Assembly (NCBI RefSeq): GCF_003464085.1
Contig: NZ_QSDR01000014.1
Span: 52,924-116,923 of the forward strand
Length of the DNA: 64,000 nt
Direction of reading: 5' to 3'
DNA from: Clostridium sp. AM58-1XD
GTDB lineage: Bacteria; Bacillota; Clostridia; Lachnospirales; Lachnospiraceae
Shown one piece after another: positions 1 through 64,000 of the stretch. A program made the translations under genes and the position numbers. The first letter of the stretch is position 1. Each line of letters starts with the position of its first letter. Under the pieces are notes generated by a model. That model did no database searches. It was given only the letters and a program-made list of their open reading frames with translations, and was not told where the DNA came from.

Positions 1-1567
1 GGCAATTATATTCTTCTAAGCCACTTTCTTCTATCGTCATCTCCGCCTCTGTCCCGTAAAAATTGCTGAACACCAGAAGAGTCTGACCTCTGTAAGTCCT
101 CTTAAAGGCAAATACGCTGTCATGATCTTCCTGAAGCGGCGTGTATCCACCATAGGCGATTACGTCGTACTGTTTTCTGAGCTCTACTAATCTTTTATAA
201 TAATACCACACAGACCCCCTGTCTTGCAAACAGTTCCTGACATTTATTTCACTAAAATTTTTATTTACGGAAATCCAGGGCGTATAATCAGAAAATCCCG
301 CATTTTTACTTTCATCCCACTGCATCGGCGTTCTGGAATTATCGCGGGACCGTTCCCTCAAAATGTGATATATTTCCTCTTTATCTATTCCTTTTTCTTT
401 TAAGATTGTAAAATAATTAACACTCTCCACATCCCGGTACTGGCCGATCTCCGTAAATCCGGCATTTGTCATCCCGATTTCTTCCCCCTGGTAGATATAA
501 GGCGTTCCTCTCATCAGATGAATGGTCATCGCCAGCATGGCTGCCGATTCCAAAGGATACTTCTCGTCATCCCCAAATCTGGACAGCGCCCTCGGCTGGT
601 CATGATTATTCCAGAATACGGCGCTCCATCCATCGCCGTTCTCCATCCCTTTCTGCCATCCGTGAAGCAGGCTTTTCAATTCAGCGAAGTCAAATTCCTG
701 CAGCTGCCACTTGTCCTTATTTTTATAATCGACCTTCAGATGATGGAAATTGAAGCACATGGACAGCTCCCTGCTGGACGGCCTCGAATAGCGGATACAG
801 TTGTCCATGGTTGTAGACGACATTTCTCCTACTGTTACAAGCCCCTTTTCCCAAATACCGCTTTCCCTGCACATCTCATTCAGGTATTCATGGACGTGAG
901 GCCCATCTGTATAGAATCTCCGTCCGTCTCCCTCTTCATCATCTGTGAATATTCCTGGTTTGGAAATCAGGTTTACCACGTCAAAGCGGAATCCTTCCAC
1001 TCCTTTTTCTATCCAGAATTTAAGAACATTGACGAGTTCTCTTCTCACATTCGGGTTATCCCAGTTCAGGTCCGCCTGCGTCCGGTCGAAGAGGTGGAGG
1101 TAATACTCGCCCGTCTCCTCTGTATATTCCCATGCGCTTCCTCCAAATTTGGAGGTCCAGTTCGTCGGCGGCAGGCCATTTTCGCCCTTTCGGAAAATAT
1201 AAAAATCTTTATAATACGGATCGCCTTCCATCGCTTTTTTAAACCATTCATGCTCAGTCGACGTATGGTTGAACACCATATCCAGCATGAGCCCGATTCC
1301 ACGTTTTTTTCCTTCGGCAATCAGCTCTTCCACATCTTCCATGGTTCCGTAAGATGGTTCGATCCCATAATAGTCTGCCACATCGTATCCATTATCATTC
1401 TGCGGAGAAAGAAAAAATGGTGTGCTCCAGATATAATCCACGCCAAGTTGTTCCAGATAATCCAGTTTTTCCGTAATTCCTCTGATATCACCGACTCCGT
1501 TTCCCGTCGTATCTTTAAAGGATTTCGGATAAATCTGATAAACTGTTGATTTTTTAAAATCTTTCAT
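1..1567 (-). CDS. treC: Trehalose-6-phosphate hydrolase, 3' end off window
   Basis: Glycoside hydrolase family 13 enzyme that splits imported trehalose 6-phosphate into glucose and glucose 6-phosphate in the cytoplasm. The frame opens with MKDFKKSTVYQIYPKSF and carries the family's GVGDIRGI, NDNGYDV, DMVFNHTS, GFRFDVVNLI (nucleophile Asp), TVGEM (acid Glu) and WNNHDQPR motifs. I followed the frame at four separate points and it stayed open, giving about 522 residues before the window edge; the family is usually about 550-560, so only the extreme C terminus is missing. The start lies 4 bases after the treP stop, so the two are co-transcribed and both are expected to be repressed by TreR. Confidence is high; other GH13 alpha-glucosidases are the only real alternative, and the treP/treR context argues against them. 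Confidence 0.93.
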   Translation of the reverse strand, partial: MKDFKKSTVYQIYPKSFKDTTGNGVGDIRGITEKLDYLEQLGVDYIWSTPFFLSPQNDNGYDVADYYGIEPSYGTMEDVEELIAEGKKRGIGLMLDMVFNHTSTEHEWFKKAMEGDPYYKDFYIFRKGENGLPPTNWTSKFGGSAWEYTEETGEYYLHLFDRTQADLNWDNPNVRRELVNVLKFWIEKGVEGFRFDVVNLISKPGIFTDDEEGDGRRFYTDGPHVHEYLNEMCRESGIWEKGLVTVGEMSSTTMDNCIRYSRPSSRELSMCFNFHHLKVDYKNKDKWQLQEFDFAELKSLLHGWQKGMENGDGWSAVFWNNHDQPRALSRFGDDEKYPLESAAMLAMTIHLMRGTPYIYQGEEIGMTNAGFTEIGQYRDVESVNYFTILKEKGIDKEEIYHILRERSRDNSRTPMQWDESKNAGFSDYTPWISVNKNFSEINVRNCLQDRGSVWYYYKRLVELRKQYDVIAYGGYTPLQEDHDSVFAFKRTYRGQTLLVFSNFYGTEAEMTIEESGLEEYNC

Positions 1568-1570
1568 CAT

Positions 1571-2985
1571 TCAGTGTACTCCTTTCTTTCTGCCGATAAC
1601 CGTTGTCAGAATAAACGGAACGGCTATGGCAATGGCCATCGCGACCGCGAATTTCAGATAGAATTCCGGTTTGATTGAGAGAATTCCAGGCAGTCCGCCT
1701 ACGCCGACCGTAAACGCCATGATTCCCGTTCCTACAGAAAATACGGCTGCGCATGCCGATCCCACCATACCGCAGACAAATGGAAACATGTATTTTAAAT
1801 TCACGCCGAAGATCGCCGGTTCCGTTACTCCCAGATAGCAGGAAATACATGCCGGTACGGATACCTCTTTTGCCTCAGCATTCTTCTTCTGAAGAAAGAT
1901 CATAGCCAGAACGGCGGAGCCCTGAGCGATGTTGGACAGTGCAATCATCGGCCACAGGTTCGTGCCACCGTAAACGGCCTGAAGCTGAAGATCAATTGCA
2001 TTCGTCATATGATGAAGTCCTGTAATTACAAGAGGAGCATAGAGGAAACCGAAAATGCCTCCGAAAACTGTTTTAAATCCGGATGTCAGGCCTGCGTATA
2101 CAATGTCGGAAATCACAGAGCCGATTTTCCATCCGATCGTCCCAGAACTGCATGTGCCACAATCGCAGAGATCAACAGGGAAAAGAATGGTACGACGATC
2201 ATGGAAATCACTGCAGGACAGATTTTCCTGAAAAAACGCTCCAGAAAAACCAGGGTAAATCCTGCAAGCACGGCCGGAATAACCTGGGCCTGATAGCCGA
2301 TCATATTCATATGGCAGAATCCAAAATCCCAGAACGGAATTTCGGCTGCGGGAGTAGTTGCTACTGCATATGCATTCAGCAGCTGGGGAGATACGAGCGT
2401 AAGCCCGAGCACGATACCGAGAATCTGCGTCGTACCCATTTTCCTGGTAATTGACCAGACGATTCCGACAGGCAGAAAATGAAATATCGCCTCACCTAAA
2501 AGCCACAGAAAGCTGTTGACGCCTGCCCAGAACACGGAAATCTCCACAAGGGTCTGCGTCCCTTCATTAAAAAGTTTCAATTCTCCGATACAGTTGCGGA
2601 ATCCCAGAATCAGGCCGCCTACGATAATAGCCGGAATCAGAGGCGCGAAGATCTCCGCCAGATTCGTCGCTATTCTCTGGGCCGGATTCTGATTTTTCTT
2701 AGCTACTTCCTTCACCGCCTCTCTGGATCCCCCTTCTATACCTGATACGGCGATAAAATCATTATAGAAATCAGAAACCGTGTTGCCGATAATGACCTGA
2801 AACTGGCCGGACTGCGTAAAGGATCCCTTTACTGCTTTCATCCCTTCAATCCCCTTCACATCTGCTTTAGAAGGGTCTGCCAGCACAAAGCGCATTCGTG
2901 TCATGCAGTGTGTAACCGCCGATACATTTTCTCTGCCGCCCACCAGTTTCAGCAACTCTTTTGCATCCTCTGCATACTTACCCAT
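1571..2985 (-). CDS. treP: Trehalose PTS EIIBC permease (single-base frameshift near 2139)
   Basis: Membrane transporter that imports and phosphorylates trehalose. The EIIB domain is at the N terminus (about residues 1-80) with the phosphorylated Cys in SAVTHCMTRMRF, followed by an EIIC domain with about ten hydrophobic segments. The frame breaks near 2139: the first part ends HAVLGRSDGKSAL and the other frame resumes with KIGSVISDIVYAGL. Adding one base (a C in GGACCGATC) restores HAVLG-PIGWKIGSVISDIVY and an exact 471-residue protein, the usual length without an EIIA domain. The missing base is probably a sequence error. A CAGGAGG ribosome site sits just before the start. It is the first gene of the treP-treC unit, behind a promoter with two TreR-type operators. 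Confidence 0.9.
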
Positions 2986-3011
2986 AAAACCATCCTCCTG
3001 TTTGAATTAAC

Positions 3012-3023
3012 TTGTTTAAACAA
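3012..3023. promoter_or_regulatory. TreR-type operator O1
   Basis: Perfect 12-base palindrome TTGTTTAAACAA in the treP leader, just downstream of the predicted transcription start. It resembles GntR-family operators such as the TreR site of bacilli. Its wider flank AACTTGTTTAAACA is repeated in inverse orientation at O2, 36 bases away centre to centre. Assignment to the adjacent treR product is inference from position and family. Confidence 0.75.
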
Positions 3024-3038
3024 CTTTCCTTTGATTTC

Positions 3039-3067
3039 AATATATCATGTTTAAACAAGTTAGTCAA
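3039..3067 (-). promoter_or_regulatory. treP-treC promoter
   Basis: On the minus strand TTGACT (3067-3062) and TATATT (3044-3039) are separated by exactly 17 bases, close to the sigma-A consensus. The spacer itself contains operator O2, so a bound repressor would directly block RNA polymerase. The start codon of treP is about 50 bases downstream. Confidence 0.8.
3048..3059. promoter_or_regulatory. TreR-type operator O2 within promoter spacer
   Basis: ATGTTTAAACAA, one mismatch from O1, embedded in a longer AACTTGTTTAAACAT on the minus strand. It lies between the -35 and -10 boxes of the treP promoter. The two operators on one face of a short leader suggest cooperative or looped repression by a GntR-family dimer. 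Confidence 0.72.
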
Positions 3068-3170
3068 GATCTTTTTGTAACTTTCTCCATTTCAAATTGC
3101 GCCCCCTGCCGTTCTCTGAATGCCCTCTGATTCACAGGAACCGGGAGGTTCCGAACCATTACAGAGGAAT

Positions 3171-3204
3171 AAAAAACAAAGAAGACCGTTAAAAAACGAT
3201 CTTC
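3171..3204 (-). terminator. Terminator after treR
   Basis: Minus-strand stem GAAGATCGTT / AACGGTCTTC with one G-U type mismatch and a TTTT loop, followed by TTTGTTTTTT. It stands between the treR stop and the treP promoter, which isolates the two units. Confidence 0.75.
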
Positions 3205-3265
3205 TCCACCTGACATTTTATATTGCATAAATTCCAAATCACGAAAGCCGGTCTTATCTTTTCCG

Positions 3266-3989
3266 TCAGGTTTTTACTCTTTTGGCCTGATCAAAGAATG
3301 CAAACCGGTCAGGGCGGTGGCGCGACTGGGTAAATTCAAACATGATTCCCTGGCATTAAAGGTCACGCTGCTCACCACCGCCACACAGTTATAGCCGTTC
3401 ATTTTCATGTACTTCTCATCCAGTTCCGTAACCCGTTCAACGGTCATCCGCCGCTTCGTCGTCACAATATCCTCTCCGAGGACCTTTTCCATATATTCAT
3501 AGACCGATTTTCCTGCTATCTCCGCAGTCAGTCCCCGGACAATATCCCTACGGAAATAATTATGATCAATAATCAGCGCCTCTCCATCGATATATCGGAC
3601 TCTCTGCATATAATAAATTTCCGTTCCTTCCGGAAAACCCGTCCGCTTTTTCATTTTCTTGTCCACCGTCAGTTCGGCAAAACAGATTACATCCGTCGTA
3701 TACTCCTGGTTATTACGGGCTACCGCCTCTTTCAGGCTCTCGATTCCTCCCAGCATGAATTCCGCCTGAGCGGTCGGCTGATAGATTACGACTACCCCTT
3801 TGCCATGTATGCTCTGCACATATCCGATATCGGCCAGGCGGGCGATCGCCTTCTTACCGTGTTTCTGGAGCAGCTGTACTCTGTTACCATGGTGTTTTCT
3901 GACGGGATCAACTCCTGATATTCGTATTCTCCGCTCTCTATTCTGTTTTTAAGGTCTTTATAGATTTCTTCATACTTCACTGCTCCCAT
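3266..3989 (-). CDS. treR: GntR-family trehalose operon repressor (two single-base frameshifts)
   Basis: Transcriptional repressor with an N-terminal winged helix-turn-helix (SENTMVTEYSCSRNTVRRA) and a C-terminal UTRA effector domain (about residues 90-235). Two single-base losses break the frame: near 3849 (AGAAGGCGATC, one G short) and near 3346 (GGGAATCATG, one A short). With both restored the protein reads RRAIARLADIGYVQSIHGKG through RHRPDRFAFFDQAKRVKT, exactly 241 residues, as expected for TreR. Without the second correction a false C terminus ending SLIRPKE at 3274 is seen. The start at 3989 is the first ATG before the wHTH. It sits upstream of the treP promoter in the same direction but is separated by a terminator. 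Confidence 0.87.
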
Positions 3990-4101
3990 AGTTTCCGTTC
4001 ACTTCCTCTTTTCCTTAACCATTCCGCTCAGTTTCTACAGCGTCCATTTTATCAGAAGCCCCTCTTATTTGCAAGGTGCTTTCCAGGAAGAGGCGGCTGC
4101 C

Positions 4102-7100
4102 TCACTCCTGAATCCCCAGAGCCAGGGAAGGGAATTCCTTCTTTTCAAACTCCTGTACGGATATGTGTTTCTTGTTCGGATTTGCAAAAACAAATGTCTT
4201 ATCTACATTTTCCAGATAATTCTGTATCTTATCGTTTGTCGCACTGATGATCGCCTGAAATCCAAGCCCGCGGATCAGGCGAATACAGCTGGCAACCTTC
4301 TCCGCGTCCATTTTTGAAAATGCCTCGTCCAGGATAACAAGGCGCATGGTAGGCGTCCTCTGGGTTCTCGCAGAAGCATGAATTCTGTAAACTTGGGCAA
4401 AACTGGCCAGTAGGGCCACATAAAACGGGTTCTGCCCCTCTCCGCCGGAATTTTTTTTAATCATTTTGCTGAGAGGAATCCTCATGGTCTCTTCCCCTTC
4501 GATAATCTGCTGCATATCAAAGGACAGGTAGGTCCGGTAATCTGCATACCTGTCCATCTGACGTTTCGCCTCTTCCATCTCTTCCGCCGATGCATGTTCC
4601 GGTGGAATGAATATCTGAATCAGTTCATTCGTCATCTGGCCGTAATTTGTCTCATGTTCCATCGTGAACATGTTGATCTGATTTTCCACGCCTTTCTGCA
4701 GACTGGATGGGTTGACTTCCAGAGCCTCATCCATGAACATATCGTAATAGCGCCCGTCAGGCCCCTTGTTTTTACCGATGACAAACTGGTATTTGTCTTT
4801 GCCGAAATCCATGGTGCTGATGATCTTGTTCAGCTCATCCTTCCTTCTGAGTGCCTCACGGATTGCAGTCCTGATTTTAAAGATAAAGTCGTCCTTAAAA
4901 TGGATCACAGCCGCCCTGGCCTGTTCGTCTGCCTTCCTTCCATACTCTTCCAGCCTGTCGCACCGAAGGTCCTCAAGAAGCTTGTCATATGGACCGTTAT
5001 CGCGGATTGTAGGGGAAAACGGCCTTCCCGGGTATTTCCTCAGATATTCCATCCTCGCATTCTGAAGCTGGTTATAATACTCATCCTTTTTATTTCCTTC
5101 TTCCTCAGATAACAGGTGAAATTTCTCTTTCAGACGCTCATATCTTGGATTCTGTATATCCTTAAGCACTTCTTCCGAAGCTTTCTCACAGCTTTTTGAT
5201 GGTACAAAGCAGCTTGTCTTTTGAGCAAGCTCTTCGTTCAACGCCAGATTTTCCGCCATCTTTCTGCGGATTGTCTCTTCCAGCTGCCAGATACTCTTTC
5301 CTGCCCGTTCCGCCAGTTCTCTGGCGCCCGTATTTCCCTCTCCAGGCTTTCCCGCTCAGCTTCCCACTGGCTGATATGATTTTCCCTGATTTCGGAGAGC
5401 TTCGCTTCCAGCTTCCTTTTTTCACCCGTTCTCTTTTTCAGGCTGCCGATGTCATTCAGAAGTTCCATGTACTCTTTTGCATCCAGCAAAAGCGCCTCCA
5501 GCTCAAGAATACGTTCACACGATCTTCTGATCTCTTCCTGAGGCTTTTTCTCCTCTCTGATTCCTTCCAGTTCAGCCTCCAGCTGTTCCATCCTCTTCTT
5601 CCGGCTCATGGAACCGATCAATGCATTCCGCGTATAATTCTCCGGATTGACATGCTGAAGGCGGAAGCTGTGGTAAAGCATGCAGTCCTTCGTAATGCCG
5701 ACCCTGCATTTTCTTAATTCCTCCACACTGCTGCATTTCACCACCCGGCCCAGGAGAAAATCCACATATGCCCTTACGTAATCGAAACCGGCAGTGACTT
5801 CCTCCGCCAGAGCTCCAGGCAGATTCTTTTCATTTTCTCCACTCTCCATCACCTTTTCCGTGTCAACGAGAGCTACCCGGAAATATCTGTTCTTGTCCAG
5901 CTCTTCATAGATTTTCATAGCCGTGCCTATGTAACGGGGATCCACAATCAGGGACAGCTTATTTCCTCCCATATAACCTTCCACTGCATTGCGCCATACG
6001 TCGCTTTTAATATCAATGAGATCAGCTAGTACTTCCACGTGCACTGATTTACCGGTTTCCTCCAAAAGCCGTTTCTGAATATAGCTTCTGGCATGCTCCA
6101 GATCCTTGGGATATGCATTTTTTCCCTGTCTGAGCTTCTTTAAGTCCTCTTCCAGTTCTTTTTCCTGCCTACCAAGACGGCGGATTTCCGATTCTGCCTC
6201 TTTCTGCTGCTCCGCAGCTTCCGACCTCATTTCTGCAATGGCCTTCTGAAGGCGTACAAGGGCTTCTTTAGTAATCTTCTGCTCTGCAAAGGCCTCCATA
6301 TCCCAAAGAGTCTGATTCGCCGTACAGTCCTCTTCTTCCCATAAACGCAGCCGTTTGGCTGTCTGGTTCCAGCGCTCTTCGCTTCTCCTGTCCTTTTCCA
6401 CCAGCTCATTTATGGAACCAAGGCGTTCTTTCAAATCTTCATACCCGCTGGAAGCAATCCGTCGCAACAGCTCTTCGCTCTTTGCCTGAGCCGTTCTTAC
6501 CTGTTCTTCCAGCCTCTCTTTTTCCGCCGTCTGCTTCTGAACGGAATCTCTGGCATTTGCTGCCTCATCCATCGTGCCGTGAACTTTTTCCTGAAGCTCC
6601 AGAATCTCCATTTTCTTCGAAAGCCCGCTGTATTTGTCCTCCTCGCTCTCCGCTTCCTTCATCAGCCGGTAACGTCTGCTTATATCTTCCAGATCTCTGA
6701 TTTCATTCATCGTATCTTCGATCTTTTTTCTCATACGGCCGTACTGCATCACACTTTCCTGCATATCTTCAATATGGATGTCCGCTTCCGTACATATATA
6801 TTCTTTTACGAAATCTTCCAGCTTGATATCCATCCGAAATGGAATTGCCCGTTTAAAAAGGAGAGGAAATTTCTCTCCGTCCAGGCCTCCCAGGTATACG
6901 TTGTACAAAAGGGACCGGAACCGTTCGTTGTGAGAGCCAAAATAGCAGTCTTCATCGGAAAACTCTCTCTTCAGATAATTCTTTACCTCTTCAATCGTCA
7001 TGGTTCTGTCCGGCGTGCGGTATTCATGGTCCGGCAGCCTGCCCTTGTGCTGGAAAAACAGACGGCTGACTGAATTGGAAGCCGTTTCTACGTCGAAGGC

Positions 7101-7460
7101 GACGCCTACACACTGGGATTCCCCTGTATCTGTTCTGGTGAATTCCATTACGATCGTACTGGAAAAATTCTTATTTCTCAAGTAGGAGAACTGGTTGTTC
7201 TCTTCTATATTAACCATACCTCTTAAGTATTCGATCAGGCTTCTGTCCGAATCGTCCGCCGCCGCTTTGTTGAAAAAGCCCCGCCCGTCCGTATTCGCAT
7301 ACAGTACGATCTGCATGGCATCGATAATGGTAGACTTACCGCTTCCAGAATGGCCTGTAAAGAAATTGATTCCCTCGCTGAAGGAAAGCGTCCTGTGGTT
7401 CATATAATGCCAGTTATTCAGGCATATTCTGCTCAACGCCTCAAACCTCTGCTCTGCCAT
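4102..7460 (-). CDS. jetC: JetC-like SMC/Rad50-type ATPase (single-base frameshift near 5330)
   Basis: Large SMC-like ATPase of the Wadjet/MksB class. It has a P-loop GHSGSGKST at residues 36-44, long coiled-coil arms rich in Glu, Lys and Arg, a central hinge-like region (about 450-600), and near the C terminus an NSGGEGQNPF signature followed by Walker B MRLVILDEAFSKMD. The reading frame is split: one part ends EREIRAPENWRNG, and the other frame continues RELAERAGKSIWQLEETIRRK. One missing base between about 5326 and 5338 explains it, and restoring it gives 1119 residues. The start overlaps the end of jetB by 20 bases, so the genes are translationally coupled. In Wadjet systems JetC works with JetA and JetB as a loop-extruding complex and JetD cleaves the DNA; no jetD follows here. 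Confidence 0.85.
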
Positions 7461-8250
7461 GTCCGTCCTCCTCCATCATAGTTTTCTCTCCTGTTACGGC
7501 GTTCTTTCCTGTCACAATATCTTCTTTATCTTCTATTATAATATCTTCTATGGCGTCTTCAGCTGCCGTATTCTCAATCATATCGTCTTCTGCCATATCA
7601 GATGCAGAATCATCCTCTGTTTCGTCTCCGTCTGCCTCTGCGCCTTCTGTTTTCTCATTCCCGCTTCCCATGCTGATATCGGCAAGGATCTCTCTGGCAT
7701 CGTCTGCCATGAGCACGAGGTTTACTGTCGGATAGATAATGAGCCGTGTACTTCCGTCAAAGTCATCCATGATATCTACTGGCTCTACGATCTGATACTT
7801 TTTCAGTACCGTTATTGCCCGCTTGACTTCCGTAGGCGTTATCCGTGAAATGAGACCGTATGCGCCAAGCCGTTCGCTCAGTTCTCCAAGTGTGGTATAG
7901 ATATGGGCGGCTGTAGAAGCCGTCATCATCTGTTCATCATAAATGACCTTCAGAATCAGAAGGTATAAGGTCGCAAGCCTGGAGAGCTTTTCACCCATAA
8001 CAGTTTCTCCCTGAATATAGATGACCCCCATCTGGCTGTCCTCGCGCACCTCGATCCCGCTGATTCGGAAATATTCCCGGATAAATTCCAAGTGCTTGCT
8101 GCAGATTCGGTAATCTCTGCCATACAGGAACCGTCCCTGCCTTCTGTCAAATTTTCTCTCCAGAATATATGTCTGCCTCTGGAGCATCTGAATCACATTT
8201 GTTACCGTTTCCTGCTCCTCCTGCAGGAGTTCATCATAATATGGTATCAT
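7441..8250 (-). CDS. jetB: JetB-like condensin accessory protein (DUF4194 type)
   Basis: Accessory (MukE/MksE-like) subunit of the SMC complex. It starts MIPYYDELLQEEQETV behind a good TAAGGAG site and contains winged-helix-like segments typical of the DUF4194 family (LATLYLLILKVIYDEQ; TPTEVKRAITVLKKY). The first 190 or so residues match the family length. The last roughly 75 residues form a strongly acidic tail rich in Asp and Glu with simple repeats such as EDAIEDIIIEDKEDI; this is not needed for the core fold and looks variable. Its end overlaps jetC, and its start sits just after jetA, supporting a jetABC operon. Family assignment is by gene order and sequence character; I cannot run a profile search. 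Confidence 0.8.
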   Translation of the reverse strand: MIPYYDELLQEEQETVTNVIQMLQRQTYILERKFDRRQGRFLYGRDYRICSKHLEFIREYFRISGIEVREDSQMGVIYIQGETVMGEKLSRLATLYLLILKVIYDEQMMTASTAAHIYTTLGELSERLGAYGLISRITPTEVKRAITVLKKYQIVEPVDIMDDFDGSTRLIIYPTVNLVLMADDAREILADISMGSGNEKTEGAEADGDETEDDSASDMAEDDMIENTAAEDAIEDIIIEDKEDIVTGKNAVTGEKTMMEEDGHGRAEV

Positions 8251-9604
8251 TCTTTTCTCCTTATAAATGTAAGCTTCGGATAGCAGAAGGAACCATTGTC
8301 GATCATTTCTCCCTCTTCTGCTTCTACGTGGTACCGTCCTTTTTTCTTTCCGGCTCCGTCGTATGCCAGGATCATCTTTTCAAAATCTTCCTCTGTCCGG
8401 ATACTGTCTTCGGAAAAGACAGCCTTTCCGCCCGTCATCCGGCTCTCCACGAAGCGTCTATTTCCTCTCTGGAATACCGCGTTTTCACTTTGTTCAGCTT
8501 CAGAATCTCATCTTTTGTGAGCTCGCGGACCGCTTCCTCCGCCGTCAGGTTCTCACGGAAGGATTCCCTCGGTTTTCTCTTTTTATAGAGTGATTTTTCC
8601 GACAGGATTTCGCTGTAGGAAAGGTTCATCCTGCTGCTGATTTTACTGATCTCGTCATCTGTATGCACGGACCCGGAGAGATGATTGAGCATCTGGAGAA
8701 TCAGCCCCTTTGTATCATCCTCTCTGTTCAGCAGATGGTACAGGCGGCTCACGGTTACGCGGACATACTTCGTATGTTCCCTGTCCATATTGGCTATCCG
8801 CCGTTCAATATCGTCAAATCCACGTTCGATGCTGTCCAGCATCCTGACCGCCTCTCCTATGTCCGTCTCCTGACCGCTTCTTCGTACGGCTTCCTCCAGA
8901 AATTCCTCGTCTTCCCGCATTTCCTGAAGCCACTGCTTGATATCCGACTTGTAGAGGTAAAAATTGTCGGAAGTCTTCAGAATATGGTATTTTTTCCTCA
9001 CAATTTCTTCTACATACCCATCCAGATGCTCCTGTAACAGCTCCCCGTAGTCACGTTTTTCCAGAAGGCTTGTAAAAAATTTATCCATGTTGTGAAGCAT
9101 ATCCTGAAGCGCCTTATTCAGCCGTCTCGTATTGATATCAGCGGTATGCAGAAGGCTCGTCCCGGCTCTGGCGTCGTTTTTAAAGGAAAACAGGTTGGCG
9201 TAGATGTTCTGTATATAAACTTCCGCCTCATCCATATTATCGTTCACAAGGCGTTCAAAGGCTTCAACAAAAACCGCCGCATAGTCCGGAATCACAATAT
9301 AAACTGTAAAGGAGGCAAAATCATCGAGCCGCTTCAGCCAATGGTTTTTCAGCAGCCAGTTCAGAACACGGGTGGCCGGCGGTTCCAGAGCTTCCACGTC
9401 ATTTTCCTGCTCTTCTCTCTGAATCAGAAACTTTCTTCTTGAGAAGTGATCTCCCAGCACCTGAATGCACAATTCCCTGCTCAGGAAATAATTGCTGTAC
9501 TGATATTCTTCGCTGATTTTTAAAAGGGCTTCAATATAGACATCCCGGTTTGGAGACCGGAACAGTCCCCAGAAGCTCCCGGGAATTTCATTCATTAATT
9601 TCAT
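8247..9604 (-). CDS. jetA: JetA-like condensin kleisin subunit (single-base frameshift near 8452)
   Basis: Kleisin-like subunit of the SMC complex, resembling the DUF5716/JetA family. It starts MKLMNEIPGSFWGLFRSPNRD with an AGAGGA site; in-frame codons upstream run into the preceding terminator, so a longer start is unlikely. The body is alpha helical with clusters such as YSNYFLSREL and DIERRIANMDREH. The frame breaks at GACGCTTCGTGG near 8452; with one T restored it reads EEIDAFVESRMTGGKAVF and continues to FIRRKE at 8247, overlapping the start of jetB by 4 bases. The repaired length is exactly 452 residues. It is the first gene of the jetABC unit. The separate short frame at 8247-8450 is thus its C terminus and not a gene of its own. 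Confidence 0.78.
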
Positions 9605-9638
9605 TCTCTTATCCTCTGTTATGTTAATGCCATTCATG

Positions 9639-9680
9639 AAAAATAAAGGATGCTGCCTGATCTTACTTCTGCAGCATCCT
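9639..9680 (-). terminator. Terminator of the diguanylate cyclase gene
   Basis: Minus-strand stem AGGATGCTGC / GCAGCATCCT with a 14-base loop, followed by TTTATTTTT. It lies between the stop at 9714 and the jetA start at 9604, so jetABC probably begins from its own promoter or from read-through. Confidence 0.85.
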
Positions 9681-9713
9681 GAGCGCCTTACCATTCTTAT
9701 GTGCAAAACGGGA

Positions 9714-11657
9714 TTATGTCGGCTGTTCATCCTCCGGCACATATTTCTCAAAGCTGCCTTTGGATTTTTTCTTTACCCTGTACATGGCGCTGTCTGCAAA
9801 CCGAATCAGCTCCCTGTATCCTGCCGTAACCTCAGGATAGCAGACGTATCCGCCTGACAACCGCACCTCTACCGTCTTCCCTCCAGGCATGCAGACCTTT
9901 GCATGCATGATATTGTCGTACATACGCTTTATATATTCAAACAGTTCTTCCTGGGAATCGGCGCCGTAAATAACCAGTATAAATTCATCTCCGCTGAGTC
10001 TGGCTGCAATCTTGTTCGGCGCTTCACATCCTTTTAAAAGCTCTGCCGCCTTCTTTAATATCTGATCACCATACTCATGGCCCCAGCCGTCATTTACCGA
10101 TTTCAGATTATCCAAATCGGCCATCAGGATCACCGCTGTTTTCAGCACTTCCGGCTGCCGGAAAAGGCAGTCCATCTTTTTGAAGAACGCCCGCCGCGTA
10201 GTCAAGCCGGTCAGCAGGTCAATGTCCCGCTCCAGTTCAATCTTTTTCTTTTCCAATACGTCTTCCGTCGCATCTACGATAATTCCAAGGGTACTGCGCT
10301 TTTCCTGATAAGATTTTATCTTCAGATAGCGTGGTTTGTCTCCGCCCAGCTGATACACGTCTTTTTCATCTCCCAGCGGACAGGCGACGATACCGCCGAT
10401 CATTTCGGCAAAGGCGTCCCTGTCTGCCAGAACTTTCTGCATATCTTCCTCTGTCATCATCAATATCTCGCCTATTTTACTCGTTGCAAGAACACGCTTC
10501 ATGTCCTGACTGTATTCATAAACGGCCACCGGGATATCCACATTCTGAAAAACAAGAGATAACTTTCCCGTCATCTCCAGCAGGCTCTCTACCATCTGAT
10601 TGATGTTGCTGCCCAGTTCTGCAAATTCCGGCGAACTCGTCTCATTTACCCTTACATCCAGGTCCCCACCGGCGATCTTCTTCATTCCGCCGATAATTCC
10701 GTAAATTCCATGAATAATAAACCGGTCCAGCATCCTCAGAATCAGAAAGATCACTGCGGCCGAAAGCAGACATAGACTGAAAATCACTATCTTCATGTTT
10801 GACGGTATATTTCGATACAGGTTCTCATATGTACTGCTGATACATAACAGGACGTCCCCCGACTGGCGAAACACGCAATAATGCTTGTCTCCTTCGATTT
10901 TCAGTTCCGCGGCAAATCCTTTGTCTCTCTGCTTCTCATCCGGCAGAATAAGTCCCATTCCCGCTACGTTTTTTCCCGTCAGACTATCATCTGTTGAACC
11001 GAGAATCTCTCCTGTCCGCGTATCGGCGGCAAAGGCGGTAATCCCCTTTTCCGCCGTCACCATGGTAAATATATAGGACAGTTCATTCTTCTTCATGGCT
11101 TCCAGAAGCCTGACCGGTTCCATCCCGATCTGGACGATCCCCTGACGATCCTCACGCCAGACGGCAATATACTGCATCAGCTTCCCTTCTGCCGTATTCG
11201 GGGTAATATCCTGGCACAGCTGGAGGGAATAGTCATCGAGCATGGGAAGGAAAAACTGCATTTGTTCCCCTGATCGAAACGTATAGTTGAAATACTTCGG
11301 CTCTGTTCCTGCATAAAGAGTGCCTTTCGTATCGAACAGGTGAAATTCATCCACCTGAAGCAGCGCAGCAATCTTCGACATCTCTTCCTGATCGCCTGTC
11401 ACTTCCGGATGATTCTGCACAATATATGCCGCTGCCTTCGCGCGGATAAAGTAATCCTCTTTCAGATTCTCTTTCAGACGCTCCACATCCTCGCTGTTGT
11501 TATCCAGGACCTGGGATATCTGGCTGATTCTGATCATGGAATTGACATACATGGCCTCTTTTGCCGATTTTATCTGAATATAGCAGCTCAAAAATGCAGT
11601 CACCATCATACTGATTATGATCACGATGCACAATCTGAGCGTAATAGCTTTTTTCAT
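9714..11657 (-). CDS. Membrane diguanylate cyclase (dCACHE-HAMP-GGDEF)
   Basis: Makes cyclic di-GMP in response to an external signal. Start MKKAITLRLC with an AAGGGGAGG site gives 647 residues. A first membrane helix (about 5-25) is followed by an extracellular double-CACHE-type sensor to about residue 290, a second helix (MKIVIFSLCLLSAAVIFLIL), a HAMP segment (IAGGDLDVRV), a PAS-like linker and a C-terminal GGDEF domain. The active-site motif reads RLSGDEF, a common functional variant of GGDEF, after DLLTGLTTRRAFF and VILMADLDNLKSVND. It is a single-gene unit ending in a strong terminator. The ligand cannot be told from the sequence. It is one of four c-di-GMP proteins in this window. Confidence 0.9.
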   Translation of the reverse strand: MKKAITLRLCIVIIISMMVTAFLSCYIQIKSAKEAMYVNSMIRISQISQVLDNNSEDVERLKENLKEDYFIRAKAAAYIVQNHPEVTGDQEEMSKIAALLQVDEFHLFDTKGTLYAGTEPKYFNYTFRSGEQMQFFLPMLDDYSLQLCQDITPNTAEGKLMQYIAVWREDRQGIVQIGMEPVRLLEAMKKNELSYIFTMVTAEKGITAFAADTRTGEILGSTDDSLTGKNVAGMGLILPDEKQRDKGFAAELKIEGDKHYCVFRQSGDVLLCISSTYENLYRNIPSNMKIVIFSLCLLSAAVIFLILRMLDRFIIHGIYGIIGGMKKIAGGDLDVRVNETSSPEFAELGSNINQMVESLLEMTGKLSLVFQNVDIPVAVYEYSQDMKRVLATSKIGEILMMTEEDMQKVLADRDAFAEMIGGIVACPLGDEKDVYQLGGDKPRYLKIKSYQEKRSTLGIIVDATEDVLEKKKIELERDIDLLTGLTTRRAFFKKMDCLFRQPEVLKTAVILMADLDNLKSVNDGWGHEYGDQILKKAAELLKGCEAPNKIAARLSGDEFILVIYGADSQEELFEYIKRMYDNIMHAKVCMPGGKTVEVRLSGGYVCYPEVTAGYRELIRFADSAMYRVKKKSKGSFEKYVPEDEQPT

Positions 11658-11696
11658 ATACGCCTCCCCTTGCAGATTAAGGCAAAACATCACTAA

Positions 11697-11727
11697 ATAT
11701 AGGAACTGTTCAGGACAATTCCTATAT
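11697..11727. repeat. Inverted repeat upstream of the diguanylate cyclase gene
   Basis: ATATAGGAA and TTCCTATAT form a perfect 9-base stem around a 13-base loop, 40 bases before the GGDEF start codon. It could be a regulator site or a leader hairpin. No function is shown by sequence alone. Confidence 0.45.
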
Positions 11728-11822
11728 AGTTTATCATAGCCTGATCTCAATCACAATCCCGTTTTATCCCATATTTTAGAAAGAACCCGTGATTATCTCC
11801 CGCTTTTTCCGGAAATGAGGAA

Positions 11823-11862
11823 GAGAGTGCCGCCTCTGATTTTTTGTTTCTGCAGCACTCTC
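11823..11862 (-). terminator. Probable terminator after deoC
   Basis: Stem GAGAGTGC / GCACTCTC, followed on the minus strand by the pyrimidine-rich TTCCTCATTTCC. It lies 28 bases after the deoC stop. The T tract is imperfect, so termination may be weak. Confidence 0.5.
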
Positions 11863-11889
11863 CCGTTATCCATTTTTGCTTATCTCCTA

Positions 11890-12537
11890 TTATTTTTCCA
11901 GCAGCTGAATCAGTCTGCTGGTTCCCAGGCGGTCTGCCCCCAGCTCTATGAACCGCTCCGCATCCTCCACCGTGGCAATTCCACCGGCCGCTTTTACTTT
12001 CACCCTGCTTCCAGAATACTTCCTCATCAGCGCAACATCATCAAACGTTGCTCCGCCTGTAGAAAATCCGGTTGAGGTCTTGATATAATCCGCCTTCGAC
12101 TCTGTTACAATTTCACACATCCGAATCTTCTCTTCTTCTGTCAGAAGGCATGTTTCAATAATAACCTTGAGAAGTTTTCCATGGCATGCTTCCTTAATTG
12201 TATTGATCTCTGCCAGAACTCCGGGATAATCGCCTTCCTTCACCATCCCAATATTGATGACCATATCGATTTCATCGGCTCCGTTCGCTACGGCATCCTC
12301 TGTCTCTGCTGCCTTGGCAGCCGTTGTCATATTGCCGTTGGGGAATCCGATTGCGGTGCAGACGGCCAGCCTGTCTTTTACATATTCCTTTGCCCGTTTT
12401 ACGAAACAGGGAGGAATGCATACGGATGCCGTCTGATATTCCATGCCTTCATCGCACAGGGTACGAATCTGGTCCCACGTCGCCGTCTGTTTTAATAGCG
12501 TATGATCCAGTCTCTTTAAAATTTCTCTTTTATCCAT
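11890..12537 (-). CDS. deoC: Deoxyribose-phosphate aldolase
   Basis: Cleaves 2-deoxyribose 5-phosphate to acetaldehyde and glyceraldehyde 3-phosphate, the last step of deoxynucleoside breakdown. The 215 residues match the DeoC family: [12 protein letters not shown] at the N terminus, IGFPNG, the Schiff-base Lys in [22 protein letters not shown] with the proton-relay Lys, and the C-terminal GADRLGTSR. Start codon behind GAGGATAAT. It is the third gene of udp-deoB-deoC, all in the same direction and closely spaced, so it handles the sugar phosphate released by the two genes before it. Confidence 0.95.
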
Positions 12538-12591
12538 TGTATTATCCTCTTTTTGAAATGATCCTGATGATCTCTTTCTCTTATTTTTTGT

Positions 12592-13794
12592 TCATTCCAC
12601 TTCCTGAAGAAGTCGGTCCAGCAGGGAATAGCCGATCGTTCCGTCCGGCATCTTCACGTTAAAATTATCTGCAGCAGTCGCGCCGATCACGGCAAATGTA
12701 TCCGCTTCTCCAAGGCTTCCTCCGTTTTTCATAGAAGGTGACCATGCGAGAAAAGGCACCTGTTCCCTGGTATGGTCCGTACCTGTATAAGTAGGATCAT
12801 TTCCATGATCTGCCGTCAGAATCAGCAGATCGTCCTTATTCAGCACATCCAGCAGCTCTCCCAGTTTTCGGTCGAACCGTTCCAGCTCTTCTCCGTAGCC
12901 TTTTACATTTCTCCTGTGGCCCCACAGGGCATCGAAGTCTACCAGATTGACGAAGCAAAGGCCTCTGAACTCTTTTCCAGCCGTATCGATGGTCTGTTCC
13001 ATACCGTGTACGGAAGAGTTCGAGTGAAGGGATTGCGTCAGTCCTTCTCCGTCAAAGATATCGTGGATCTTGCCAATACCGATTACATCCAGTCCTGCTT
13101 CCTTCAAGGCATCCAGCGCAGTCTTTCCAAAAGGTTTTAATGCGTAATCGTGACGGTTGGACGTACGTTTGAACTCACCCTTTTTCTTTCCAATATAAGG
13201 ACGCGCAATGACCCGTCCCACCTTCCACTCGTCTTTCATGGTCAGTTCCCTGGCTATCTCACAGTAATGGTACAGCTGATCGAGTCCCATCGTTTCCTCG
13301 TTACCGCAGATCTGGAGTACGGAATCAGCAGATGTATAAACAATCAGATGGCCTTCCCTGATTTCCTCTTCTCCAAGTTCGTCCAGTATGGCTGTTCCGC
13401 TGGCACTTTTATTGCCGATAATCGTCCGGCCTGTCTTTTCCGAAAGAGCTTCTATAAGCTCTTTCGGAAATCCGTGTTCCGTAAACGTTTTAAAAGGCTT
13501 CGTCACTTTCAGTCCCATCATCTCCCAGTGGCCCGTCATGGTATCCTTTCCCAGACTGGCCTCATGCAGAACCATATACCGCCCAAGCGGATCCGCTTCC
13601 GGTGCAATTCCTGCAAGAGGGCGGAGATTAGCGATTCCAAGACGCTTTAAATTTGGAATCTTCAGATTTCCCGCAGCCTCAGCAATATGGCCAAGGGTAT
13701 CCACGCCTACGTCTCCGTACCGGGCCGAATCTTTTTCTGCTCCAATTCCGAGAGAATCCAGAACAATTACAAATATCCGGCTATATCCTGCCAT
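12592..13794 (-). CDS. deoB: Phosphopentomutase
   Basis: Interconverts ribose or deoxyribose 1-phosphate and 5-phosphate. An alkaline-phosphatase-fold metal enzyme: [15 protein letters not shown] carries the N-terminal metal Asp, [11 protein letters not shown] the catalytic Thr, and [21 protein letters not shown] the second metal cluster. About 400 residues, the usual length. The ATG at 13794 is preferred; a GTG nine bases upstream is too close to the GGGAGA ribosome site. The start lies inside the end of udp (13-base overlap), so expression is coupled. Product feeds DeoC. Confidence 0.95.
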
Positions 13795-14578
13795 TCGCTC
13801 CACTCTCCCGTTCTTCCTTAATCAGGCTTCTGATTGCCTCCACCGCAACCGTTATGGCTGCCTCCGTATCGTGTACGATCGGATTGTCCAAACCGGCTTT
13901 ATCACGTTCCTGATTACCTACGACCAGGAAATCAGAACCGCAGCGCACGCCCAGATAGCTTGCTACAATAAACAGCGCGGCAGATTCCATCTCTGATGCC
14001 TTGCAGCCAAGGCGCAGCCATGCCTTCCACTTATCCGTCAGCTCATACCCTACCGGCTTTGACTCCGGGTCATGCTGGCCGTAAAAGGAATCCTTACACT
14101 GCACCACACCTGTATGATAAGTATAGTTCAGCTTTTTAGCTGCTGCCGCAAGAGCATTGGTCACATTTAGATCGGCAACGGCCGGAAATTCTATCGGCGC
14201 ATATTCCTTGCTCGTTCCTTCCATGCGTACCGCCCCTGTGGCTACCACAATATCGCCGCCCTTAACATCCATATCCATACCTCCGCATGTTCCGACGCGG
14301 ATAAATGTATCGGCACCGCAGTTAACCAGCTCTTCCATTGCGATGGAAGCCGACGGCCCTCCGATTCCAGTGGACGTAACGCTTACTTTTTCTCCGTCCA
14401 GATATCCTGTATATGTTACATATTCCCGGTTGTCGGCAACCAGCACCGGATTATCAAAATGCTGGGCAATCTTGACGCAGCGTTTCGGATCACCCGGCAT
14501 GATTACATACCGCCCTACATCCCCTTTTCTAATCTGTAAATGGTATTGCAGCCCTTCTTCTCCTGAATAATTCTGCAT
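13781..14578 (-). CDS. udp: Uridine phosphorylase-type nucleoside phosphorylase
   Basis: Phosphorolysis of a pyrimidine nucleoside to base and (deoxy)ribose 1-phosphate. The NP-I family fold shows in VMPGDPKRC (phosphate site), [23 protein letters not shown] and the nucleoside-binding [14 protein letters not shown]. An insertion with FYGQHDPE and QERD is typical of uridine phosphorylase rather than purine enzymes. ATG at 14578 follows AAGGAGGT by 8 bases; 265 residues. It leads the udp-deoB-deoC operon, which converts nucleosides to central metabolites. Substrate class is inferred from motifs; a broad-specificity phosphorylase cannot be excluded. Confidence 0.88.
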
Positions 14579-14612
14579 AGCATAATACCTCCTTCTTCTC
14601 TTTGAATCAATC

Positions 14613-14745
14613 TGCTCTGCAGTCATTATACCATATCCGCTACGCGGATACGGCGCCTCCGGCGGAATTTAGCGCCCGGTTTTCTGCGGTGTACGCAGAA
14701 ACCGGGATGCGCTGGTATAATGCCTGCTCTGCAGTCATTATACCA
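14613..14745. repeat. Twin-hairpin intergenic repeat, one full and one partial copy
   Basis: A roughly 75-base unit (14672-14745) holds two hairpins: TTTCTGCG / CGCAGAAA and GGTATAATG / CATTATACC. A partial copy of its right end (TCTGCAGTCATTATACCAT) lies at 14615-14633. A second full copy occurs at 56739-56819 in another intergenic gap. The unit has no coding frame. It resembles small palindromic intergenic repeats; its family is not recognised. Confidence 0.75.
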
Positions 14746-14761
14746 TTCAAAGCCCATGTTT

Positions 14762-15648
14762 TCAATGAGTCGTCTGTGCCTTCCACTTTAGTTTATTTTC
14801 TGCAAATGATGCTTCTGTCATTCCCCTGTCGTGCAGATAAGAGAGGTAAGAACGGATGGTGCTGCCTACAAGAGCATACTGAGTAAAATCCATCGTCAGC
14901 CCGTAGTGCAGAATACGCCCTGTATTAAATCATCCGTACTCATGGGTTCCCTGCACAAATCCAGAAGCAGTTCGATAATCTCTTCTGCCTTGGCCCTGTT
15001 GACAGCCGCCAGTGGCCTGATGTCTGCAGCAGGTTCTGCATGAGCCGGTATGAACAGTTTTCCTTCCAGTCTGCTTATGACCTCTAAGGTATTCAAATAT
15101 CCTTCAACATCATAAAGAAAAGAAACGTGGTACTTTTTTATAATCGCCTCACTTGTCAGGCAGTCTGCCAGAAACCAAATATCATCATCTGTTCTGATCG
15201 CCGTCATGGAAATGCTGTGTCCGTCTGTCCGCAGCATTTCAAGGCCCTGCGGAAGCACGTCTTCCGTCAGCTCCTCCACTTCACTCTCCTGAGCCATCAG
15301 AAATTTGTTCTTCAATTCTCTGCACGGCCGGCCGCCGAACAGAACGGATGGTTCCAGCAGAGGAAATCGGGCAAAGGCTTTGTCTATACCCGCCATGTAA
15401 ATTCTGCATCCCGTCCTCTGCTGCAGCAGGCGGTTTCCGCCGATATGGTCTGCATGAGAATGGGTACAGATCACCATATCCAGGGTCCATCCGTTGGCCT
15501 CCAGGATTTTCAGCGCCTTTTTCGCCGCATCCTTGTCATTGCCGCTGTCGATCATGCAGACCTTATTCCCATCCATCACATAAATTCCCATCTTTGCCGG
15601 ACAGTCGATATAATATGTCCGTGTCCCTGCCTGAATTAATTCATACAT
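14762..15648 (-). CDS. MBL-fold metallo-hydrolase (single-base frameshift near 14901)
   Basis: Metallo-beta-lactamase-fold hydrolase, cytoplasmic, substrate unknown. The metal motif THSHADHIGG is near residue 80, with downstream metal ligands in DGHS, LADC and PAHAEP. The frame ends early at GVFCTTG (14896), but adding one G to ACGGGCTGACG lets it run on with LTMDFTQYALVGSTIRSYL to a stop at 14762, giving exactly 295 residues, a length and a helical C-terminal tail usual for this family. The start overlaps the DUF1275 gene end by 8 bases with a GGAGGAGG site. No neighbour fixes the substrate. Confidence 0.8.
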
Positions 15649-16318
15649 GTTCTTCTGCCTCCTCCTTTACAAACATCATCACGAAACCTACAAGCATGAG
15701 CATGGAAGCAATCCAGATCGCCCTGTCTCCGATCTTCATGGAAAGAACCGCTCCCACTGCCGCCCCTACTGCAAATATAAAGATAATAAAATAGTAATGC
15801 TCCGCTCTGCGTTTCATCTCTTCGTCCTTTGTGATATGGTATTTACAGAGCATCTCCGTGGCGCTTCTCATATTGCCGATACACATGGTCGTAGCACATG
15901 GAATCCCTCTGAACTTCCGGAAGCTGTCCACCTGCATGGCACATGCGAAGGACATCAGCACATTTGCCGGTATATTCATACTCTGGGGAAGAAATCCTGC
16001 AGCCAATAGTAAGAGCATTTCAACCAGCAGCACAATCTGCCTCCAGTGAATTTTCCTATAGTCCTTATAAAGCTGCCTCACCCACTCTGTCATATATACG
16101 CCTCCGATAAATGCCAGTATCGGAAACAGATAGCGGACGGCGTGCTGCCAGTTGCCTGTCGCCAGGTTTTGGCCCAACAGCACGATATTGCCCGTCTGGG
16201 CGTTGGCAAATACCCCGCCCCTGCAGTTATAAGAATACGCATCCTGAAATCCTCCGGCAAGGGTCAGAACGATTCCCAATGCCATCGATTCCGACATCTG
16301 TTTTGACTGTCCTGTCAT
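15641..16318 (-). CDS. DUF1275 (YoaK-type) membrane protein
   Basis: Small integral membrane protein with about six hydrophobic segments. The family hallmark GGFQDAYSY and FANAQTGNIVLLG is clear in the first helix pair, followed by RKFRGIPCATTMCIGNMRSA. ATG at 16318 (MTGQSKQM) is preferred over one 18 bases upstream, because it has an AAAGGGATG site. 225 residues, normal length. Its end overlaps the MBL-fold gene start. DUF1275 proteins have no agreed function; some are thought to transport small molecules. Confidence 0.87.
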   Translation of the reverse strand: MTGQSKQMSESMALGIVLTLAGGFQDAYSYNCRGGVFANAQTGNIVLLGQNLATGNWQHAVRYLFPILAFIGGVYMTEWVRQLYKDYRKIHWRQIVLLVEMLLLLAAGFLPQSMNIPANVLMSFACAMQVDSFRKFRGIPCATTMCIGNMRSATEMLCKYHITKDEEMKRRAEHYYFIIFIFAVGAAVGAVLSMKIGDRAIWIASMLMLVGFVMMFVKEEAEEHV

Positions 16319-16455
16319 ATTATCATCCCTTTCCATCTCTGTTTCCCAAATTATAGCGCAGGCCTTTTTATGTGTCCAACCATATATGAAATCATAGCCG
16401 TTCCGAACGCCCTATCTTCCTGCACTTTTACCGTACGAAACAGCTGCATAAAATC

Positions 16456-17157
16456 TTACATCGTCTCCGAAATCCACACTTCCAGCTCTGCCAGCTGTTC
16501 CGGCGTATGGAAATAGTGGCCTGCTTCCGGTAGCGTCTTCAGGCTGCATGAAAACGCATCCGTAAATTTCGTTATCGTATCGATTTCACACATATCATCT
16601 CTGCTTCCATATAAAATGCTGGTAGGAGCTTTCCATGCCTCCACCGGGTGTTCCTTCACATAACAGTAATAATCCCAGTACAACATCTGGCCTGCCGGTG
16701 TGGGAACCGCCTGTTCGCTTTCCAGCCGTTCCTCCGTAACATGAAACCATTTCATCATGTTTTCAATCATTCTCTGCATATCCACAACCGGTGAGAGAAA
16801 CCATGCCTTTTTCAGCTGCTCCTCTTTATATGCCAGCAGGCTGAAGTATGCTCCCAGGCTGTTTGCGAACAGGCTGAGTTCATTCCAGTTCCCTTTTGCA
16901 TATGCCATGATTGTCCTTAAATCCTTCACTCCGTACTGTACTTTACATGGAATTCCTTCCTCTTTCCGGTCTCCATGCTCCGGCAGATCGAAGCTTAAAA
17001 CCTGGTATCCCTTCGATACGGCCTTCTCTGCGAATATTTTAATCGGTATATCCGCTTTATTCGACATATTTCCGTGTACTGCAATGATCCCCTTATCTGA
17101 TTTTTCTCCCCATATTATAGATGGAATCCCGTTTATTTTAATCGCTGCTTCCTTCAT
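16456..17157 (-). CDS. Alpha/beta hydrolase
   Basis: Soluble serine hydrolase of 233 residues. The core is IIAVHGN (oxyanion strand), LFANSLGAYFSL with the nucleophile Ser in N-S-L-G, an Asp in YGSRDDMCE and His in EAGHYFHTPEQL, so the catalytic triad is complete. No signal peptide. Its ATG lies inside the 3' end of the upstream lipoprotein gene (20-base overlap), so the two are translated together. The substrate is unknown; esterase or acyl-hydrolase activity on a small ester fits the size and the missing cap domain. Confidence 0.85.
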   Translation of the reverse strand: MKEAAIKINGIPSIIWGEKSDKGIIAVHGNMSNKADIPIKIFAEKAVSKGYQVLSFDLPEHGDRKEEGIPCKVQYGVKDLRTIMAYAKGNWNELSLFANSLGAYFSLLAYKEEQLKKAWFLSPVVDMQRMIENMMKWFHVTEERLESEQAVPTPAGQMLYWDYYCYVKEHPVEAWKAPTSILYGSRDDMCEIDTITKFTDAFSCSLKTLPEAGHYFHTPEQLAELEVWISETM

Positions 17158-17587
17158 AGCTGTTTTCCTCTACGGTATAAGGGTCGGAATTCGGATACTC
17201 CGACACGATTACCGTAACCTTTCTTTCTACAGGGCTGTCTGCCTGGATGCCGACTGCGTAATCTTTCTTTCTGTCAAGCTGAAACATCGTCCCCGCCCCT
17301 CCTGCCTTTATTTCCATTCGGGCGGCCGGTTTCTCTACCTGTATCGCTTCGCCGTCTATCTCGTAAAGAAACCACATCATATCAACATCCCCATGATTTT
17401 GCATACTCAGTTCTCCGGAATCTGTCTGAACAACAGTATTGCTCAAAACGATCTCATCACTGTTCTGAGGTATCGTTACCGTACAATCCCACGTTCTTCC
17501 TTCCTTTTCTTTTTCACATCCAGACAAGACAGCTGTTAATATTGCAACAAACAGCAGGTATTTTATAACTCCTGGTCTTATCGTCAA
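17138..17587 (-). CDS. Small lipoprotein, unknown function
   Basis: A 149-residue exported lipoprotein. The best start is a TTG at 17587, 8 bases after GGAGGT, giving a signal peptide MTIRPGVIKYLLFVAIL ending in the lipobox LSGC. In-frame ATGs upstream would place a long charged tail before the signal and are unlikely. The mature part is beta-rich (VTVIVSEYPNSDPYTV). It overlaps the alpha/beta hydrolase gene, suggesting a shared process at the cell surface. No family recognised. Confidence 0.65.
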   Translation of the reverse strand: MTIRPGVIKYLLFVAILTAVLSGCEKEKEGRTWDCTVTIPQNSDEIVLSNTVVQTDSGELSMQNHGDVDMMWFLYEIDGEAIQVEKPAARMEIKAGGAGTMFQLDRKKDYAVGIQADSPVERKVTVIVSEYPNSDPYTVEENSYEGSSD

Positions 17588-17799
17588 ACTGCATGCACCT
17601 CCATTCTCTGTATTTTCCTGCCGGTGTCCGCCGAAAGCGGACCGCCATTGAGTCATTTCCATACTAATCGGTCTCTCTTCTAATGTCAATTTATTTTACA
17701 GAACCGGCAATCGAACGCCTTTTTCTTTTCTTATAAAATTGTAAATAGTTTTTAAGAATACGGCAAGGTTATCACAATACGCTTTCTATTCTTCCATGA

Positions 17800-17839
17800 T
17801 ATAATAATGGCAGCCGAAACGATTCGGACAGCTGCCATT
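17800..17839 (+). other. Promoter-like box and leader hairpin of the 17873 lipoprotein gene
   Basis: TATAAT at 17800-17805 is followed at once by a nested hairpin, AATGGCAGC / GCTGCCATT with inner CCGAA / TTCGG, then TTTTG. It lies 34 bases before the start codon. No good -35 box is seen. The hairpin could be an attenuator or an RNA-stabilising 5' element. Confidence 0.4.
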
Positions 17840-17872
17840 TTGTATGTATGAAGTATTCGAAAAGGAGTGTTC

Positions 17873-18544
17873 ATGATAAAATTAATAACAAAGCCGCCAT
17901 ATATTCTTCTTTTTCTCCTTTCAGCCTCAGCTCTGCTGTTGTCAACTGGATGTTCCAGGCAAAAGGAGCCGTCTCCTCTTCCTCCTGAAACGGAGGTATT
18001 TGCAGAAACGATCGCTCCCATGGCTTTCAGCGAACAGCAGATATCCATTCCGTCCCTCACGGTAGTAAGCGAGGAGGGGGTACAGGAAATTCCTTCATCC
18101 TCTGGAAATTCATCCTGGTCTTTTACAGACGACGCCGGAAACATGCACTCGGCAGTAGCATGCGGTTCCGATCCCCTGATCGATCTGATCGAGCATGAAG
18201 AATCCATTCCTTATGCAGAACTCGGCAGTACCTTCCAGCTCCTGTTTGACGGAGGACCGGCTCCTGACTCCATAGAAATCGAAGATATTATTCTTAATGA
18301 GAACGGAAGCCATAAATATAATGATTCTACGATCAATCGAGGCACTCTGGAATGCACGGACAAAACCGCAGTGTTTACACTGAATCAGAATTCATTTGCT
18401 CTTCTCAGCTCCGACATGTCCACCTATGAAAAGGGCGGGGTGATCCGCGGCTTCCGTGTGATCTGCAGCTGGGATAACGGCAGCAGCGCCGAATATGGAT
18501 TTGTCCTCCGCACGGATGCCCAGCCGGATGATCCTATTTCATAA
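17873..18544 (+). CDS. Lipoprotein, unknown function
   Basis: One of the few plus-strand genes. ATG at 17873 follows AAAAGGAG by 6 bases; an in-frame GTG two codons earlier overlaps the ribosome site. The signal peptide MIKLITKPPYILLFLLSAS ends in a lipobox-like LSTGC. The mature 195 or so residues start with a Pro/Glu/Ser-rich linker and then a beta-strand region (ELGSTFQLLFDGG, GFRVICSWDNGSSAEYGFVL). It is probably anchored outside the membrane. It does not resemble the minus-strand lipoprotein at 17138-17587 beyond the signal peptide. No family recognised. Confidence 0.7.
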   Translation: MIKLITKPPYILLFLLSASALLLSTGCSRQKEPSPLPPETEVFAETIAPMAFSEQQISIPSLTVVSEEGVQEIPSSSGNSSWSFTDDAGNMHSAVACGSDPLIDLIEHEESIPYAELGSTFQLLFDGGPAPDSIEIEDIILNENGSHKYNDSTINRGTLECTDKTAVFTLNQNSFALLSSDMSTYEKGGVIRGFRVICSWDNGSSAEYGFVLRTDAQPDDPIS

Positions 18545-18601
18545 AAGGAAGGGGCCGGACGGTTATGATGCAAGAACAATATCTTTCCCGCATAGCAAAA
18601 A

Positions 18602-18645
18602 GGAGATACTGCAAAACCAATACCGGCTCGTTTTGCAGTATCTCC
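18602..18645. terminator. Bidirectional-type terminator between convergent genes
   Basis: Perfect 16-base stem GGAGATACTGCAAAAC / GTTTTGCAGTATCTCC with a 12-base loop. On the minus strand it is followed by TTTTTGC, so it terminates uxaC well; on the plus strand CTTGTTCCTT follows the lipoprotein gene. Confidence 0.82.
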
Positions 18646-18686
18646 CTTGTTCCTTCCAATACCTTTCTTCTCTGTTTCTGTACTTT

Positions 18687-20080
18687 TTAAAGGCCAAATC
18701 CAAAATAACGGTTTACATTGCGCCAGCAGATATCCTGTATCATGCTTCCTGCAAACGGAATATCTTTAGGGTATTCTCCCCTGTCAATCCATTCTCCAAC
18801 CGTATCACAGAGTATCCTTCTGAAGTAATCGTGGCGTGAATAGTTGACGTATGCACGTGAATCGGTCAGCGTTCCGATAAAATTCCCCAATACGCTCAGA
18901 CTCGCCAGCGAAGTCAGGTGATTCCTGATTCCATTCAGGTTGTCACTGAACCACCAGGCCGCTCCGTGCTGTATCTTTCCGACGGTACCCGCCTCCTGGA
19001 AACACCCTATCATGGAATCCAGGACCGGATTGTCGGCCGGGTTGATGGAGTATAGGATCATCTTTGGAAGGCAGCATGCCTCATTGAGCGCATCCATGAA
19101 TTGCGGCAGCATGCTCAGATTGCCGAAACTGCCGATACAGTCGCCTCCCACATCCACGCCCACCGTGCGAAGCAGATAGCTGTTGTTATCCCTCTTTGCT
19201 CCCACGTGAAGCTGCATTACCCAATCGCGTTCTTTGCATGCTGATGCTATTTCAAACAGCAGGCCGCACAGGTAAATATCTTCTTCCTGTTTTGTCGGAA
19301 TGCCGCCTGCCAGGGCCTTTTTCAAAATCCTGTCAATCTCTTCCCTGGTAAATGGTGTACATGGTACATCCATCAGCGCCTGATCGATGCTGCGGCATCC
19401 TCTTTTTGCGAAATCATCCATTCTGATACGGATAGCCTTTGCAAGACCGGCAAAATCCGTTATGGCGCAGCCGGCCACATCCGACAGTTTTCCCAGATAT
19501 TCAGAGAATCCGGGAAGACCGATGTTGACTACGGAATCCGTTCGGAACGTCGGCACCACCGTTACGTCAAAGGACGGATCCGACCGGATCGTATCGTGCG
19601 CTTTCAGCGGGTCCAGGATATCGTCGGTACTGCCGATCAGCTTCACGTGAGCTTTTTTAATCAATTCCCGGACAGGCATATCTGCAAGGCCCTGTTGCAG
19701 ACCTCCCAGGCCTCCTGAGCTGTTTCGGGACTTAATGTCTTATCAAACCCAAATACGTCTTTCAGCTCCATATGGGAACGGTGATATAATGGATTGCCGA
19801 TACACTTCGGAAGAACCTCTGCCCATGCGAGAAATTTTTCTTTGTCGCTGCCCTCTGCAGTGATGTATTTTTCTTCTATTCCACAGCTGCGCATCGCCGT
19901 CCATTTATAGTGATCCAGAGAAATCCACGCCTGGGTGATATTATCATAATGCAGGTTTTCGGCGATTTCACCAGCGTTCACATGACAGTGGTAATCGATC
20001 ACCGGCATCTGTTTCGCATAGCCGCGGTATAGCTCCTGGGCAGTTTTTCCCCTTAGTAAAAAATTGTCATTGATATACAT
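18687..20080 (-). CDS. uxaC: Uronate isomerase (single-base frameshift near 19685)
   Basis: Isomerises glucuronate to fructuronate or galacturonate to tagaturonate. An amidohydrolase-fold enzyme with VIDYHCHVNAGEIAENL (metal HxH) at residues 28-44 and SFDVTVVPTFRTDSV, AKRDNNSYLLRTVG and SSLNGIR-type loops further on. The frame breaks near 19685: one part ends CNRALQICLSGN and the other begins MPVRELIKKAHVKLIGSTDD. With one G restored it reads CNRALADMPVREL and is exactly 464 residues, normal for UxaC. It is the last gene of the island that starts at the BMP lipoprotein, and ends at a strong terminator. No uxuA, uxuB or kdg genes follow, so the usual uronate route is not complete here. Confidence 0.88.
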
Positions 20081-20112
20081 GATTCTCCCCTCTCTGCCTC
20101 CATGCTTGCTTC

Positions 20113-22026
20113 TTACTGACTTTCATGTGTCTCAGCTTTCATGCTGCGGATAAATGCCTGTATCTGCTCTACGTCATCCTCCATCTCCAGCAGTACACTT
20201 CCAATATAAACTCCGTCGGCCTGCGCTTCCCGTATCATGCGGACGTCTTCAGGAGTATATACACCTACGCCGCAGTAAATTTCCTGCAGAATACCCCTTT
20301 GACGCAGGTATGCCACACAGTCTGACAACGCTTCATATCCTGGACGTACATTATTGTTATATGTAGGCTTGGCCTGCAGATAGACCAGGCCGTTTGTCTG
20401 TTTTGCCGTTTCGATCTCTTCCTCCGGCATGTGATATCTCACAAAGGCCGCCAGGCGGATTCCCCCTTCCAAAAGCTTGTCCTGGAAGTCTGGCCGTTCA
20501 GAGCCTACGTAGATCATTGCGTCGATACCAGCCTTCTTACAGAACGCCACTACCTTGTCGATACCGATCCGCTCCATCGTATTTTCATACAGGGCCAACT
20601 GGACTGCAACCCGGGGATATTTATTTCGAATCTCCTGTATCGCTTCAAAATATTTGTCATAATCGTGACAATTTTCAAAGGCAGCCGCCATATGGCGGGC
20701 AATTACGTCACTCTCGAAGTAAGGATCCGGGGAAGGAATATCCAATTCCAACGTATCTGCTCCTGCTTCTATGTATTTATCCACCATCTCCAGGCTTTTT
20801 TCCATTGTGGGATAGCCGAGAGAAGAATAGCACACCAGCTTTAACTTTTTCTCCGGAGCCTGATAATCACTGCCCAGAAATGCCTGGCGGAACAACTCTT
20901 CAAATTGTTCTGCCGAAGGCACCAGCGGGTTTGTTCTCGTACAGCCGTCCAGCAGCGCCTCCCTGCTCATCTGAGGAATCATCTGAAGATATTGTTCCCT
21001 GTCATCAATGATTTCCTTCAGGCAGGATGGAATATCCAGTTTGATCTGGAGCTCCGATACAATTTCCTCCAGACTTTCCCCTCCCATGTCTCTGGCCAGC
21101 ACCTCATACCGTTCCTTTGCCTGGGGATTCCTGCAGTTAAACCGAATGACATATGGTAGTATCACAGCATCTCCCAGTCCATGGGAAATCCCGAAGCGGC
21201 TGCCGATTACGTGGGCCATGGAGTGGACAATTCCCAGGGATGAGTTGGTGAAAGCCAGCCCCGCTGCGGTAGACGCATCCAGCATCATTTCCCGCGCCTT
21301 CATATCAGCACCGTCACGATAAGCGACGGGAAGCCATTCCACAATATCGAGAGCCGCCTGCCGGGCCAGCGTATCGGAGATGTAATTCGGGCGTCTGGAT
21401 ACCCAGGACTCAATGGCGTGTGTCAGGGCATCCATGCCTGTTTCCGCTGTCAGATGCTTTGGCATGCTGGCAGTCACCGCCGGATCACAGATGGCCACAT
21501 CCGGCATCATCTCCATATCTCCGATTCCACATTTATTATGGCTGATATCGTCCGTAATCACGATGGAACGGCTTACTTCACTGGCAGAACCGCTGGTAGA
21601 AGGTATGCACACAAACTTCGCCTTTTTTCGCAGCGGCGGGATGGTATTCGGTGGTTTCAGCTGATCCAACGTGGTGATTTCGGAATGCTCGTACAGCACC
21701 CACATGCTCTTTGCCGCGTCCATCACGGAACCGCCTCCAATTGCGATAATCCAGTCAGGGCCGTAATCTCTCATAACTTTTGCTCCGGCCTTGACCGTAG
21801 AAAACGTCGGGTCCGGCTCCACCCCCTTAAAGACCGTGGATTCCATTCCGGCCTGGGAAAGGTATTCCTGGGCCTGGGAAACAATTCCGGCCCGTTCCAT
21901 ACTGCCTCCGCCGATTACAATAAAAGCTCGCTTTCCTCTCAGAGTAGCCAGATGATTCAGGCATCCTGTACCAAGCATCAGTTGTTCCCCACCCAATTTC
22001 AGAGGCTTTGTTTTCATAGGTCTCAT
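20113..22026 (-). CDS. Fused iron alcohol dehydrogenase and TrpA-like TIM-barrel protein
   Basis: A two-domain enzyme of 637 residues. Residues 1 to about 375 are a group III iron-dependent alcohol dehydrogenase: IGGGSVMDAAKS (NAD site), CIPSTSGSASEV, and metal ligands in GMDALTHAIE, SMAHVIGSRFGISHGLGDA. From about 390 the chain becomes a TIM barrel like tryptophan synthase alpha: GYPTMEKSLEMVDKYIEAGA, TLELDIPSPDPYFES (the TrpA catalytic Glu is kept; its Asp is replaced by Glu), then GIDAMIYVG and GVGVYTPEDVRMI. No trpB or other trp gene is near. I prefer ATG 22026; an ATG at 22071 would overlap the upstream gene. A pathway joining alcohol oxidation or ketone reduction to an aldol cleavage is a reasonable inference; the real substrate is unknown. 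Confidence 0.85.
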   Translation of the reverse strand: MRPMKTKPLKLGGEQLMLGTGCLNHLATLRGKRAFIVIGGGSMERAGIVSQAQEYLSQAGMESTVFKGVEPDPTFSTVKAGAKVMRDYGPDWIIAIGGGSVMDAAKSMWVLYEHSEITTLDQLKPPNTIPPLRKKAKFVCIPSTSGSASEVSRSIVITDDISHNKCGIGDMEMMPDVAICDPAVTASMPKHLTAETGMDALTHAIESWVSRRPNYISDTLARQAALDIVEWLPVAYRDGADMKAREMMLDASTAAGLAFTNSSLGIVHSMAHVIGSRFGISHGLGDAVILPYVIRFNCRNPQAKERYEVLARDMGGESLEEIVSELQIKLDIPSCLKEIIDDREQYLQMIPQMSREALLDGCTRTNPLVPSAEQFEELFRQAFLGSDYQAPEKKLKLVCYSSLGYPTMEKSLEMVDKYIEAGADTLELDIPSPDPYFESDVIARHMAAAFENCHDYDKYFEAIQEIRNKYPRVAVQLALYENTMERIGIDKVVAFCKKAGIDAMIYVGSERPDFQDKLLEGGIRLAAFVRYHMPEEEIETAKQTNGLVYLQAKPTYNNNVRPGYEALSDCVAYLRQRGILQEIYCGVGVYTPEDVRMIREAQADGVYIGSVLLEMEDDVEQIQAFIRSMKAETHESQ

Positions 22027-22048
22027 ATTCTGTTCACTCTCCCACTTA

Positions 22049-22627
22049 TCAATTTTTGCTGCATCCTTCATCTAATTCCATAAACAGTTCTTCTCTTGTC
22101 AGTACGCGGCCCAGATAGCGGCGGATATCCTCCAGGTTTATCCGTCCTGCTTCCTCACAGTCCGTAGCCACACAGTCTTCTGCCACAATCACATGATAGT
22201 CCAGATTATGGGCGTCGGTTGCCGTAGCCCGTACGCAGCAGTTTGTCTTCACCCCGCAAAGGATCACGTTCTGTATTCCGTTTTCTCTGAGCACGAGGTC
22301 AAAATCCGTGCCGAAAAAGGCGGAGTATCTGCGTTTTCGGATAACATAATCCTCTGGAAGGACCTCCAGATCCGGGTGAATCTCTTCCCCGCCGGTCTTC
22401 TCCACACAGCATTTGCGCATTTCATTTAAGTTGCGATCAGGTTTTCCCTCCCGGTAGCAGTGCTGGATAAAAACTATTTTCATTCCGCGCCTGCGGCAGC
22501 CGTCCAAGAGCGATTTTACATTCGGCACAATATCCCGGCTGCTCTCTGCATAGGCACATCCGCCCTCGCAGGTAAAATCATAGAGCATGTCTATAATAAC
22601 CAGTGCCGATTTCTTAACGTCAATCAT
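22049..22627 (-). CDS. Isochorismatase-family cysteine hydrolase
   Basis: Hydrolase of 192 residues with the full catalytic set: Asp in ALVIIDMLYDF, a Lys in YVIRKRRYSAFFGTDF, and Cys in LCGVKTNCCVRATATDA. The family includes nicotinamidases, carbamoylsarcosine and ureidoacrylate amidohydrolases and true isochorismatases. The start overlaps the permease end by 8 bases, and its stop is 23 bases before the fused ADH/TrpA gene, so it belongs to the transporter operon. It probably hydrolyses an amide in the transported compound or an intermediate. Nothing in the sequence selects the exact substrate. Confidence 0.85.
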   Translation of the reverse strand: MIDVKKSALVIIDMLYDFTCEGGCAYAESSRDIVPNVKSLLDGCRRRGMKIVFIQHCYREGKPDRNLNEMRKCCVEKTGGEEIHPDLEVLPEDYVIRKRRYSAFFGTDFDLVLRENGIQNVILCGVKTNCCVRATATDAHNLDYHVIVAEDCVATDCEEAGRINLEDIRRYLGRVLTREELFMELDEGCSKN

Positions 22628-23546
22628 TCATATACCCCCTTATCTGGTTATTTCTGTTGTCAATCAGGGCGGTAGCAAACATGGCAATCAGGATAAACAC
22701 GTACGGCAGCATCTCAATCAGGGAAGCGGTTGCTGAGTCCACTACCGTCGTAAGCTTGATCTGCAGGGCGCGGGCCAGACCGAAGATCAGGGTAAACAGG
22801 CTGGCTTTGATCGGGTTGCCCTTTCCGCATCGAGCTGCGGACAGCGCGATATAACCGCGGCCTGCTACCATTCCCAGCGTGTACATGCCAAGGCTCTCTA
22901 CCGACAGATTGGCTCCTGCCAGACCGGCCAGGGCGGAGGATATGAGGATTGCAAAGTAGCGTATTCCTTTCACCTTGATTCCCACCGCTTTTGCAGCCTC
23001 TTCATTTTCTCCTACCAGCCGTACATAGACGCCGATCTTTGTCTTATACATCAACATCCAGATAATAAAGATCAGAAGGAAGGAACAGTAGGTCAGGATT
23101 GTCTGATTATTCAGGACTTCGTTAATTATGGGGATGCTGCGCAGGACAGGAACGTCCAGCCGGAAATCCGTCGTATGGATCACTTCCGTGGCAATCAGGG
23201 AAGTCCTGTTGCTGTACATCGTCTGAAGCAAAAACGGAACAATACTGATGGACAGCAGGTTCACAGCCAGTCCGGTGATAATCCTGTTTCCTTCCAATGT
23301 GATGCTGAAAATGGAAAAGATGAGACCCAGTACCATGGCGCACACCACTCCCATGACGATACCAAATAACACATTGCCGGTGATAAACGAAAAATATATG
23401 GAAGCAAATGCCCCGATATTCATCATACCGTCCATCGCTATGTTCAGCACCCCGGCCTTGTGGGGAAAGATCCCTCCCAGAACACAGATCACAAGCGGCG
23501 TAGACATGGCTATGCCGATATTCATCATATTCAAAAGTTCATTCAT
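22620..23546 (-). CDS. BMP-type ABC transporter permease 2
   Basis: Membrane permease of 308 residues with about nine hydrophobic segments, of the branched-chain/ribose-type permease family (BPD_transp_2). Features such as KAGVLNIAMDGMMNIGAFAS and LAGLAGANLSVESLGMYTLGM match the second permease of nucleoside-type (YufQ/NupQ-like) uptake systems. The ATG overlaps the stop of permease 1 by 4 bases (ATGA). It works as a heteromer with the gene at 23543-24649, energised by the ATPase at 24646-26240. Confidence 0.9.
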   Translation of the reverse strand: MNELLNMMNIGIAMSTPLVICVLGGIFPHKAGVLNIAMDGMMNIGAFASIYFSFITGNVLFGIVMGVVCAMVLGLIFSIFSITLEGNRIITGLAVNLLSISIVPFLLQTMYSNRTSLIATEVIHTTDFRLDVPVLRSIPIINEVLNNQTILTYCSFLLIFIIWMLMYKTKIGVYVRLVGENEEAAKAVGIKVKGIRYFAILISSALAGLAGANLSVESLGMYTLGMVAGRGYIALSAARCGKGNPIKASLFTLIFGLARALQIKLTTVVDSATASLIEMLPYVFILIAMFATALIDNRNNQIRGYMND

Positions 23547-24649
23547 AGTTTCTCCTCCTTAGCGGAAGATACGGCTGCCTGTCCGTTTCTCTTTCCCGGA
23601 AACAGCGAGGACAGGGTTTTTCCCGCCCAGGGATTCTTCTTCACAAAGTCCACTGCCAGGAAGAGAATCAGAAGGCTCTGGATAACCGTGATAATATCAT
23701 AGGGAACGCCTACATAACTCTGAAGTGTCGTACTTCCGTATTTCAGCGCCCCGAAGAAGATTGCAGCCACAAAGACGCCGACCGGATTGTTTGCGCCCAT
23801 CAGCGCTACCAGCATGCCGTCCCAACCCAAACCAGGATTCGAGGAAAAGGTGGGGGTAAAACGGCGGTGTACCCCAAGCATTTCCGTAGCGCCGGCCAAA
23901 CCGGCTACGGCCCCGCTGATCACCATGATAATCATGATTTTCCTGCGGACATTCATCCCGGCGGCATCGGCAAAACCGATGTTTTTTCCAATTGTATCCA
24001 CCTCATATCCCAGCTTTGTTTTGTTATAGATAAACCAGAACACAGGGACGCAGGCGACTGCAAACAGAATTGCTGCGGAGAGTGTGGTACTTGGCGTCAA
24101 CCGGGGCAGCATGGCACTGGAAGCCACCTTGGCAGTAGCCGTATATCCGATATTCTGCTTGAATGGACCGCTGGTCAGATATTCTGTAAATATCGTTGCC
24201 ACATAGTTCAGCATCAGGGTAACCACAATCTCATTGATATGGAAAACTGCCTTGAATACACCCGCCACACTTGCAAACAGCGCGCCTGCTGCCATAGCCA
24301 GCAGGATGCAAAGGGGCAGATGAACTGCCATTGGAAGATTCGTAAAGGTAAACCCCGCCCAGGTGGCTACAAAAGCGCCTATGTACATCTGTCCTTCCAC
24401 GCCCATATTGATAATCTGAGCTTTAAAGGTAATCGCTACGGCCAGACCCGTCATAATCAGCGGACTGGCATAACAGAGCGTTCCCATCAGCCCGTCTTTT
24501 GTAAAAAGTGACTGGCTGATTAAACACCGGTATGTCTCCAGAGGACTGTGGCCGGCAGCCAATATCAGAATTGCCCCTGTTCCAAATGCCAGCAATATGG
24601 GCAGAAAAACATTGATGAGGGAGCCTGCCAGTTTCGATCGTTTTTTCAT
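23543..24649 (-). CDS. BMP-type ABC transporter permease 1
   Basis: Membrane permease of 368 residues, similar in family to its neighbour but longer, like YufP/NupP. Motifs include TFKAQIINMGVEGQMYIGAF and GWDGMLVALMGANNPVGV, the latter typical of nucleoside-type permeases. Good AGGAGGGAGG site; ATGA overlap with the ATPase stop. The C terminus is a short charged tail. Confidence 0.9.
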   Translation of the reverse strand: MKKRSKLAGSLINVFLPILLAFGTGAILILAAGHSPLETYRCLISQSLFTKDGLMGTLCYASPLIMTGLAVAITFKAQIINMGVEGQMYIGAFVATWAGFTFTNLPMAVHLPLCILLAMAAGALFASVAGVFKAVFHINEIVVTLMLNYVATIFTEYLTSGPFKQNIGYTATAKVASSAMLPRLTPSTTLSAAILFAVACVPVFWFIYNKTKLGYEVDTIGKNIGFADAAGMNVRRKIMIIMVISGAVAGLAGATEMLGVHRRFTPTFSSNPGLGWDGMLVALMGANNPVGVFVAAIFFGALKYGSTTLQSYVGVPYDIITVIQSLLILFLAVDFVKKNPWAGKTLSSLFPGKRNGQAAVSSAKEEKL

Positions 24650-26240
24650 CCAGTTTTTCCTCCCTCCTCATCTGATTTTACACCCATCATGTAAAGCCCG
24701 AGTTCTTCCTGGGTCGTCTCAGAAGCTTTAAAGTGACCGGTAATCCTGCCCCGGAACATGACAACGATCCGGTCCGACAGGCCAAGAATCTCCGAAAGCT
24801 CTGAAGAGATCAGCAGAACTGCCTTTCCCTCATCCCGCAGATCAATCAGTTTCTGATGAATAAATTCAATGGAGCCTACGTCCACCCCGCGTGTGGGGCG
24901 CGATACAATAAGCGCTCTCGGATCGGAGGAAAATTCCCGTGCAACCACAACTTTCTGGGCATTTCCTCCCGACAGTCCGTCCACATCCGTATTCCAGCCG
25001 TCGTTATCATCTCCGGATGTACGGATATCATAGGATTCGATCAGCTGCGCTGCATTTTTTCTCATCTGTTTATAGCTCAGAATCCCGAACCGGCATACAG
25101 GTTCATGGACGTGATAACCAGCCGTCAGGTTTTTGGCAACATTCATCCCCCTGCAAAGGCCCAGGCGGAACCGGTCCTCCGGCACGATAGCCACACCGCT
25201 GTCCCGAAGCTGTCTGGGATAGAAATTTGTAATATCTTTCTCACCGAGGGATACGCGCCCTCCGGATGTTTTCATCATCCCCGTAAGAGCCATGGTCAGC
25301 TCATACTGCCCGTTTCCCTCCACACCGGCGACTCCCAGAATTTCACCTTCCCGGATAGCCAGAGAAATATCATGGAGCACCGTTTCCCCGTGGGAACCTT
25401 TCACACAGAGATGCTTCACTTCATACGCAACGGGTACACCTTCATAATTATGCTCACTTTTCTCCACATTCAGCTTTACTTCCCTGCCTACCATAAGAGC
25501 CGCCAGTTCATCTTCGCTGAACTGAGTGGTACTGTATTCTCCTACCAGCTTGCCTCTGCGCAGAATCGCACAGTGTTCGGACAGGCTTTTCACCTCTCTC
25601 AGCTTGTGAGTGATGATGATAATGGTTTTTCCGTTGTCTCTTAAATTTTTCAGAATCTGTATCAGCTCATCTACCTCCTGAGGCGTCAGCACCGCTGTGG
25701 GCTCGTCCAAGATCAGAATGTCCACATCCCTGAGAAGCATCTTCAGGATCTCTACCCTCTGCTGCAGCCCGATCGAAATATCTTTCACTCTGGCTGCAGG
25801 GTCCAGGTCAAAGTGATATTTTTCGATCAACTCTTTTACCCGCTTCTTCTCCTCCCGATTGTCTATGAAAGGCAGTTTGATCGTCTTACCCACCGTTTTG
25901 GAAAGCTCTGTGCCCAAAAATATATTTTCATAGATCGTCAGGCTGGGAGCCAGTTTAAAGTGCTGATGCACCATGCCGATGCTGTTTTCGATGGCGTCCT
26001 TGGGAGACTCATTCTGACCTGTCTGGAATTGATCCAAATCTCCCCCCGGGTTGGGGAAAGCAGCCCGTAAAGCATATTCATTAACGTTGATTTTCCGGCG
26101 CCGTTTTCCCCGATAATACACAATATCTCGCCTCGTTTCACCTTCAGGCTGACCTCTCTGACTGCGGTAAAATCCCCAAAGCATTTCGTCAGCCCTCTGG
26201 TTTCGATAATATAGTCCCCCTGTACCGGACTTTCGCTCAT
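24646..26240 (-). CDS. ABC transporter ATPase, double NBD (single-base frameshift near 26003)
   Basis: Energises the BMP-type uptake system. Two fused nucleotide-binding domains, as in RbsA/YufO: the first has Walker A GENGAGKST, signature DISIGLQQRVEI and Walker B DILILDEPTAVL; the second has the degenerate P-loop GVEGNGQYE and signature LSGGNAQKV. One base is missing in a run of C near 26003: one frame ends ...RQVRMSLPRTPS and the other carries SPKDAIENSIGMVHQHF. Restoring it gives exactly 531 residues. Start at ATG 26240 after AGGAGGGCGG. The Q-loop MVHQHF lies just after the break. Confidence 0.9.
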
Positions 26241-26282
26241 AAACCGCCCTCCTGTCAATTCACCCGGCTTCTCTCATTTGTT

Positions 26283-27410
26283 TCAGGCTCCCGGTGTAAA
26301 GACTTCTCCCATGGATCCGTCCACTACATTGATCTTGCCGGAGATAATGTCCTTCCGTGCCTGTTCTACTTCCTGTTTGATCTCATCCCATTTCGCCTCA
26401 TCGGTAATATATGGGGCAATGACGCTGTAATCGGTCAGATCTGCGCCTCCCTCTTCCAGAGTCATGACCACAGTTCCCTTTTCCAGTTCTCCGTTCAGCA
26501 GCTGATCTGCCAGTTTATACAAAGCCGTATCCATTCGTTTCACGGCGCTGGTTACGATAAATCCCGGCTCCTTGGCATCCATGTCATCGGTTGCCCCCAA
26601 AGCCAGCACGTTGCATTCCTTTACCCCCTGGAATACGCCCAATGCTGCCAGGCCCGCCGCTACAAATATTACATCGGCATTCTGGCTCTGAATCTGGTTG
26701 ATGGCAACTGCCTTCGAATTCTGTGTGTCGGAAAAGCCAACCGTAAAGTCCGTAATGATCTGGATATCAGGATTCACACTGTATGCCCCCTGATAGAAGG
26801 CCTCATAAAACACCTTAAAGCCCGGGCTGTCGGTAGCGCTGATAAATCCAACCGTATTGCCCGCCTTCATCTGGCGGTCACCGATAATTGTGACATCCGG
26901 TTTTGTCAGTTCTCCTGCAATAATTCCCGCCAGATAAGAGGCATCCTGGATGTCAAACATGATAGAGATGACATTCGGCTTATCCACAATCAGATTGAAT
27001 ACGACAAATGTCACATCCGGGAATTCGTCTGCCACCATCTCTACCGCATCTGCATGGCTGTACTCCAGCGTTACCACCAGCCCGTACCCTTCCTGGGCAA
27101 ACTGGCGCAGGTACGTCTCTCCCTGGGATACTTCCGCCGGTTCTACAATAGTATATTCCAGCCCCAGTTCCTCTGCAGCCTGATCCAGCCCCCGTTTCGA
27201 GGCATCGTTGTAACCATTGTCTCCCAAACCGCCGGATGAACAGATCACCGCCATCTTCTTTGCATTATCTCCGGCCGCTTTGTCTCCGACTGCGCCTGCT
27301 GCAGAGGATGACTGAACTTCGGAACTGCTGCCGGCCGCTTTCTTTCCACAACCTGCAAGCACTGAAAACACCATGGATACGCAAAGCAGAATCGATATTA
27401 TTTTTCTCAT
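26283..27410 (-). CDS. BMP-family substrate-binding lipoprotein
   Basis: Extracellular binding protein of 375 residues for the ABC importer. Signal peptide MRKIISILLCVSMVFSVLAG ends in lipobox AGC. The mature protein shows the Med/BMP family fold: ICSSGGLGDNGYNDASKRG, YSHADAVEMVADEFPD, QDASYLAGIIAGELTK and FISATDSPGFKVFYEAFYQG. BMP proteins bind purine or pyrimidine nucleosides, or in some cases other small ligands. Good AGGAGGAAAT site. First gene of a co-directional run: BMP, ATPase, two permeases, cysteine hydrolase, fused ADH/TrpA, uxaC. Confidence 0.9.
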   Translation of the reverse strand: MRKIISILLCVSMVFSVLAGCGKKAAGSSSEVQSSSAAGAVGDKAAGDNAKKMAVICSSGGLGDNGYNDASKRGLDQAAEELGLEYTIVEPAEVSQGETYLRQFAQEGYGLVVTLEYSHADAVEMVADEFPDVTFVVFNLIVDKPNVISIMFDIQDASYLAGIIAGELTKPDVTIIGDRQMKAGNTVGFISATDSPGFKVFYEAFYQGAYSVNPDIQIITDFTVGFSDTQNSKAVAINQIQSQNADVIFVAAGLAALGVFQGVKECNVLALGATDDMDAKEPGFIVTSAVKRMDTALYKLADQLLNGELEKGTVVMTLEEGGADLTDYSVIAPYITDEAKWDEIKQEVEQARKDIISGKINVVDGSMGEVFTPGA

Positions 27411-27564
27411 GTATATTTCCTCCTCTTGGTCTTGCCTTTTTTCTTACCGCTTCTTTGTTACTTTTACCGTTTCTTTGTTACTCTTACTGTTTCTTTTTTC
27501 CATCAGACATTTCTGTCAGGCGCCCAGTCTCGATCCAGCAGAAGCGTCTCCTCCTCCTCTGCCA

Positions 27565-27987
27565 TCATGCCAAGTGAAATGTCATGGCGGCCGCTTCATA
27601 CTCATTTGTAAGCCAGGCTTCCAAAATATCCAGCAGTTCAAAAATCCCCTGTGTCTTTCCTCCCAGGCAGAGTACGTTTGAGTTATTATGGCGTCTCGTC
27701 ATCATCGCCATATAATGGCTTGTACACAAAGACGCCCTGACGCCCTTGAACTTATTAGCCACCATGCTCATGCCGATTCCGGTCGAACAGATCAAAATCC
27801 CTCCGTCTGCCGCCTTTGTAGCGACAGCTCTGGCCACCATAGCCGCATAATAAGGATATCGGACGATTTCAGAAGAATCTGTGCCTACATCCTTTACCTC
27901 ATAACCTTGTCTTTGAAGATATTCCCGAATCTGTTCTTTTGCCTCGTATCCCCCATGATCACATCCTATCCAAATTGTGTGGAACAC
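27565..27987 (-). CDS. rpiB: RpiB/LacAB-type sugar-phosphate isomerase
   Basis: Aldose-ketose isomerase such as ribose-5-phosphate isomerase B, allose- or galactose-6-phosphate isomerase. A GTG start at 27987 after AAAGGAGGGGG gives 140 residues, near the family's 145-150. It shows IGCDHGGYEAKEQI, VGTDSSEIVRYPYYA, GGILICSTGIGMSMVANKFKG with the catalytic Cys, and RRHNNSNVL. The upstream in-frame ATG at 28098 would add an unrelated tail. It lies between the regulator and the BMP gene and may supply isomerisation for the compound taken up. Confidence 0.85.
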   Translation of the reverse strand: MFHTIWIGCDHGGYEAKEQIREYLQRQGYEVKDVGTDSSEIVRYPYYAAMVARAVATKAADGGILICSTGIGMSMVANKFKGVRASLCTSHYMAMMTRRHNNSNVLCLGGKTQGIFELLDILEAWLTNEYEAAAMTFHLA

Positions 27988-28098
27988 ACAGCCCCCTCCT
28001 TTTTCACCAGTTTGTACAACAACACCGTCAATTAACTTGTCTTTTATGTTATAATTATACAATTTCAATCCACTCAATTGATATAGTATACAAACCAA

Positions 28099-28315
28099 AA
28101 AAGGACTAGACTTGTTTGTTATTCATGCCAATTTTTTCTTTGACTTCTGAAAAAAGCATTGAAAAGCCAAAATATTCAGAAGAATTTTTTAATTAACAAA
28201 AAAACTGCCGCAAAATTAATTTCTCATATCAGATAATGGTTTCAGCCAGGTAGCCAAAAACCATATCTTTCTGGAAATTATTATTTTGCAGCAGCCTTTT
28301 TCGTTCCCTGTGAAC
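28099..28315. other. AT-rich intergenic region between regulator and rpiB-like gene
   Basis: About 215 bases of AT-rich DNA. On the minus strand TTGAGT, an 18-base spacer and TATAAC could form a weak promoter for the rpiB-like gene near 28050-28080. Otherwise I see only A/T runs and no coding frame. Confidence 0.35.
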
Positions 28316-29434
28316 TCAATAGTGCTGTCCGGAATCAAAAAGAATCGCAATATAAAGTTTCAGTGCATCACAAGTATTCCTTGGATCATAGCCGGTCTGT
28401 TCCTTTATTTTGTTGAGTTTATACTGAAGCGTATTTTTGTGTATGTACAGCATCTCTGCTGTTTTGCCTATGGAACCGCTCTGTGTGAAAAATGTGCGCA
28501 GCAGTACCTTCCACTCATCCACATCACTTTTTTTGCAGTTGGCAAACACCTTGCTGACAAAATCCGTCTTTATCTGAGCCGGTATTTCCTCCACCAGCAG
28601 ATCGATGGAAAGCTCTTCATACCGCATAACCGCTGTTCCTCTGGATTTGAATGAAATCGTGCAGGCTTTTTCCGCCTTTTCATAGCTCTCATGGACGTCC
28701 CTGTAATCGCAGCTGGCCGGTCCGATTCCTCCCGATACACTGACGGAAAAGCTGCTCTCCAGGATATTTTTCAAGGTGGCAAGAGCCCTCTGAACCGCCA
28801 CGGCGCTTTCTGTTCCAAACAGAAAAATCACCTTGGACTCCACCATAATCTCTCCGATCAGCGTTGCCATATGGGTGGTATGCTGTGACACCGACTGGCC
28901 GATTTTATGCATCATTTCCTCATCCAGAGGGCGTTCGTCAGGAGAAAGTACCTGCAGTACCCCCACCACATACCGGCCGGAAATATCAAGGCCTGCAATC
29001 ATCGCGCACGTTTCAAAGGTATTATCCTCTGAAACAAAATCATTAAAAATCCACTGTTTAATCAGGTCTCTTCTGTTGATTGCATGCAGTCTTTCCTGCT
29101 GTTCCAGCAAACTGGTCCTGATCAGCAGTTCTGCCAGCCGCTTCGCCATAAAAAGCTGATCCTGCCGCTCTTTCTGCAGCCCTTCTACAATTAATACGCC
29201 CACCGGTTTGTCCCCCACGGTCAGCATGGACACCCCGTCCGGGCCGTCAACAGCAGCAGACAGTTCCGCCCCTGCGGCATATCGGCTCAAAAGCCCGGCC
29301 GCACCGCCGTGGATGTCCCCCGGTCCGTCCTTCGTTAAAATCCGTCCATCCATATCCGCGACGCAGACAGGAAGATGCAGCATTTCGTAAAGTTCCTCAA
29401 TGATTCTTTGTGTCGTATCCCAAGATAGTATCAT
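28316..29434 (-). CDS. CdaR/PucR-type transcriptional regulator
   Basis: Probable activator of 372 residues. The N-terminal part (about 1-130) resembles the sugar-diacid-recognition domain: MLHLPVCVADMDGRIL and GDKPVGVLIVEG. The middle has a GGDEF-like fold as in CdaR (FSVSVSGGIGPASCDYRDVHESY). The C terminus carries the PucR helix-turn-helix GSIGKTAEMLYIHKNTLQYKLNKI. ATG at 29434 follows GGGAGGG. It is transcribed divergently from the UbiD gene with 180 bases between, so it probably senses the substrate of this island and controls both sides. Confidence 0.85.
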   Translation of the reverse strand: MILSWDTTQRIIEELYEMLHLPVCVADMDGRILTKDGPGDIHGGAAGLLSRYAAGAELSAAVDGPDGVSMLTVGDKPVGVLIVEGLQKERQDQLFMAKRLAELLIRTSLLEQQERLHAINRRDLIKQWIFNDFVSEDNTFETCAMIAGLDISGRYVVGVLQVLSPDERPLDEEMMHKIGQSVSQHTTHMATLIGEIMVESKVIFLFGTESAVAVQRALATLKNILESSFSVSVSGGIGPASCDYRDVHESYEKAEKACTISFKSRGTAVMRYEELSIDLLVEEIPAQIKTDFVSKVFANCKKSDVDEWKVLLRTFFTQSGSIGKTAEMLYIHKNTLQYKLNKIKEQTGYDPRNTCDALKLYIAILFDSGQHY

Positions 29435-29548
29435 GTTATCCCTCCCGCCGGTTTTGTCATGTTTTGTCAAGATGGACTGTCAGGCTTTTGTCCGATTAAC
29501 CAAAAGCGTCCCGGCTATCTTTGTGTGCAAATACATATTCATATCGAT

Positions 29549-29554
29549 TATAAT
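29549..29554 (+). promoter_or_regulatory. -10 box of the UbiD gene
   Basis: TATAAT 62 bases before the UbiD start codon. The matching -35 position (TGCAAA, 17 bases upstream) is poor, which suits activator-dependent expression by the divergent CdaR-type regulator. Confidence 0.45.
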
Positions 29555-29616
29555 GAAATCATCACCGGGCAGTGTCTGCTGTCCCGATATAAACCACCAA
29601 GAGGAGGCGCTGCAAT

Positions 29617-30996
29617 ATGTATTCCCAAAAAGTAGATTTACAAAACTGTATTTCGCTGCTTGAGCAGCATCAACAGGTAATTCGCGTAAAAAGTGAAGTG
29701 AACCCAGTCCATGAACTCAGCGGAATTGCCAAAAAACTGGAAGGCGGACCCGTAATTGTGTTTGAACATGTGAAAGGCAGCTGTTTCCCTGTTGTGACAG
29801 GACTGTACGGCAACCGTGACAATCTGGCTCTGATCTTTGGCTGCACGGCAGCCGATCTGCCCTTTTACTTGGACCGTGCAGTCCAGGAATGGCTCAGGAA
29901 TCCGGTAGAACCCGTCATAGTCGACCATGCGCCTTCCCAGGAAGTCATACAAGAAAAACCCAATCTGTATGAAATTCCCACCCCGACTATTTCACTGGAA
30001 GACGGCGGCCCTTATTATGCCAGCAGTTTGGTAATTGCGAAAGATCCCGATACCGGCGTGCGCAATGCCTCCGTCCATCGCATTATGGTAACCGGAAAAG
30101 ACCGTCTCACCATGCTGTTAGGCACTGGAGGACATTTGAAAGATTATTTTGAGCGGGCGGAAAAACAGGGCAAGTCTGTGGAAATTACAATCAATAACGG
30201 CGTGGACCCCCTTGCTTTTTTCGCTTCTATTATTCCAAGCACCTCCGTTCCCATCGACAGAGATGAACTGGGGATCGTCTCTTCCCTGCTGGGACATCCC
30301 ATGGAACTTTGCAGAAGCAAAACGGTCTCTGTTGAAGGAATTGCCAATGCCCAGGTCATAATTGAAGGTGAAATACTGCCGGGTGTCCGGGAACCGGAAG
30401 GTCCTTTCGGGGAAGTGACCGGGTATTACGGAACCCGTGCGGACCGCTGGGCTGTCCGGGTGAAAGCAATCACCCGCCGCCGGGAGCCGATCATCTCCGC
30501 TCTTCTGCCCAGTAAAGAGTCTTATGTAGCCTTAGGTGTTCCAATGGAAGCAGGTCTTTACCGCATGGTTTCCAATGCAGTAACAGGAGTTAAGGCGGTC
30601 CGCATGCACGACGGAGGGTGCGGTACCTATCATGCTGTCATTCAGATGGAACCGGCACGGGCCGGGATGGGGAAAGTCGCCATATGCGCTGCCTTTGCTG
30701 CATCACCTTCCATTCAGATGGTAACTGTGGTTAATGAAGATGTGGATTTATCCAGCGCAGAGGATCTCATGTGGGCCATGTCCACCCGTTTTTCCCCTGA
30801 CGAAGACACGGTCCTGATTCCCAATATGAGTTCTCAGACAATTAATCCCATAAGCGCCAATGGATGCAGCGCCAAAATTGGATTTGACTGCACGGTTCCC
30901 GTACCCAGGACCGACCGATTCAAGCGGGCCGCCTATCAGGAAGTAGACCTGTCTCAATACGACATCGTATATCCCGGATATAAAATGGGACGGTAA
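29617..30996 (+). CDS. UbiD-family (de)carboxylase
   Basis: Prenylated-FMN-dependent decarboxylase of 459 residues. It has the UbiD hallmarks: an Arg in NASVHRIMV, the paired acids in IEGEILPGVREPEGPFGE, and GYYGTRADRW. Start after AAGAGGAGG. The family acts on aromatic or alpha,beta-unsaturated acids; in gut anaerobes substrates are mostly unknown. The cofactor needs UbiX, which lies tail-to-tail on the other strand 19 bases away. Co-regulation with the divergent transporter island is likely but inferred. It is not a ubiquinone gene here; no quinone pathway is present in the window. Confidence 0.9.
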   Translation: MYSQKVDLQNCISLLEQHQQVIRVKSEVNPVHELSGIAKKLEGGPVIVFEHVKGSCFPVVTGLYGNRDNLALIFGCTAADLPFYLDRAVQEWLRNPVEPVIVDHAPSQEVIQEKPNLYEIPTPTISLEDGGPYYASSLVIAKDPDTGVRNASVHRIMVTGKDRLTMLLGTGGHLKDYFERAEKQGKSVEITINNGVDPLAFFASIIPSTSVPIDRDELGIVSSLLGHPMELCRSKTVSVEGIANAQVIIEGEILPGVREPEGPFGEVTGYYGTRADRWAVRVKAITRRREPIISALLPSKESYVALGVPMEAGLYRMVSNAVTGVKAVRMHDGGCGTYHAVIQMEPARAGMGKVAICAAFAASPSIQMVTVVNEDVDLSSAEDLMWAMSTRFSPDEDTVLIPNMSSQTINPISANGCSAKIGFDCTVPVPRTDRFKRAAYQEVDLSQYDIVYPGYKMGR

Positions 30997-31015
30997 AAGA
31001 GGAACCGGGCCAATC

Positions 31016-31606
31016 TCAGATATGTTCCTGTTCCAGTCTGGATGACCACTGTCTCTTTTCCTGAACTGCTATGTCCAAAAATCCAAGAGCATGGGCACAG
31101 GTCTGGAGCACCAGCTCTTCGATCCCCTCAGGCCTTGTGTAAAATGCCGGCATAGGGGGCAGGATAATGGCGCCTGCTCTGGCAAGGCGCAGCATATTTT
31201 CCAGATGGATCGCTGAAAGAGGAGTCTCCCGCGCCATAAGGACTAGCGGTCTGCGTTCTTTCAGGCAGACATCCGCCGCCCGAAGGAGCAGGTTATCCGT
31301 ATATCCTCCGGCGATCCCGGCCACCGTCTTCATGCTGCAGGGAGCAATCACCATACCCCTGCATGGAAAAGAGCCGCTTGCTACAGGAGCTGCCATGTTG
31401 TCATTGGCGTAACAGAAGTCCGCCAGCCGGCAAACCTGTTCCGGCGTATCATCCGTTTCCTCCAGAATGGTACGCCCGGCCCACTCTGACATCACAAGAT
31501 GCACCCGTATATCAGGTTCCTTCTTCAGTAATTTCAGCAGCTGGATTCCGTAAAGGCTTCCGGTTGCGCCGCTCATCCCAATAATAATATCTTTTGTTCG
31601 ATCCAT
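31016..31606 (-). CDS. ubiX: UbiX-type flavin prenyltransferase
   Basis: Makes prenylated FMN, the cofactor of UbiD enzymes. A 196-residue flavoprotein with IGMSGATGSLYG, VASGSFPCRGMVIAPCSMKTVA, and VLMARETPLSAIHL, the family motifs for FMN and prenyl phosphate binding. Its C terminus is slightly extended (QEKRQWSSRLEQEHI). It is convergent with the UbiD gene rather than in one operon, which is less common than co-directional pairs; the functional link is nevertheless clear. Confidence 0.92.
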   Translation of the reverse strand: MDRTKDIIIGMSGATGSLYGIQLLKLLKKEPDIRVHLVMSEWAGRTILEETDDTPEQVCRLADFCYANDNMAAPVASGSFPCRGMVIAPCSMKTVAGIAGGYTDNLLLRAADVCLKERRPLVLMARETPLSAIHLENMLRLARAGAIILPPMPAFYTRPEGIEELVLQTCAHALGFLDIAVQEKRQWSSRLEQEHI

Positions 31607-31773
31607 ATGTCCCCTCTTATCCCAATTATTTCCCTTTTATATACTCTATCTATTGTAACAAGCTTTCTTTTAAACTGCAAATGGTAATGAATCCCTGTCT
31701 GACGACCGCTTCACAGCGATATGCTTCCCGGTAAACAACAACGGGAGCGCCGCAAAATGAATCGGGACAGTCC

Positions 31774-31809
31774 GATCCTGTTTCCGTCCATTTTCCCGGA
31801 AACAGGATC
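31774..31809 (-). terminator. Hairpin after the (p)ppGpp synthetase gene
   Basis: Stem GATCCTGTTTCCG / CGGAAACAGGATC with a 10-base loop, 14 bases after the stop at 31823. No T tract follows on the minus strand, so termination may depend on other factors or the hairpin may protect the 3' end. Confidence 0.45.
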
Positions 31810-31822
31810 AGATATCAGAAAT

Positions 31823-32623
31823 TCACTTTACAGCATCCCCCGTATGTTCTTCCCGCTCCTCTTTTTTTTGCTTCATTCTGCGGAAATAAGAACTCATCTC
31901 ATCCGCCATTCCCGACAGCCTGTTCAAGAGCGTCGAGAAGTCCTTAAGCATTTCATCATCTTTAAAATAGGGGTATACGATATCATGGTCGATCTCGCTC
32001 CACCCTTCTTCAAAAAGCGTTCTTCCCTGTATTTCCACATAATAGCCTTTATATTTAATGATATAGTGCAGGGACCTGTATATCCCGTCGGAACGGATTT
32101 CAATCAGATCATCATCATAAATCCTGGTGTCTCCCGTTCTCCTGTATACTTTCGGCCGCTCTGCAATATAAAAATGGCCTTCATTTTCGTCAAAGTCTTT
32201 AATTCTGTTATGCACATAGATATCGGGATTATTTTCAAAAACAGTTGTAATATACTTGTGAAAATGAATCCAGTCTTCCCGATAGAGAAAAAACACACGG
32301 ATTCCGATCAGATCCGTAATATACTTATGGTAATTGGAACAGTCGATATTTTTAAACTTTTCGTACTGTTCATCCCTTTTTCGAATGATCTTCTCCAGCA
32401 GATGGCCCGGCTCCTTTACGCGGTAGCGGTATGAGTGAATTCCTGCCTTTTCGATATCATAAAGGTAGTCATCCACAAAGTCCTTGCCGATTTCCCTCAG
32501 CCTTCCTTCGATTGTCTGGTAGTTTTCGTAAATCGCTTCCAGCTCTTCCCAGCTGATTCTGGCGCCCTCAAAATCCTGTTCTTCCATATTATAATTCTTT
32601 AAAAACTCATTCTTATCTATCAT
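31823..32623 (-). CDS. Small alarmone synthetase (RelA/SpoT domain)
   Basis: Single-domain (p)ppGpp synthetase of 266 residues, lacking a hydrolase domain and regulatory ACT/TGS parts. It shows the synthetase motifs RYRVKEPGHLLEKIIRKRDE, DLIGIRVFF, SDGIYRSLHYIIKYKGYYVE and EIQGRTLFEEGWSEIDHDI. The start codon directly abuts the stop codon of the GGDEF-EAL gene (TAA followed by ATG), so translation is coupled. It ties the alarmone to c-di-GMP turnover in one transcript. A ribosome site of its own is not obvious, in keeping with coupling. Confidence 0.9.
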   Translation of the reverse strand: MIDKNEFLKNYNMEEQDFEGARISWEELEAIYENYQTIEGRLREIGKDFVDDYLYDIEKAGIHSYRYRVKEPGHLLEKIIRKRDEQYEKFKNIDCSNYHKYITDLIGIRVFFLYREDWIHFHKYITTVFENNPDIYVHNRIKDFDENEGHFYIAERPKVYRRTGDTRIYDDDLIEIRSDGIYRSLHYIIKYKGYYVEIQGRTLFEEGWSEIDHDIVYPYFKDDEMLKDFSTLLNRLSGMADEMSSYFRRMKQKKEEREEHTGDAVK

Positions 32624-35206
32624 TTATGACTCTCCGCTCATTTTCTCGTCCCTGAAAAAGCTCTTTTCAAAGATATCCGCCGCCACCGGACGTCCAAAGT
32701 AATATCCCTGAAAAAGCTCAATCCCGCTGTCTCTGACTGCATTATATTCTTCTATTGTCTCTACGCCTTCCAGGCATACGATCTTGCCTACTTCATGACA
32801 AAGCTCTGTAATATAAGAAATAAATGTAGCATTAAATACGTCTGTCGCAATATTTCTGACAAATCCCTGGTCGATCTTTACGATATCCACAGGAATTTTC
32901 TTCAACGAAAACAAGGAAGAATACCCTGTTCCGAAATCATCCATGGCGATCTGAATTCCCATTTCCTGCATTGCGCTGACCATCCGCCTGATGGCCACAT
33001 CTTCCTGAACCAGATAAGTTTCTGTCAGTTCCATTGTAATATGGGACGGATCAAGGCCGGATTCATCGATCGTCGTCCGAATAAAATCCAGAACGTCGGT
33101 ATCTAAAAGCTGTCGGTAGGACACATTGATACTGATATGAAAATCACTCTTCTTTTCACACCATTTGCTGCACTGGAATACAGACTGTGCGAATATCCAT
33201 TTTCCAAGCTGTACGATCATTCCGCTCTGCTCCAGTAACGGAATAAATTCTCCCGGCGAAACATCCCCGTATTTCCCGCAGTGCCATCTGGCAAGAGCCT
33301 CTGCTCCGTAAACCTCTCCTGTAGCTGCATCGATCTGAGGCTGATAATAGATGGAAAATCCAATAAAGCCACGTTCAATGCTCTCTCTCAAAAGTTCATT
33401 CAATTCCAGTTTACGTTCTTTTCTCCGAAGAATATCCGTGGAAAATACTGTCATTCTGTTCTTCCCCATTAATTTTGAATATTCCAGAGAGTAGTTAGCG
33501 TATTTCAGCAGATCCAGATAGTTGTCTGCGTTTTCCGGGTAGAACACACAGCCGGCAGAGAGAGTACAGTAATATTTTCTTCCATTGTGCTTCTGCTGAT
33601 TATGAAAGCTCCTCTGAACTCTTCCGAAAATACTGCTTAAGTCCTCCATCACTCCGCCCAGGACCACGATTCCAAACTCATCTCCGTCCAGACGGAAAAG
33701 CCTGGCGTTTGGAGGAAGGAGCGCCTCGATCTTGTTGGCAGTCAGGCGCAGAATCTCATCGCCGAAGGAACGGTTATACAGGTCATTAATATCCTTAAAG
33801 GAATCGATATTCAGGATTATAATCCCCAGCGTTTCCTGTTCGCCGTCGGCAATCTGTTGTTTAATCAGGCCTTCAAATTCGTATTTATTATAAAGCCCTG
33901 TCATATGGTCAACCTTGTTATTTTTTCCCTGATTTGTAATCATACCGGCAAACAGCCACGGTACGCCCTTTTCATCCCGCATCATTCTTCCGCGGCAGCG
34001 CAGCCATATCCATTCGCCCTTTACATTTTTAGCACGGTATTCAATATCGTGACTGTCCGCATGACCGTCGGCAATTTCCTGATTGCTCTCTAAAAATCCC
34101 TGTTCATCGTGAGGATGGATCAGCTTTCCCCAGAAAGCAGCTGCGTTCTCTACGATTTCTCCAGGCAGGCCGAATTCCGCCACCATCGCAGGAGGATACC
34201 GGAAGACTCCCGTCTTCATATTGCCCACAAAGATATAATCGTCCGTGCTGTCCGTCAGCGCTTCATAAAGATGCTCTCTGTCATAATCAAACGGCTCTTC
34301 ATACTTCTGAGGAGCTCCTGCATTCGCCAGCCTTTCTCTTGCGCACCTGATATGATATTCCCTCTTCTGTATATACATTCTCTCATCTGCTTTGGAAATA
34401 ATCTCAGGAACGGTGTAATGATCTTCCGGATAAACTTCCGCCAGACCGCAGCTGAAAGAGACTTCATAGAAAATGGACATATCTTCTCTGCCTTCTTTCA
34501 GCTGTCTTCCGATCCACTGTATATTCTTGTCAGCTTCTTCCTTATCCTTACCCATAAAGATAATGACGAATTCATCCCCGCTTAAACGGAATGCGAAATC
34601 TGGTTCTTCCACATTTCGTCTGATCACGGATGACAAATAGCGAAGAAGATGATCCCCCTCGCTGTGTCCGTACATGTCGTTGACCCGCTTCAGCCCGTTA
34701 ACATCGCAGAGGGCCGCCGTAAAAATAATTTTTTCGCTTCTGGCCTGATCCAGAGCTGCCGTCATTCGTTCTCTGCCCGCCCGTCTGTTTAACATCTTCG
34801 TCAGTTCATCAATTCTGGCCGTCTCTGAAAGACGGGAAAACTCAGTAATATCTGTCTCATACTGTATAAAATACTGTTTTCCATTCTGCTCCAGTATCCG
34901 TCCGTAGTTCTTATAAATCTTCCCCGTTATCAAATTGGTTTCATCCCAGGTACAGCTGTTTTCCGATCTTCCTGCCAGAAGTCCGTCGATATTGCAAAGA
35001 CTGCAGCGCTGTTTCCCATCGCGGACAAGTATTTTCCAGCATTTTTCCCCTTCTGGATGCTTCAATTTAAAATCCTTTTTCATCGTTTCATTCATATAAA
35101 CGATCTGATCCGTCTCTATATCCGTAATGTAAATATTGACGTTTATCTGATCCAGGATATCATTCAGAAAAACTTCGTCAAATGATCCTTTCCTATCCAA
35201 CGGCAT
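32624..35206 (-). CDS. PAS-GGDEF-PAS-GGDEF-EAL cyclic-di-GMP enzyme
   Basis: Cytoplasmic protein of 860 residues with two cyclase and one phosphodiesterase domain. Domains: PAS (about 15-125), GGDEF 1 with RLSGDEF, PAS 2 (about 320-425, ending GVPWLFAGMI), GGDEF 2 with RLDGDEF, and EAL with AEALARW, ELTETYL, DDFGTGYSS, EGVET and QGYYFGRP, all expected for an active phosphodiesterase. The first PAS holds a Cys cluster, GEKCWKILV then QRCSLC, which may bind metal or sense redox. ATG 35206 follows AAAGGAG; the in-frame TTG upstream overlaps it. It leads the two-gene unit with the (p)ppGpp synthetase. Confidence 0.92.
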   Translation of the reverse strand: MPLDRKGSFDEVFLNDILDQINVNIYITDIETDQIVYMNETMKKDFKLKHPEGEKCWKILVRDGKQRCSLCNIDGLLAGRSENSCTWDETNLITGKIYKNYGRILEQNGKQYFIQYETDITEFSRLSETARIDELTKMLNRRAGRERMTAALDQARSEKIIFTAALCDVNGLKRVNDMYGHSEGDHLLRYLSSVIRRNVEEPDFAFRLSGDEFVIIFMGKDKEEADKNIQWIGRQLKEGREDMSIFYEVSFSCGLAEVYPEDHYTVPEIISKADERMYIQKREYHIRCARERLANAGAPQKYEEPFDYDREHLYEALTDSTDDYIFVGNMKTGVFRYPPAMVAEFGLPGEIVENAAAFWGKLIHPHDEQGFLESNQEIADGHADSHDIEYRAKNVKGEWIWLRCRGRMMRDEKGVPWLFAGMITNQGKNNKVDHMTGLYNKYEFEGLIKQQIADGEQETLGIIILNIDSFKDINDLYNRSFGDEILRLTANKIEALLPPNARLFRLDGDEFGIVVLGGVMEDLSSIFGRVQRSFHNQQKHNGRKYYCTLSAGCVFYPENADNYLDLLKYANYSLEYSKLMGKNRMTVFSTDILRRKERKLELNELLRESIERGFIGFSIYYQPQIDAATGEVYGAEALARWHCGKYGDVSPGEFIPLLEQSGMIVQLGKWIFAQSVFQCSKWCEKKSDFHISINVSYRQLLDTDVLDFIRTTIDESGLDPSHITMELTETYLVQEDVAIRRMVSAMQEMGIQIAMDDFGTGYSSLFSLKKIPVDIVKIDQGFVRNIATDVFNATFISYITELCHEVGKIVCLEGVETIEEYNAVRDSGIELFQGYYFGRPVAADIFEKSFFRDEKMSGES

Positions 35207-35230
35207 ATCAGTCTTCTCCTTTACTGCCAA

Positions 35231-35473
35231 GACATACGTTTCCTATCACATTATAAGCTTTTACGGCGCGGTGTACAAGCAGTTTATTCCGCCAAACCCA
35301 GGCAGCTGCGCACGGTATCGGCGGTAATGCGTTGTTCTTTTAATGTATCCTTCATTCCTGTGAATATCAAGAAATTTCCGCAGCTTATTGTATTTTCTTT
35401 ATATAAGGTATAAAATTGATCTAAATATATCAATTCATCTGTACATCCAAATATATACCAAGGAGGTTCTGCC
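35231..35473. other. Intergenic region between divergent genes
   Basis: 243 bases between the GGDEF-EAL gene (minus) and the HxlR gene (plus). The right half is AT-rich and should hold the HxlR promoter. A short minus frame ending VRSCLGLAE at 35284 is too short to call. No repeats are seen. Confidence 0.3.
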
Positions 35474-35830
35474 ATGGAACACATAAAGAAAATTCCTGAC
35501 TGTCCTGTTGAAATGACCATACAGCTGATCGGAGATAAATGGAAGGTCCTGATTATCCGCGACCTGCTTACCGGAACAAAGCGGTTCAATGAACTGATGC
35601 GTTCTGTAAACGGCATCACGCAAAAAGTCCTGACCAGCCACCTGCGTGCCATGGAGGCTGACGGACTTTTAACGCGCACCGTTTATCCGGAAGTTCCGCC
35701 CAGAGTCGAATATACGCTGACAGAGACCGGATGCAGCTTAAAGCCGATCCTGGATTCCATGTACTTATGGGGAACAAAATATAAACTGGACAGCGCCAGG
35801 AAACAGTCTGAGCACGAGGAGGTAAGCTAA
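35474..35830 (+). CDS. HxlR-family transcriptional regulator
   Basis: DNA-binding protein of 118 residues with the HxlR winged helix: CPVEMTIQLIGDKWKVLI with the conserved N-terminal Cys, GTKRFNELMRSVNGITQKVL, and PRVEYTLTETG. The Cys can sense electrophiles or redox state in several family members. Good AAGGAGG site. The gene converges with hcp. Target genes are unknown. Confidence 0.92.
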   Translation: MEHIKKIPDCPVEMTIQLIGDKWKVLIIRDLLTGTKRFNELMRSVNGITQKVLTSHLRAMEADGLLTRTVYPEVPPRVEYTLTETGCSLKPILDSMYLWGTKYKLDSARKQSEHEEVS

Positions 35831-35889
35831 CAGCTGTCCTGGCTGCACTTCCCATCCTTTCATCCCGGCGGTACAGTGTTATGCCGTTT

Positions 35890-37482
35890 TCACCCCAAAA
35901 TGCTCTTCAAATCCTCTTTTGGCATCGTAACAGGCGCAATATTGTAATTCGCAGCCAGGAGATTCAGTACATTCGTGGAAAGGAATGCCGGCAGAGTCGG
36001 ACCCAGGCGGATATTCTTGATTCCCAGATGCAATAGAGTAAGCAAAATGCAGACCGCCTTCTGTTCATACCATGACAAAATCATAGACAGGGGAAGGTCA
36101 TTGACGCCGCAGCCAAATGCAGAAGCCAGAGCAGAAGCCACTTTAATTGCGCTGTAAGCATCGTTGCACTGTCCCATATCCATAATACGGGGAAGCCCTG
36201 CAACTGTTCCAAGGTCCAGGTCATTAAAACGGTATTTACCGCACGCCAGCGTCAGTACCACCGTATCCTCCGGTGTCTGTTTTACAAATTCCGTATAGTA
36301 ATTTCTACCAGGGCGGGCCCCGTCGCAGCCTCCGACCAGGAAAAAGTGACGTATCTGCCCTGACTTCACAGTTTCTATCACCTGGTCTGCCACACTTAGC
36401 ACCGTTTCATGTCCAAAACCGGTCAGCACAGTATTTCCTCCGTTAATTCCCGTAAATACCGTATCTTCAGCGTAGCCTCCCAGTTCCAGAGCTTTTTCTA
36501 TCACAGGAGTAAAGTCCCTACCCTCGCCCACATGGACCATTTCCGGATATGAAACCATCTCTGTAGTGAATACGCGGTCGGCATAGCTTTCCTTTACCGG
36601 CATGATGCAGTTAGTTGTAAACAGCACGGGCGCAGGAAGTCCTGCAAATTCCTTCTGCTGGTTCTGCCAGGCCGTTCCTAAATTCCCCTTGAGGTGAGAA
36701 TACTTCTTAAGCTCAGGATATGCATGGGCCGGAAGCATTTCACCATGAGTATAGATATTAACACCTTTACCTTCCGTCTGTTCCAACAGCAATTTCAGAT
36801 CATACAGATCATGGCCGGTAATGACGATAAACGGCCCCTTCTCCACAGTCAGGGATACCGACGTGGGCTGCGGCGATCCAAACGAAAGCCTGTTGGCTCT
36901 GTCCAGAAGTTCCATACAATCCAGATTTACTTCACCCGTTTCCATTACAACGGGGAGCAGTTCCTCCACGGTCCATTCTTCTGCCAGGACAAACAGCGCC
37001 TTATAGAAGAAATCATTTACCCTCTCGTTTGTATATCCCAAAAGCATGGCATGGTAAGCATAAGCCGCCATCCCGCGTATCCCGAACAGAATCAGTGATT
37101 TCAGAGAACGGATATCCTCATCTGCGTTCCACAGGCGCGTCATATCATAGTCATCCGTATTTCCGCAGCGGGAAGCACAACACGCACAGCCTGGAGCAAT
37201 CCTGGCCTTTTCTTCCCGAATCCGTCTGATCATCTTCGTTATCGTCTCGTCATTAAAATTGACATTTGTTACTGTTGTAAAAAGTCCTTCCAAAATGAGG
37301 CGGTCCGTATCCTTCGTCTTAGGATTGCTGCTGCATGCATGGGCCAGACCGATCATAGCTCCGGTCAGTTCATCCTGAAGGTTGGCTGTATTGGCAGTCT
37401 TTCCGCACACCCCAGCACTCTGTGTACAGCCTGAACAGCCTGCCGTCTGTTCACATTGAAAACAAAACATCTGTCGTTCCAT
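35890..37482 (-). CDS. hcp: Hydroxylamine reductase (hybrid cluster protein)
   Basis: Iron-sulfur protein of 530 residues that reduces hydroxylamine or nitric oxide under anaerobic nitrosative stress. The N-terminal Cys motif is CFQCEQTAGCSGCTQSAGVC, with the hybrid-cluster ligands later in VFTGINGGN, GGCDGA, LACGKYRFN and MGQCNDAYS. ATG 37482 after GGGAGAG is preferred to the ORF extension upstream, which would add a lysine-rich tail. The promoter has a palindrome placed as for a CRP/FNR-type activator. No hcr reductase gene follows. Confidence 0.95.
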   Translation of the reverse strand: MERQMFCFQCEQTAGCSGCTQSAGVCGKTANTANLQDELTGAMIGLAHACSSNPKTKDTDRLILEGLFTTVTNVNFNDETITKMIRRIREEKARIAPGCACCASRCGNTDDYDMTRLWNADEDIRSLKSLILFGIRGMAAYAYHAMLLGYTNERVNDFFYKALFVLAEEWTVEELLPVVMETGEVNLDCMELLDRANRLSFGSPQPTSVSLTVEKGPFIVITGHDLYDLKLLLEQTEGKGVNIYTHGEMLPAHAYPELKKYSHLKGNLGTAWQNQQKEFAGLPAPVLFTTNCIMPVKESYADRVFTTEMVSYPEMVHVGEGRDFTPVIEKALELGGYAEDTVFTGINGGNTVLTGFGHETVLSVADQVIETVKSGQIRHFFLVGGCDGARPGRNYYTEFVKQTPEDTVVLTLACGKYRFNDLDLGTVAGLPRIMDMGQCNDAYSAIKVASALASAFGCGVNDLPLSMILSWYEQKAVCILLTLLHLGIKNIRLGPTLPAFLSTNVLNLLAANYNIAPVTMPKEDLKSILG

Positions 37483-37571
37483 GATTCTCTCCCTATTCTT
37501 TCCTTTTTCTATTTCTATTCTGCTCACATAGAGGAAAAACCTTTTTCCTCCTGTTGTTCATTTGTGAGTTT

Positions 37572-37613
37572 ATTATAAGAGAATCATTCCGACATGTCTG
37601 TTGTTATAACAAC
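37572..37613 (-). promoter_or_regulatory. hcp promoter with palindromic activator site
   Basis: Minus-strand TATAAT at 37577-37572 lacks a good -35 box. Instead the perfect palindrome GTTGTTATAACAAC (37600-37613) is centred about 41.5 bases upstream of the predicted start. That is the classic spacing of class II CRP/FNR-family activators. HcpR-type regulators of that family control hcp in several anaerobes. Confidence 0.65.
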
Positions 37614-37667
37614 GAATTTTCTTTTTAATTTATTCCGACTCCGTTACAGGGAAACTTTGCCCGCACC

Positions 37668-38672
37668 TCACTGTGATTGTTCAGGCTCCCAGTATGCATG
37701 AATTTCTTCCTGGCTCAATTCTTCTGCAAATTCTCTCTTCATGATCAGAAATTGTTCCAGCTCCAACAGAATCTGAAACAGTACGGCCCGCGCTTCAAAC
37801 TCCTCCCTCCCAGCGGGAAGCGGCTGCAGCTTCATTTCCTCTTTCACATCCTTCACTTCTGCCAGCAGGCCGACCGCATTGTTGGATTCATGAAAGGAAC
37901 TGCTGACAGAGGAAAACAGACCGGCCAGTTCTTCTGCCTGTTTTGGCAGCCTCCCTGTCCATTCCAGGCCGTCCCGTATTCTGTATAAAACGGAAAGCTG
38001 GCTTTTACGGAGTCCCATATATCTCAAATAATACCGGGTATCCGTCAGCAATCTGTTTTCCATATGTTCATATGCTTCTTTTTCTCCTTCTTCGATCATA
38101 TGCTCGAGCGCTGTGAATCCATCTCCATATTCTGCGTCCTGCTTTTTCCCCTCCAGGATTCCGGCCATACCCGCCAGGAGCAGCTTAAACTGTGCCTCGA
38201 TCTGACGCTGTTTTTTCCATATCAGCTCAGTTTTTCCGGGAATATAGAGGTTCATCATGCCTCCGATTCCTGCGCCGGCTAGCAGCAGGAAAATCTCATT
38301 CCATACATTGTCCGCCGACATGGAGCCTTCTGCCAGAAAATGGGTCATCAGCACTGTGCTCACTGATATTCCTTCCTGAAGCTGCAGAACCATGCTCGCC
38401 GGTGTGAATAGAAGAAGAAATGCTCCAATCGCAGCAGGTCTATATCCGGCCAGCCGAAAACAAACAGGTGCAATCATCAGGGCAATGCCGAACGAAACAA
38501 GACGCCTCACCATCACGCGGAGCGTCTCCCTCTTCGTATCATGGATGCTCAGCAGGGCGATTACCCCTGCCGATGAACTGTAGTTCAGCCCAATCCATTC
38601 GGCCAGGATAATTGCAAGAAAACAGCCCCCTGCCGTCTTTATGGTTTTTAATAAATTCAATCGGCTGATCAT
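37668..38672 (-). CDS. Aromatic acid exporter family membrane protein
   Basis: Membrane protein of 334 residues. The N-terminal half has about five or six hydrophobic segments with the DUF939/ArAE pattern (IKTAGGCFLAIILAEWIGLNYSSSAG, HDTKRETLR), and the C-terminal half is a soluble helical domain rich in Glu and Lys, as in ArAE_1_C. The family is linked by similarity to FUSC/aromatic acid efflux pumps; no substrate is known. It stands alone between add and hcp on the minus strand. Confidence 0.85.
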   Translation of the reverse strand: MISRLNLLKTIKTAGGCFLAIILAEWIGLNYSSSAGVIALLSIHDTKRETLRVMVRRLVSFGIALMIAPVCFRLAGYRPAAIGAFLLLFTPASMVLQLQEGISVSTVLMTHFLAEGSMSADNVWNEIFLLLAGAGIGGMMNLYIPGKTELIWKKQRQIEAQFKLLLAGMAGILEGKKQDAEYGDGFTALEHMIEEGEKEAYEHMENRLLTDTRYYLRYMGLRKSQLSVLYRIRDGLEWTGRLPKQAEELAGLFSSVSSSFHESNNAVGLLAEVKDVKEEMKLQPLPAGREEFEARAVLFQILLELEQFLIMKREFAEELSQEEIHAYWEPEQSQ

Positions 38673-38826
38673 CGGATGCTACCTGGCCTTTCTTCCTTTT
38701 AATTAAATATGCCGGAACATTTTTGCTTCCTACTTATTTTCCCCTGTTCCTTCTCCTTCCATTCACAGGCTGAATACGCGATTTCACAAATAAAGCTTGG
38801 CTGATCTCTCATAAAGGCTGCCGAGT

Positions 38827-39837
38827 TTATAATTCTTCCGTCTCACTTCGTCCGTTCCATATGAGATTTTTCAGATATTCCTTCGTCTTCCTGTCCGTAA
38901 ATGCAGCCTCGGCCGCATTCAGGAGAAGGCGTTCCTTCTGTGCCTCTGAAATTCCCAGCTGATCTGTTACATATTGGAATTCGTCCGCCATAGTCGTTCC
39001 TGAAATTGCCATATCATCCGTATTCACAGTTGCCTTAATCCCCATATCCAGATACGTTTTCAACGGGTACAGCCGCATATCCTCTACCGCTTTCGTCTGC
39101 CGATTGCTCGTCGGACACATTTCCAATGGAATTCCTCTGTCCCGAACCAGTTCCATCAGTTTCTTATCCTGATAAATCCTGACCCCATGCCCGATCCGGC
39201 TGGCTCCCATTTCTACTGCACATGCAGCGCTTTCCGGTCCATCCGCCTCACCGGCATGGATTGTAAACGGAATCCCGTATGATTTTGCCAGTTTGAAGAT
39301 ATCCATGTAATCTCTCGTTGGAAAAACCGCTTCTGCCCCGGCCAGGTCAAGAGCTGCGACTCCGCTGCTCTCTCTGAGGAACTCCCTGGCAAGTTCCACC
39401 GTTTCCAGATTGGCTTTTCGGTTTCCCGCTCCCCGCATACAGCATAGAATCAGGCTGCACGGGATATCCGACTGCTCCAGCCCCTCCAGGGCGGCTTCAA
39501 TCACTTGCCTCTGCGTCAGGCCCTTTTCCGTGTGCAGCTGCGGAGCAAACCGTATTTCTGCATATACAACGCCCTGTCTTTTCACATTTTCCTGCACCAT
39601 TCTCACCGCTCCCACGATGCCTTCTCTCGTCTGCAGCAGGGAAAGCGGCAGCGCAAAACATTTCAGGAAATCATTGAGGCTTCTGCAGTCTGCCGGAACA
39701 GACAGCAGTTTCGCAAGCGCCTTGTCCCCATCCGTCGGAAGCTCCATATGCTGAACAGCGGCCAGCTTTTTTGCAATATCCGCTGTGATCGCTCCGTCCA
39801 GGTGTATATGGAGGTCAATATAGACATCTTTCCTCAT
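38827..39837 (-). CDS. add: Adenosine deaminase
   Basis: Zinc enzyme converting adenosine to inosine. 336 residues with metal HxH in DLHIHLDGA, FTIHAGEADGPE (zinc His), SRIGHGVRI, CPTSNRQTKAV and VNTDDMAISGT (metal Asp). Normal length and order of motifs. It follows the PHP gene closely, 48 bases after its stop, and both may act in nucleotide turnover. It complements the udp-deoB-deoC operon elsewhere in the window. Confidence 0.95.
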   Translation of the reverse strand: MRKDVYIDLHIHLDGAITADIAKKLAAVQHMELPTDGDKALAKLLSVPADCRSLNDFLKCFALPLSLLQTREGIVGAVRMVQENVKRQGVVYAEIRFAPQLHTEKGLTQRQVIEAALEGLEQSDIPCSLILCCMRGAGNRKANLETVELAREFLRESSGVAALDLAGAEAVFPTRDYMDIFKLAKSYGIPFTIHAGEADGPESAACAVEMGASRIGHGVRIYQDKKLMELVRDRGIPLEMCPTSNRQTKAVEDMRLYPLKTYLDMGIKATVNTDDMAISGTTMADEFQYVTDQLGISEAQKERLLLNAAEAAFTDRKTKEYLKNLIWNGRSETEEL

Positions 39838-39885
39838 CGGCTTATCCCCCTTCCATTCGATTCTGCTCTGGTTGTTCAGATCCGG

Positions 39886-40797
39886 TCAGCCGGTTATGAG
39901 TCCGCTTTTTTTCAATCCGTCAAGGATTTCGTTTTCCTCCTCACAGCATCCTGTACTGCCCAGATGAATTGCAGGTTTTGTCTTGCCGTGGAAGTCGCTT
40001 CCACATGTAACGAACAGTCCGCCGCGTCTCGCCTGCCTGTAAAAATGGTCGCACTGGGCAGGCGAATGATAGCTGCTGAATGCCTCGATCCCATCCATTC
40101 CCGTCAGAATAACCGGCATAAGAAGTACTTCCCTGTTCTTCAGATTTACTCCGGGATGGGCCAGAACCGCCTTTCCTTTACTTCTGTGTATCATCTCCAC
40201 CGTTTTTTCTAAACCGGGATATTCCATCTTTACGTAACACGGTTTACCCTGAGAATAAAAGTCCCAGTAGAAATTCACATATGGATTGTCGCTCCTGGAA
40301 CCGCCCTTCCGGTAATCCTTAAGAATGGGATGGTCTTCATATTCCGGCTTTTTAAGCAGCACCTCTGCAAACATTTCGCCTGTCCAGCGTCCCTTCCAGA
40401 AACAGGATTCTTCCAGCTTCTCCATATCGCCTTTTGTGACCTGAAATCCCATTTCCTGCGTAGCACGGAGCATCTGATATGATGCCTCCATGCTCTGGCT
40501 GTCGATGTTATGCTCAATCCATTTAAAATCCTCACTTTGGCTGTCGATTCCATATCCCAGCACATGCAGGTTCACTCCCTGGAACACACAGTCAATTTCA
40601 ATAGCCGGTATGTACGTAATTCCCATCGCTCTGGCGGCTTCTTCTGCTTCCTCATTCGCCCGCACACTATTGTGGTCCGCAATCGCCATCACCTGAATTC
40701 CCTGCTCTTTACACATGCGGACAAGGTCTGCCGGGGAATATTCTCCGTCATCGCTGTACAGGCTGTGCATGTGCAGATCGATTCTTTTTTTCTCCAT
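39886..40797 (-). CDS. PHP-domain phosphoesterase
   Basis: Metal-dependent phosphoesterase of 303 residues. It opens RIDLHMHSLYSDDGEYSPA with the HxH and S-D-G of the PHP domain, then VMAIADHNSVRANEEA, PAIEIDCVFQGVNLHVLGYG, KAVLAHPGVNL and TCGSDFHGKT. The family includes 5'-3' exoribonuclease/3',5'-nucleotide phosphatase (RNase AM, TrpH) and histidinol phosphatase; the layout is nearest the TrpH type. Start ATG 40797 after AAAGAGGG. Grouped with add and the GGDEF gene on the same strand. Confidence 0.87.
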   Translation of the reverse strand: MEKKRIDLHMHSLYSDDGEYSPADLVRMCKEQGIQVMAIADHNSVRANEEAEEAARAMGITYIPAIEIDCVFQGVNLHVLGYGIDSQSEDFKWIEHNIDSQSMEASYQMLRATQEMGFQVTKGDMEKLEESCFWKGRWTGEMFAEVLLKKPEYEDHPILKDYRKGGSRSDNPYVNFYWDFYSQGKPCYVKMEYPGLEKTVEMIHRSKGKAVLAHPGVNLKNREVLLMPVILTGMDGIEAFSSYHSPAQCDHFYRQARRGGLFVTCGSDFHGKTKPAIHLGSTGCCEEENEILDGLKKSGLITG

Positions 40798-40815
40798 AAA
40801 TACACCCTCTTTCTT

Positions 40816-41832
40816 TTACTCCGGAATCCATCTGAGAAACGCTTCTTTTGACTGGCTGTCCCATTTGGCCTGGCCTTTTCCATTAAATTTAGCCTGATAG
40901 AGCGCCTGATCGGCACGCTGATAAAGGGACATAAAGCTTTCATGGCCCGGTTCTGAATAGGACATTCCGGCTGAACAGCAAAACGGCGTGCCCAGTTCAT
41001 CTGATACATGGCTGCATTTTTCCACCAGCATGCAAAACCGGTCTTCTGCCTCTTTCTGAGCAATTCCCGGGCACCATACGGCAAACTCATCTCCGCCCAT
41101 ACGGCCCAGAATCGCTCTGGAATGAAATACCTCCCGCAGCAGCTGGGCGAACTGCTGTATCACATGATCCCCCTGCAGGTGGCCGGCCGTATCGTTAATT
41201 TCTTTGAAATTATCCAGATCAAGCATGATAAAAACACCAGACTCTTTTCTCATGGCCTGGCCGATGTGGCGCTCGGAAGCGACCCGGTTCAGCAGTTCGG
41301 TCGACGCATCCAGCTCCATGCGCCGCTCCAACACCATATTTTTCTGTACGGCTTCTTCTGCCAGTGCCGACAGAGTCCTGGGATAATATTCTTGATCCGA
41401 TTGATCGACGTAAGGAATGGAATGATGGATGCTGCAAATCTGAACGCCGTCCGGCGTATCTCTGCATACAGCCGTAAACCGGCTGTTCATCTCCACGTAA
41501 ACCATCTTTCCAAGTGCAGCCTTTTCCCGAACCCAGATCGTTCCGTAAATACAGCAGACATCTGCAGTAATCGCCTGAACTTCATACCATTCATCCAGAA
41601 TGTCAAATTCTACTTCCTGAGCTTCTGTCTGATCGGCCTCCATCCCTGCTATAAATGCCTCCCGGTTCTCATACATTTCGTGTCTTCCTGTCCCAATAAC
41701 CACCAGATTGCCAGGCATGGCAGCTATTTCGGCAGCCAGCTGTCCGGAATTAATATTCAGAATATAAAGATGCCAAATCTGTTTCATTTTTTCTCTGGCT
41801 CTGGTGTGGAAATCCGTCTGTTGTATATTCAC
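40816..41832 (-). CDS. Diguanylate cyclase with SnoaL-like sensor
   Basis: Cytoplasmic cyclase of 338 residues. Residues 1-150 resemble the SnoaL/DUF4440-type cone fold (MPGNLVVIGTGRHEMYENRE; IYGTIWVREKAALGKMVYVEM), unusual as a sensor. The GGDEF domain follows: ELDASTELLNRVASERHI, FIMLDLDNFKEINDTAGH, GRMGGDEFAVW. The best start is GTG at 41832 with GGGAGG six bases upstream; that site is inside the longer frame. The SnoaL-like part may bind a small ligand. Confidence 0.87.
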   Translation of the reverse strand: MNIQQTDFHTRAREKMKQIWHLYILNINSGQLAAEIAAMPGNLVVIGTGRHEMYENREAFIAGMEADQTEAQEVEFDILDEWYEVQAITADVCCIYGTIWVREKAALGKMVYVEMNSRFTAVCRDTPDGVQICSIHHSIPYVDQSDQEYYPRTLSALAEEAVQKNMVLERRMELDASTELLNRVASERHIGQAMRKESGVFIMLDLDNFKEINDTAGHLQGDHVIQQFAQLLREVFHSRAILGRMGGDEFAVWCPGIAQKEAEDRFCMLVEKCSHVSDELGTPFCCSAGMSYSEPGHESFMSLYQRADQALYQAKFNGKGQAKWDSQSKEAFLRWIPE

Positions 41833-41912
41833 GCAGTACCTCCCTCTCATTCATTCTCAACTCTCTTGTTTCATCCGTATCCTGTATTCTTCAGTACCAG
41901 TCCCGCCTTTCT

Positions 41913-44900
41913 TTAGCGGTACAGCACATAATCCTGCATCTCTTTTAAAAATCCGGCCGCTTTCAACGCTTCTGCCGCTTCCTTCGGGTACTCCTTCACG
42001 ATCAGACGCTTTAATTCGGGGAACAGGAGTTTTTGACGGAATCCTACAGAAAACTCTTTAAAAACTGCCTCAAGTCCTTCCGTCTCAAAAACACGCAGGA
42101 TCTTTCCCTGCCGTTCTAAGACAACCACAGGTACACCCGCCCTGAGTGCGGCAGCCGTCCCGGGAACATTTAAAAAGTTCTCCCCTTCCGTCTGATTCAG
42201 AACTTTTCCCCATACCTGCGACGGATCAGACGCATTCAGCCAGATGATTTCATCCCCCGGTACCTTCAGGGCGGCCGTTACCGCCTCATAGTCTTCCCTG
42301 CGGACAAACTGAGCGCCGGACATTCCTTCAACAAAATATCCTCTGCGTGCTCTCCCCGTATATTCCCAAATCCTCAGAACTTCCAGGGCCTGTTTAAAAC
42401 TCCATGCCCCCTCTTCTGCCATATCCTCAAAAGCATATGGAGATGAGATACATGAGGCAGCCGCTCTGCGGAATGTTTCCCTGCAGATCACCGGCTGTTC
42501 CTTAAAAAGAAGTTCCAGCCACTCCTCCATCGTTTTCCTCTTCACAGGCCGGACGACATCCCACCTTCCAGCAGACAGCGCCATTACTCTGGCATTCACC
42601 CGCTGTCTGGCAGTGGCTTTCTTTACCTTTTCCCTGTTCTGCCACTGTCTGACCGGCACAAAGCTGTCCGCACATACCAGTCCCTTCTCTGCCAGGCTGA
42701 TAAGCACTTCCTGCGCACTGTGTTCCCTTGGAATATCCGTTAAAAATTTCAGGAAGCAGGCGCCTCTGCGCTGAAGCTCCCTGTAAATCAGCAGTTCGTC
42801 TCCTTCCAGCTGTTTTTCCACATCCGGGAGAGGCTCATCCCAGTCAATATCTTCATACCGGCAGAAACAGATGGTGCCATCCGGCGACATTTTCCAGAAA
42901 TAATCTCCTTCCGCAAGAAGCTTATCCAGCATATTCTCTGAATAATTTTTCACTCTTCGTCCAAGTATGACCGTCTCCCACTGCTTAACCGGAATCATTC
43001 TGGCGTGATATTGTTCCATAGTCTGCTTCAGCTGTTCGGTTCCCGGAGCATAAGGTCTGGCTTTTCCTGCCATCAGCGCGGCATAATGGGCCGCAGGCTG
43101 TACGGAAGTTTCTCTTCTCATGTTCTGAATGACCGTTCGTCTGGCTCTTTCATACAGCGTACCATGATAGAAAACGCCGTCTTCTTCCACAGCCTCTTTA
43201 CTGTTGCACAGCTCCTGTAATATCGTTTCCGCCTGCCCTTCCGGCAGAAAATAGCGCTCCCTGATCTGACCTGCCGTCTGTCCTCCCCGGTAACGAAGGA
43301 GGCGGCGTACAATTGGAACCGCCGCTTTCATATGTCCATTCATAAATGCAGCTTCATATTCCTCTTTCTGTTCTGCCGCAATCCACAGTCCTGGTTCGAT
43401 ATAAAAGGCACGCGCCTGCTCCGCCAGGCTTAGAAGCCATTCCACAGGCACTTCCAGCTCTCCAGCCGCCAGATCCCCCTCGATCATCAGCAAAGAATGG
43501 AGCTGCTGCTCATCATCCGGCAGCTTCTTTCGTTCCTGCTGCCTTGAAAGATCTGCCTCCGACGGGCGAATTCCTTCCAGATACTTTAATTCATCGTAAA
43601 CAGCCTGCCTGATTCCTGGCGTTGCAGGTGAGTATTCGTACATTTCGGCGGCTTCCGCCTGCCACTGCAACGGCAGAGACATGGGAGACGGGATATCTAC
43701 CGCAATCTCCCTGACAGCAATCGTGCCCGCATGAATACCGGCCAGAATCTGCAGAACGCCTTCTATATCCCACTGGTCTTCCAGGCACTCCCTTCTCGTT
43801 TCCCGAATGAGGGGGTGGTCCCTTTCCTCCATCAGGGAATCCAGCATCTCCGTACTCTTCAACCGCTGCATCCAAAGAGGCTGGCGTCCGTTTCGTTTCA
43901 TTCCCATCATCAGTGCTCTCGCCGCATTATAGCGGAATGTCATATTAAATAACGGCGTAACCGGAAGCATGGCCTCCAGGATCTCTCTCACCATGTCCGG
44001 ATGAATTTCATATAAAATATGTTCAGGAATCGTTTCTTCCCCATATGGATAAAGCAGGAATCCATCCTCCTCATCTACACAGCCCGCGTCAAATCCACAT
44101 TTTGTTCTTACCATATGCTGCATCAGAAGAGCAAGAGGGGCATTGACCCGACGGCCAAACAAAGCGTGCACCATTACCTGATGGCAGCCGGTATGATCCG
44201 TAAAATGTTCAACGATAATTGTCTTGTCATTTGGAAGTCCTCCTGCGGCCTCAATCTGCCTCCTTAGAAATCCGGATGAATTTGCCACAGCCGCCTGATC
44301 CATTCCCAGGCCAGCCAGCGCCTCCTCCAGCCTGTCCTCTTCTTCCGCTACCTCGAGTCCTCTCAGTATTTTTCCAAAAGCCTGGCTCGTTCTCAGAGTC
44401 CTTCCTCTTGTTTCGCCTTTCCAGAAAGGCAGTCTGGCTCCTTCCGGCGGTGTCTGGGAAACGTAAACCGTATCCCTGTCGATTCCCGTAATTCTCCACC
44501 CAAAGGATCCCAGCATAAACCTGTCTCCAAGCTGTGATTCATAGACAAATTCTTCATCCAGCTCTCCTAATTTAACTCCGTCTTCCGTTTTCGCCGTGTA
44601 CAATCCTTTATCCGGAATGGTTCCGCCTGCCGCGACAGCAAGCATACGACTATATGGGTCACCTTTCACAGTGCCGTGAATTCTGTCATACAGAATCCTC
44701 GGACGCACCGGTATATCGCGTTTATGTTCATAGTCCCCGGCCAGCATGCATAGGACAGAAATGATATCGTCCTTTGTCACATCCCGGAAGGAGTAGGTCC
44801 GTTTCAGAATTTTCATAACATCATCCACCGTGTATCCCTCTCCGTTTGCCATGGAAACGAGATGCTGAGACAGCACATCCAGACACATTCTGGGGGGCTT

Positions 44901-46088
44901 CGTATGCTCTACACCGCCCCGTTTTGCTGTTATGGCCGTCATACCGCAGTAAACGGTTTCCGGAGCTGTTCTGGGATACATATACATGACACTGACCCTG
45001 CCGGGACTGTGTCCGGCACGCCCCAGTCTCTGCATGGTGCTGGATACTGTTCTTGGACATCCGATCTGGAGAACAATATCGATTTCTCCCACATCGATTC
45101 CCAGCTCCATGGAAGACGTCGCGCAAAGAAGCCTCAGTTTTCCGTCCCTTAAATCACGTTCTGTCTCCGCCCGCTGTTCTTTTGACAAACTGCCGTGATG
45201 CACTCTGGCAAACCCGTCCCCGCCCAGCAGATTGACATAGTAAGCCAGTTTTTCTGCATAACGGCGGCCTTCTGAAAACGCGATCACACTTCTGCAGGAC
45301 AGACACTGCTGATAAACTTCCCTTCCCAGCTCTTCCCACACAGGGTCCTTCCGCTTTCCTGCCGCAGGATCCGTTCCCACAACTTCGATTTTCACCATTT
45401 TTTCCATTGGCGGAGCACAGATGACTGCCGGTTCCGGAGAAAGATATTCCGCCGACCGGTCAAGCGGTTCAATTGTCGCCGAAAGGCCAATGCGCTGGAG
45501 CGGCTGACCGCACAGAATATCAAGCCTCGCGGCAGACAGCATCAGATGGGCCCCCCGCTTTGTATCGATCAACGCATGGAGCTCGTCTATAATCAGCGCT
45601 CTGGCCGTTTTCAGTATTGACTGACCCGTCCTGGAGGTCAGCATGAGATAAAGGGATTCCGGCGTAATTATCAGGATATGAGGCGGATGCTTGATCATTC
45701 TCTGCCTGTCCTTCTGAGGGGTATCTCCCGTTCGGACTGCCACCTGAATCTCCGTTTCAAATCCCCCGGCCTTTTCTTTGATGATCCCATCGAGAGGGCG
45801 GCGTAAGTTTTCCCGAATATCGCCTGCCAGGGACTTTAAGGGCGAAACATAAATCAGATAAAGCTCTTCTTTTAAAATTCCTTCTTCTGCCATCGAATTA
45901 AGACGGTCGATAAATACCAGAAAGGCGGAAAGCGTTTTCCCCGTTCCGGTCGGGGCGCTGACAAGAACGTGTTTTCCTGCTGCGATCGCCGGCCAGGACT
46001 CCTCCTGCACTTTTGTAGGTTTTCCAAACGTCTTTGAAAACCAGCTGGCAGCTGGCTTTGAAAAAAGAGTTAATACATCATCTGGCAT
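41913..46088 (-). CDS. Lhr-type DEAD/DEAH helicase
   Basis: Large 3'-5' nucleic acid helicase of 1391 residues. Motif I APTGTGKTLSAF, Ia VSPLKSLAGDI, motif II DELHALIDTKRGAHL, III SATIEP, IV-VI with CATSSMELGIDVGEIDIVLQI and QRLGRAGHSPG. After the helicase core there is a winged-helix and a long C-terminal region as in Lhr and Lhr-core proteins. Members act in DNA repair, and some bacterial ones unwind RNA:DNA hybrids. Start ATG after GGAGG. It stands alone; no linked phosphoesterase or nuclease gene lies beside it. Confidence 0.9.
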   Translation of the reverse strand: MPDDVLTLFSKPAASWFSKTFGKPTKVQEESWPAIAAGKHVLVSAPTGTGKTLSAFLVFIDRLNSMAEEGILKEELYLIYVSPLKSLAGDIRENLRRPLDGIIKEKAGGFETEIQVAVRTGDTPQKDRQRMIKHPPHILIITPESLYLMLTSRTGQSILKTARALIIDELHALIDTKRGAHLMLSAARLDILCGQPLQRIGLSATIEPLDRSAEYLSPEPAVICAPPMEKMVKIEVVGTDPAAGKRKDPVWEELGREVYQQCLSCRSVIAFSEGRRYAEKLAYYVNLLGGDGFARVHHGSLSKEQRAETERDLRDGKLRLLCATSSMELGIDVGEIDIVLQIGCPRTVSSTMQRLGRAGHSPGRVSVMYMYPRTAPETVYCGMTAITAKRGGVEHTKPPRMCLDVLSQHLVSMANGEGYTVDDVMKILKRTYSFRDVTKDDIISVLCMLAGDYEHKRDIPVRPRILYDRIHGTVKGDPYSRMLAVAAGGTIPDKGLYTAKTEDGVKLGELDEEFVYESQLGDRFMLGSFGWRITGIDRDTVYVSQTPPEGARLPFWKGETRGRTLRTSQAFGKILRGLEVAEEEDRLEEALAGLGMDQAAVANSSGFLRRQIEAAGGLPNDKTIIVEHFTDHTGCHQVMVHALFGRRVNAPLALLMQHMVRTKCGFDAGCVDEEDGFLLYPYGEETIPEHILYEIHPDMVREILEAMLPVTPLFNMTFRYNAARALMMGMKRNGRQPLWMQRLKSTEMLDSLMEERDHPLIRETRRECLEDQWDIEGVLQILAGIHAGTIAVREIAVDIPSPMSLPLQWQAEAAEMYEYSPATPGIRQAVYDELKYLEGIRPSEADLSRQQERKKLPDDEQQLHSLLMIEGDLAAGELEVPVEWLLSLAEQARAFYIEPGLWIAAEQKEEYEAAFMNGHMKAAVPIVRRLLRYRGGQTAGQIRERYFLPEGQAETILQELCNSKEAVEEDGVFYHGTLYERARRTVIQNMRRETSVQPAAHYAALMAGKARPYAPGTEQLKQTMEQYHARMIPVKQWETVILGRRVKNYSENMLDKLLAEGDYFWKMSPDGTICFCRYEDIDWDEPLPDVEKQLEGDELLIYRELQRRGACFLKFLTDIPREHSAQEVLISLAEKGLVCADSFVPVRQWQNREKVKKATARQRVNARVMALSAGRWDVVRPVKRKTMEEWLELLFKEQPVICRETFRRAAASCISSPYAFEDMAEEGAWSFKQALEVLRIWEYTGRARRGYFVEGMSGAQFVRREDYEAVTAALKVPGDEIIWLNASDPSQVWGKVLNQTEGENFLNVPGTAAALRAGVPVVVLERQGKILRVFETEGLEAVFKEFSVGFRQKLLFPELKRLIVKEYPKEAAEALKAAGFLKEMQDYVLYR

Positions 46089-46462
46089 AGATACCTCCGT
46101 ATTGAAAATCGTCTGCCCGTTTCACACGCTGCACAGCGTTTTGCGAGACTCCGTTTTCTGCTTTTTATCATGCGCACATTAAGCAGAATCTTTTCCTGTT
46201 TAGCGCGGGTCATACGCCTGTACCCGTCAGTGTATTTCACAGACTTTGTACAAGCTGTATGCTTTCTATTATACAATCATAACACAGAATCTCAGCTCTG
46301 TGGACTATTTTATCCTGTCCTGCAAACGAAAAGAGGGCGACATCTCTGAAACGAATCATTTCATCCTCTATCTCCGACCAGTGCCCTTTCAGTTTCTGTA
46401 TAACAGAACAAAGTCTTTTCTGGAAAGTGAAAAAATAATTTTAAAAACCTCTGCTAGAAGTT
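46089..46462. other. 374-base gap without a gene
   Basis: Lies between the divergent helicase and the cell-wall-protein remnant. A TATAAT (46273-46268, minus strand) may belong to the helicase promoter, but no -35 box is obvious. No coding frame, tRNA or strong hairpin seen. It is where the 5' part of the cell-wall gene would be expected, but no trace of it is recognisable. Confidence 0.4.
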
Positions 46463-46673
46463 GTGATTGACCCGCCCACAGCTACCGGCTGGGTCAAGAA
46501 CGATTCCGGCCACTGGCTCTACTACAAAGGCGGAACTGCCTTCACCGGCTGGAGAGAAGTTGACGGGAAATGGTACTTGGTACTACTTCGACGAGAACGG
46601 CGTTACGGCTGTGAATACCACCATCGGCGGCTATATCATTGGCCCGGACGGGGCGTGGAATGAGAATACCTAA
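46463..46673 (+). pseudogene. Remnant of a choline-binding-type cell-wall protein
   Basis: Only the last two or so cell-wall-binding repeats survive: TATGWVKNDSGHWLYYK, FTGWREVDGKW, then WYYFDENGVTAVN and GPDGAWNENT in another frame. They match the C terminus of the surface protein at 61283, including the linker just before (VIDPPTATGW versus IEPAMATGW). Between the two frames, TGGTACT is directly repeated, a 7-base duplication that breaks the frame. No start, signal peptide or upstream domains are present, so this is a dead 3' fragment, perhaps left by recombination between related surface genes. Confidence 0.8.
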
Positions 46674-46687
46674 GTTTAGATAAAACA

Positions 46688-46813
46688 CAAGAGGGTGCAG
46701 CAAAAAGGAATAAAGTATTGCCACTGATACCAGATATAGTGACTTAGCCACTGCCTGGAACGGAATCTGGTATCAGTGGCACAGCTAATTCGACTTTTTG
46801 CTACACCCTCTTG
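46688..46813. mobile_element. MITE-like inverted-repeat element, copy 1
   Basis: A 126-base non-coding unit with terminal inverted repeats of 20 bases, CAAGAGGGTG[C]AGCAAAAAG-like at the left and its complement at the right, with two mismatches. An inner perfect stem GCCACTGATACCAGA / TCTGGTATCAGTGGC makes the whole unit a strong cruciform. A similar copy is at 51896-52022 in the same orientation. The right end supplies the stop codon of the NERD gene. It resembles a miniature inverted-repeat transposable element; the mobilising transposase is unknown. Confidence 0.7.
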
Positions 46814-47882
46814 CATCAACCTTGTATTTCTCGAGAATTTTCAACAGATCATTGCCATATTTTCCTGTTTTTACTTCTCCAAAACCATCTACTTTTTTTA
46901 ACTCCTCAAGATCCTTCGGCATCTTTGCAATCAAATCTTTCAGCTGGCTGTTGTTACAGATAAAGTATGGCTTTATGCCTTCTTCTCTGCTCTTTTCCCA
47001 TCTGTACTTTTGGAGTTCTTTATAAATATCACTTTCTTCTATGGGAATCTCCCCTTCTTCTTTGTTTCCATTAACTGCATGGGTTTTTAAAGCATTGGCG
47101 TTTTGTGTTATAGCTTCTGCCTCTTCACCCTTTATTCTGTATCGCTCATACTTCGCAGTATAATCTTTTTCCACTTCCTTGTGCAAAGCGAGGTACGACT
47201 GCGCCACTTCCAGAAGCCCCCTGTCTGATTCTGCAATTTCTTTTGACTTATCATGCAGATCTTTTATGTATTTAACCAGCTGGTCCGAACGTATGACTTT
47301 CTCTTTTATCTCTTTTTTCGCGTACTTCGCATTTAATACGGTCTTCGGATTCGCTAATACGACTACTGATTTGTTAAAATCATCAAAATATCGTTCCGCC
47401 ATCATTTTTGATACAATATTCTTTCTTTTGTCTATTTTAATCTTTTTAAGCAGCTCCAGATGATGCTGGTTTTGAGTGATCGGAGAATAAATCCCTTCCT
47501 TCTTTTGTTTCCCGCCAAAATTCATCGTACGTATGAAATCGCCTGCACTATTAATCTCAATATTACCATACAAATTTTTACATTCTATAACGATAGCTAT
47601 CTTTCTTGTAATCACAAGATAATCGATCTGCGCGCTTAAATCACCGTCTTCCAGATACAAATCGTGTAAAATATAAATCGGCATATGGCTGTTTTTCAAT
47701 TCAAAGGCAATATTCTTTTCACCAATAATCCCGTATTCCAGACATTTGATATCCTGCCTTATAATCGATTGTCCCTCCGGAGTAAGCAGCGGTTCCAGTT
47801 TTCTTAAATTTTCCAGCTGAATTTCTGCTGTGTTGCTCTCCTTCAGAAATACAGGCTCTTTCATTCTATTTAAAAAATCCAT
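46785..47882 (-). CDS. NERD-HRDC protein
   Basis: Protein of 365 residues with an N-terminal NERD (nuclease-related) domain, about 40-170, with DGDLSAQIDYLVITR and IVIECKNLYGNIE (the D and E-x-K that mark this nuclease fold), and a C-terminal HRDC-like domain of about 80 residues (YKELQKYRWEKSREEGIKPY to LLKILEKYK), a nucleic-acid-binding fold also found in RecQ. It is clearly more AT-rich and lysine-rich than its neighbours, which hints at transfer. Its last few codons (CSKKSN) lie in a MITE-like repeat. A role in DNA repair or defence is possible but not shown. Confidence 0.8.
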   Translation of the reverse strand: MDFLNRMKEPVFLKESNTAEIQLENLRKLEPLLTPEGQSIIRQDIKCLEYGIIGEKNIAFELKNSHMPIYILHDLYLEDGDLSAQIDYLVITRKIAIVIECKNLYGNIEINSAGDFIRTMNFGGKQKKEGIYSPITQNQHHLELLKKIKIDKRKNIVSKMMAERYFDDFNKSVVVLANPKTVLNAKYAKKEIKEKVIRSDQLVKYIKDLHDKSKEIAESDRGLLEVAQSYLALHKEVEKDYTAKYERYRIKGEEAEAITQNANALKTHAVNGNKEEGEIPIEESDIYKELQKYRWEKSREEGIKPYFICNNSQLKDLIAKMPKDLEELKKVDGFGEVKTGKYGNDLLKILEKYKVDARGCSKKSN

Positions 47883-47968
47883 ATCTCTTTCCCCCTGATC
47901 TATTCAATAGAAAGTCATTAATGAAATAAAGCGCCGGGCCACAAACAAAACTCACAGCGTCCCCGTTT

Positions 47969-49744
47969 CTATCGCTCCATTTTCTGTTCTTTATTGCCCG
48001 ATTTCGTGATTCTGCCTGAGGACAAATATTTTCGGAAGTCTTCCTCCTGCACAGGCTTTCCATAAAAATAGCCCTGGGCATAAATGCATCCCATCTCCTT
48101 CAGAAGTTCAATCTGTTCTTCCGTTTCGGCACCCTCCGCAATTACCTGGAGCTGCAGTTCTCTGGCCAGATTGATGACGAACTGCATAACTCTCTCTCTG
48201 TGTTTCAAATCATCACCCAGTCTCAAAAATTCCAGATCCATTTTCAGAACATCAATCGGCAGTTCAGACAGTGTATTTAAAGATGAATAACCATTGCCGA
48301 AATCATCCATCTCAATGATAAAACCATATAGCTTTAAGCGCTCTGTCACAGCAAGAAGCGGATGGGAATCCAACGCATACGCCGATTCTGTAATCTCCAG
48401 GTGCATATCCTCCGGCTGAAGACCATAACTGTCTACAAGTTCTTTCAAAACCTCCGGCAAATCAGAGTGATAAATATCGGCTCTGGATACATTTACCGAT
48501 ACCAGAACGGAAAAACCGAAGTCATTTTTCCATCCCTTGATAATTTCGCATGTTTTTCTCCAGACAAACAGATCCATTGAATAAATAAATCCATTTTTTT
48601 CAAATATTGGGATAAAATCACCAGGAGAAATCATTCCGAATTCCGGATGCTTCCACCTGACAAGCGCCTCTGCTCCAATTAATTGTTCTGTTCCAATCTC
48701 TACTTTCGGCTGTAGATATACCTGAAAATCTTCCCGTTCCAGCGCTTCCATCATCGTATTGATAATCTTCTGCTCCACGATCATTTTATCGCGCAGGGAC
48801 TCATCATATATGGCAAATCTTCGGTTGAAAATGCCCTTTATGTTATTGGAAGCAAGCATGGCACGGTCGCACATTCCTGCAATTCCAATTTTCCGGTCAT
48901 GAATCTGATAAACTCCATATTTAATCTGCAGCCGCATCGGTATTGGATAATGTTCCACCAGCAAATCGATCACACGGTTAAATTCACCATACCATTCTTC
49001 CATCCGCGGTGCAAGTATGTAGAATTTATCAGCTCTGGCTCTCGCAAACAATGTTTTATCCCTTACCCGCAGTCCCAGAAAACAGTTCGCCAGTTCTATC
49101 AGAAGCCTGTCCCCTTCTGCTGTTCCGAATGTATCGTTTACCATTTTAAACCGCTCAATATCTATAACAATAATGTCAAAAGCCTCTGACGGGCGTTGAT
49201 TCAGAGTCGCAGCTGCCCGTTCAAAAAACGCATTCTGGGTATAGAGATTTGTTAACGGATCTCTTTCCAGGATCTCAATGGCACTCTTCGCTTGGCGCAC
49301 TTCCTCCAGAACCATTTTCAGCTGTTCATTTGCCTTGGCAAGCGCCCTTTGATAGTTAATCAGCTGATTGTTTACCTTCTGAATTTCGTAATAGCTTTCC
49401 TCGTAAGGTTCCTGCTGAACAATTTCCAGCTCGTCGATCAGGGATATGTACATTTTCATCAAATCCTGTATTTCTGTGAGATTTTGCAGATCACACATCA
49501 GAAACAGCATTTGCTTCCCCTTTATTTTGAGAGCAACCGATACCATTTTCTGCTCTTCTCCAGCCATTTTAAGGCGCGCGGAAACAACCTGTTCCTTACA
49601 GGCGTCCAGCAAACGGTCAAACGCCTCTTGTTCCGTAAACAGCTGTCGTATATTCTGTCCTTTATTTATCATCAGAATCGGGATGCTTTGAATCACTTTA
49701 TTTATTTTTCCTTGTGTATCACATAAAGCTTCGTATCCGGTCAT
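47969..49744 (-). CDS. EAL phosphodiesterase with degenerate GGDEF
   Basis: Cyclic-di-GMP-degrading protein of 591 residues. The N-terminal 150 residues form a sensor and coiled coil. The GGDEF domain is present but its active site reads RADKF instead of GGDEF, so it is not expected to make c-di-GMP. The EAL domain looks active: GAEALVRWKHPE, NVSRADI, EITESAY, EMDDFGNGYSS, KMDLEFL, AEGAET and QGYFYGKP. The start overlaps the stop of the cobalamin-binding protein by 4 bases (ATGA), so that protein is the probable sensory partner. Confidence 0.9.
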   Translation of the reverse strand: MTGYEALCDTQGKINKVIQSIPILMINKGQNIRQLFTEQEAFDRLLDACKEQVVSARLKMAGEEQKMVSVALKIKGKQMLFLMCDLQNLTEIQDLMKMYISLIDELEIVQQEPYEESYYEIQKVNNQLINYQRALAKANEQLKMVLEEVRQAKSAIEILERDPLTNLYTQNAFFERAAATLNQRPSEAFDIIVIDIERFKMVNDTFGTAEGDRLLIELANCFLGLRVRDKTLFARARADKFYILAPRMEEWYGEFNRVIDLLVEHYPIPMRLQIKYGVYQIHDRKIGIAGMCDRAMLASNNIKGIFNRRFAIYDESLRDKMIVEQKIINTMMEALEREDFQVYLQPKVEIGTEQLIGAEALVRWKHPEFGMISPGDFIPIFEKNGFIYSMDLFVWRKTCEIIKGWKNDFGFSVLVSVNVSRADIYHSDLPEVLKELVDSYGLQPEDMHLEITESAYALDSHPLLAVTERLKLYGFIIEMDDFGNGYSSLNTLSELPIDVLKMDLEFLRLGDDLKHRERVMQFVINLARELQLQVIAEGAETEEQIELLKEMGCIYAQGYFYGKPVQEEDFRKYLSSGRITKSGNKEQKMER

Positions 49745-50811
49745 ATCCTTCTTTGCAGCGTATTATTCGCCCATTTTACAAGGTTTCTTGCATCCTGCGT
49801 ATATACATCTACTCTCCATTTCTTCCAGATTTCATTTGTGGTCTCAAACGCATGACCGCCGACTGCAATCTTCACCTCCGGGTGAATCTTTCGAATCTGC
49901 ATCACCGCCTCTTTACAGAGCCCCAGATGCTGAGGCATTGTTACGGAAAGCGCTATTAATTTTGGATGGTATACATCTACAGAAGATAAAATGGACTCTG
50001 TAGGGACGGCCGCACCTAGATAAATGCTGTCCCATCCGTCATATTCAAACAGATCAGCTACCATACGCGCGCCCATTTCATGAAGTTCACTGCCGACACA
50101 AGCCACCAATACTTTTCCATTTTTTCTCTTCTGTCTGAAGATAATGGGATACATCTGAGCCAGCGCGAGCTGCGTTGTCGAGGTGCAGTAGTGCTCTTTA
50201 TCCACGGTTATCAGATGATGATGCCACAGTTCACCGACTTCTCTCATAGACTCGGCGATAATATCCACATAGATATCTGTCAGAGGAATCCCCTTTTTTA
50301 CATATTCCGAAACCAGATACACCGCTCCCCTGGTATCCGATCTCAGAAGACATTCCAGATACTGTCTCGTTTCCTTTTCATATCTTCTGGGAGCCCGGAA
50401 CACAGAGCTGCCGGCATTTTCACATTCCTCAGCTGTAACCTGGCTGGCTTTGTTAATCAAACGCTCTATCCTGTCCAATTTCTCTTTTGCCGCAGTCTGC
50501 TTTAAGCATTCCTTTACAAGAGCATAGTGTTCCAGCATTTGATCCTTTATTCTCTCCCTGCTGCAGTACGGCATCAGAGGGCAAAGCAGCTGATACAGCC
50601 ATCTGGCATAATATTCAAAAATTTTCTCGTCTTCCAGTTCCAGAGCTGTATAAAGCACGTCCATATTGTATATTACATCCTGATACATCTTATTCCTGGC
50701 CGCCTCATTCAGCTCTTTGTTCAGCTCCGGATCAGACTCCAGCTGACGCTGAAAAACCTCATTGGTCAGCCTTAGAAATTCCGGATTGCGGTCGACCTGC
50801 AGTAACCCCAT
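49741..50811 (-). CDS. Cobalamin-binding sensor-type protein
   Basis: Cytoplasmic protein of 356 residues. After a helical N-terminal half it has a B12-binding helical cap ending in LWHHHLITVDKEHYCT, which fits the W-x9-EH motif of B12 photoreceptor-type caps, then a Rossmann domain with ELHEMGARMVADLFEYDGWD, an E/DxHxxG cobalamin ligand motif, and AVGGHAF. There is no DNA-binding domain, unlike CarH. ATG 50811 follows AGGAGGAGG. Overlap with the downstream EAL gene suggests it controls c-di-GMP turnover. Corrinoid methyltransferase-type proteins share the fold, but the W-x9-EH argues for sensing. Confidence 0.82.
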   Translation of the reverse strand: MGLLQVDRNPEFLRLTNEVFQRQLESDPELNKELNEAARNKMYQDVIYNMDVLYTALELEDEKIFEYYARWLYQLLCPLMPYCSRERIKDQMLEHYALVKECLKQTAAKEKLDRIERLINKASQVTAEECENAGSSVFRAPRRYEKETRQYLECLLRSDTRGAVYLVSEYVKKGIPLTDIYVDIIAESMREVGELWHHHLITVDKEHYCTSTTQLALAQMYPIIFRQKRKNGKVLVACVGSELHEMGARMVADLFEYDGWDSIYLGAAVPTESILSSVDVYHPKLIALSVTMPQHLGLCKEAVMQIRKIHPEVKIAVGGHAFETTNEIWKKWRVDVYTQDARNLVKWANNTLQRRI

Positions 50812-50855
50812 ATCCAAACCTCCTCCTATAAAAGCACTTTTCATAAATCCCCGCC

Positions 50856-51869
50856 CTATCTCTCACCCTCATTAGCCTCTTCCATTACAACCTGCTCTCC
50901 ATAATGATCGCCTGCAAAAGTCACCTGCATTACTGCCTGAGGCCAGTTCAGGCTGATTCTGGCGTGCATTTCTTTTTTAAGCGCTGCCTCTTCTACTATG
51001 GACAGCAGTTCAGACAGCACCTCCCGTGTCAGGTGACCTCCCCTCCAGTGGAAAATCAGTGATTTCCCCTTTCGGACAGCCTGTTGGGCGCGCTTTCCCA
51101 CATCCTCCATTTTCGTAAAAGAAAGCTTTTTTTCCTTGTAGTAAAAGTGATCTCCATCGCTGCACTGTGGCAGTTCATACATCGCCGGTTCATGGTCTCT
51201 GAAAAACCGTTTGTCATCCAGATTAAAATAATCATAGCGAACCTCTCCGCCATGGCTTAAACTGTTGTCAAACGTGGCATCCAGCTGGTAGTAAGAACCT
51301 CCGATCCTGACAACATTCCAAGCATGGCGGTACTTGATATTCTTATCGGGATTCGCTTCTGAAACGGCTATTATACACCAGATTCCCAGGGCGTCGCAGA
51401 GTATCTTCACTGATTTGGCTATGCCTTCGCAGACTCCCACTCCCTGACCCAAAGGACCGATGATCTCGTGAGAATACGGTTTTTTCAGCTTATCATAGCG
51501 AACGCTGCTGCAGATGAAGTCGTGTATATACTGTTCCTTTTCCAGTTCCGTCATAGACAGCGCCGGTCGGACCAGTTTGGATACTCTGGCATTCATTGCC
51601 TTCTGGTGTTCTTTTATTTTTCCCTTATCAAACAGGTATTCCGGTATCATTTCCACATTTTCCGCATGTTGATAAAAACGGTAGCGGAATCCGACGCCAT
51701 AGAAAATCTCCGGCCAGTCCAGCCGCAGTTTAAAAAATATATCCGTCAGTTCCCGGCCGTCCAGCCTGGGAACTGAAAAGGAAGGTTCCAGAGCAGTCAG
51801 ACCAGTTTTTATGGAATGATAAGCGCTCTGCTGTATTTTGTTCATCTGACCGTAATAGTATGGTTCCAT
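50856..51869 (-). CDS. Transglutaminase-like cysteine protease-fold protein
   Basis: Protein of 337 residues with a transglutaminase-like core: catalytic Cys in GQGVGVCEGIAKS, His in KYRHAWNVV and Asp in YQLDATFDN, all in the expected order. It has no signal peptide, so it is presumably cytoplasmic. ATG 51869 has GGATGGAG at good spacing; the longer frame runs into the MITE-like repeat and is unlikely. The gene lies 45 bases before the cobalamin-sensor gene, in the same direction, possibly one operon. Substrate unknown. Confidence 0.78.
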   Translation of the reverse strand: MEPYYYGQMNKIQQSAYHSIKTGLTALEPSFSVPRLDGRELTDIFFKLRLDWPEIFYGVGFRYRFYQHAENVEMIPEYLFDKGKIKEHQKAMNARVSKLVRPALSMTELEKEQYIHDFICSSVRYDKLKKPYSHEIIGPLGQGVGVCEGIAKSVKILCDALGIWCIIAVSEANPDKNIKYRHAWNVVRIGGSYYQLDATFDNSLSHGGEVRYDYFNLDDKRFFRDHEPAMYELPQCSDGDHFYYKEKKLSFTKMEDVGKRAQQAVRKGKSLIFHWRGGHLTREVLSELLSIVEEAALKKEMHARISLNWPQAVMQVTFAGDHYGEQVVMEEANEGER

Positions 51870-51895
51870 GCTGTTCTCCATCCTGATATTATGAA

Positions 51896-52022
51896 AAGAG
51901 AAGGTGCTGCAAAAAGAATAAAGCATTGCCACTGAGACCAGCTGCAGTGGATTGGCCACTGTCTGAAACGAAATCTGGTATCAGCGGCACAGCTAATTCG
52001 ACTTTTTGCAACACCCTCCCTC
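51896..52022. mobile_element. MITE-like inverted-repeat element, copy 2
   Basis: A second copy of the 126-base unit at 46688, in the same orientation. The ends GAAGGTGCTGCAAAAAG and CTTTTTGCAACACCCTC pair, and an inner GACCAG / CTGGT stem remains although less perfect than in copy 1. The two copies flank a 5.1-kb block (NERD, EAL, cobalamin sensor, transglutaminase-like). Confidence 0.68.
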
Positions 52023-52051
52023 TATTCCTGCTGCCGAAAAGCGCCGTTCTC

Positions 52052-55000
52052 TTACTGGCCGTCCCTTCTCTCAGCAGTCTCCGGGGTACCGGTTAAATAT
52101 TTATGCATCATCTGCTCAAAACGCATGATATTGATCGGTTTGGCAAAATGTTCATTCATTCCTGCGCGAAGAGCGGCGCGGACATCTTCTTCAAATGCAT
52201 TGGCAGTCATTGCAATAATAGGCAGCGCTGCAATATCATGGCGGTCTAAGGAACGAATTGCTTTCGTGGCCTCATACCCATCCATTTTCGGCATCTGAAT
52301 ATCCATTAATATCATATCGTAATATCTCTCCTTCGATTCCGATACCATTCGCACTGCTTCTTCTCCGTCACACGCCTCATCTATTTGTATGCCTGTTTCT
52401 CCGATCAGCTCTCTTGCAATCTCCCTGTTTATCTCATTATCTTCCACCAGTAAAAGACGTTTTCCTGTATAATCCGGCTTTTCATCAGAAAATACCTGCC
52501 TGATCTGCTGTTTATCTCCGCTCAGTCCGCTGAGCAGGGAAGAAATCCTGGAACGGTAAATCGGTTTGGATAAAAACGCAGTTACTCCGGCTTCTCTGGC
52601 TTCATTTTCTATTTCCGTCCAGTCATATGCTGACAATACGATCAGCGGAGCTTCGGCCCCCAGTTTTTTTCTGATCCGCCTTGCCATATCCACTCCATTC
52701 ACATCAGGCAGCTTCCAATCGACAATTATCAATCGGAAAGGATCACCTGCCTCAGCTGCCCTTAGAATTGTACGGACTGCCTTTTCACCTGTCGTATCAT
52801 ATTGAACACGCAGATTCAGCTCTCCCAAAATCTCAGCGGCGTTGCGGCATATCTGTTCATCGTCGTCTGCCACCAGGCAGCGCATCCCTGCCCACTCCTG
52901 AGGCAGTTTTTCCTGGCATTCCTCCTGCTGCTGCAAAGGATGGTAACCGTAAACACCGATCCCTGTCCCGGCGTGCTTTCAACAGTTATATCTCCATTCA
53001 TTAAATCCACCAGATTCTTTGTAATTGCCATTCCCAGTCCTGTGCCGGCTACTTTACTGCTTGTCGAATCCTGCGCCCGTTCAAACGGCTGAAAAATCTT
53101 TTTCAAAAATTCGCTGCTCATACCGATTCCGTTATCCGCACAGAGGAATACATAATTCTGGAATCCTCTTCGGAATCCTTCCATCTGCCTCGCTTCCACT
53201 CGGACAGTCCCGCCTTCCGGCGTATACTTTACAGCATTGCTCAGGATGTTAATGCACACCTGCCTAAGACGCAGGGAATCTCCTACGACATTCTCATTTT
53301 TCAGGGCAGACAGCCGCACTTCTGTTTTCAGCCGTTTTGCATTCGCTTCAGGCAGGATCAGATCGACCGTATCTGACACCAGCTCTGCGAAATTAAATGG
53401 CTCATTTTTTATAGACAGTTTTCCGCTCTCTATTTTTGACATATCCAGCACGTCGTTGATCAGGCCAAGTAGATGGCTGCTGGACAATTCGATCTTTGTT
53501 AAACATTCCATCACGCGGTCACGGTCATCCAGATGAGACGCTGCAATAGCTGTCATTCCTACGATTGCATTCATCGGTGTCCTAATATCATGGCTCATAT
53601 TTGATAAGAACTGGCTCTTGGCTACGCTGGCCGCCCGCGCGCTGTCCAGAGCGCTCTGAAGCGCCTGGCGATGCTGTTCATGCTCGTATCTCTGTTCGTC
53701 GATACGCCGCGAAATAAGAATTGCCAGCTTATCCTCTGAATACGGATTGTCCACATTAATAATCTGAATGGATGTCCAGTGATATTTTCCATCCATAAGC
53801 TTCTGTTCTGTCTCTATATAAACTTCATTTTTCTCAGGTCCAAGCGCTTCCCTGAGATTGTCCAGTGCAAATTTCTCCTGGAATTCGTCCCTGCTTCCCG
53901 GATGAATCGTATACAGAATGTTTCCGAACAGACGGCTGTATTGCTTTTCTTCCCCAAGACCTATCATCAGATTCTGTTTCACGTATATAAAATTAAGCGT
54001 ATCCTTCGTCAGATTGATGCTGATTATAACAGGATAAGCATTGGATATGGCTCCAACAAGGGTGATTCGCTCCTGAAGCTTTTCCCTCTCCGCAGCTTCA
54101 CCAGCCAGTTTTTCAACTGTAATATCATGAAATGCAGCAATCAACACCGGAATTCCATTTTCATCCAGTGTTTTTTCAATCATACCGTTCGCCCAGAACC
54201 AGCCGCCTTCCAGCCTGACCATTCTCGTTTCAAATCCATGTTTCTGGCCGTCTTCAGAAGCTTTTCTGAAAAGTTCTTCCATCTTCCGGTAATCTTCCGG
54301 GTGGACCGTTTTCTGAAGTTCAGTTCCCTTTGGCGCATTGTTTTTGGCACCTTCCGGATACCCCAGCAGGCGCAGTCCCTCCTGATTCAGCTGCAGAAAA
54401 CAATTCGGCGTTTCTGCTGTAATCAGGGCTACGCCTTCTGGTATCGCATTGTACAGATGACCGATATAATCAGCCTGATTTTTCAGCCTTCTGTTCGTCC
54501 TGTTGGCATATCGCATATAAAATGCAGCCAGCGCGGAGATTCCAAATATAATACTGACAATGAGTGCAAGGGAACGCAGCAGAATCGCATTCGTCTGAGC
54601 ATTTACTACCTTTTGAGGGATAATCGAAATCAAATGCCAGTCCGATCCCAGCTTCAGCGGTATATAGCAAAATACCGTTTTCTCATTCTGGTACGTAAAA
54701 ACTGCCCATCCTGTTCGTGAATTTTCCAAAGACCGCCTGAACTCGGTCAGGCCATCTGAAGAATTTTGTGATTCCGGAAGCATATCAAAGATATTTTTAA
54801 TCGTTTTATTGCTGTTCGGGTGAGGGGAACGGATCAGGATTTCACCTTTTGCATTTACCACATAGGAAAATCCGGAATTATTATAAAAGGACAGGCTGAA
54901 GCTGTCGGCAATTTCGTCCACCTCATATTCCTTAATCAGATAGCCTTCTGTCCCATCCGCCATCTTTATCTCTATAAAAATATCGAACACGTTCACTCCT

Positions 55001-55437
55001 GTCACACTGCTGATGTGAGGATTGACAACGCCTTCCGGCAACCCGCTTTCAAACAGGGCTTTTTGGGCTTCCATGTCCATCTGTGTCCCCGCCGGAATGC
55101 ACGTGCCGTCTTTCAAATACAGGCTGGTACCACTTTCCGTCTGCGAATATTCAGACAACATTTCCTCCACGCGAGCTCTTTGTTCCCTGTCTTTTCCAGA
55201 CAACTCATTCAGATGTTCTGCTGTGGCTCTCAGGGAATTATAGTCGTCGATCAGCTGCACTCTGAGGGTATTGCAGCCCTGCCTGGTACTCTCCATAATT
55301 GTACTGACCGACTGCTCCCAAAGCTGCTCCTTTACCTCCTGTATAAAAGAAAAGGTCAGGAAACCAAGAGCCGCAATGACAACTACAGCCGCAAGAGCAA
55401 TCTTTTTCTTGATGCCTGCGGTGCTCTCTCGTTTCAT
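52052..55437 (-). CDS. Hybrid histidine kinase, two receivers (single-base frameshift near 52938)
   Basis: Membrane sensor kinase. Domains: signal anchor near residue 20, extracellular double-CACHE-type sensor to about 270, second helix near 285-305, PAS (about 330-450) and PAS-like segment, HisKA with SNMSHDIRTPMNAIVG (phosphorylated His), HATPase with NILSNAVKYT and GTGLGMAITK, then two receivers with phosphorylated Asp in IIVDWKLP and ILMDIQMP. The frame breaks after VFTVTIL: with one C restored it reads TIPLQQQEECQEKLPQEW into the first receiver, a 1128-residue protein. Its ATG overlaps the stop of the solute-binding gene. Hybrid kinases of this sort often respond to the binding protein's ligand. 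Confidence 0.87.
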
Positions 55438-56708
55438 TTTAATCCCCTTTCCTGTATCGTCTCATCCATCCAACTCATAGCCGACTCATTCGTCTCACCG
55501 GACAGCAGCTTTTCCGATACCTGGGCCGTCAGCTCCCATATGGGCAGGTCCAGCTTTCCATCCGCTCCAATCACAATGCTGCCTGACTGGTAACAGGGTA
55601 TTAATGGCTGGATTTCTTTGACGGAAGAAGGACTCCCGCCTTTCAGCGGGCTGAATGAAGACTGCTGATCCGCAAATTTCTGTATATTGTCCGCCTGTGT
55701 AAAATATTCTACAAATCTTTTTGCAGCTTCCAAATGCGTGCTGTCCGCATTGATGCTAAGACGCGTATCTGCATTTATGACTAGCATATTCCCATCCTCC
55801 AAAATCGGATATGGAACGACCTGAAACTCGAAACCCGGCTGCATATTTTCCACACGTCCTGCCGCCCATGCGCCTGTCAGCATAAACGGAGCGTTTCCTT
55901 CTGTAAATTCCATAAGATCGTCTGATGTTTTCTTTGTATGCAGCGCTTTTTCTCCATCGATAAATCCTCTGTCTATCAAATCCTCAGCCATGGAAAAACC
56001 AGGAGACAGATACTGGCTCAGCTGATCTTCTCCCCTGTTCAGCCTGTCAAATGCTTCTGCCTGTCTGTTATCACGGTACAGTGGATAGAATCCCTTACCG
56101 ATCGCAAGGGTTTTTAAAGAGATATCATTGTTGGCGATAATCGGGGTAATTCCAAGATTTTTAAAATACGTACAGCTGTCTTCCCACTCCTGAAAGTTTT
56201 CAGGCGCCTTCTGTCCATGTTCTTTTAAAAGATCCATATTGCAGTAAAGTCCAAAAACGGACACCGTTGTAGGGACCCAGTAGATCTTTCCGCCGTTCTC
56301 CATCTGGCTGAGCATTTGATCCGTATATCCTGAAATCGTACTGAGCCCGGACAAATCTGCCAGCTGTCCTGTTGCTTCCAACGCCAGCACCGCATCGTGA
56401 TTCACCATAAACACATCGTCGCCTTTTCGAGCTGCCATCCGCTTTTCCAGGGCCTCATAATATTCTGATCCCTTAAGGCTTTCATAAGACACCCTGATAT
56501 CCGGATTCTTTACCATAAAATCCGATATAATTTCCTCAATAACCATAACATTTTCCGGTTCATACTTATTTCCAAAGAAAGATATTTCTGTAACCTCTTC
56601 CTGTGATTCCTCATAATTCACCACTGAACTTTCGTTTCTGCAGCCGGCAAGTACAAGAACCGACACGAAAAGCGATGTGCACAGTTTTATTTTTCCTTTT
56701 CTGCTCAT
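55434..56708 (-). CDS. Extracellular solute-binding lipoprotein (sugar type)
   Basis: Family 1-type ABC binding protein of 424 residues. Signal peptide MSRKGKIKLCTSLFVSVLVL ends in lipobox LAGC. Motifs of the sugar-binding family include ISFFGNKYEPE near the N terminus, MLSQMENGGKIYWVPTT and AWAAGRVENMQPGF. ATG 56708 follows GGGGAG. Notably no ABC permeases or ATPase are present; instead it is coupled to the hybrid kinase, so it may serve as a sensor partner rather than as a transporter part. Confidence 0.85.
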   Translation of the reverse strand: MSRKGKIKLCTSLFVSVLVLAGCRNESSVVNYEESQEEVTEISFFGNKYEPENVMVIEEIISDFMVKNPDIRVSYESLKGSEYYEALEKRMAARKGDDVFMVNHDAVLALEATGQLADLSGLSTISGYTDQMLSQMENGGKIYWVPTTVSVFGLYCNMDLLKEHGQKAPENFQEWEDSCTYFKNLGITPIIANNDISLKTLAIGKGFYPLYRDNRQAEAFDRLNRGEDQLSQYLSPGFSMAEDLIDRGFIDGEKALHTKKTSDDLMEFTEGNAPFMLTGAWAAGRVENMQPGFEFQVVPYPILEDGNMLVINADTRLSINADSTHLEAAKRFVEYFTQADNIQKFADQQSSFSPLKGGSPSSVKEIQPLIPCYQSGSIVIGADGKLDLPIWELTAQVSEKLLSGETNESAMSWMDETIQERGLK

Positions 56709-56738
56709 ATGCTTACTCCCCAATATTGATGCAATGTT

Positions 56739-56819
56739 GCGCCCGGTTTTCTGCGGTTATCGCAGAAAACGGTATGCGCAGGTATAATGCCCGCCCTGCG
56801 GTCATTATACCACATCCGC
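56739..56819. repeat. Twin-hairpin intergenic repeat, second copy
   Basis: Same element as at 14672-14745: TTTTCTGCG / CGCAGAAAA hairpin, then GGTATAATG / CATTATACC hairpin, then ATCCGCT as in the partial copy at 14635-14641. It lies just upstream of the solute-binding gene. Confidence 0.75.
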
Positions 56820-56868
56820 TCCTGTTAATCTATCTTTTTGAAAGCGATTGCGCAGTTAAGTCGTATGC

Positions 56869-56921
56869 GGATGAGATGGGGCAGTCCTACCCGAACCGGG
56901 TAAAGCTGCCCCATCTCATCC
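56869..56921. terminator. Strong hairpin after the AraC gene
   Basis: 16-base perfect stem GGATGAGATGGGGCAG / CTGCCCCATCTCATCC, with an inner TACCCG / CGGGTA stem. It lies 20 bases beyond the AraC stop. No T run follows on either strand, so it may be a terminator of weak type or an mRNA 3' stabiliser. Confidence 0.5.
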
Positions 56922-56940
56922 GACCATCTGATTTAACTTT

Positions 56941-57693
56941 TTATTCAAATCGTTCTGTTGTTTCTGCCTGGCTGTACCGGTCCCGGTACTGTTTGGGAGT
57001 CAGTCCTGATTCAGCCTTTAAAAGTTCTGTAAAATGGCTCTGTGATCCCAGCGCCAGAAGGCTGCAGATATCCAAAATTGAAAATTCCGAGTACTTCAGC
57101 ATGTTCTTGGCCGTATCCAGCTTTTGATCCCTGATATAGTCGGAAATCGTACACTTCATTACCTTTTTAAACAGCACTGACAGATAATTAGGATTTAATC
57201 CCACGTATTCTGCCAGGACAGGGACTGTTATTTTTTCATGTAAGTGGCAGCAGATATAGTCAATACACTGTTTTACCGGTTTTGAATCAATCGTCCTGCT
57301 CTTAATCGCCTTCATTCGTTTGATATAATCAGAAACCATCTCCAGATACAGATCATTCAGCTCCTCAACCGCATTACATTCATCTGCCTTCTGGATATAC
57401 AAATCGCTTAGGTCATAAGCAGTCTGATACGGCATTCCCCCCTGGATACACGCTCTGGCTGCCTGTGCTGTCTCAACCACAAAAAGATACTGCTTATTTC
57501 TGAGAGGATTCCGGGACAGCGTACCATTATGTGCGCCGGTAAACTTTTCATATCCCAGGTCAGCCGCGGAGGCGTCTCCGCGCTGAATCAACTCGTATAT
57601 ACGCCGTTCATCATCGTATGTATGATGAATAAACTGACTTTCCCGTCTTACATAGGCCAGATACACCAGTTCCTTGTTCTGAACACGCTTCAC
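56941..57693 (-). CDS. AraC-family transcriptional regulator
   Basis: Regulator of 250 residues. A variable N-terminal half, then the AraC double helix-turn-helix: ITVPVLAEYVGLNPNYLSVL, KVMKCTISDYIRDQKLDTAK and SQSHFTELLKAESGLTPKQY. The GTG at 57693 after AAGGGGAATGG gives the family's usual layout; an ATG 75 bases upstream would add a hydrophobic, isoleucine-rich leader and is unlikely. It is just upstream of the solute-binding protein and hybrid kinase, in the same direction, and may be the output of that system. Confidence 0.87.
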   Translation of the reverse strand: MKRVQNKELVYLAYVRRESQFIHHTYDDERRIYELIQRGDASAADLGYEKFTGAHNGTLSRNPLRNKQYLFVVETAQAARACIQGGMPYQTAYDLSDLYIQKADECNAVEELNDLYLEMVSDYIKRMKAIKSRTIDSKPVKQCIDYICCHLHEKITVPVLAEYVGLNPNYLSVLFKKVMKCTISDYIRDQKLDTAKNMLKYSEFSILDICSLLALGSQSHFTELLKAESGLTPKQYRDRYSQAETTERFE

Positions 57694-57818
57694 AGTCCCA
57701 TTCCCCTTTTCTTTAAAGTATATAATAATTATGATATTTACGCAACAAATCTGATAGATGGTTTCCACTGTGAAAGATATGATAGAGAAAATAGGATAGA
57801 GAAAAAAGGAGATTATTT

Positions 57819-58445
57819 ATGCAGTGGACGATACGAACGAAAGCAGGCTATAAAAGAATCGCTGTCATGGTGTCGGGAATTATCCTCCTGGGCCTTGGCA
57901 TCTGTCTATTTAAACTTTCCATGCTTGGAAATGATCCGTCGAGCGCGATGATGATGGCGATCGGCAGCCGGATACAAGTAAATTTTGCAAAAGCTCTTCT
58001 TGCCGCCAATTGTCTGTGGTTTTTGGCAGAATGGGTATGGGGAAGATGTTACCTTGGACTCGGAACGTTTGTCAACTGGTTTGGTGTCGGAACCATCAGT
58101 ATGGCCTTTACGGAACTGTTTACCCATATATTGCCTGAACCGGAGTCCTTCCCTCAAAAGCTGACCGTCATGGTAATCGGTATGCTTGTTCTCAGCCTGG
58201 CCGCCTCTCTTTATCAGACGGCCGATCTGGGCATCGCTCCTTACGACAGTCTGGCGCTCATGTTGCAGGATCGTCTTCCACTTCCTTATTTCTGGTGCAG
58301 GATGGCAACCGATACGCTGTGCGTAATCATCTGTCTGCTCTTCGGTGGTCTTGCCGGAATCGGAACCCTTGTCTGTGCTCTGGGGCTTGGACCTTTTATT
58401 CAGTTTTTCAATCACTTTATATCGGAAAAACTGGTGGCGGACTGA
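57819..58445 (+). CDS. YczE/YitT-type membrane protein
   Basis: Membrane protein of 208 residues with about five hydrophobic segments, of the YczE/YyaS/YitT group. Features: GIILLGLGICLFKLSMLGNDP and TADLGIAPYDSLALML, the repeated L-G-x-x-P-x-D/S pattern of the family. Good AAAAGGAG site. It is divergent from the AraC gene and its 3' end overlaps the convergent alpha/beta hydrolase gene by 34 bases. Function unknown; transport has been suggested for relatives. Confidence 0.83.
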   Translation: MQWTIRTKAGYKRIAVMVSGIILLGLGICLFKLSMLGNDPSSAMMMAIGSRIQVNFAKALLAANCLWFLAEWVWGRCYLGLGTFVNWFGVGTISMAFTELFTHILPEPESFPQKLTVMVIGMLVLSLAASLYQTADLGIAPYDSLALMLQDRLPLPYFWCRMATDTLCVIICLLFGGLAGIGTLVCALGLGPFIQFFNHFISEKLVAD

Positions 58446-59245
58446 CCGCCGGGAACACGGCGTTCTAAGAACATCCAAATGTAGTTCATATACTGCTTTT
58501 CTTTCTTCAAAAAAGCAGTATGCGTTGCCCTCCTGATCAGCTTGAGATCGCTGTGAGGAATCATATCTGCCATCCATCTCGTATGGGACGGGCGGATCAG
58601 GTCAAGCATACCTGCAAGCAGAAGGACCGGTGCTGTGATCTGTCCCAGGCGATCGGCATTCAGACGCGGAGAATAGAGCATCAGCCCGGCCAGCTGCCGT
58701 CTGTAAATCAGTTTTTTTCTCAATTTTAAGCTGTATGGAATATGTTCCAGTATACAGGTCAGCAGATATTCTGCCATGATAAACAGGCGTACAAATCGGT
58801 ACAGCCCGGAGGGAAGCGCATTTCCGCTCACGGAAACCACAGCGGCCGCCCGTTCCGGATGGCTGCTGGCCGCATCCAGAGCCACGTTCGCACCGTCGCT
58901 GAAACCGAGCAGTATCGCCTTACCTATTCCCAGATAATCCATCAGGCACACCAGATCCTCTGCCATATCTGAAATTAAAAGAGGGATTCCCTGTTTTCTG
59001 CGTTTGATTACGGATTTTCCATGACCGCGGCTGTCAACCAGGATTACCTGATATTTTACCGCCAGTTCTCTTGCCTGCCGATAAAATATCCTGTGAGATT
59101 CTCCATTCCCATGAAGCATAATCAGAGGCATGCCTTTCCCGTAAATCTCATAATAAAGCCTGATATCCTTCGTATGAAAGTAGCCTTTTGTCCCCCGCTT
59201 TGCCGTCTTTCTTTCATTTTCTTCCATTTTTTCCATCACTTCCAT
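58412..59245 (-). CDS. Alpha/beta hydrolase
   Basis: Soluble hydrolase of about 277 residues: LIMLHGNGESHRIF (oxyanion), ILVDSRGHGKS, LLGFSDGANVALDAA with the nucleophile Ser, LLLAGMLDLIRPSHT with the acid Asp, and RATHTAFLKKEKQY with the His. A complete triad. The exact start among several in-frame Met codons (59245, 59236, 59227) is uncertain. It follows the LPG-synthase-like gene by about 10 bases and is likely co-transcribed. The C terminus overlaps the convergent YczE gene. Confidence 0.85.
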   Translation of the reverse strand: MEVMEKMEENERKTAKRGTKGYFHTKDIRLYYEIYGKGMPLIMLHGNGESHRIFYRQARELAVKYQVILVDSRGHGKSVIKRRKQGIPLLISDMAEDLVCLMDYLGIGKAILLGFSDGANVALDAASSHPERAAAVVSVSGNALPSGLYRFVRLFIMAEYLLTCILEHIPYSLKLRKKLIYRRQLAGLMLYSPRLNADRLGQITAPVLLLAGMLDLIRPSHTRWMADMIPHSDLKLIRRATHTAFLKKEKQYMNYIWMFLERRVPGGQSATSFSDIK

Positions 59246-59255
59246 TTCCGCCAAA

Positions 59256-60977
59256 TTACCGCCCGTCTTCCGTTTTCTTCCGCTGAATCCTTCCCTTCAG
59301 AAAGGAACGGACATAATCCATGATTCCTTTGGGATTCTGAATCCGCACTACGGCATAAAACATGTTCGGCGTCGGAATTTTCGGAAGATATGCATAATAC
59401 TCCGGCAGCCACTCGGTAGGGCTGTATTTTTCCTTCGCCCTGTATAGATCCTGAAATCCGTAACAGTCATTCAGATGGTGATATACAAATTCCAGCAGCC
59501 TCTGAACGGCGCCGCCTCGTTCTTCCCCACTTTCCAGACCGGCCAGCGGTGCCACTCCCAGACTTGCATACTGAATTCCCTCTTCTTTAAACTTCATCAA
59601 GGCTTCATACATAATTTTTTCAAGTATGCCGCCTGGCGCTTCGTCTCCATGCCTAGTTACATCTGCCATATAACCTTTCATTGCGTCAAAAGGGACGAAG
59701 ACGATAAACGCGCACATTCTTCCAGCTCCGTTCAATGCGTAAAAATACCGTTTATCCATGGGATTGTCAAATCCCACTCCGCCCAAAGTAAATGACAGAA
59801 GGCTGCTCTTCTTTTTTGATATCCACTCTTTGGTAATCCTGTTAAATTCAGCTTCCAGCTCCCGATCCTTCTTTCTGTTAATCTCGTATTCATGTACAGT
59901 CACTCCCGCATTTGACGCATGATTGATGTTCATACGCATTTTCGCCCCTTTTTTACCGGAAATACCATAATCTTTGAGGCGGAACCGGGCCTCTTCCCCG
60001 CACTTGACGATACCAAAGCCCTGCTTTTTATACTCTTCTAAAAAATGGTCCGTAATACTGAGAAAAAACAGATTATGCGCACTCCTCAGACAGAAGTCCT
60101 TGAACTCATTCAACAGGACAGGAAAATCATCGTCGGCGCATATGGGATCACCATTGATAACAATTGTATCACGCACGACTCCATAAGGAATAACACCGTC
60201 TGCCTTTTCACCAAAGTACCACGTTTTATCTTCTTCCAGCGCCAGATAAGAACACGGGTTCTGGCCGTAAAGATTTACAAGCGTCCTGGCATGCTGAAAG
60301 TCATTTCCTGTCCTAATCTGTTTTTTAATCCATGGTCTGGCGGCATAGGAAAGAGAAGCAAAAATGCAGATCCAGCTGAACCAGACCATCGCGGTTTCAA
60401 ATCGCGTCACATTGCGGGAAGACGGGTAAAGACTGCTGGTATTCACCCCAAACACAGTTTCGACGGCATACAGCAGGCTGTCGGTAAAATGGAGCTGTTC
60501 CCCGGAGGATACTGCTGCTTTCAAGTCGTGGTAGCTGATTCCTGCGTTCACCACGATGCCAACCATTGAAAAAAGCAGAAAAACTGCCGCCTGCACTGCA
60601 GTTCTCTTTCCTGGCGGACAGCAGAAATCTTTTCTGCATACGATAAGCACGGCCAGTACGGGTACATTCAGAATCATAAAAACAACTGCTTCCGGCTGCC
60701 ACAGCATAGAGAAGCTTCGAATCAGGTTCACCGTACAAACAACTGCCGTAATCAGCCAGGATACCCGCTTTCTCTTCATCAATCCGAAGGAAGTGCCGAT
60801 CAGCATGATGGAAAAGGCTCTCTGTACCATCCTGTTCGTCTCCATCATCTCATGCATAGCTGCTGATATCCCGGATACAGGAATAAAACTGGCAATAAAC
60901 ATCATGGCTGCCGCCGCTGTGATCATGTATATTGCAGCATTTTCAATTCTAATTTTAACCGTCTGTTTCTGCCCCAT
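59256..60977 (-). CDS. MprF-like phosphatidylglycerol aminoacyltransferase
   Basis: Membrane enzyme of 573 residues resembling the C-terminal half of MprF. The N-terminal 220 residues have about five membrane helices; the rest is the LPG-synthase (DUF2156) GNAT-like domain, with NLYGQNPCSYLALEEDKTWYF, GVVRDTIVINGDPI, GFGIVKCGEEARF, LGGVGFDNPMDKRYFYALNG, LGVAPLAGLESGE and FYAVVRI. Such enzymes attach lysine or another amino acid to phosphatidylglycerol, lowering surface charge and binding of cationic peptides. The shorter membrane part means it probably lacks the flippase half. Substrate amino acid is not known. Confidence 0.87.
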   Translation of the reverse strand: MGQKQTVKIRIENAAIYMITAAAAMMFIASFIPVSGISAAMHEMMETNRMVQRAFSIMLIGTSFGLMKRKRVSWLITAVVCTVNLIRSFSMLWQPEAVVFMILNVPVLAVLIVCRKDFCCPPGKRTAVQAAVFLLFSMVGIVVNAGISYHDLKAAVSSGEQLHFTDSLLYAVETVFGVNTSSLYPSSRNVTRFETAMVWFSWICIFASLSYAARPWIKKQIRTGNDFQHARTLVNLYGQNPCSYLALEEDKTWYFGEKADGVIPYGVVRDTIVINGDPICADDDFPVLLNEFKDFCLRSAHNLFFLSITDHFLEEYKKQGFGIVKCGEEARFRLKDYGISGKKGAKMRMNINHASNAGVTVHEYEINRKKDRELEAEFNRITKEWISKKKSSLLSFTLGGVGFDNPMDKRYFYALNGAGRMCAFIVFVPFDAMKGYMADVTRHGDEAPGGILEKIMYEALMKFKEEGIQYASLGVAPLAGLESGEERGGAVQRLLEFVYHHLNDCYGFQDLYRAKEKYSPTEWLPEYYAYLPKIPTPNMFYAVVRIQNPKGIMDYVRSFLKGRIQRKKTEDGR

Positions 60978-61215
60978 CTTTTCACCCGTGTAAGCCCTCA
61001 GAATTTTCCCACAACAGCAATCCCCACCGATCTCTCATCTTAATCCTTATCTATTTATTCAGAATAAATTAGTAACTTTCCGATTTTCTATATGCCTTAC
61101 AAAGAGTATAGCATAATCAAAGCCCGTCTGCATTTATATCACGTCATTTGTTTTCATCATAGCCTATCGCCAGTACCCATTTTTCATAGATGCCTCCTTT
61201 CCAAGCCGTACACAG
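60978..61215. other. Intergenic region, promoter side of LPG-synthase-like gene
   Basis: About 240 bases between the LPG-synthase start and the terminator hairpin after the surface protein gene. It is AT-rich in the middle (about 61050-61110). I see no gene and no clear promoter pair. Confidence 0.3.
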
Positions 61216-61252
61216 GAAAGCCGTCGTCCCCTGATGGCGGACGACGGCTTTC
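61216..61252. terminator. Terminator hairpin after the surface protein gene
   Basis: Perfect 14-base stem GAAAGCCGTCGTCC / GGACGACGGCTTTC with a 9-base loop, 31 bases beyond the surface protein stop. There is no T run on the minus strand; TTAATG follows on the plus strand. It is very stable and likely ends the transcript. Confidence 0.6.
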
Positions 61253-61282
61253 TTAATGTCTGATGTTTAGTATAGCGGAAAA

Positions 61283-64000
61283 TCAGGATTCTTTTCTTGC
61301 CCCATCCGGTCCTACTTCATAGCCGTCCACTTTAGTATCTACTGCCATAGCTCCGTCTTCAAAGAAATAGTACCATTTTCCGTCAATCTCTTTCCAGCCG
61401 GTGGAAGCTCCGCTGCTGGTATAGAAGTACCATTTCCCGGTGGCGTCCTCCCGCTTCCAGCCTTCGTGCATTACGCCGTCCACGCCAAAGTAGTAGCGCA
61501 GCCTGCCGATGTTCTGCCAGTCAGAGAGGGCCTTGCCGTCCAGATAATAGAGCCAGTGGCCGGAATCATTCTTTACCCAGCCCGTGGCCATAGCCGGCTC
61601 GATGATGGTTTCCACGAACCGGTGCAGCACCGCCGAACCTTCTGCGCGGGTGGCGTTTCCCTGCGGATCAAAGCGGTTGCCGTCCTTGGCCTGGATGATA
61701 CCGGCCCTCTGCATAGCGGAAACTTCCTTTGTTACCCACGCGCTGATGGCGCCGCTGTCTGCAAAGGCGGCTTCTTTCAGGGGTGTGGGAATGGAATAGC
61801 CCATCTGTTCGGCATAGTTGGTCATGATGACCGCCATCTGCTCCCTTGTCACGGCTGCATCAGGACTAAAGGTGGTGGCCGAGGTTCCGTTGACGATCTT
61901 TTTCTGCGCCGCCCATTTTACCGCGTTGGCGTAGTAGGCGTCAGCAGATACATCACCGAAAGCCCCGCCTTCACCGGATACTTGCGGAGTTCCTGCAAGC
62001 CGATACAGTGCTGTCACGAACATCCCCCTTGTCATGGTGCTGTCAGGAGAGAACAGGTTGTTCCCCGTACCGGAGAGCAGTTTCCGCGCCGCCACAAACT
62101 CCATATCCTCTTTCGCCCAATGGCCCTCGATGTCAGCAAACACCGGCACGGACGTCTTGTAAGCCACGCCATAGATGGAAAAATGAGGAACGTCGGCCAG
62201 CATCTTGCCATCCGCATAGCTGGACATGTCAAGCCAGGTCACGGTGCCGCTGCCGTCCACATAGACCACGAACAGGCTTGCAGTGGCTTCTCCCGCCGCA
62301 GGCAAATGATTCAGGGCGATGGAGGCCGAGCCTGCCGGGAAGTTTACATTGGCCGTGACCGAATCTCCATTACTGTCCTGATAACTGACGTTAAAGCTGT
62401 ATGCCGGGCGGGCGCCGATGAGCTGCGCGGCCTCCGGGTATGCGCTGATGTCCGCTGGGGCGGCTGCAAAGGAGATATTGCCGGCCGTGGCTGGTACCGC
62501 CGCTAAGATGGCTTTCAGCGCCGTCGGGTCAAATGTCATTTTCACCGTGTCGCTCTGCATGGTCAGGCTTTTGCCGGAATCTATCAGCCGCTGCAAATCA
62601 GAACGCGAAACGGACTGACCGATCTGGTTTCCGCCGGATGTGTAACTGTCCTTTAGAGCTGGTGGAGTATAGGTGCCGCCTCCACCTCCGCCCCCGCCGC
62701 CTCCGCCGCTGGAATTGCCAGTGACTGTTACTGCCGCGACATTGCTTGTGGATGTGGCCGTCTTTTGGCCGGTTGCACGATTATTGGTGTTGGTGACAAC
62801 GATATAGTAATAAGTCGTGCCTGTTGTCCCCGTAGGAGCCGTGTAGCTGGCCGAGGTTGCGCCTGGAATCTCTGTGCCGCCTGTATTGCTGTCCGTGGCG
62901 TTGCTGTACCACTGGTAGGACAGTATGCCGCCATCAGTTACGCTGGCGGCTACGGTCAGGGTGGCGATTTCATTTTGCATATAAGTGCCGCCCCGGGGCT
63001 GTTGTGTAATGTCAGGTGTTTCCGCGTTAGTCAGTGCCTTGACCGTCACTTTAGCCCAATAGCTTTCAGTGGTAGCGGTGTCATTATGATTTGTGTTGGT
63101 TACCTCAACACAGTAGTCGATGTCTCCCACTACTTCCGTGGGGACTGTGTAGCTGTCCGAAGTTGCGCCTGGAATCCTTTGAATCGCGGCTACATTATTT
63201 AGCGAGTACCATTGGTAAGAGAGCGTACCACCGTCCGCAATATGGGCAGCCACAGAAAGTGTGACCACTCCGCCCACATATGTGGTTTGATCCTGCGGCT
63301 GGGAAGTGATCTCAGGCTTTTCCGCAATCTTAGTTCCATTCTCACCGTAATGTGTGAGGATACCGTCCTTGTCGATAAGGGTGCAGTTTTTGTACTCCTG
63401 GCTTGCGGCGTTGGTGCCGATGCCTGTCATTTCCAGAGTGGCCCCGTCTGTGACGGACAAGCTGCCGCCGTTGTTGTTGTATCTGCTGCTGCCTACATCA
63501 TTGGCATATTGGACGCCGGTCGCCGTCACGCTGGTGCGTTGACCGGAGATGGTAACAGCAGCGCCAGCGCCTTTGTAACCAGCGCCACCGCCAATGCCGG
63601 TATGGCCGGCGGCCGTGACCATACCGCCGGTAATTGTGACAGCGCCGCCCGCGCCGACACCGCCGCCGCCGATACCGCTGCCGCCGATACCGCTGCTGCC
63701 GATGGCCGTGACCGTGCCGCCGGTGATAAACACCTGGTAATTATCATCTACCATGCCACCGCCGCCGGTAGCATTCACCACCGCGTTGCCGCCAATTCGG
63801 ATGATTCCGTTGCTGTCGGTGGTTAAATACGAATTGCTGATTTTGTCACCGCCAACAGCGGTAACATGGGCGTTGCCGCCAATGGTGATGGCGCCGGAGC
63901 CGCCGCTGATGCCGCCGCCGACGCCCGCGCCGGCGCCGCTGCCGTTGGCTATGACCGTGCCGCCGGTGATTTTAATGGTGCCGCCATTGCCTTCCTCGCC
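61283..64000 (-). CDS. SLH and choline-binding-repeat surface protein, 5' end off window
   Basis: Large cell-surface protein; 905 residues are visible and the frame stays open to the window edge. From the N-terminal side: Gly/Ala/Thr-rich strand repeats such as ITGGTVTAIG, probably a beta-helix; two Ig-like domains with GGTLSYQWYS and GGILSYQWYS; a run of 11 Gly (GGGGGGGGGGG) as linker; a beta domain; three SLH domains (VFADIEGHWAKEDMEFVAA, FGDVSADAYYANAVKWAA, FADSGAISAWVTKEVSAM); and C-terminal choline-binding-type repeats (GWVKNDSGHWLYYLDGKAL, GKWYYFFEDGAMAVDT). SLH and choline-binding repeats are two different wall-anchoring modules, rarely combined. The Gly-rich part is much more GC-rich than the rest of the window. 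Confidence 0.9.
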   Translation of the reverse strand, partial: GEEGNGGTIKITGGTVIANGSGAGAGVGGGISGGSGAITIGGNAHVTAVGGDKISNSYLTTDSNGIIRIGGNAVVNATGGGGMVDDNYQVFITGGTVTAIGSSGIGGSGIGGGGVGAGGAVTITGGMVTAAGHTGIGGGAGYKGAGAAVTISGQRTSVTATGVQYANDVGSSRYNNNGGSLSVTDGATLEMTGIGTNAASQEYKNCTLIDKDGILTHYGENGTKIAEKPEITSQPQDQTTYVGGVVTLSVAAHIADGGTLSYQWYSLNNVAAIQRIPGATSDSYTVPTEVVGDIDYCVEVTNTNHNDTATTESYWAKVTVKALTNAETPDITQQPRGGTYMQNEIATLTVAASVTDGGILSYQWYSNATDSNTGGTEIPGATSASYTAPTGTTGTTYYYIVVTNTNNRATGQKTATSTSNVAAVTVTGNSSGGGGGGGGGGGTYTPPALKDSYTSGGNQIGQSVSRSDLQRLIDSGKSLTMQSDTVKMTFDPTALKAILAAVPATAGNISFAAAPADISAYPEAAQLIGARPAYSFNVSYQDSNGDSVTANVNFPAGSASIALNHLPAAGEATASLFVVYVDGSGTVTWLDMSSYADGKMLADVPHFSIYGVAYKTSVPVFADIEGHWAKEDMEFVAARKLLSGTGNNLFSPDSTMTRGMFVTALYRLAGTPQVSGEGGAFGDVSADAYYANAVKWAAQKKIVNGTSATTFSPDAAVTREQMAVIMTNYAEQMGYSIPTPLKEAAFADSGAISAWVTKEVSAMQRAGIIQAKDGNRFDPQGNATRAEGSAVLHRFVETIIEPAMATGWVKNDSGHWLYYLDGKALSDWQNIGRLRYYFGVDGVMHEGWKREDATGKWYFYTSSGASTGWKEIDGKWYYFFEDGAMAVDTKVDGYEVGPDGARKES

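Follow-up and report, generated by a model that had tools for sequence, protein, structure and literature searches.

A single frame joins an iron-dependent alcohol dehydrogenase to a TrpA-like barrel

The window (the whole 64,000-nucleotide stretch of Clostridium sp. AM58-1XD DNA that was analyzed) carries an importer, an isochorismatase-family hydrolase and, directly after the hydrolase gene, a fused enzyme, and this set is flanked by rpiB and by uxaC, the latter adjoining the fusion (Table 1). The minus-strand frame at 20113-22071 is open for 652 codons, with a longer alternative start at 22071. The start at 22026 is preceded by GGGAG and gives a 637-residue protein identical to database protein P0001. 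When the 652-residue frame was compared with Pfam, Fe-ADH scored 155.1 bits, ADH_Fe_C 145.8 bits and Trp_syntA 99.1 bits (cut-off 27; residues 407-644 of this frame). In the barrel, E427, D429 and E438 occupy the positions of E49, G51 and D60 of TrpA, and G588, G609 and S610 those of the phosphate site. The TrpA fold, the Pfam family and the catalytic acid pair (E427, E438) were all present, and no other barrel family was found among the 50 matches listed. A sequence-only reading of this DNA had described one open frame holding a complete Fe-ADH and a TrpA-type domain, and had named a match of the second domain to a different TIM-barrel family as the point to check. Both the frame, with matching coordinates, its 637 residues, two Pfam domains and metal ligands, and the domain assignment stood. 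In the hydrolase, the D13, K98 and C131 positions are conserved throughout (51/51).

Table 1. Coordinates of the fusion gene, its parts and the neighboring genes in the window.
Feature	Position	Strand	Basis
Fusion gene, Fe-ADH + TrpA-like, 637 aa + stop	20113..22026	-	ORF, Pfam; P0002 has the same architecture
Fe-ADH domain, residues 1-385	20872..22026	-	GGGS 97-100; ligands D199, H203, H268, H282
Linker, residues 386-394, without extra domain	20845..20871	-	Constant DGCT-YSSLGYP spacing
TrpA-like barrel, residues 395-637 + stop	20113..20844	-	Pfam, alignment, fold
Isochorismatase-family cysteine hydrolase of the operon	22049..22627	-	PF00857, 162.6 bits; D13, K98, C131 present
BMP-type ABC importer, permease 2	22620..23546	-	tblastn to operon permeases, 40-45% identity
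BMP-type ABC importer, permease 1	23543..24649	-	ORF; tblastn
BMP-type ABC importer, ATPase, frame-broken near 26005	24646..26258	-	Two overlapping frames match one ATPase
BMP-family substrate-binding lipoprotein, unusually divergent	26283..27410	-	tblastn, 29-33% identity
uxaC (glucuronate isomerase family), frame-broken near 19670	18687..20080	-	Two PF02614 pieces
rpiB-family isomerase, upstream of importer	27565..28098	-	TIGR01120, 171.1 bits (cut-off 138.65)

The fusion is genuine and rare

Because neighboring genes are frame-broken, an independent copy was required to establish the fusion. P0002 (630 aa), encoded on a different contig, shows the same two-domain order, which the sequence-only reading had proposed to look for in protein databases; 464 of its 630 residues are identical to the window protein (73.7%, one gap), with 72.5% identity over the ADH part and 76.6% over the TrpA-like part. 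P0003 (276 aa) begins within the ADH C-terminus and continues in frame into the barrel, and is therefore probably part of a third fusion. P0001, P0002 and P0003 share a distance of 40 residues from DGCT in the ADH to YSSLGYP in the barrel. An assembly error that removed the stop codon between two adjacent genes would be in keeping with the broken frames nearby (the ABC ATPase, uxaC, probably jetC and a gntR-type gene) and with the adjacency of Fe-ADH and TrpA-like genes elsewhere, but the copy in P0002, the in-frame passage in P0003 and the constant spacing in all three leave this explanation hardly credible, and it was rejected. As P0002 has the same fusion, a sequencing slip does not account for it, and the joining of both domains in one frame is confirmed.

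In a quick tree that contains some long branches, P0001, P0002 and P0003 grouped together (SH-aLRT 94), and their sister was the standalone TrpA-like protein P0004 (247 aa, 54% identical; SH-aLRT 99). This grouping is consistent with one fusion event. Searches covering about 5.8 billion proteins yielded two clusters with the fusion, and the one probable fragment besides. With search words taken from the TrpA-like part, two fused clusters were recovered at E ≤0.001 among 1076 candidates. The ADH part gave 824 matches, and of the 120 that were listed only P0001 and P0002 exceeded 500 aa. Genomes were also sampled at three levels, 397 at family level (12 positive), 29 at genus level (3 positive) and 391 at class level (10 positive), and their matches included no fused relative; these tallies include genomes of the 18-genome operon set described below, and the matching open frames reached at most 278 aa. 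Both domains shared a frame in none of 167 long frames from 128 loci. Viral carriage was also examined, with no relative confirmed in viral contigs and no near DNA match in phage records.

The TrpA-like domain is distinct from tryptophan synthase alpha

Residue counts were taken from an alignment of 116 TrpA-like and 12 canonical TrpA rows. The E49 position is Glu in 111/113 TrpA-like rows and the D60 position is acidic in all 114 (Glu in 94, Asp in 20). The Gly213, Gly234 and Ser235 positions, which belong to the phosphate site in TrpA numbering, are kept in 116, 116 and 114 of the 116 rows. The sequence-only reading was right that the catalytic Glu is retained (E427) and the Asp exchanged for Glu (E438), but the exchange is not the telling feature it was taken for: Glu stands at the D60 position in 9/12 canonical TrpAs of related genomes, so the change is ordinary in this lineage.

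Other positions separate the two groups. The Gly51 position is Asp in 109/113 TrpA-like rows, the Cys of an IYCGVG motif is found in 111/116, and an Asp of 12/12 canonical rows, presumably D130, is replaced by Gly in 115/115. The Thr, Gly and Arg of loop 6 are each present in 12/12 canonical TrpAs; in the TrpA-like family, whose alignment is gappy there, they were counted in 29, 70 and 1 of 116 rows, and the window has Asn, Asn and Val. The numbering of TrpA residues and the roles of its loops follow PMC12930369 in part. Against TIGR00262, the TrpA equivalog, the fusion scored 91.7 bits for the whole protein and 94.4 for the domain, below the cut-off of 102.35, and in the quick tree 80 TrpA-like rows were split from the 12 canonical rows by a branch with SH-aLRT 100.

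The genomes gave the same separation. Among 18 operon genomes, 12 also encode a canonical TrpA (278-311 bits), each adjoining trpB. The operon copy reaches 72-109 bits and lies next to trpB in 0/18. The remaining six (G001, G013, G014, G015, G017 and G018), in which the TrpA-like gene is the only PF00290 match over the cut-off, comprise four without a trpB match (E 1e-30) and two with a lone trpB. In the window, tblastn with two TrpB proteins gave a best E of 1.2, in agreement with the earlier statement that no trpB lies nearby. It could still be argued that the domain is a divergent but working indole-3-glycerol phosphate lyase, as it has the TrpA fold and acid pair and databases label its relatives tryptophan synthase subunit alpha; the missed curated cut-off, the unconserved loop-6 motif, the separate canonical TrpA in 12/18 genomes and the lack of any trpB in 4/18 make this highly improbable, and canonical TrpA was rejected. 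The TrpA-like domain is thus not tryptophan synthase alpha. It shares the fold, E49, an acid at D60 and Gly213/Gly234-Ser235 with TrpA (PF00290) and with standalone indole-3-glycerol phosphate lyases such as BX1, whereas the family differs from them in the unconserved loop-6 motif, the change of Gly51 to Asp, the missing trpB partner, its place in an uptake and nucleoside-type operon and, in one clade, the fusion to an Fe-ADH. Genes labeled trpA need not encode TrpA: since six of 18 genomes hold only the TrpA-like copy, four of these without trpB, tryptophan-synthesis calls from trpA alone would be wrong there.

A Schiff-base aldolase acting through a strand-6 lysine was also considered. The fused sequences keep this lysine, and the idea was weakened by 15 of 116 rows that have another residue (Val in 10, Arg in 2, and Thr, Asn and Ala in one each).

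The unfused gene belongs to a conserved operon

One genome per species was scanned with the family alignment, giving 73 loci; a single-protein query confirmed 0/11 stretches. At all 73 species loci the TrpA-like gene is unfused, with no frame containing both domains. The usual gene order is GntR, BMP, ATPase, two permeases, isochorismatase, PfkB, phosphorylase, BtpA, Fe-ADH and TrpA-like. Some loci end with a glyoxalase-family gene after the TrpA-like gene, and GntR is sometimes downstream. In the 62 loci with at least 9.8 kb of upstream sequence, tblastn detected GntR in 58, BMP in 60, the ATPase in 62, the permeases in 61 and 61, isochorismatase in 60, PfkB in 60, the phosphorylase in 61, BtpA in 60 and the ADH in 62; counts by clustering are lower, and tblastn may over-count generic families such as GntR and the ATPase. 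Over all 73 loci the same method gave the ADH in 72, BtpA in 70, the phosphorylase in 69 and PfkB in 66, and the single locus without an Fe-ADH starts at a contig edge. Fe-ADH lies directly upstream (<250 bases) of the TrpA-like gene in 69/72, often only a few bases away. Moreover, in a sample of 391 class-level genomes an operon-type BtpA (242-447 bits) and the TrpA-like gene occur in exactly the same 10; three others carry distant BtpA proteins (111-168 bits). The operon is found in Bacillota, Actinomycetota, Chloroflexota and Mycoplasmatota, and in a single genome of Spirochaetota. On one Mycoplasmatota contig (L062), a second phosphorylase and a second set of BMP, ATPase and permease directly follow the TrpA-like gene.

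The operon phosphorylase is a relative of uridine phosphorylase, with 164 bits against a cut-off of 280.3. The best solved match of the PfkB kinase was MJ0406 (108.4 bits), which we take to be a nucleoside kinase; the kinase scored 60.6 with the haloarchaeal ribose-1-phosphate kinase model (cut-off 330), lower than with IolC (101.3) and ribokinase (81.5). No phosphatase gene is among the conserved operon genes. No description of the operon with its TrpA-like gene was found in the literature searched, which covered few subscription papers and no bioRxiv preprints. The larger point, beyond the fusion itself, is this conserved operon with a TrpA-derived enzyme.

The ADH half derives from the operon-type dehydrogenase

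The ADH half of the window protein was compared with the Fe-ADHs of nine genomes, and its best match was the operon ADH in 9/9 (448-485 bits, 54-58% identity), any other Fe-ADH in those genomes scoring at most 319 bits. In five of the nine a second ADH paralogue (292-319 bits) was seen, in neighborhoods without operon genes as judged from ORF starts; these surroundings offered no clue to its role. In the window, the importer, the isochorismatase and the Fe-ADH all adjoin the TrpA-like domain, which places it with the operon family. Given the adjacency of Fe-ADH and TrpA-like genes and the operon-type ADH half, the fusion joins genes that are neighbors elsewhere; it is an end-to-end join of the two genes that usually close the core of the operon.

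The Fe-ADH domains, the GGGS motif and the one Asp and three His ligands place this half in group III, with the AdhE C-domain, FucO and ErcA. The metal ligands are kept in 62/62 aligned operon Fe-ADHs. The best named families by score were the AdhE C-part (334 bits), ErcA (266) and FucO (250), families which mostly reduce small aldehydes. Unlike the named members, the fused enzyme stays under every listed NCBIfam cut-off (best PRK13805, 334.3 against 951) and carries a TrpA-like barrel at its C-terminus; since no cut-off was reached, the ADH substrate is not readable from the sequence.

A retro-aldol route is proposed for the operon

The two fused activities are best read as consecutive enzymes of a nucleoside-type catabolic route. 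Together, the BMP importer, the phosphorylase and the PfkB kinase point to a nucleoside-like compound with a sugar that becomes phosphorylated. Because the acid pair and much of the phosphate site are intact, a retro-aldolase is the simplest reading of the barrel, and the second half of the protein probably cuts a sugar-like molecule. In the route we propose, the imported compound would be converted to a phosphorylated sugar, the TrpA acid pair and phosphate pocket would cleave a carbon-carbon bond of this sugar phosphate by retro-aldol reaction, and the Fe-ADH would reduce the resulting short aldehyde and so restore NAD+. Through the fusion, the reactive aldehyde would be kept close to the activity that consumes it. 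That the barrel is such a retro-aldolase and the fused Fe-ADH its aldehyde reductase is a substantial possibility, which we put forward tentatively. The fusion marks out two consecutive enzymes of the conserved operon, so that the pathway becomes testable with one purified protein.

The sequence-only reading had likewise coupled the ADH step to carbon-carbon bond breakage. The coupling is plausible, but neither the Asp-to-Glu change nor the link with uxaC that accompanied it proved telling. It could also run in the reverse of our order: the ADH would act first and turn a hydroxyl into a ketone, and the beta-hydroxyketone would then be cleaved by the TrpA-like half. TrpA needs the indole ring of its substrate as an electron sink (PMC12930369), and a sugar substrate would therefore need a carbonyl instead. 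Such a carbonyl could be made by an alcohol dehydrogenase, and a single chain for both steps suits either order. Nevertheless, the closest named Fe-ADH families, AdhE, ErcA and FucO, are mostly aldehyde reducers, and we regard oxidation before cleavage as quite unlikely.

The TrpA-like protein might alternatively be a sugar-phosphate isomerase or epimerase, with BtpA or another enzyme making the cut and the ADH acting independently. Many barrels of this superfamily are isomerases, and the Asp at the Gly51 position (109/113) and the Cys of IYCGVG (111/116) are conserved additions of the family. A fold search with BtpA returned general phosphate-binding barrels only (TM about 0.5-0.6 to the query), and its model was about equally like HisF, TrpA, ribulose-phosphate epimerase and PRAI. 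However, the family retains the acid pair of TrpA and its Gly, Gly-Ser phosphate site, and a partner of the aldehyde/alcohol dehydrogenase family in 72/73 loci is a better fit to the release of an aldehyde, so we consider an isomerase or epimerase unlikely. Cleavage by the barrel followed by aldehyde reduction remains our preferred reading.

This scheme resembles a route in haloarchaea. According to PMC9700705, guanosine phosphorylase, ribose-1-phosphate (R1P) kinase, R15P isomerase, RuBP phosphatase, Ru1P aldolase and glycolaldehyde reductase act there, yielding DHAP and ethylene glycol from nucleosides. The haloarchaeal non-carboxylating pentose bisphosphate pathway applies a phosphorylase, a PfkB-type kinase, an aldolase and an aldehyde reductase serially to nucleosides, as proposed for the operon proteins; unlike the operon, it has its own aldolase, a FucA, a phosphatase and a characterized isomerase (PMC9700705). 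Its glycolaldehyde reductase is only a distant relative of the operon ADH (21.6 bits with the reductase model, cut-off 550), and the pathway serves as an analogue only. Aldolase-dehydrogenase couples of the DmpFG type and AdhE also hold aldehyde-making and aldehyde-using activities together. These have other folds and partners, and for the fusion the hand-over of the aldehyde is a proposal. A wider version of the scheme is possible but doubtful: a nucleoside route in several phyla, in which a repurposed TrpA would split a phosphorylated pentose to give a triose phosphate plus a two-carbon aldehyde and the Fe-ADH would reduce the latter, the window clade having fused both steps, which would channel the aldehyde, and perhaps having taken up a new substrate.

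A possible change of substrate in the fused clade

No PfkB or BtpA match (tblastn, E 1e-3) and no operon-type phosphorylase was found in the window, where the sole phosphorylase is a canonical uridine phosphorylase (13781-14626; 325 bits, cut-off 280.3). In view of these three absences, the substrate in the window may differ, and a phosphorylated substrate may arrive by another route. The enzyme of the window clade might thus have moved out of nucleoside breakdown to, for example, a uronate- or pentose-derived compound supplied through uxaC and rpiB, which flank the set. Two further observations point the same way. The window BMP protein has a median identity of 31.1% to the others, against 48.6% for locus pairs at the same ADH identity, a divergence that is suggestive only, since 10% of 399 such pairs are equally low. 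In addition, of 62 columns with at least 90% conservation across 112 other rows, 16 are altered in at least one of the three fused sequences and 13 in all three. On the other side, the neighbors in the window include uridine phosphorylase, phosphopentomutase-type and DeoC-family genes, which leaves room for a nucleoside role, and the absent genes may sit elsewhere in the genome. We consider such a shift quite conceivable without leaning towards it; it is compatible with retro-aldol chemistry, and the fused clade may serve another substrate. The sequence-only reading had looked to constant neighbors, BMP transporters and uxaC, as the mark of a conserved catabolic enzyme. For uxaC this expectation failed: uxaC or rpiB was found at 0/73 related loci, so a conserved link of either with the TrpA-like gene was rejected, and they are not members of the conserved operon.

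Several other features of the window were recorded. Genes for uridine phosphorylase, a phosphopentomutase-type metalloenzyme and a DeoC-family aldolase lie in a row at 11890-14626, as in the classical nucleoside route, and an adenosine deaminase family gene is found at 38827-39837. A PucR-type regulator (28316-29470) precedes a UbiD-type decarboxylase (plus strand) and a UbiX-like flavoprotein (minus strand) at 29617-31606, near the operon. Four genes are each split over two frames, namely a gntR-type gene (3346-3995), probably jetC (4102-7460; pieces of 740 and 385 aa), uxaC and the BMP ATPase, reflecting either indel errors of the assembly or decay. A Wadjet-type set at 4102-9751 comprises JetA (PF18982, 363 bits), a DUF4194 protein and pieces of an SMC-like ATPase.
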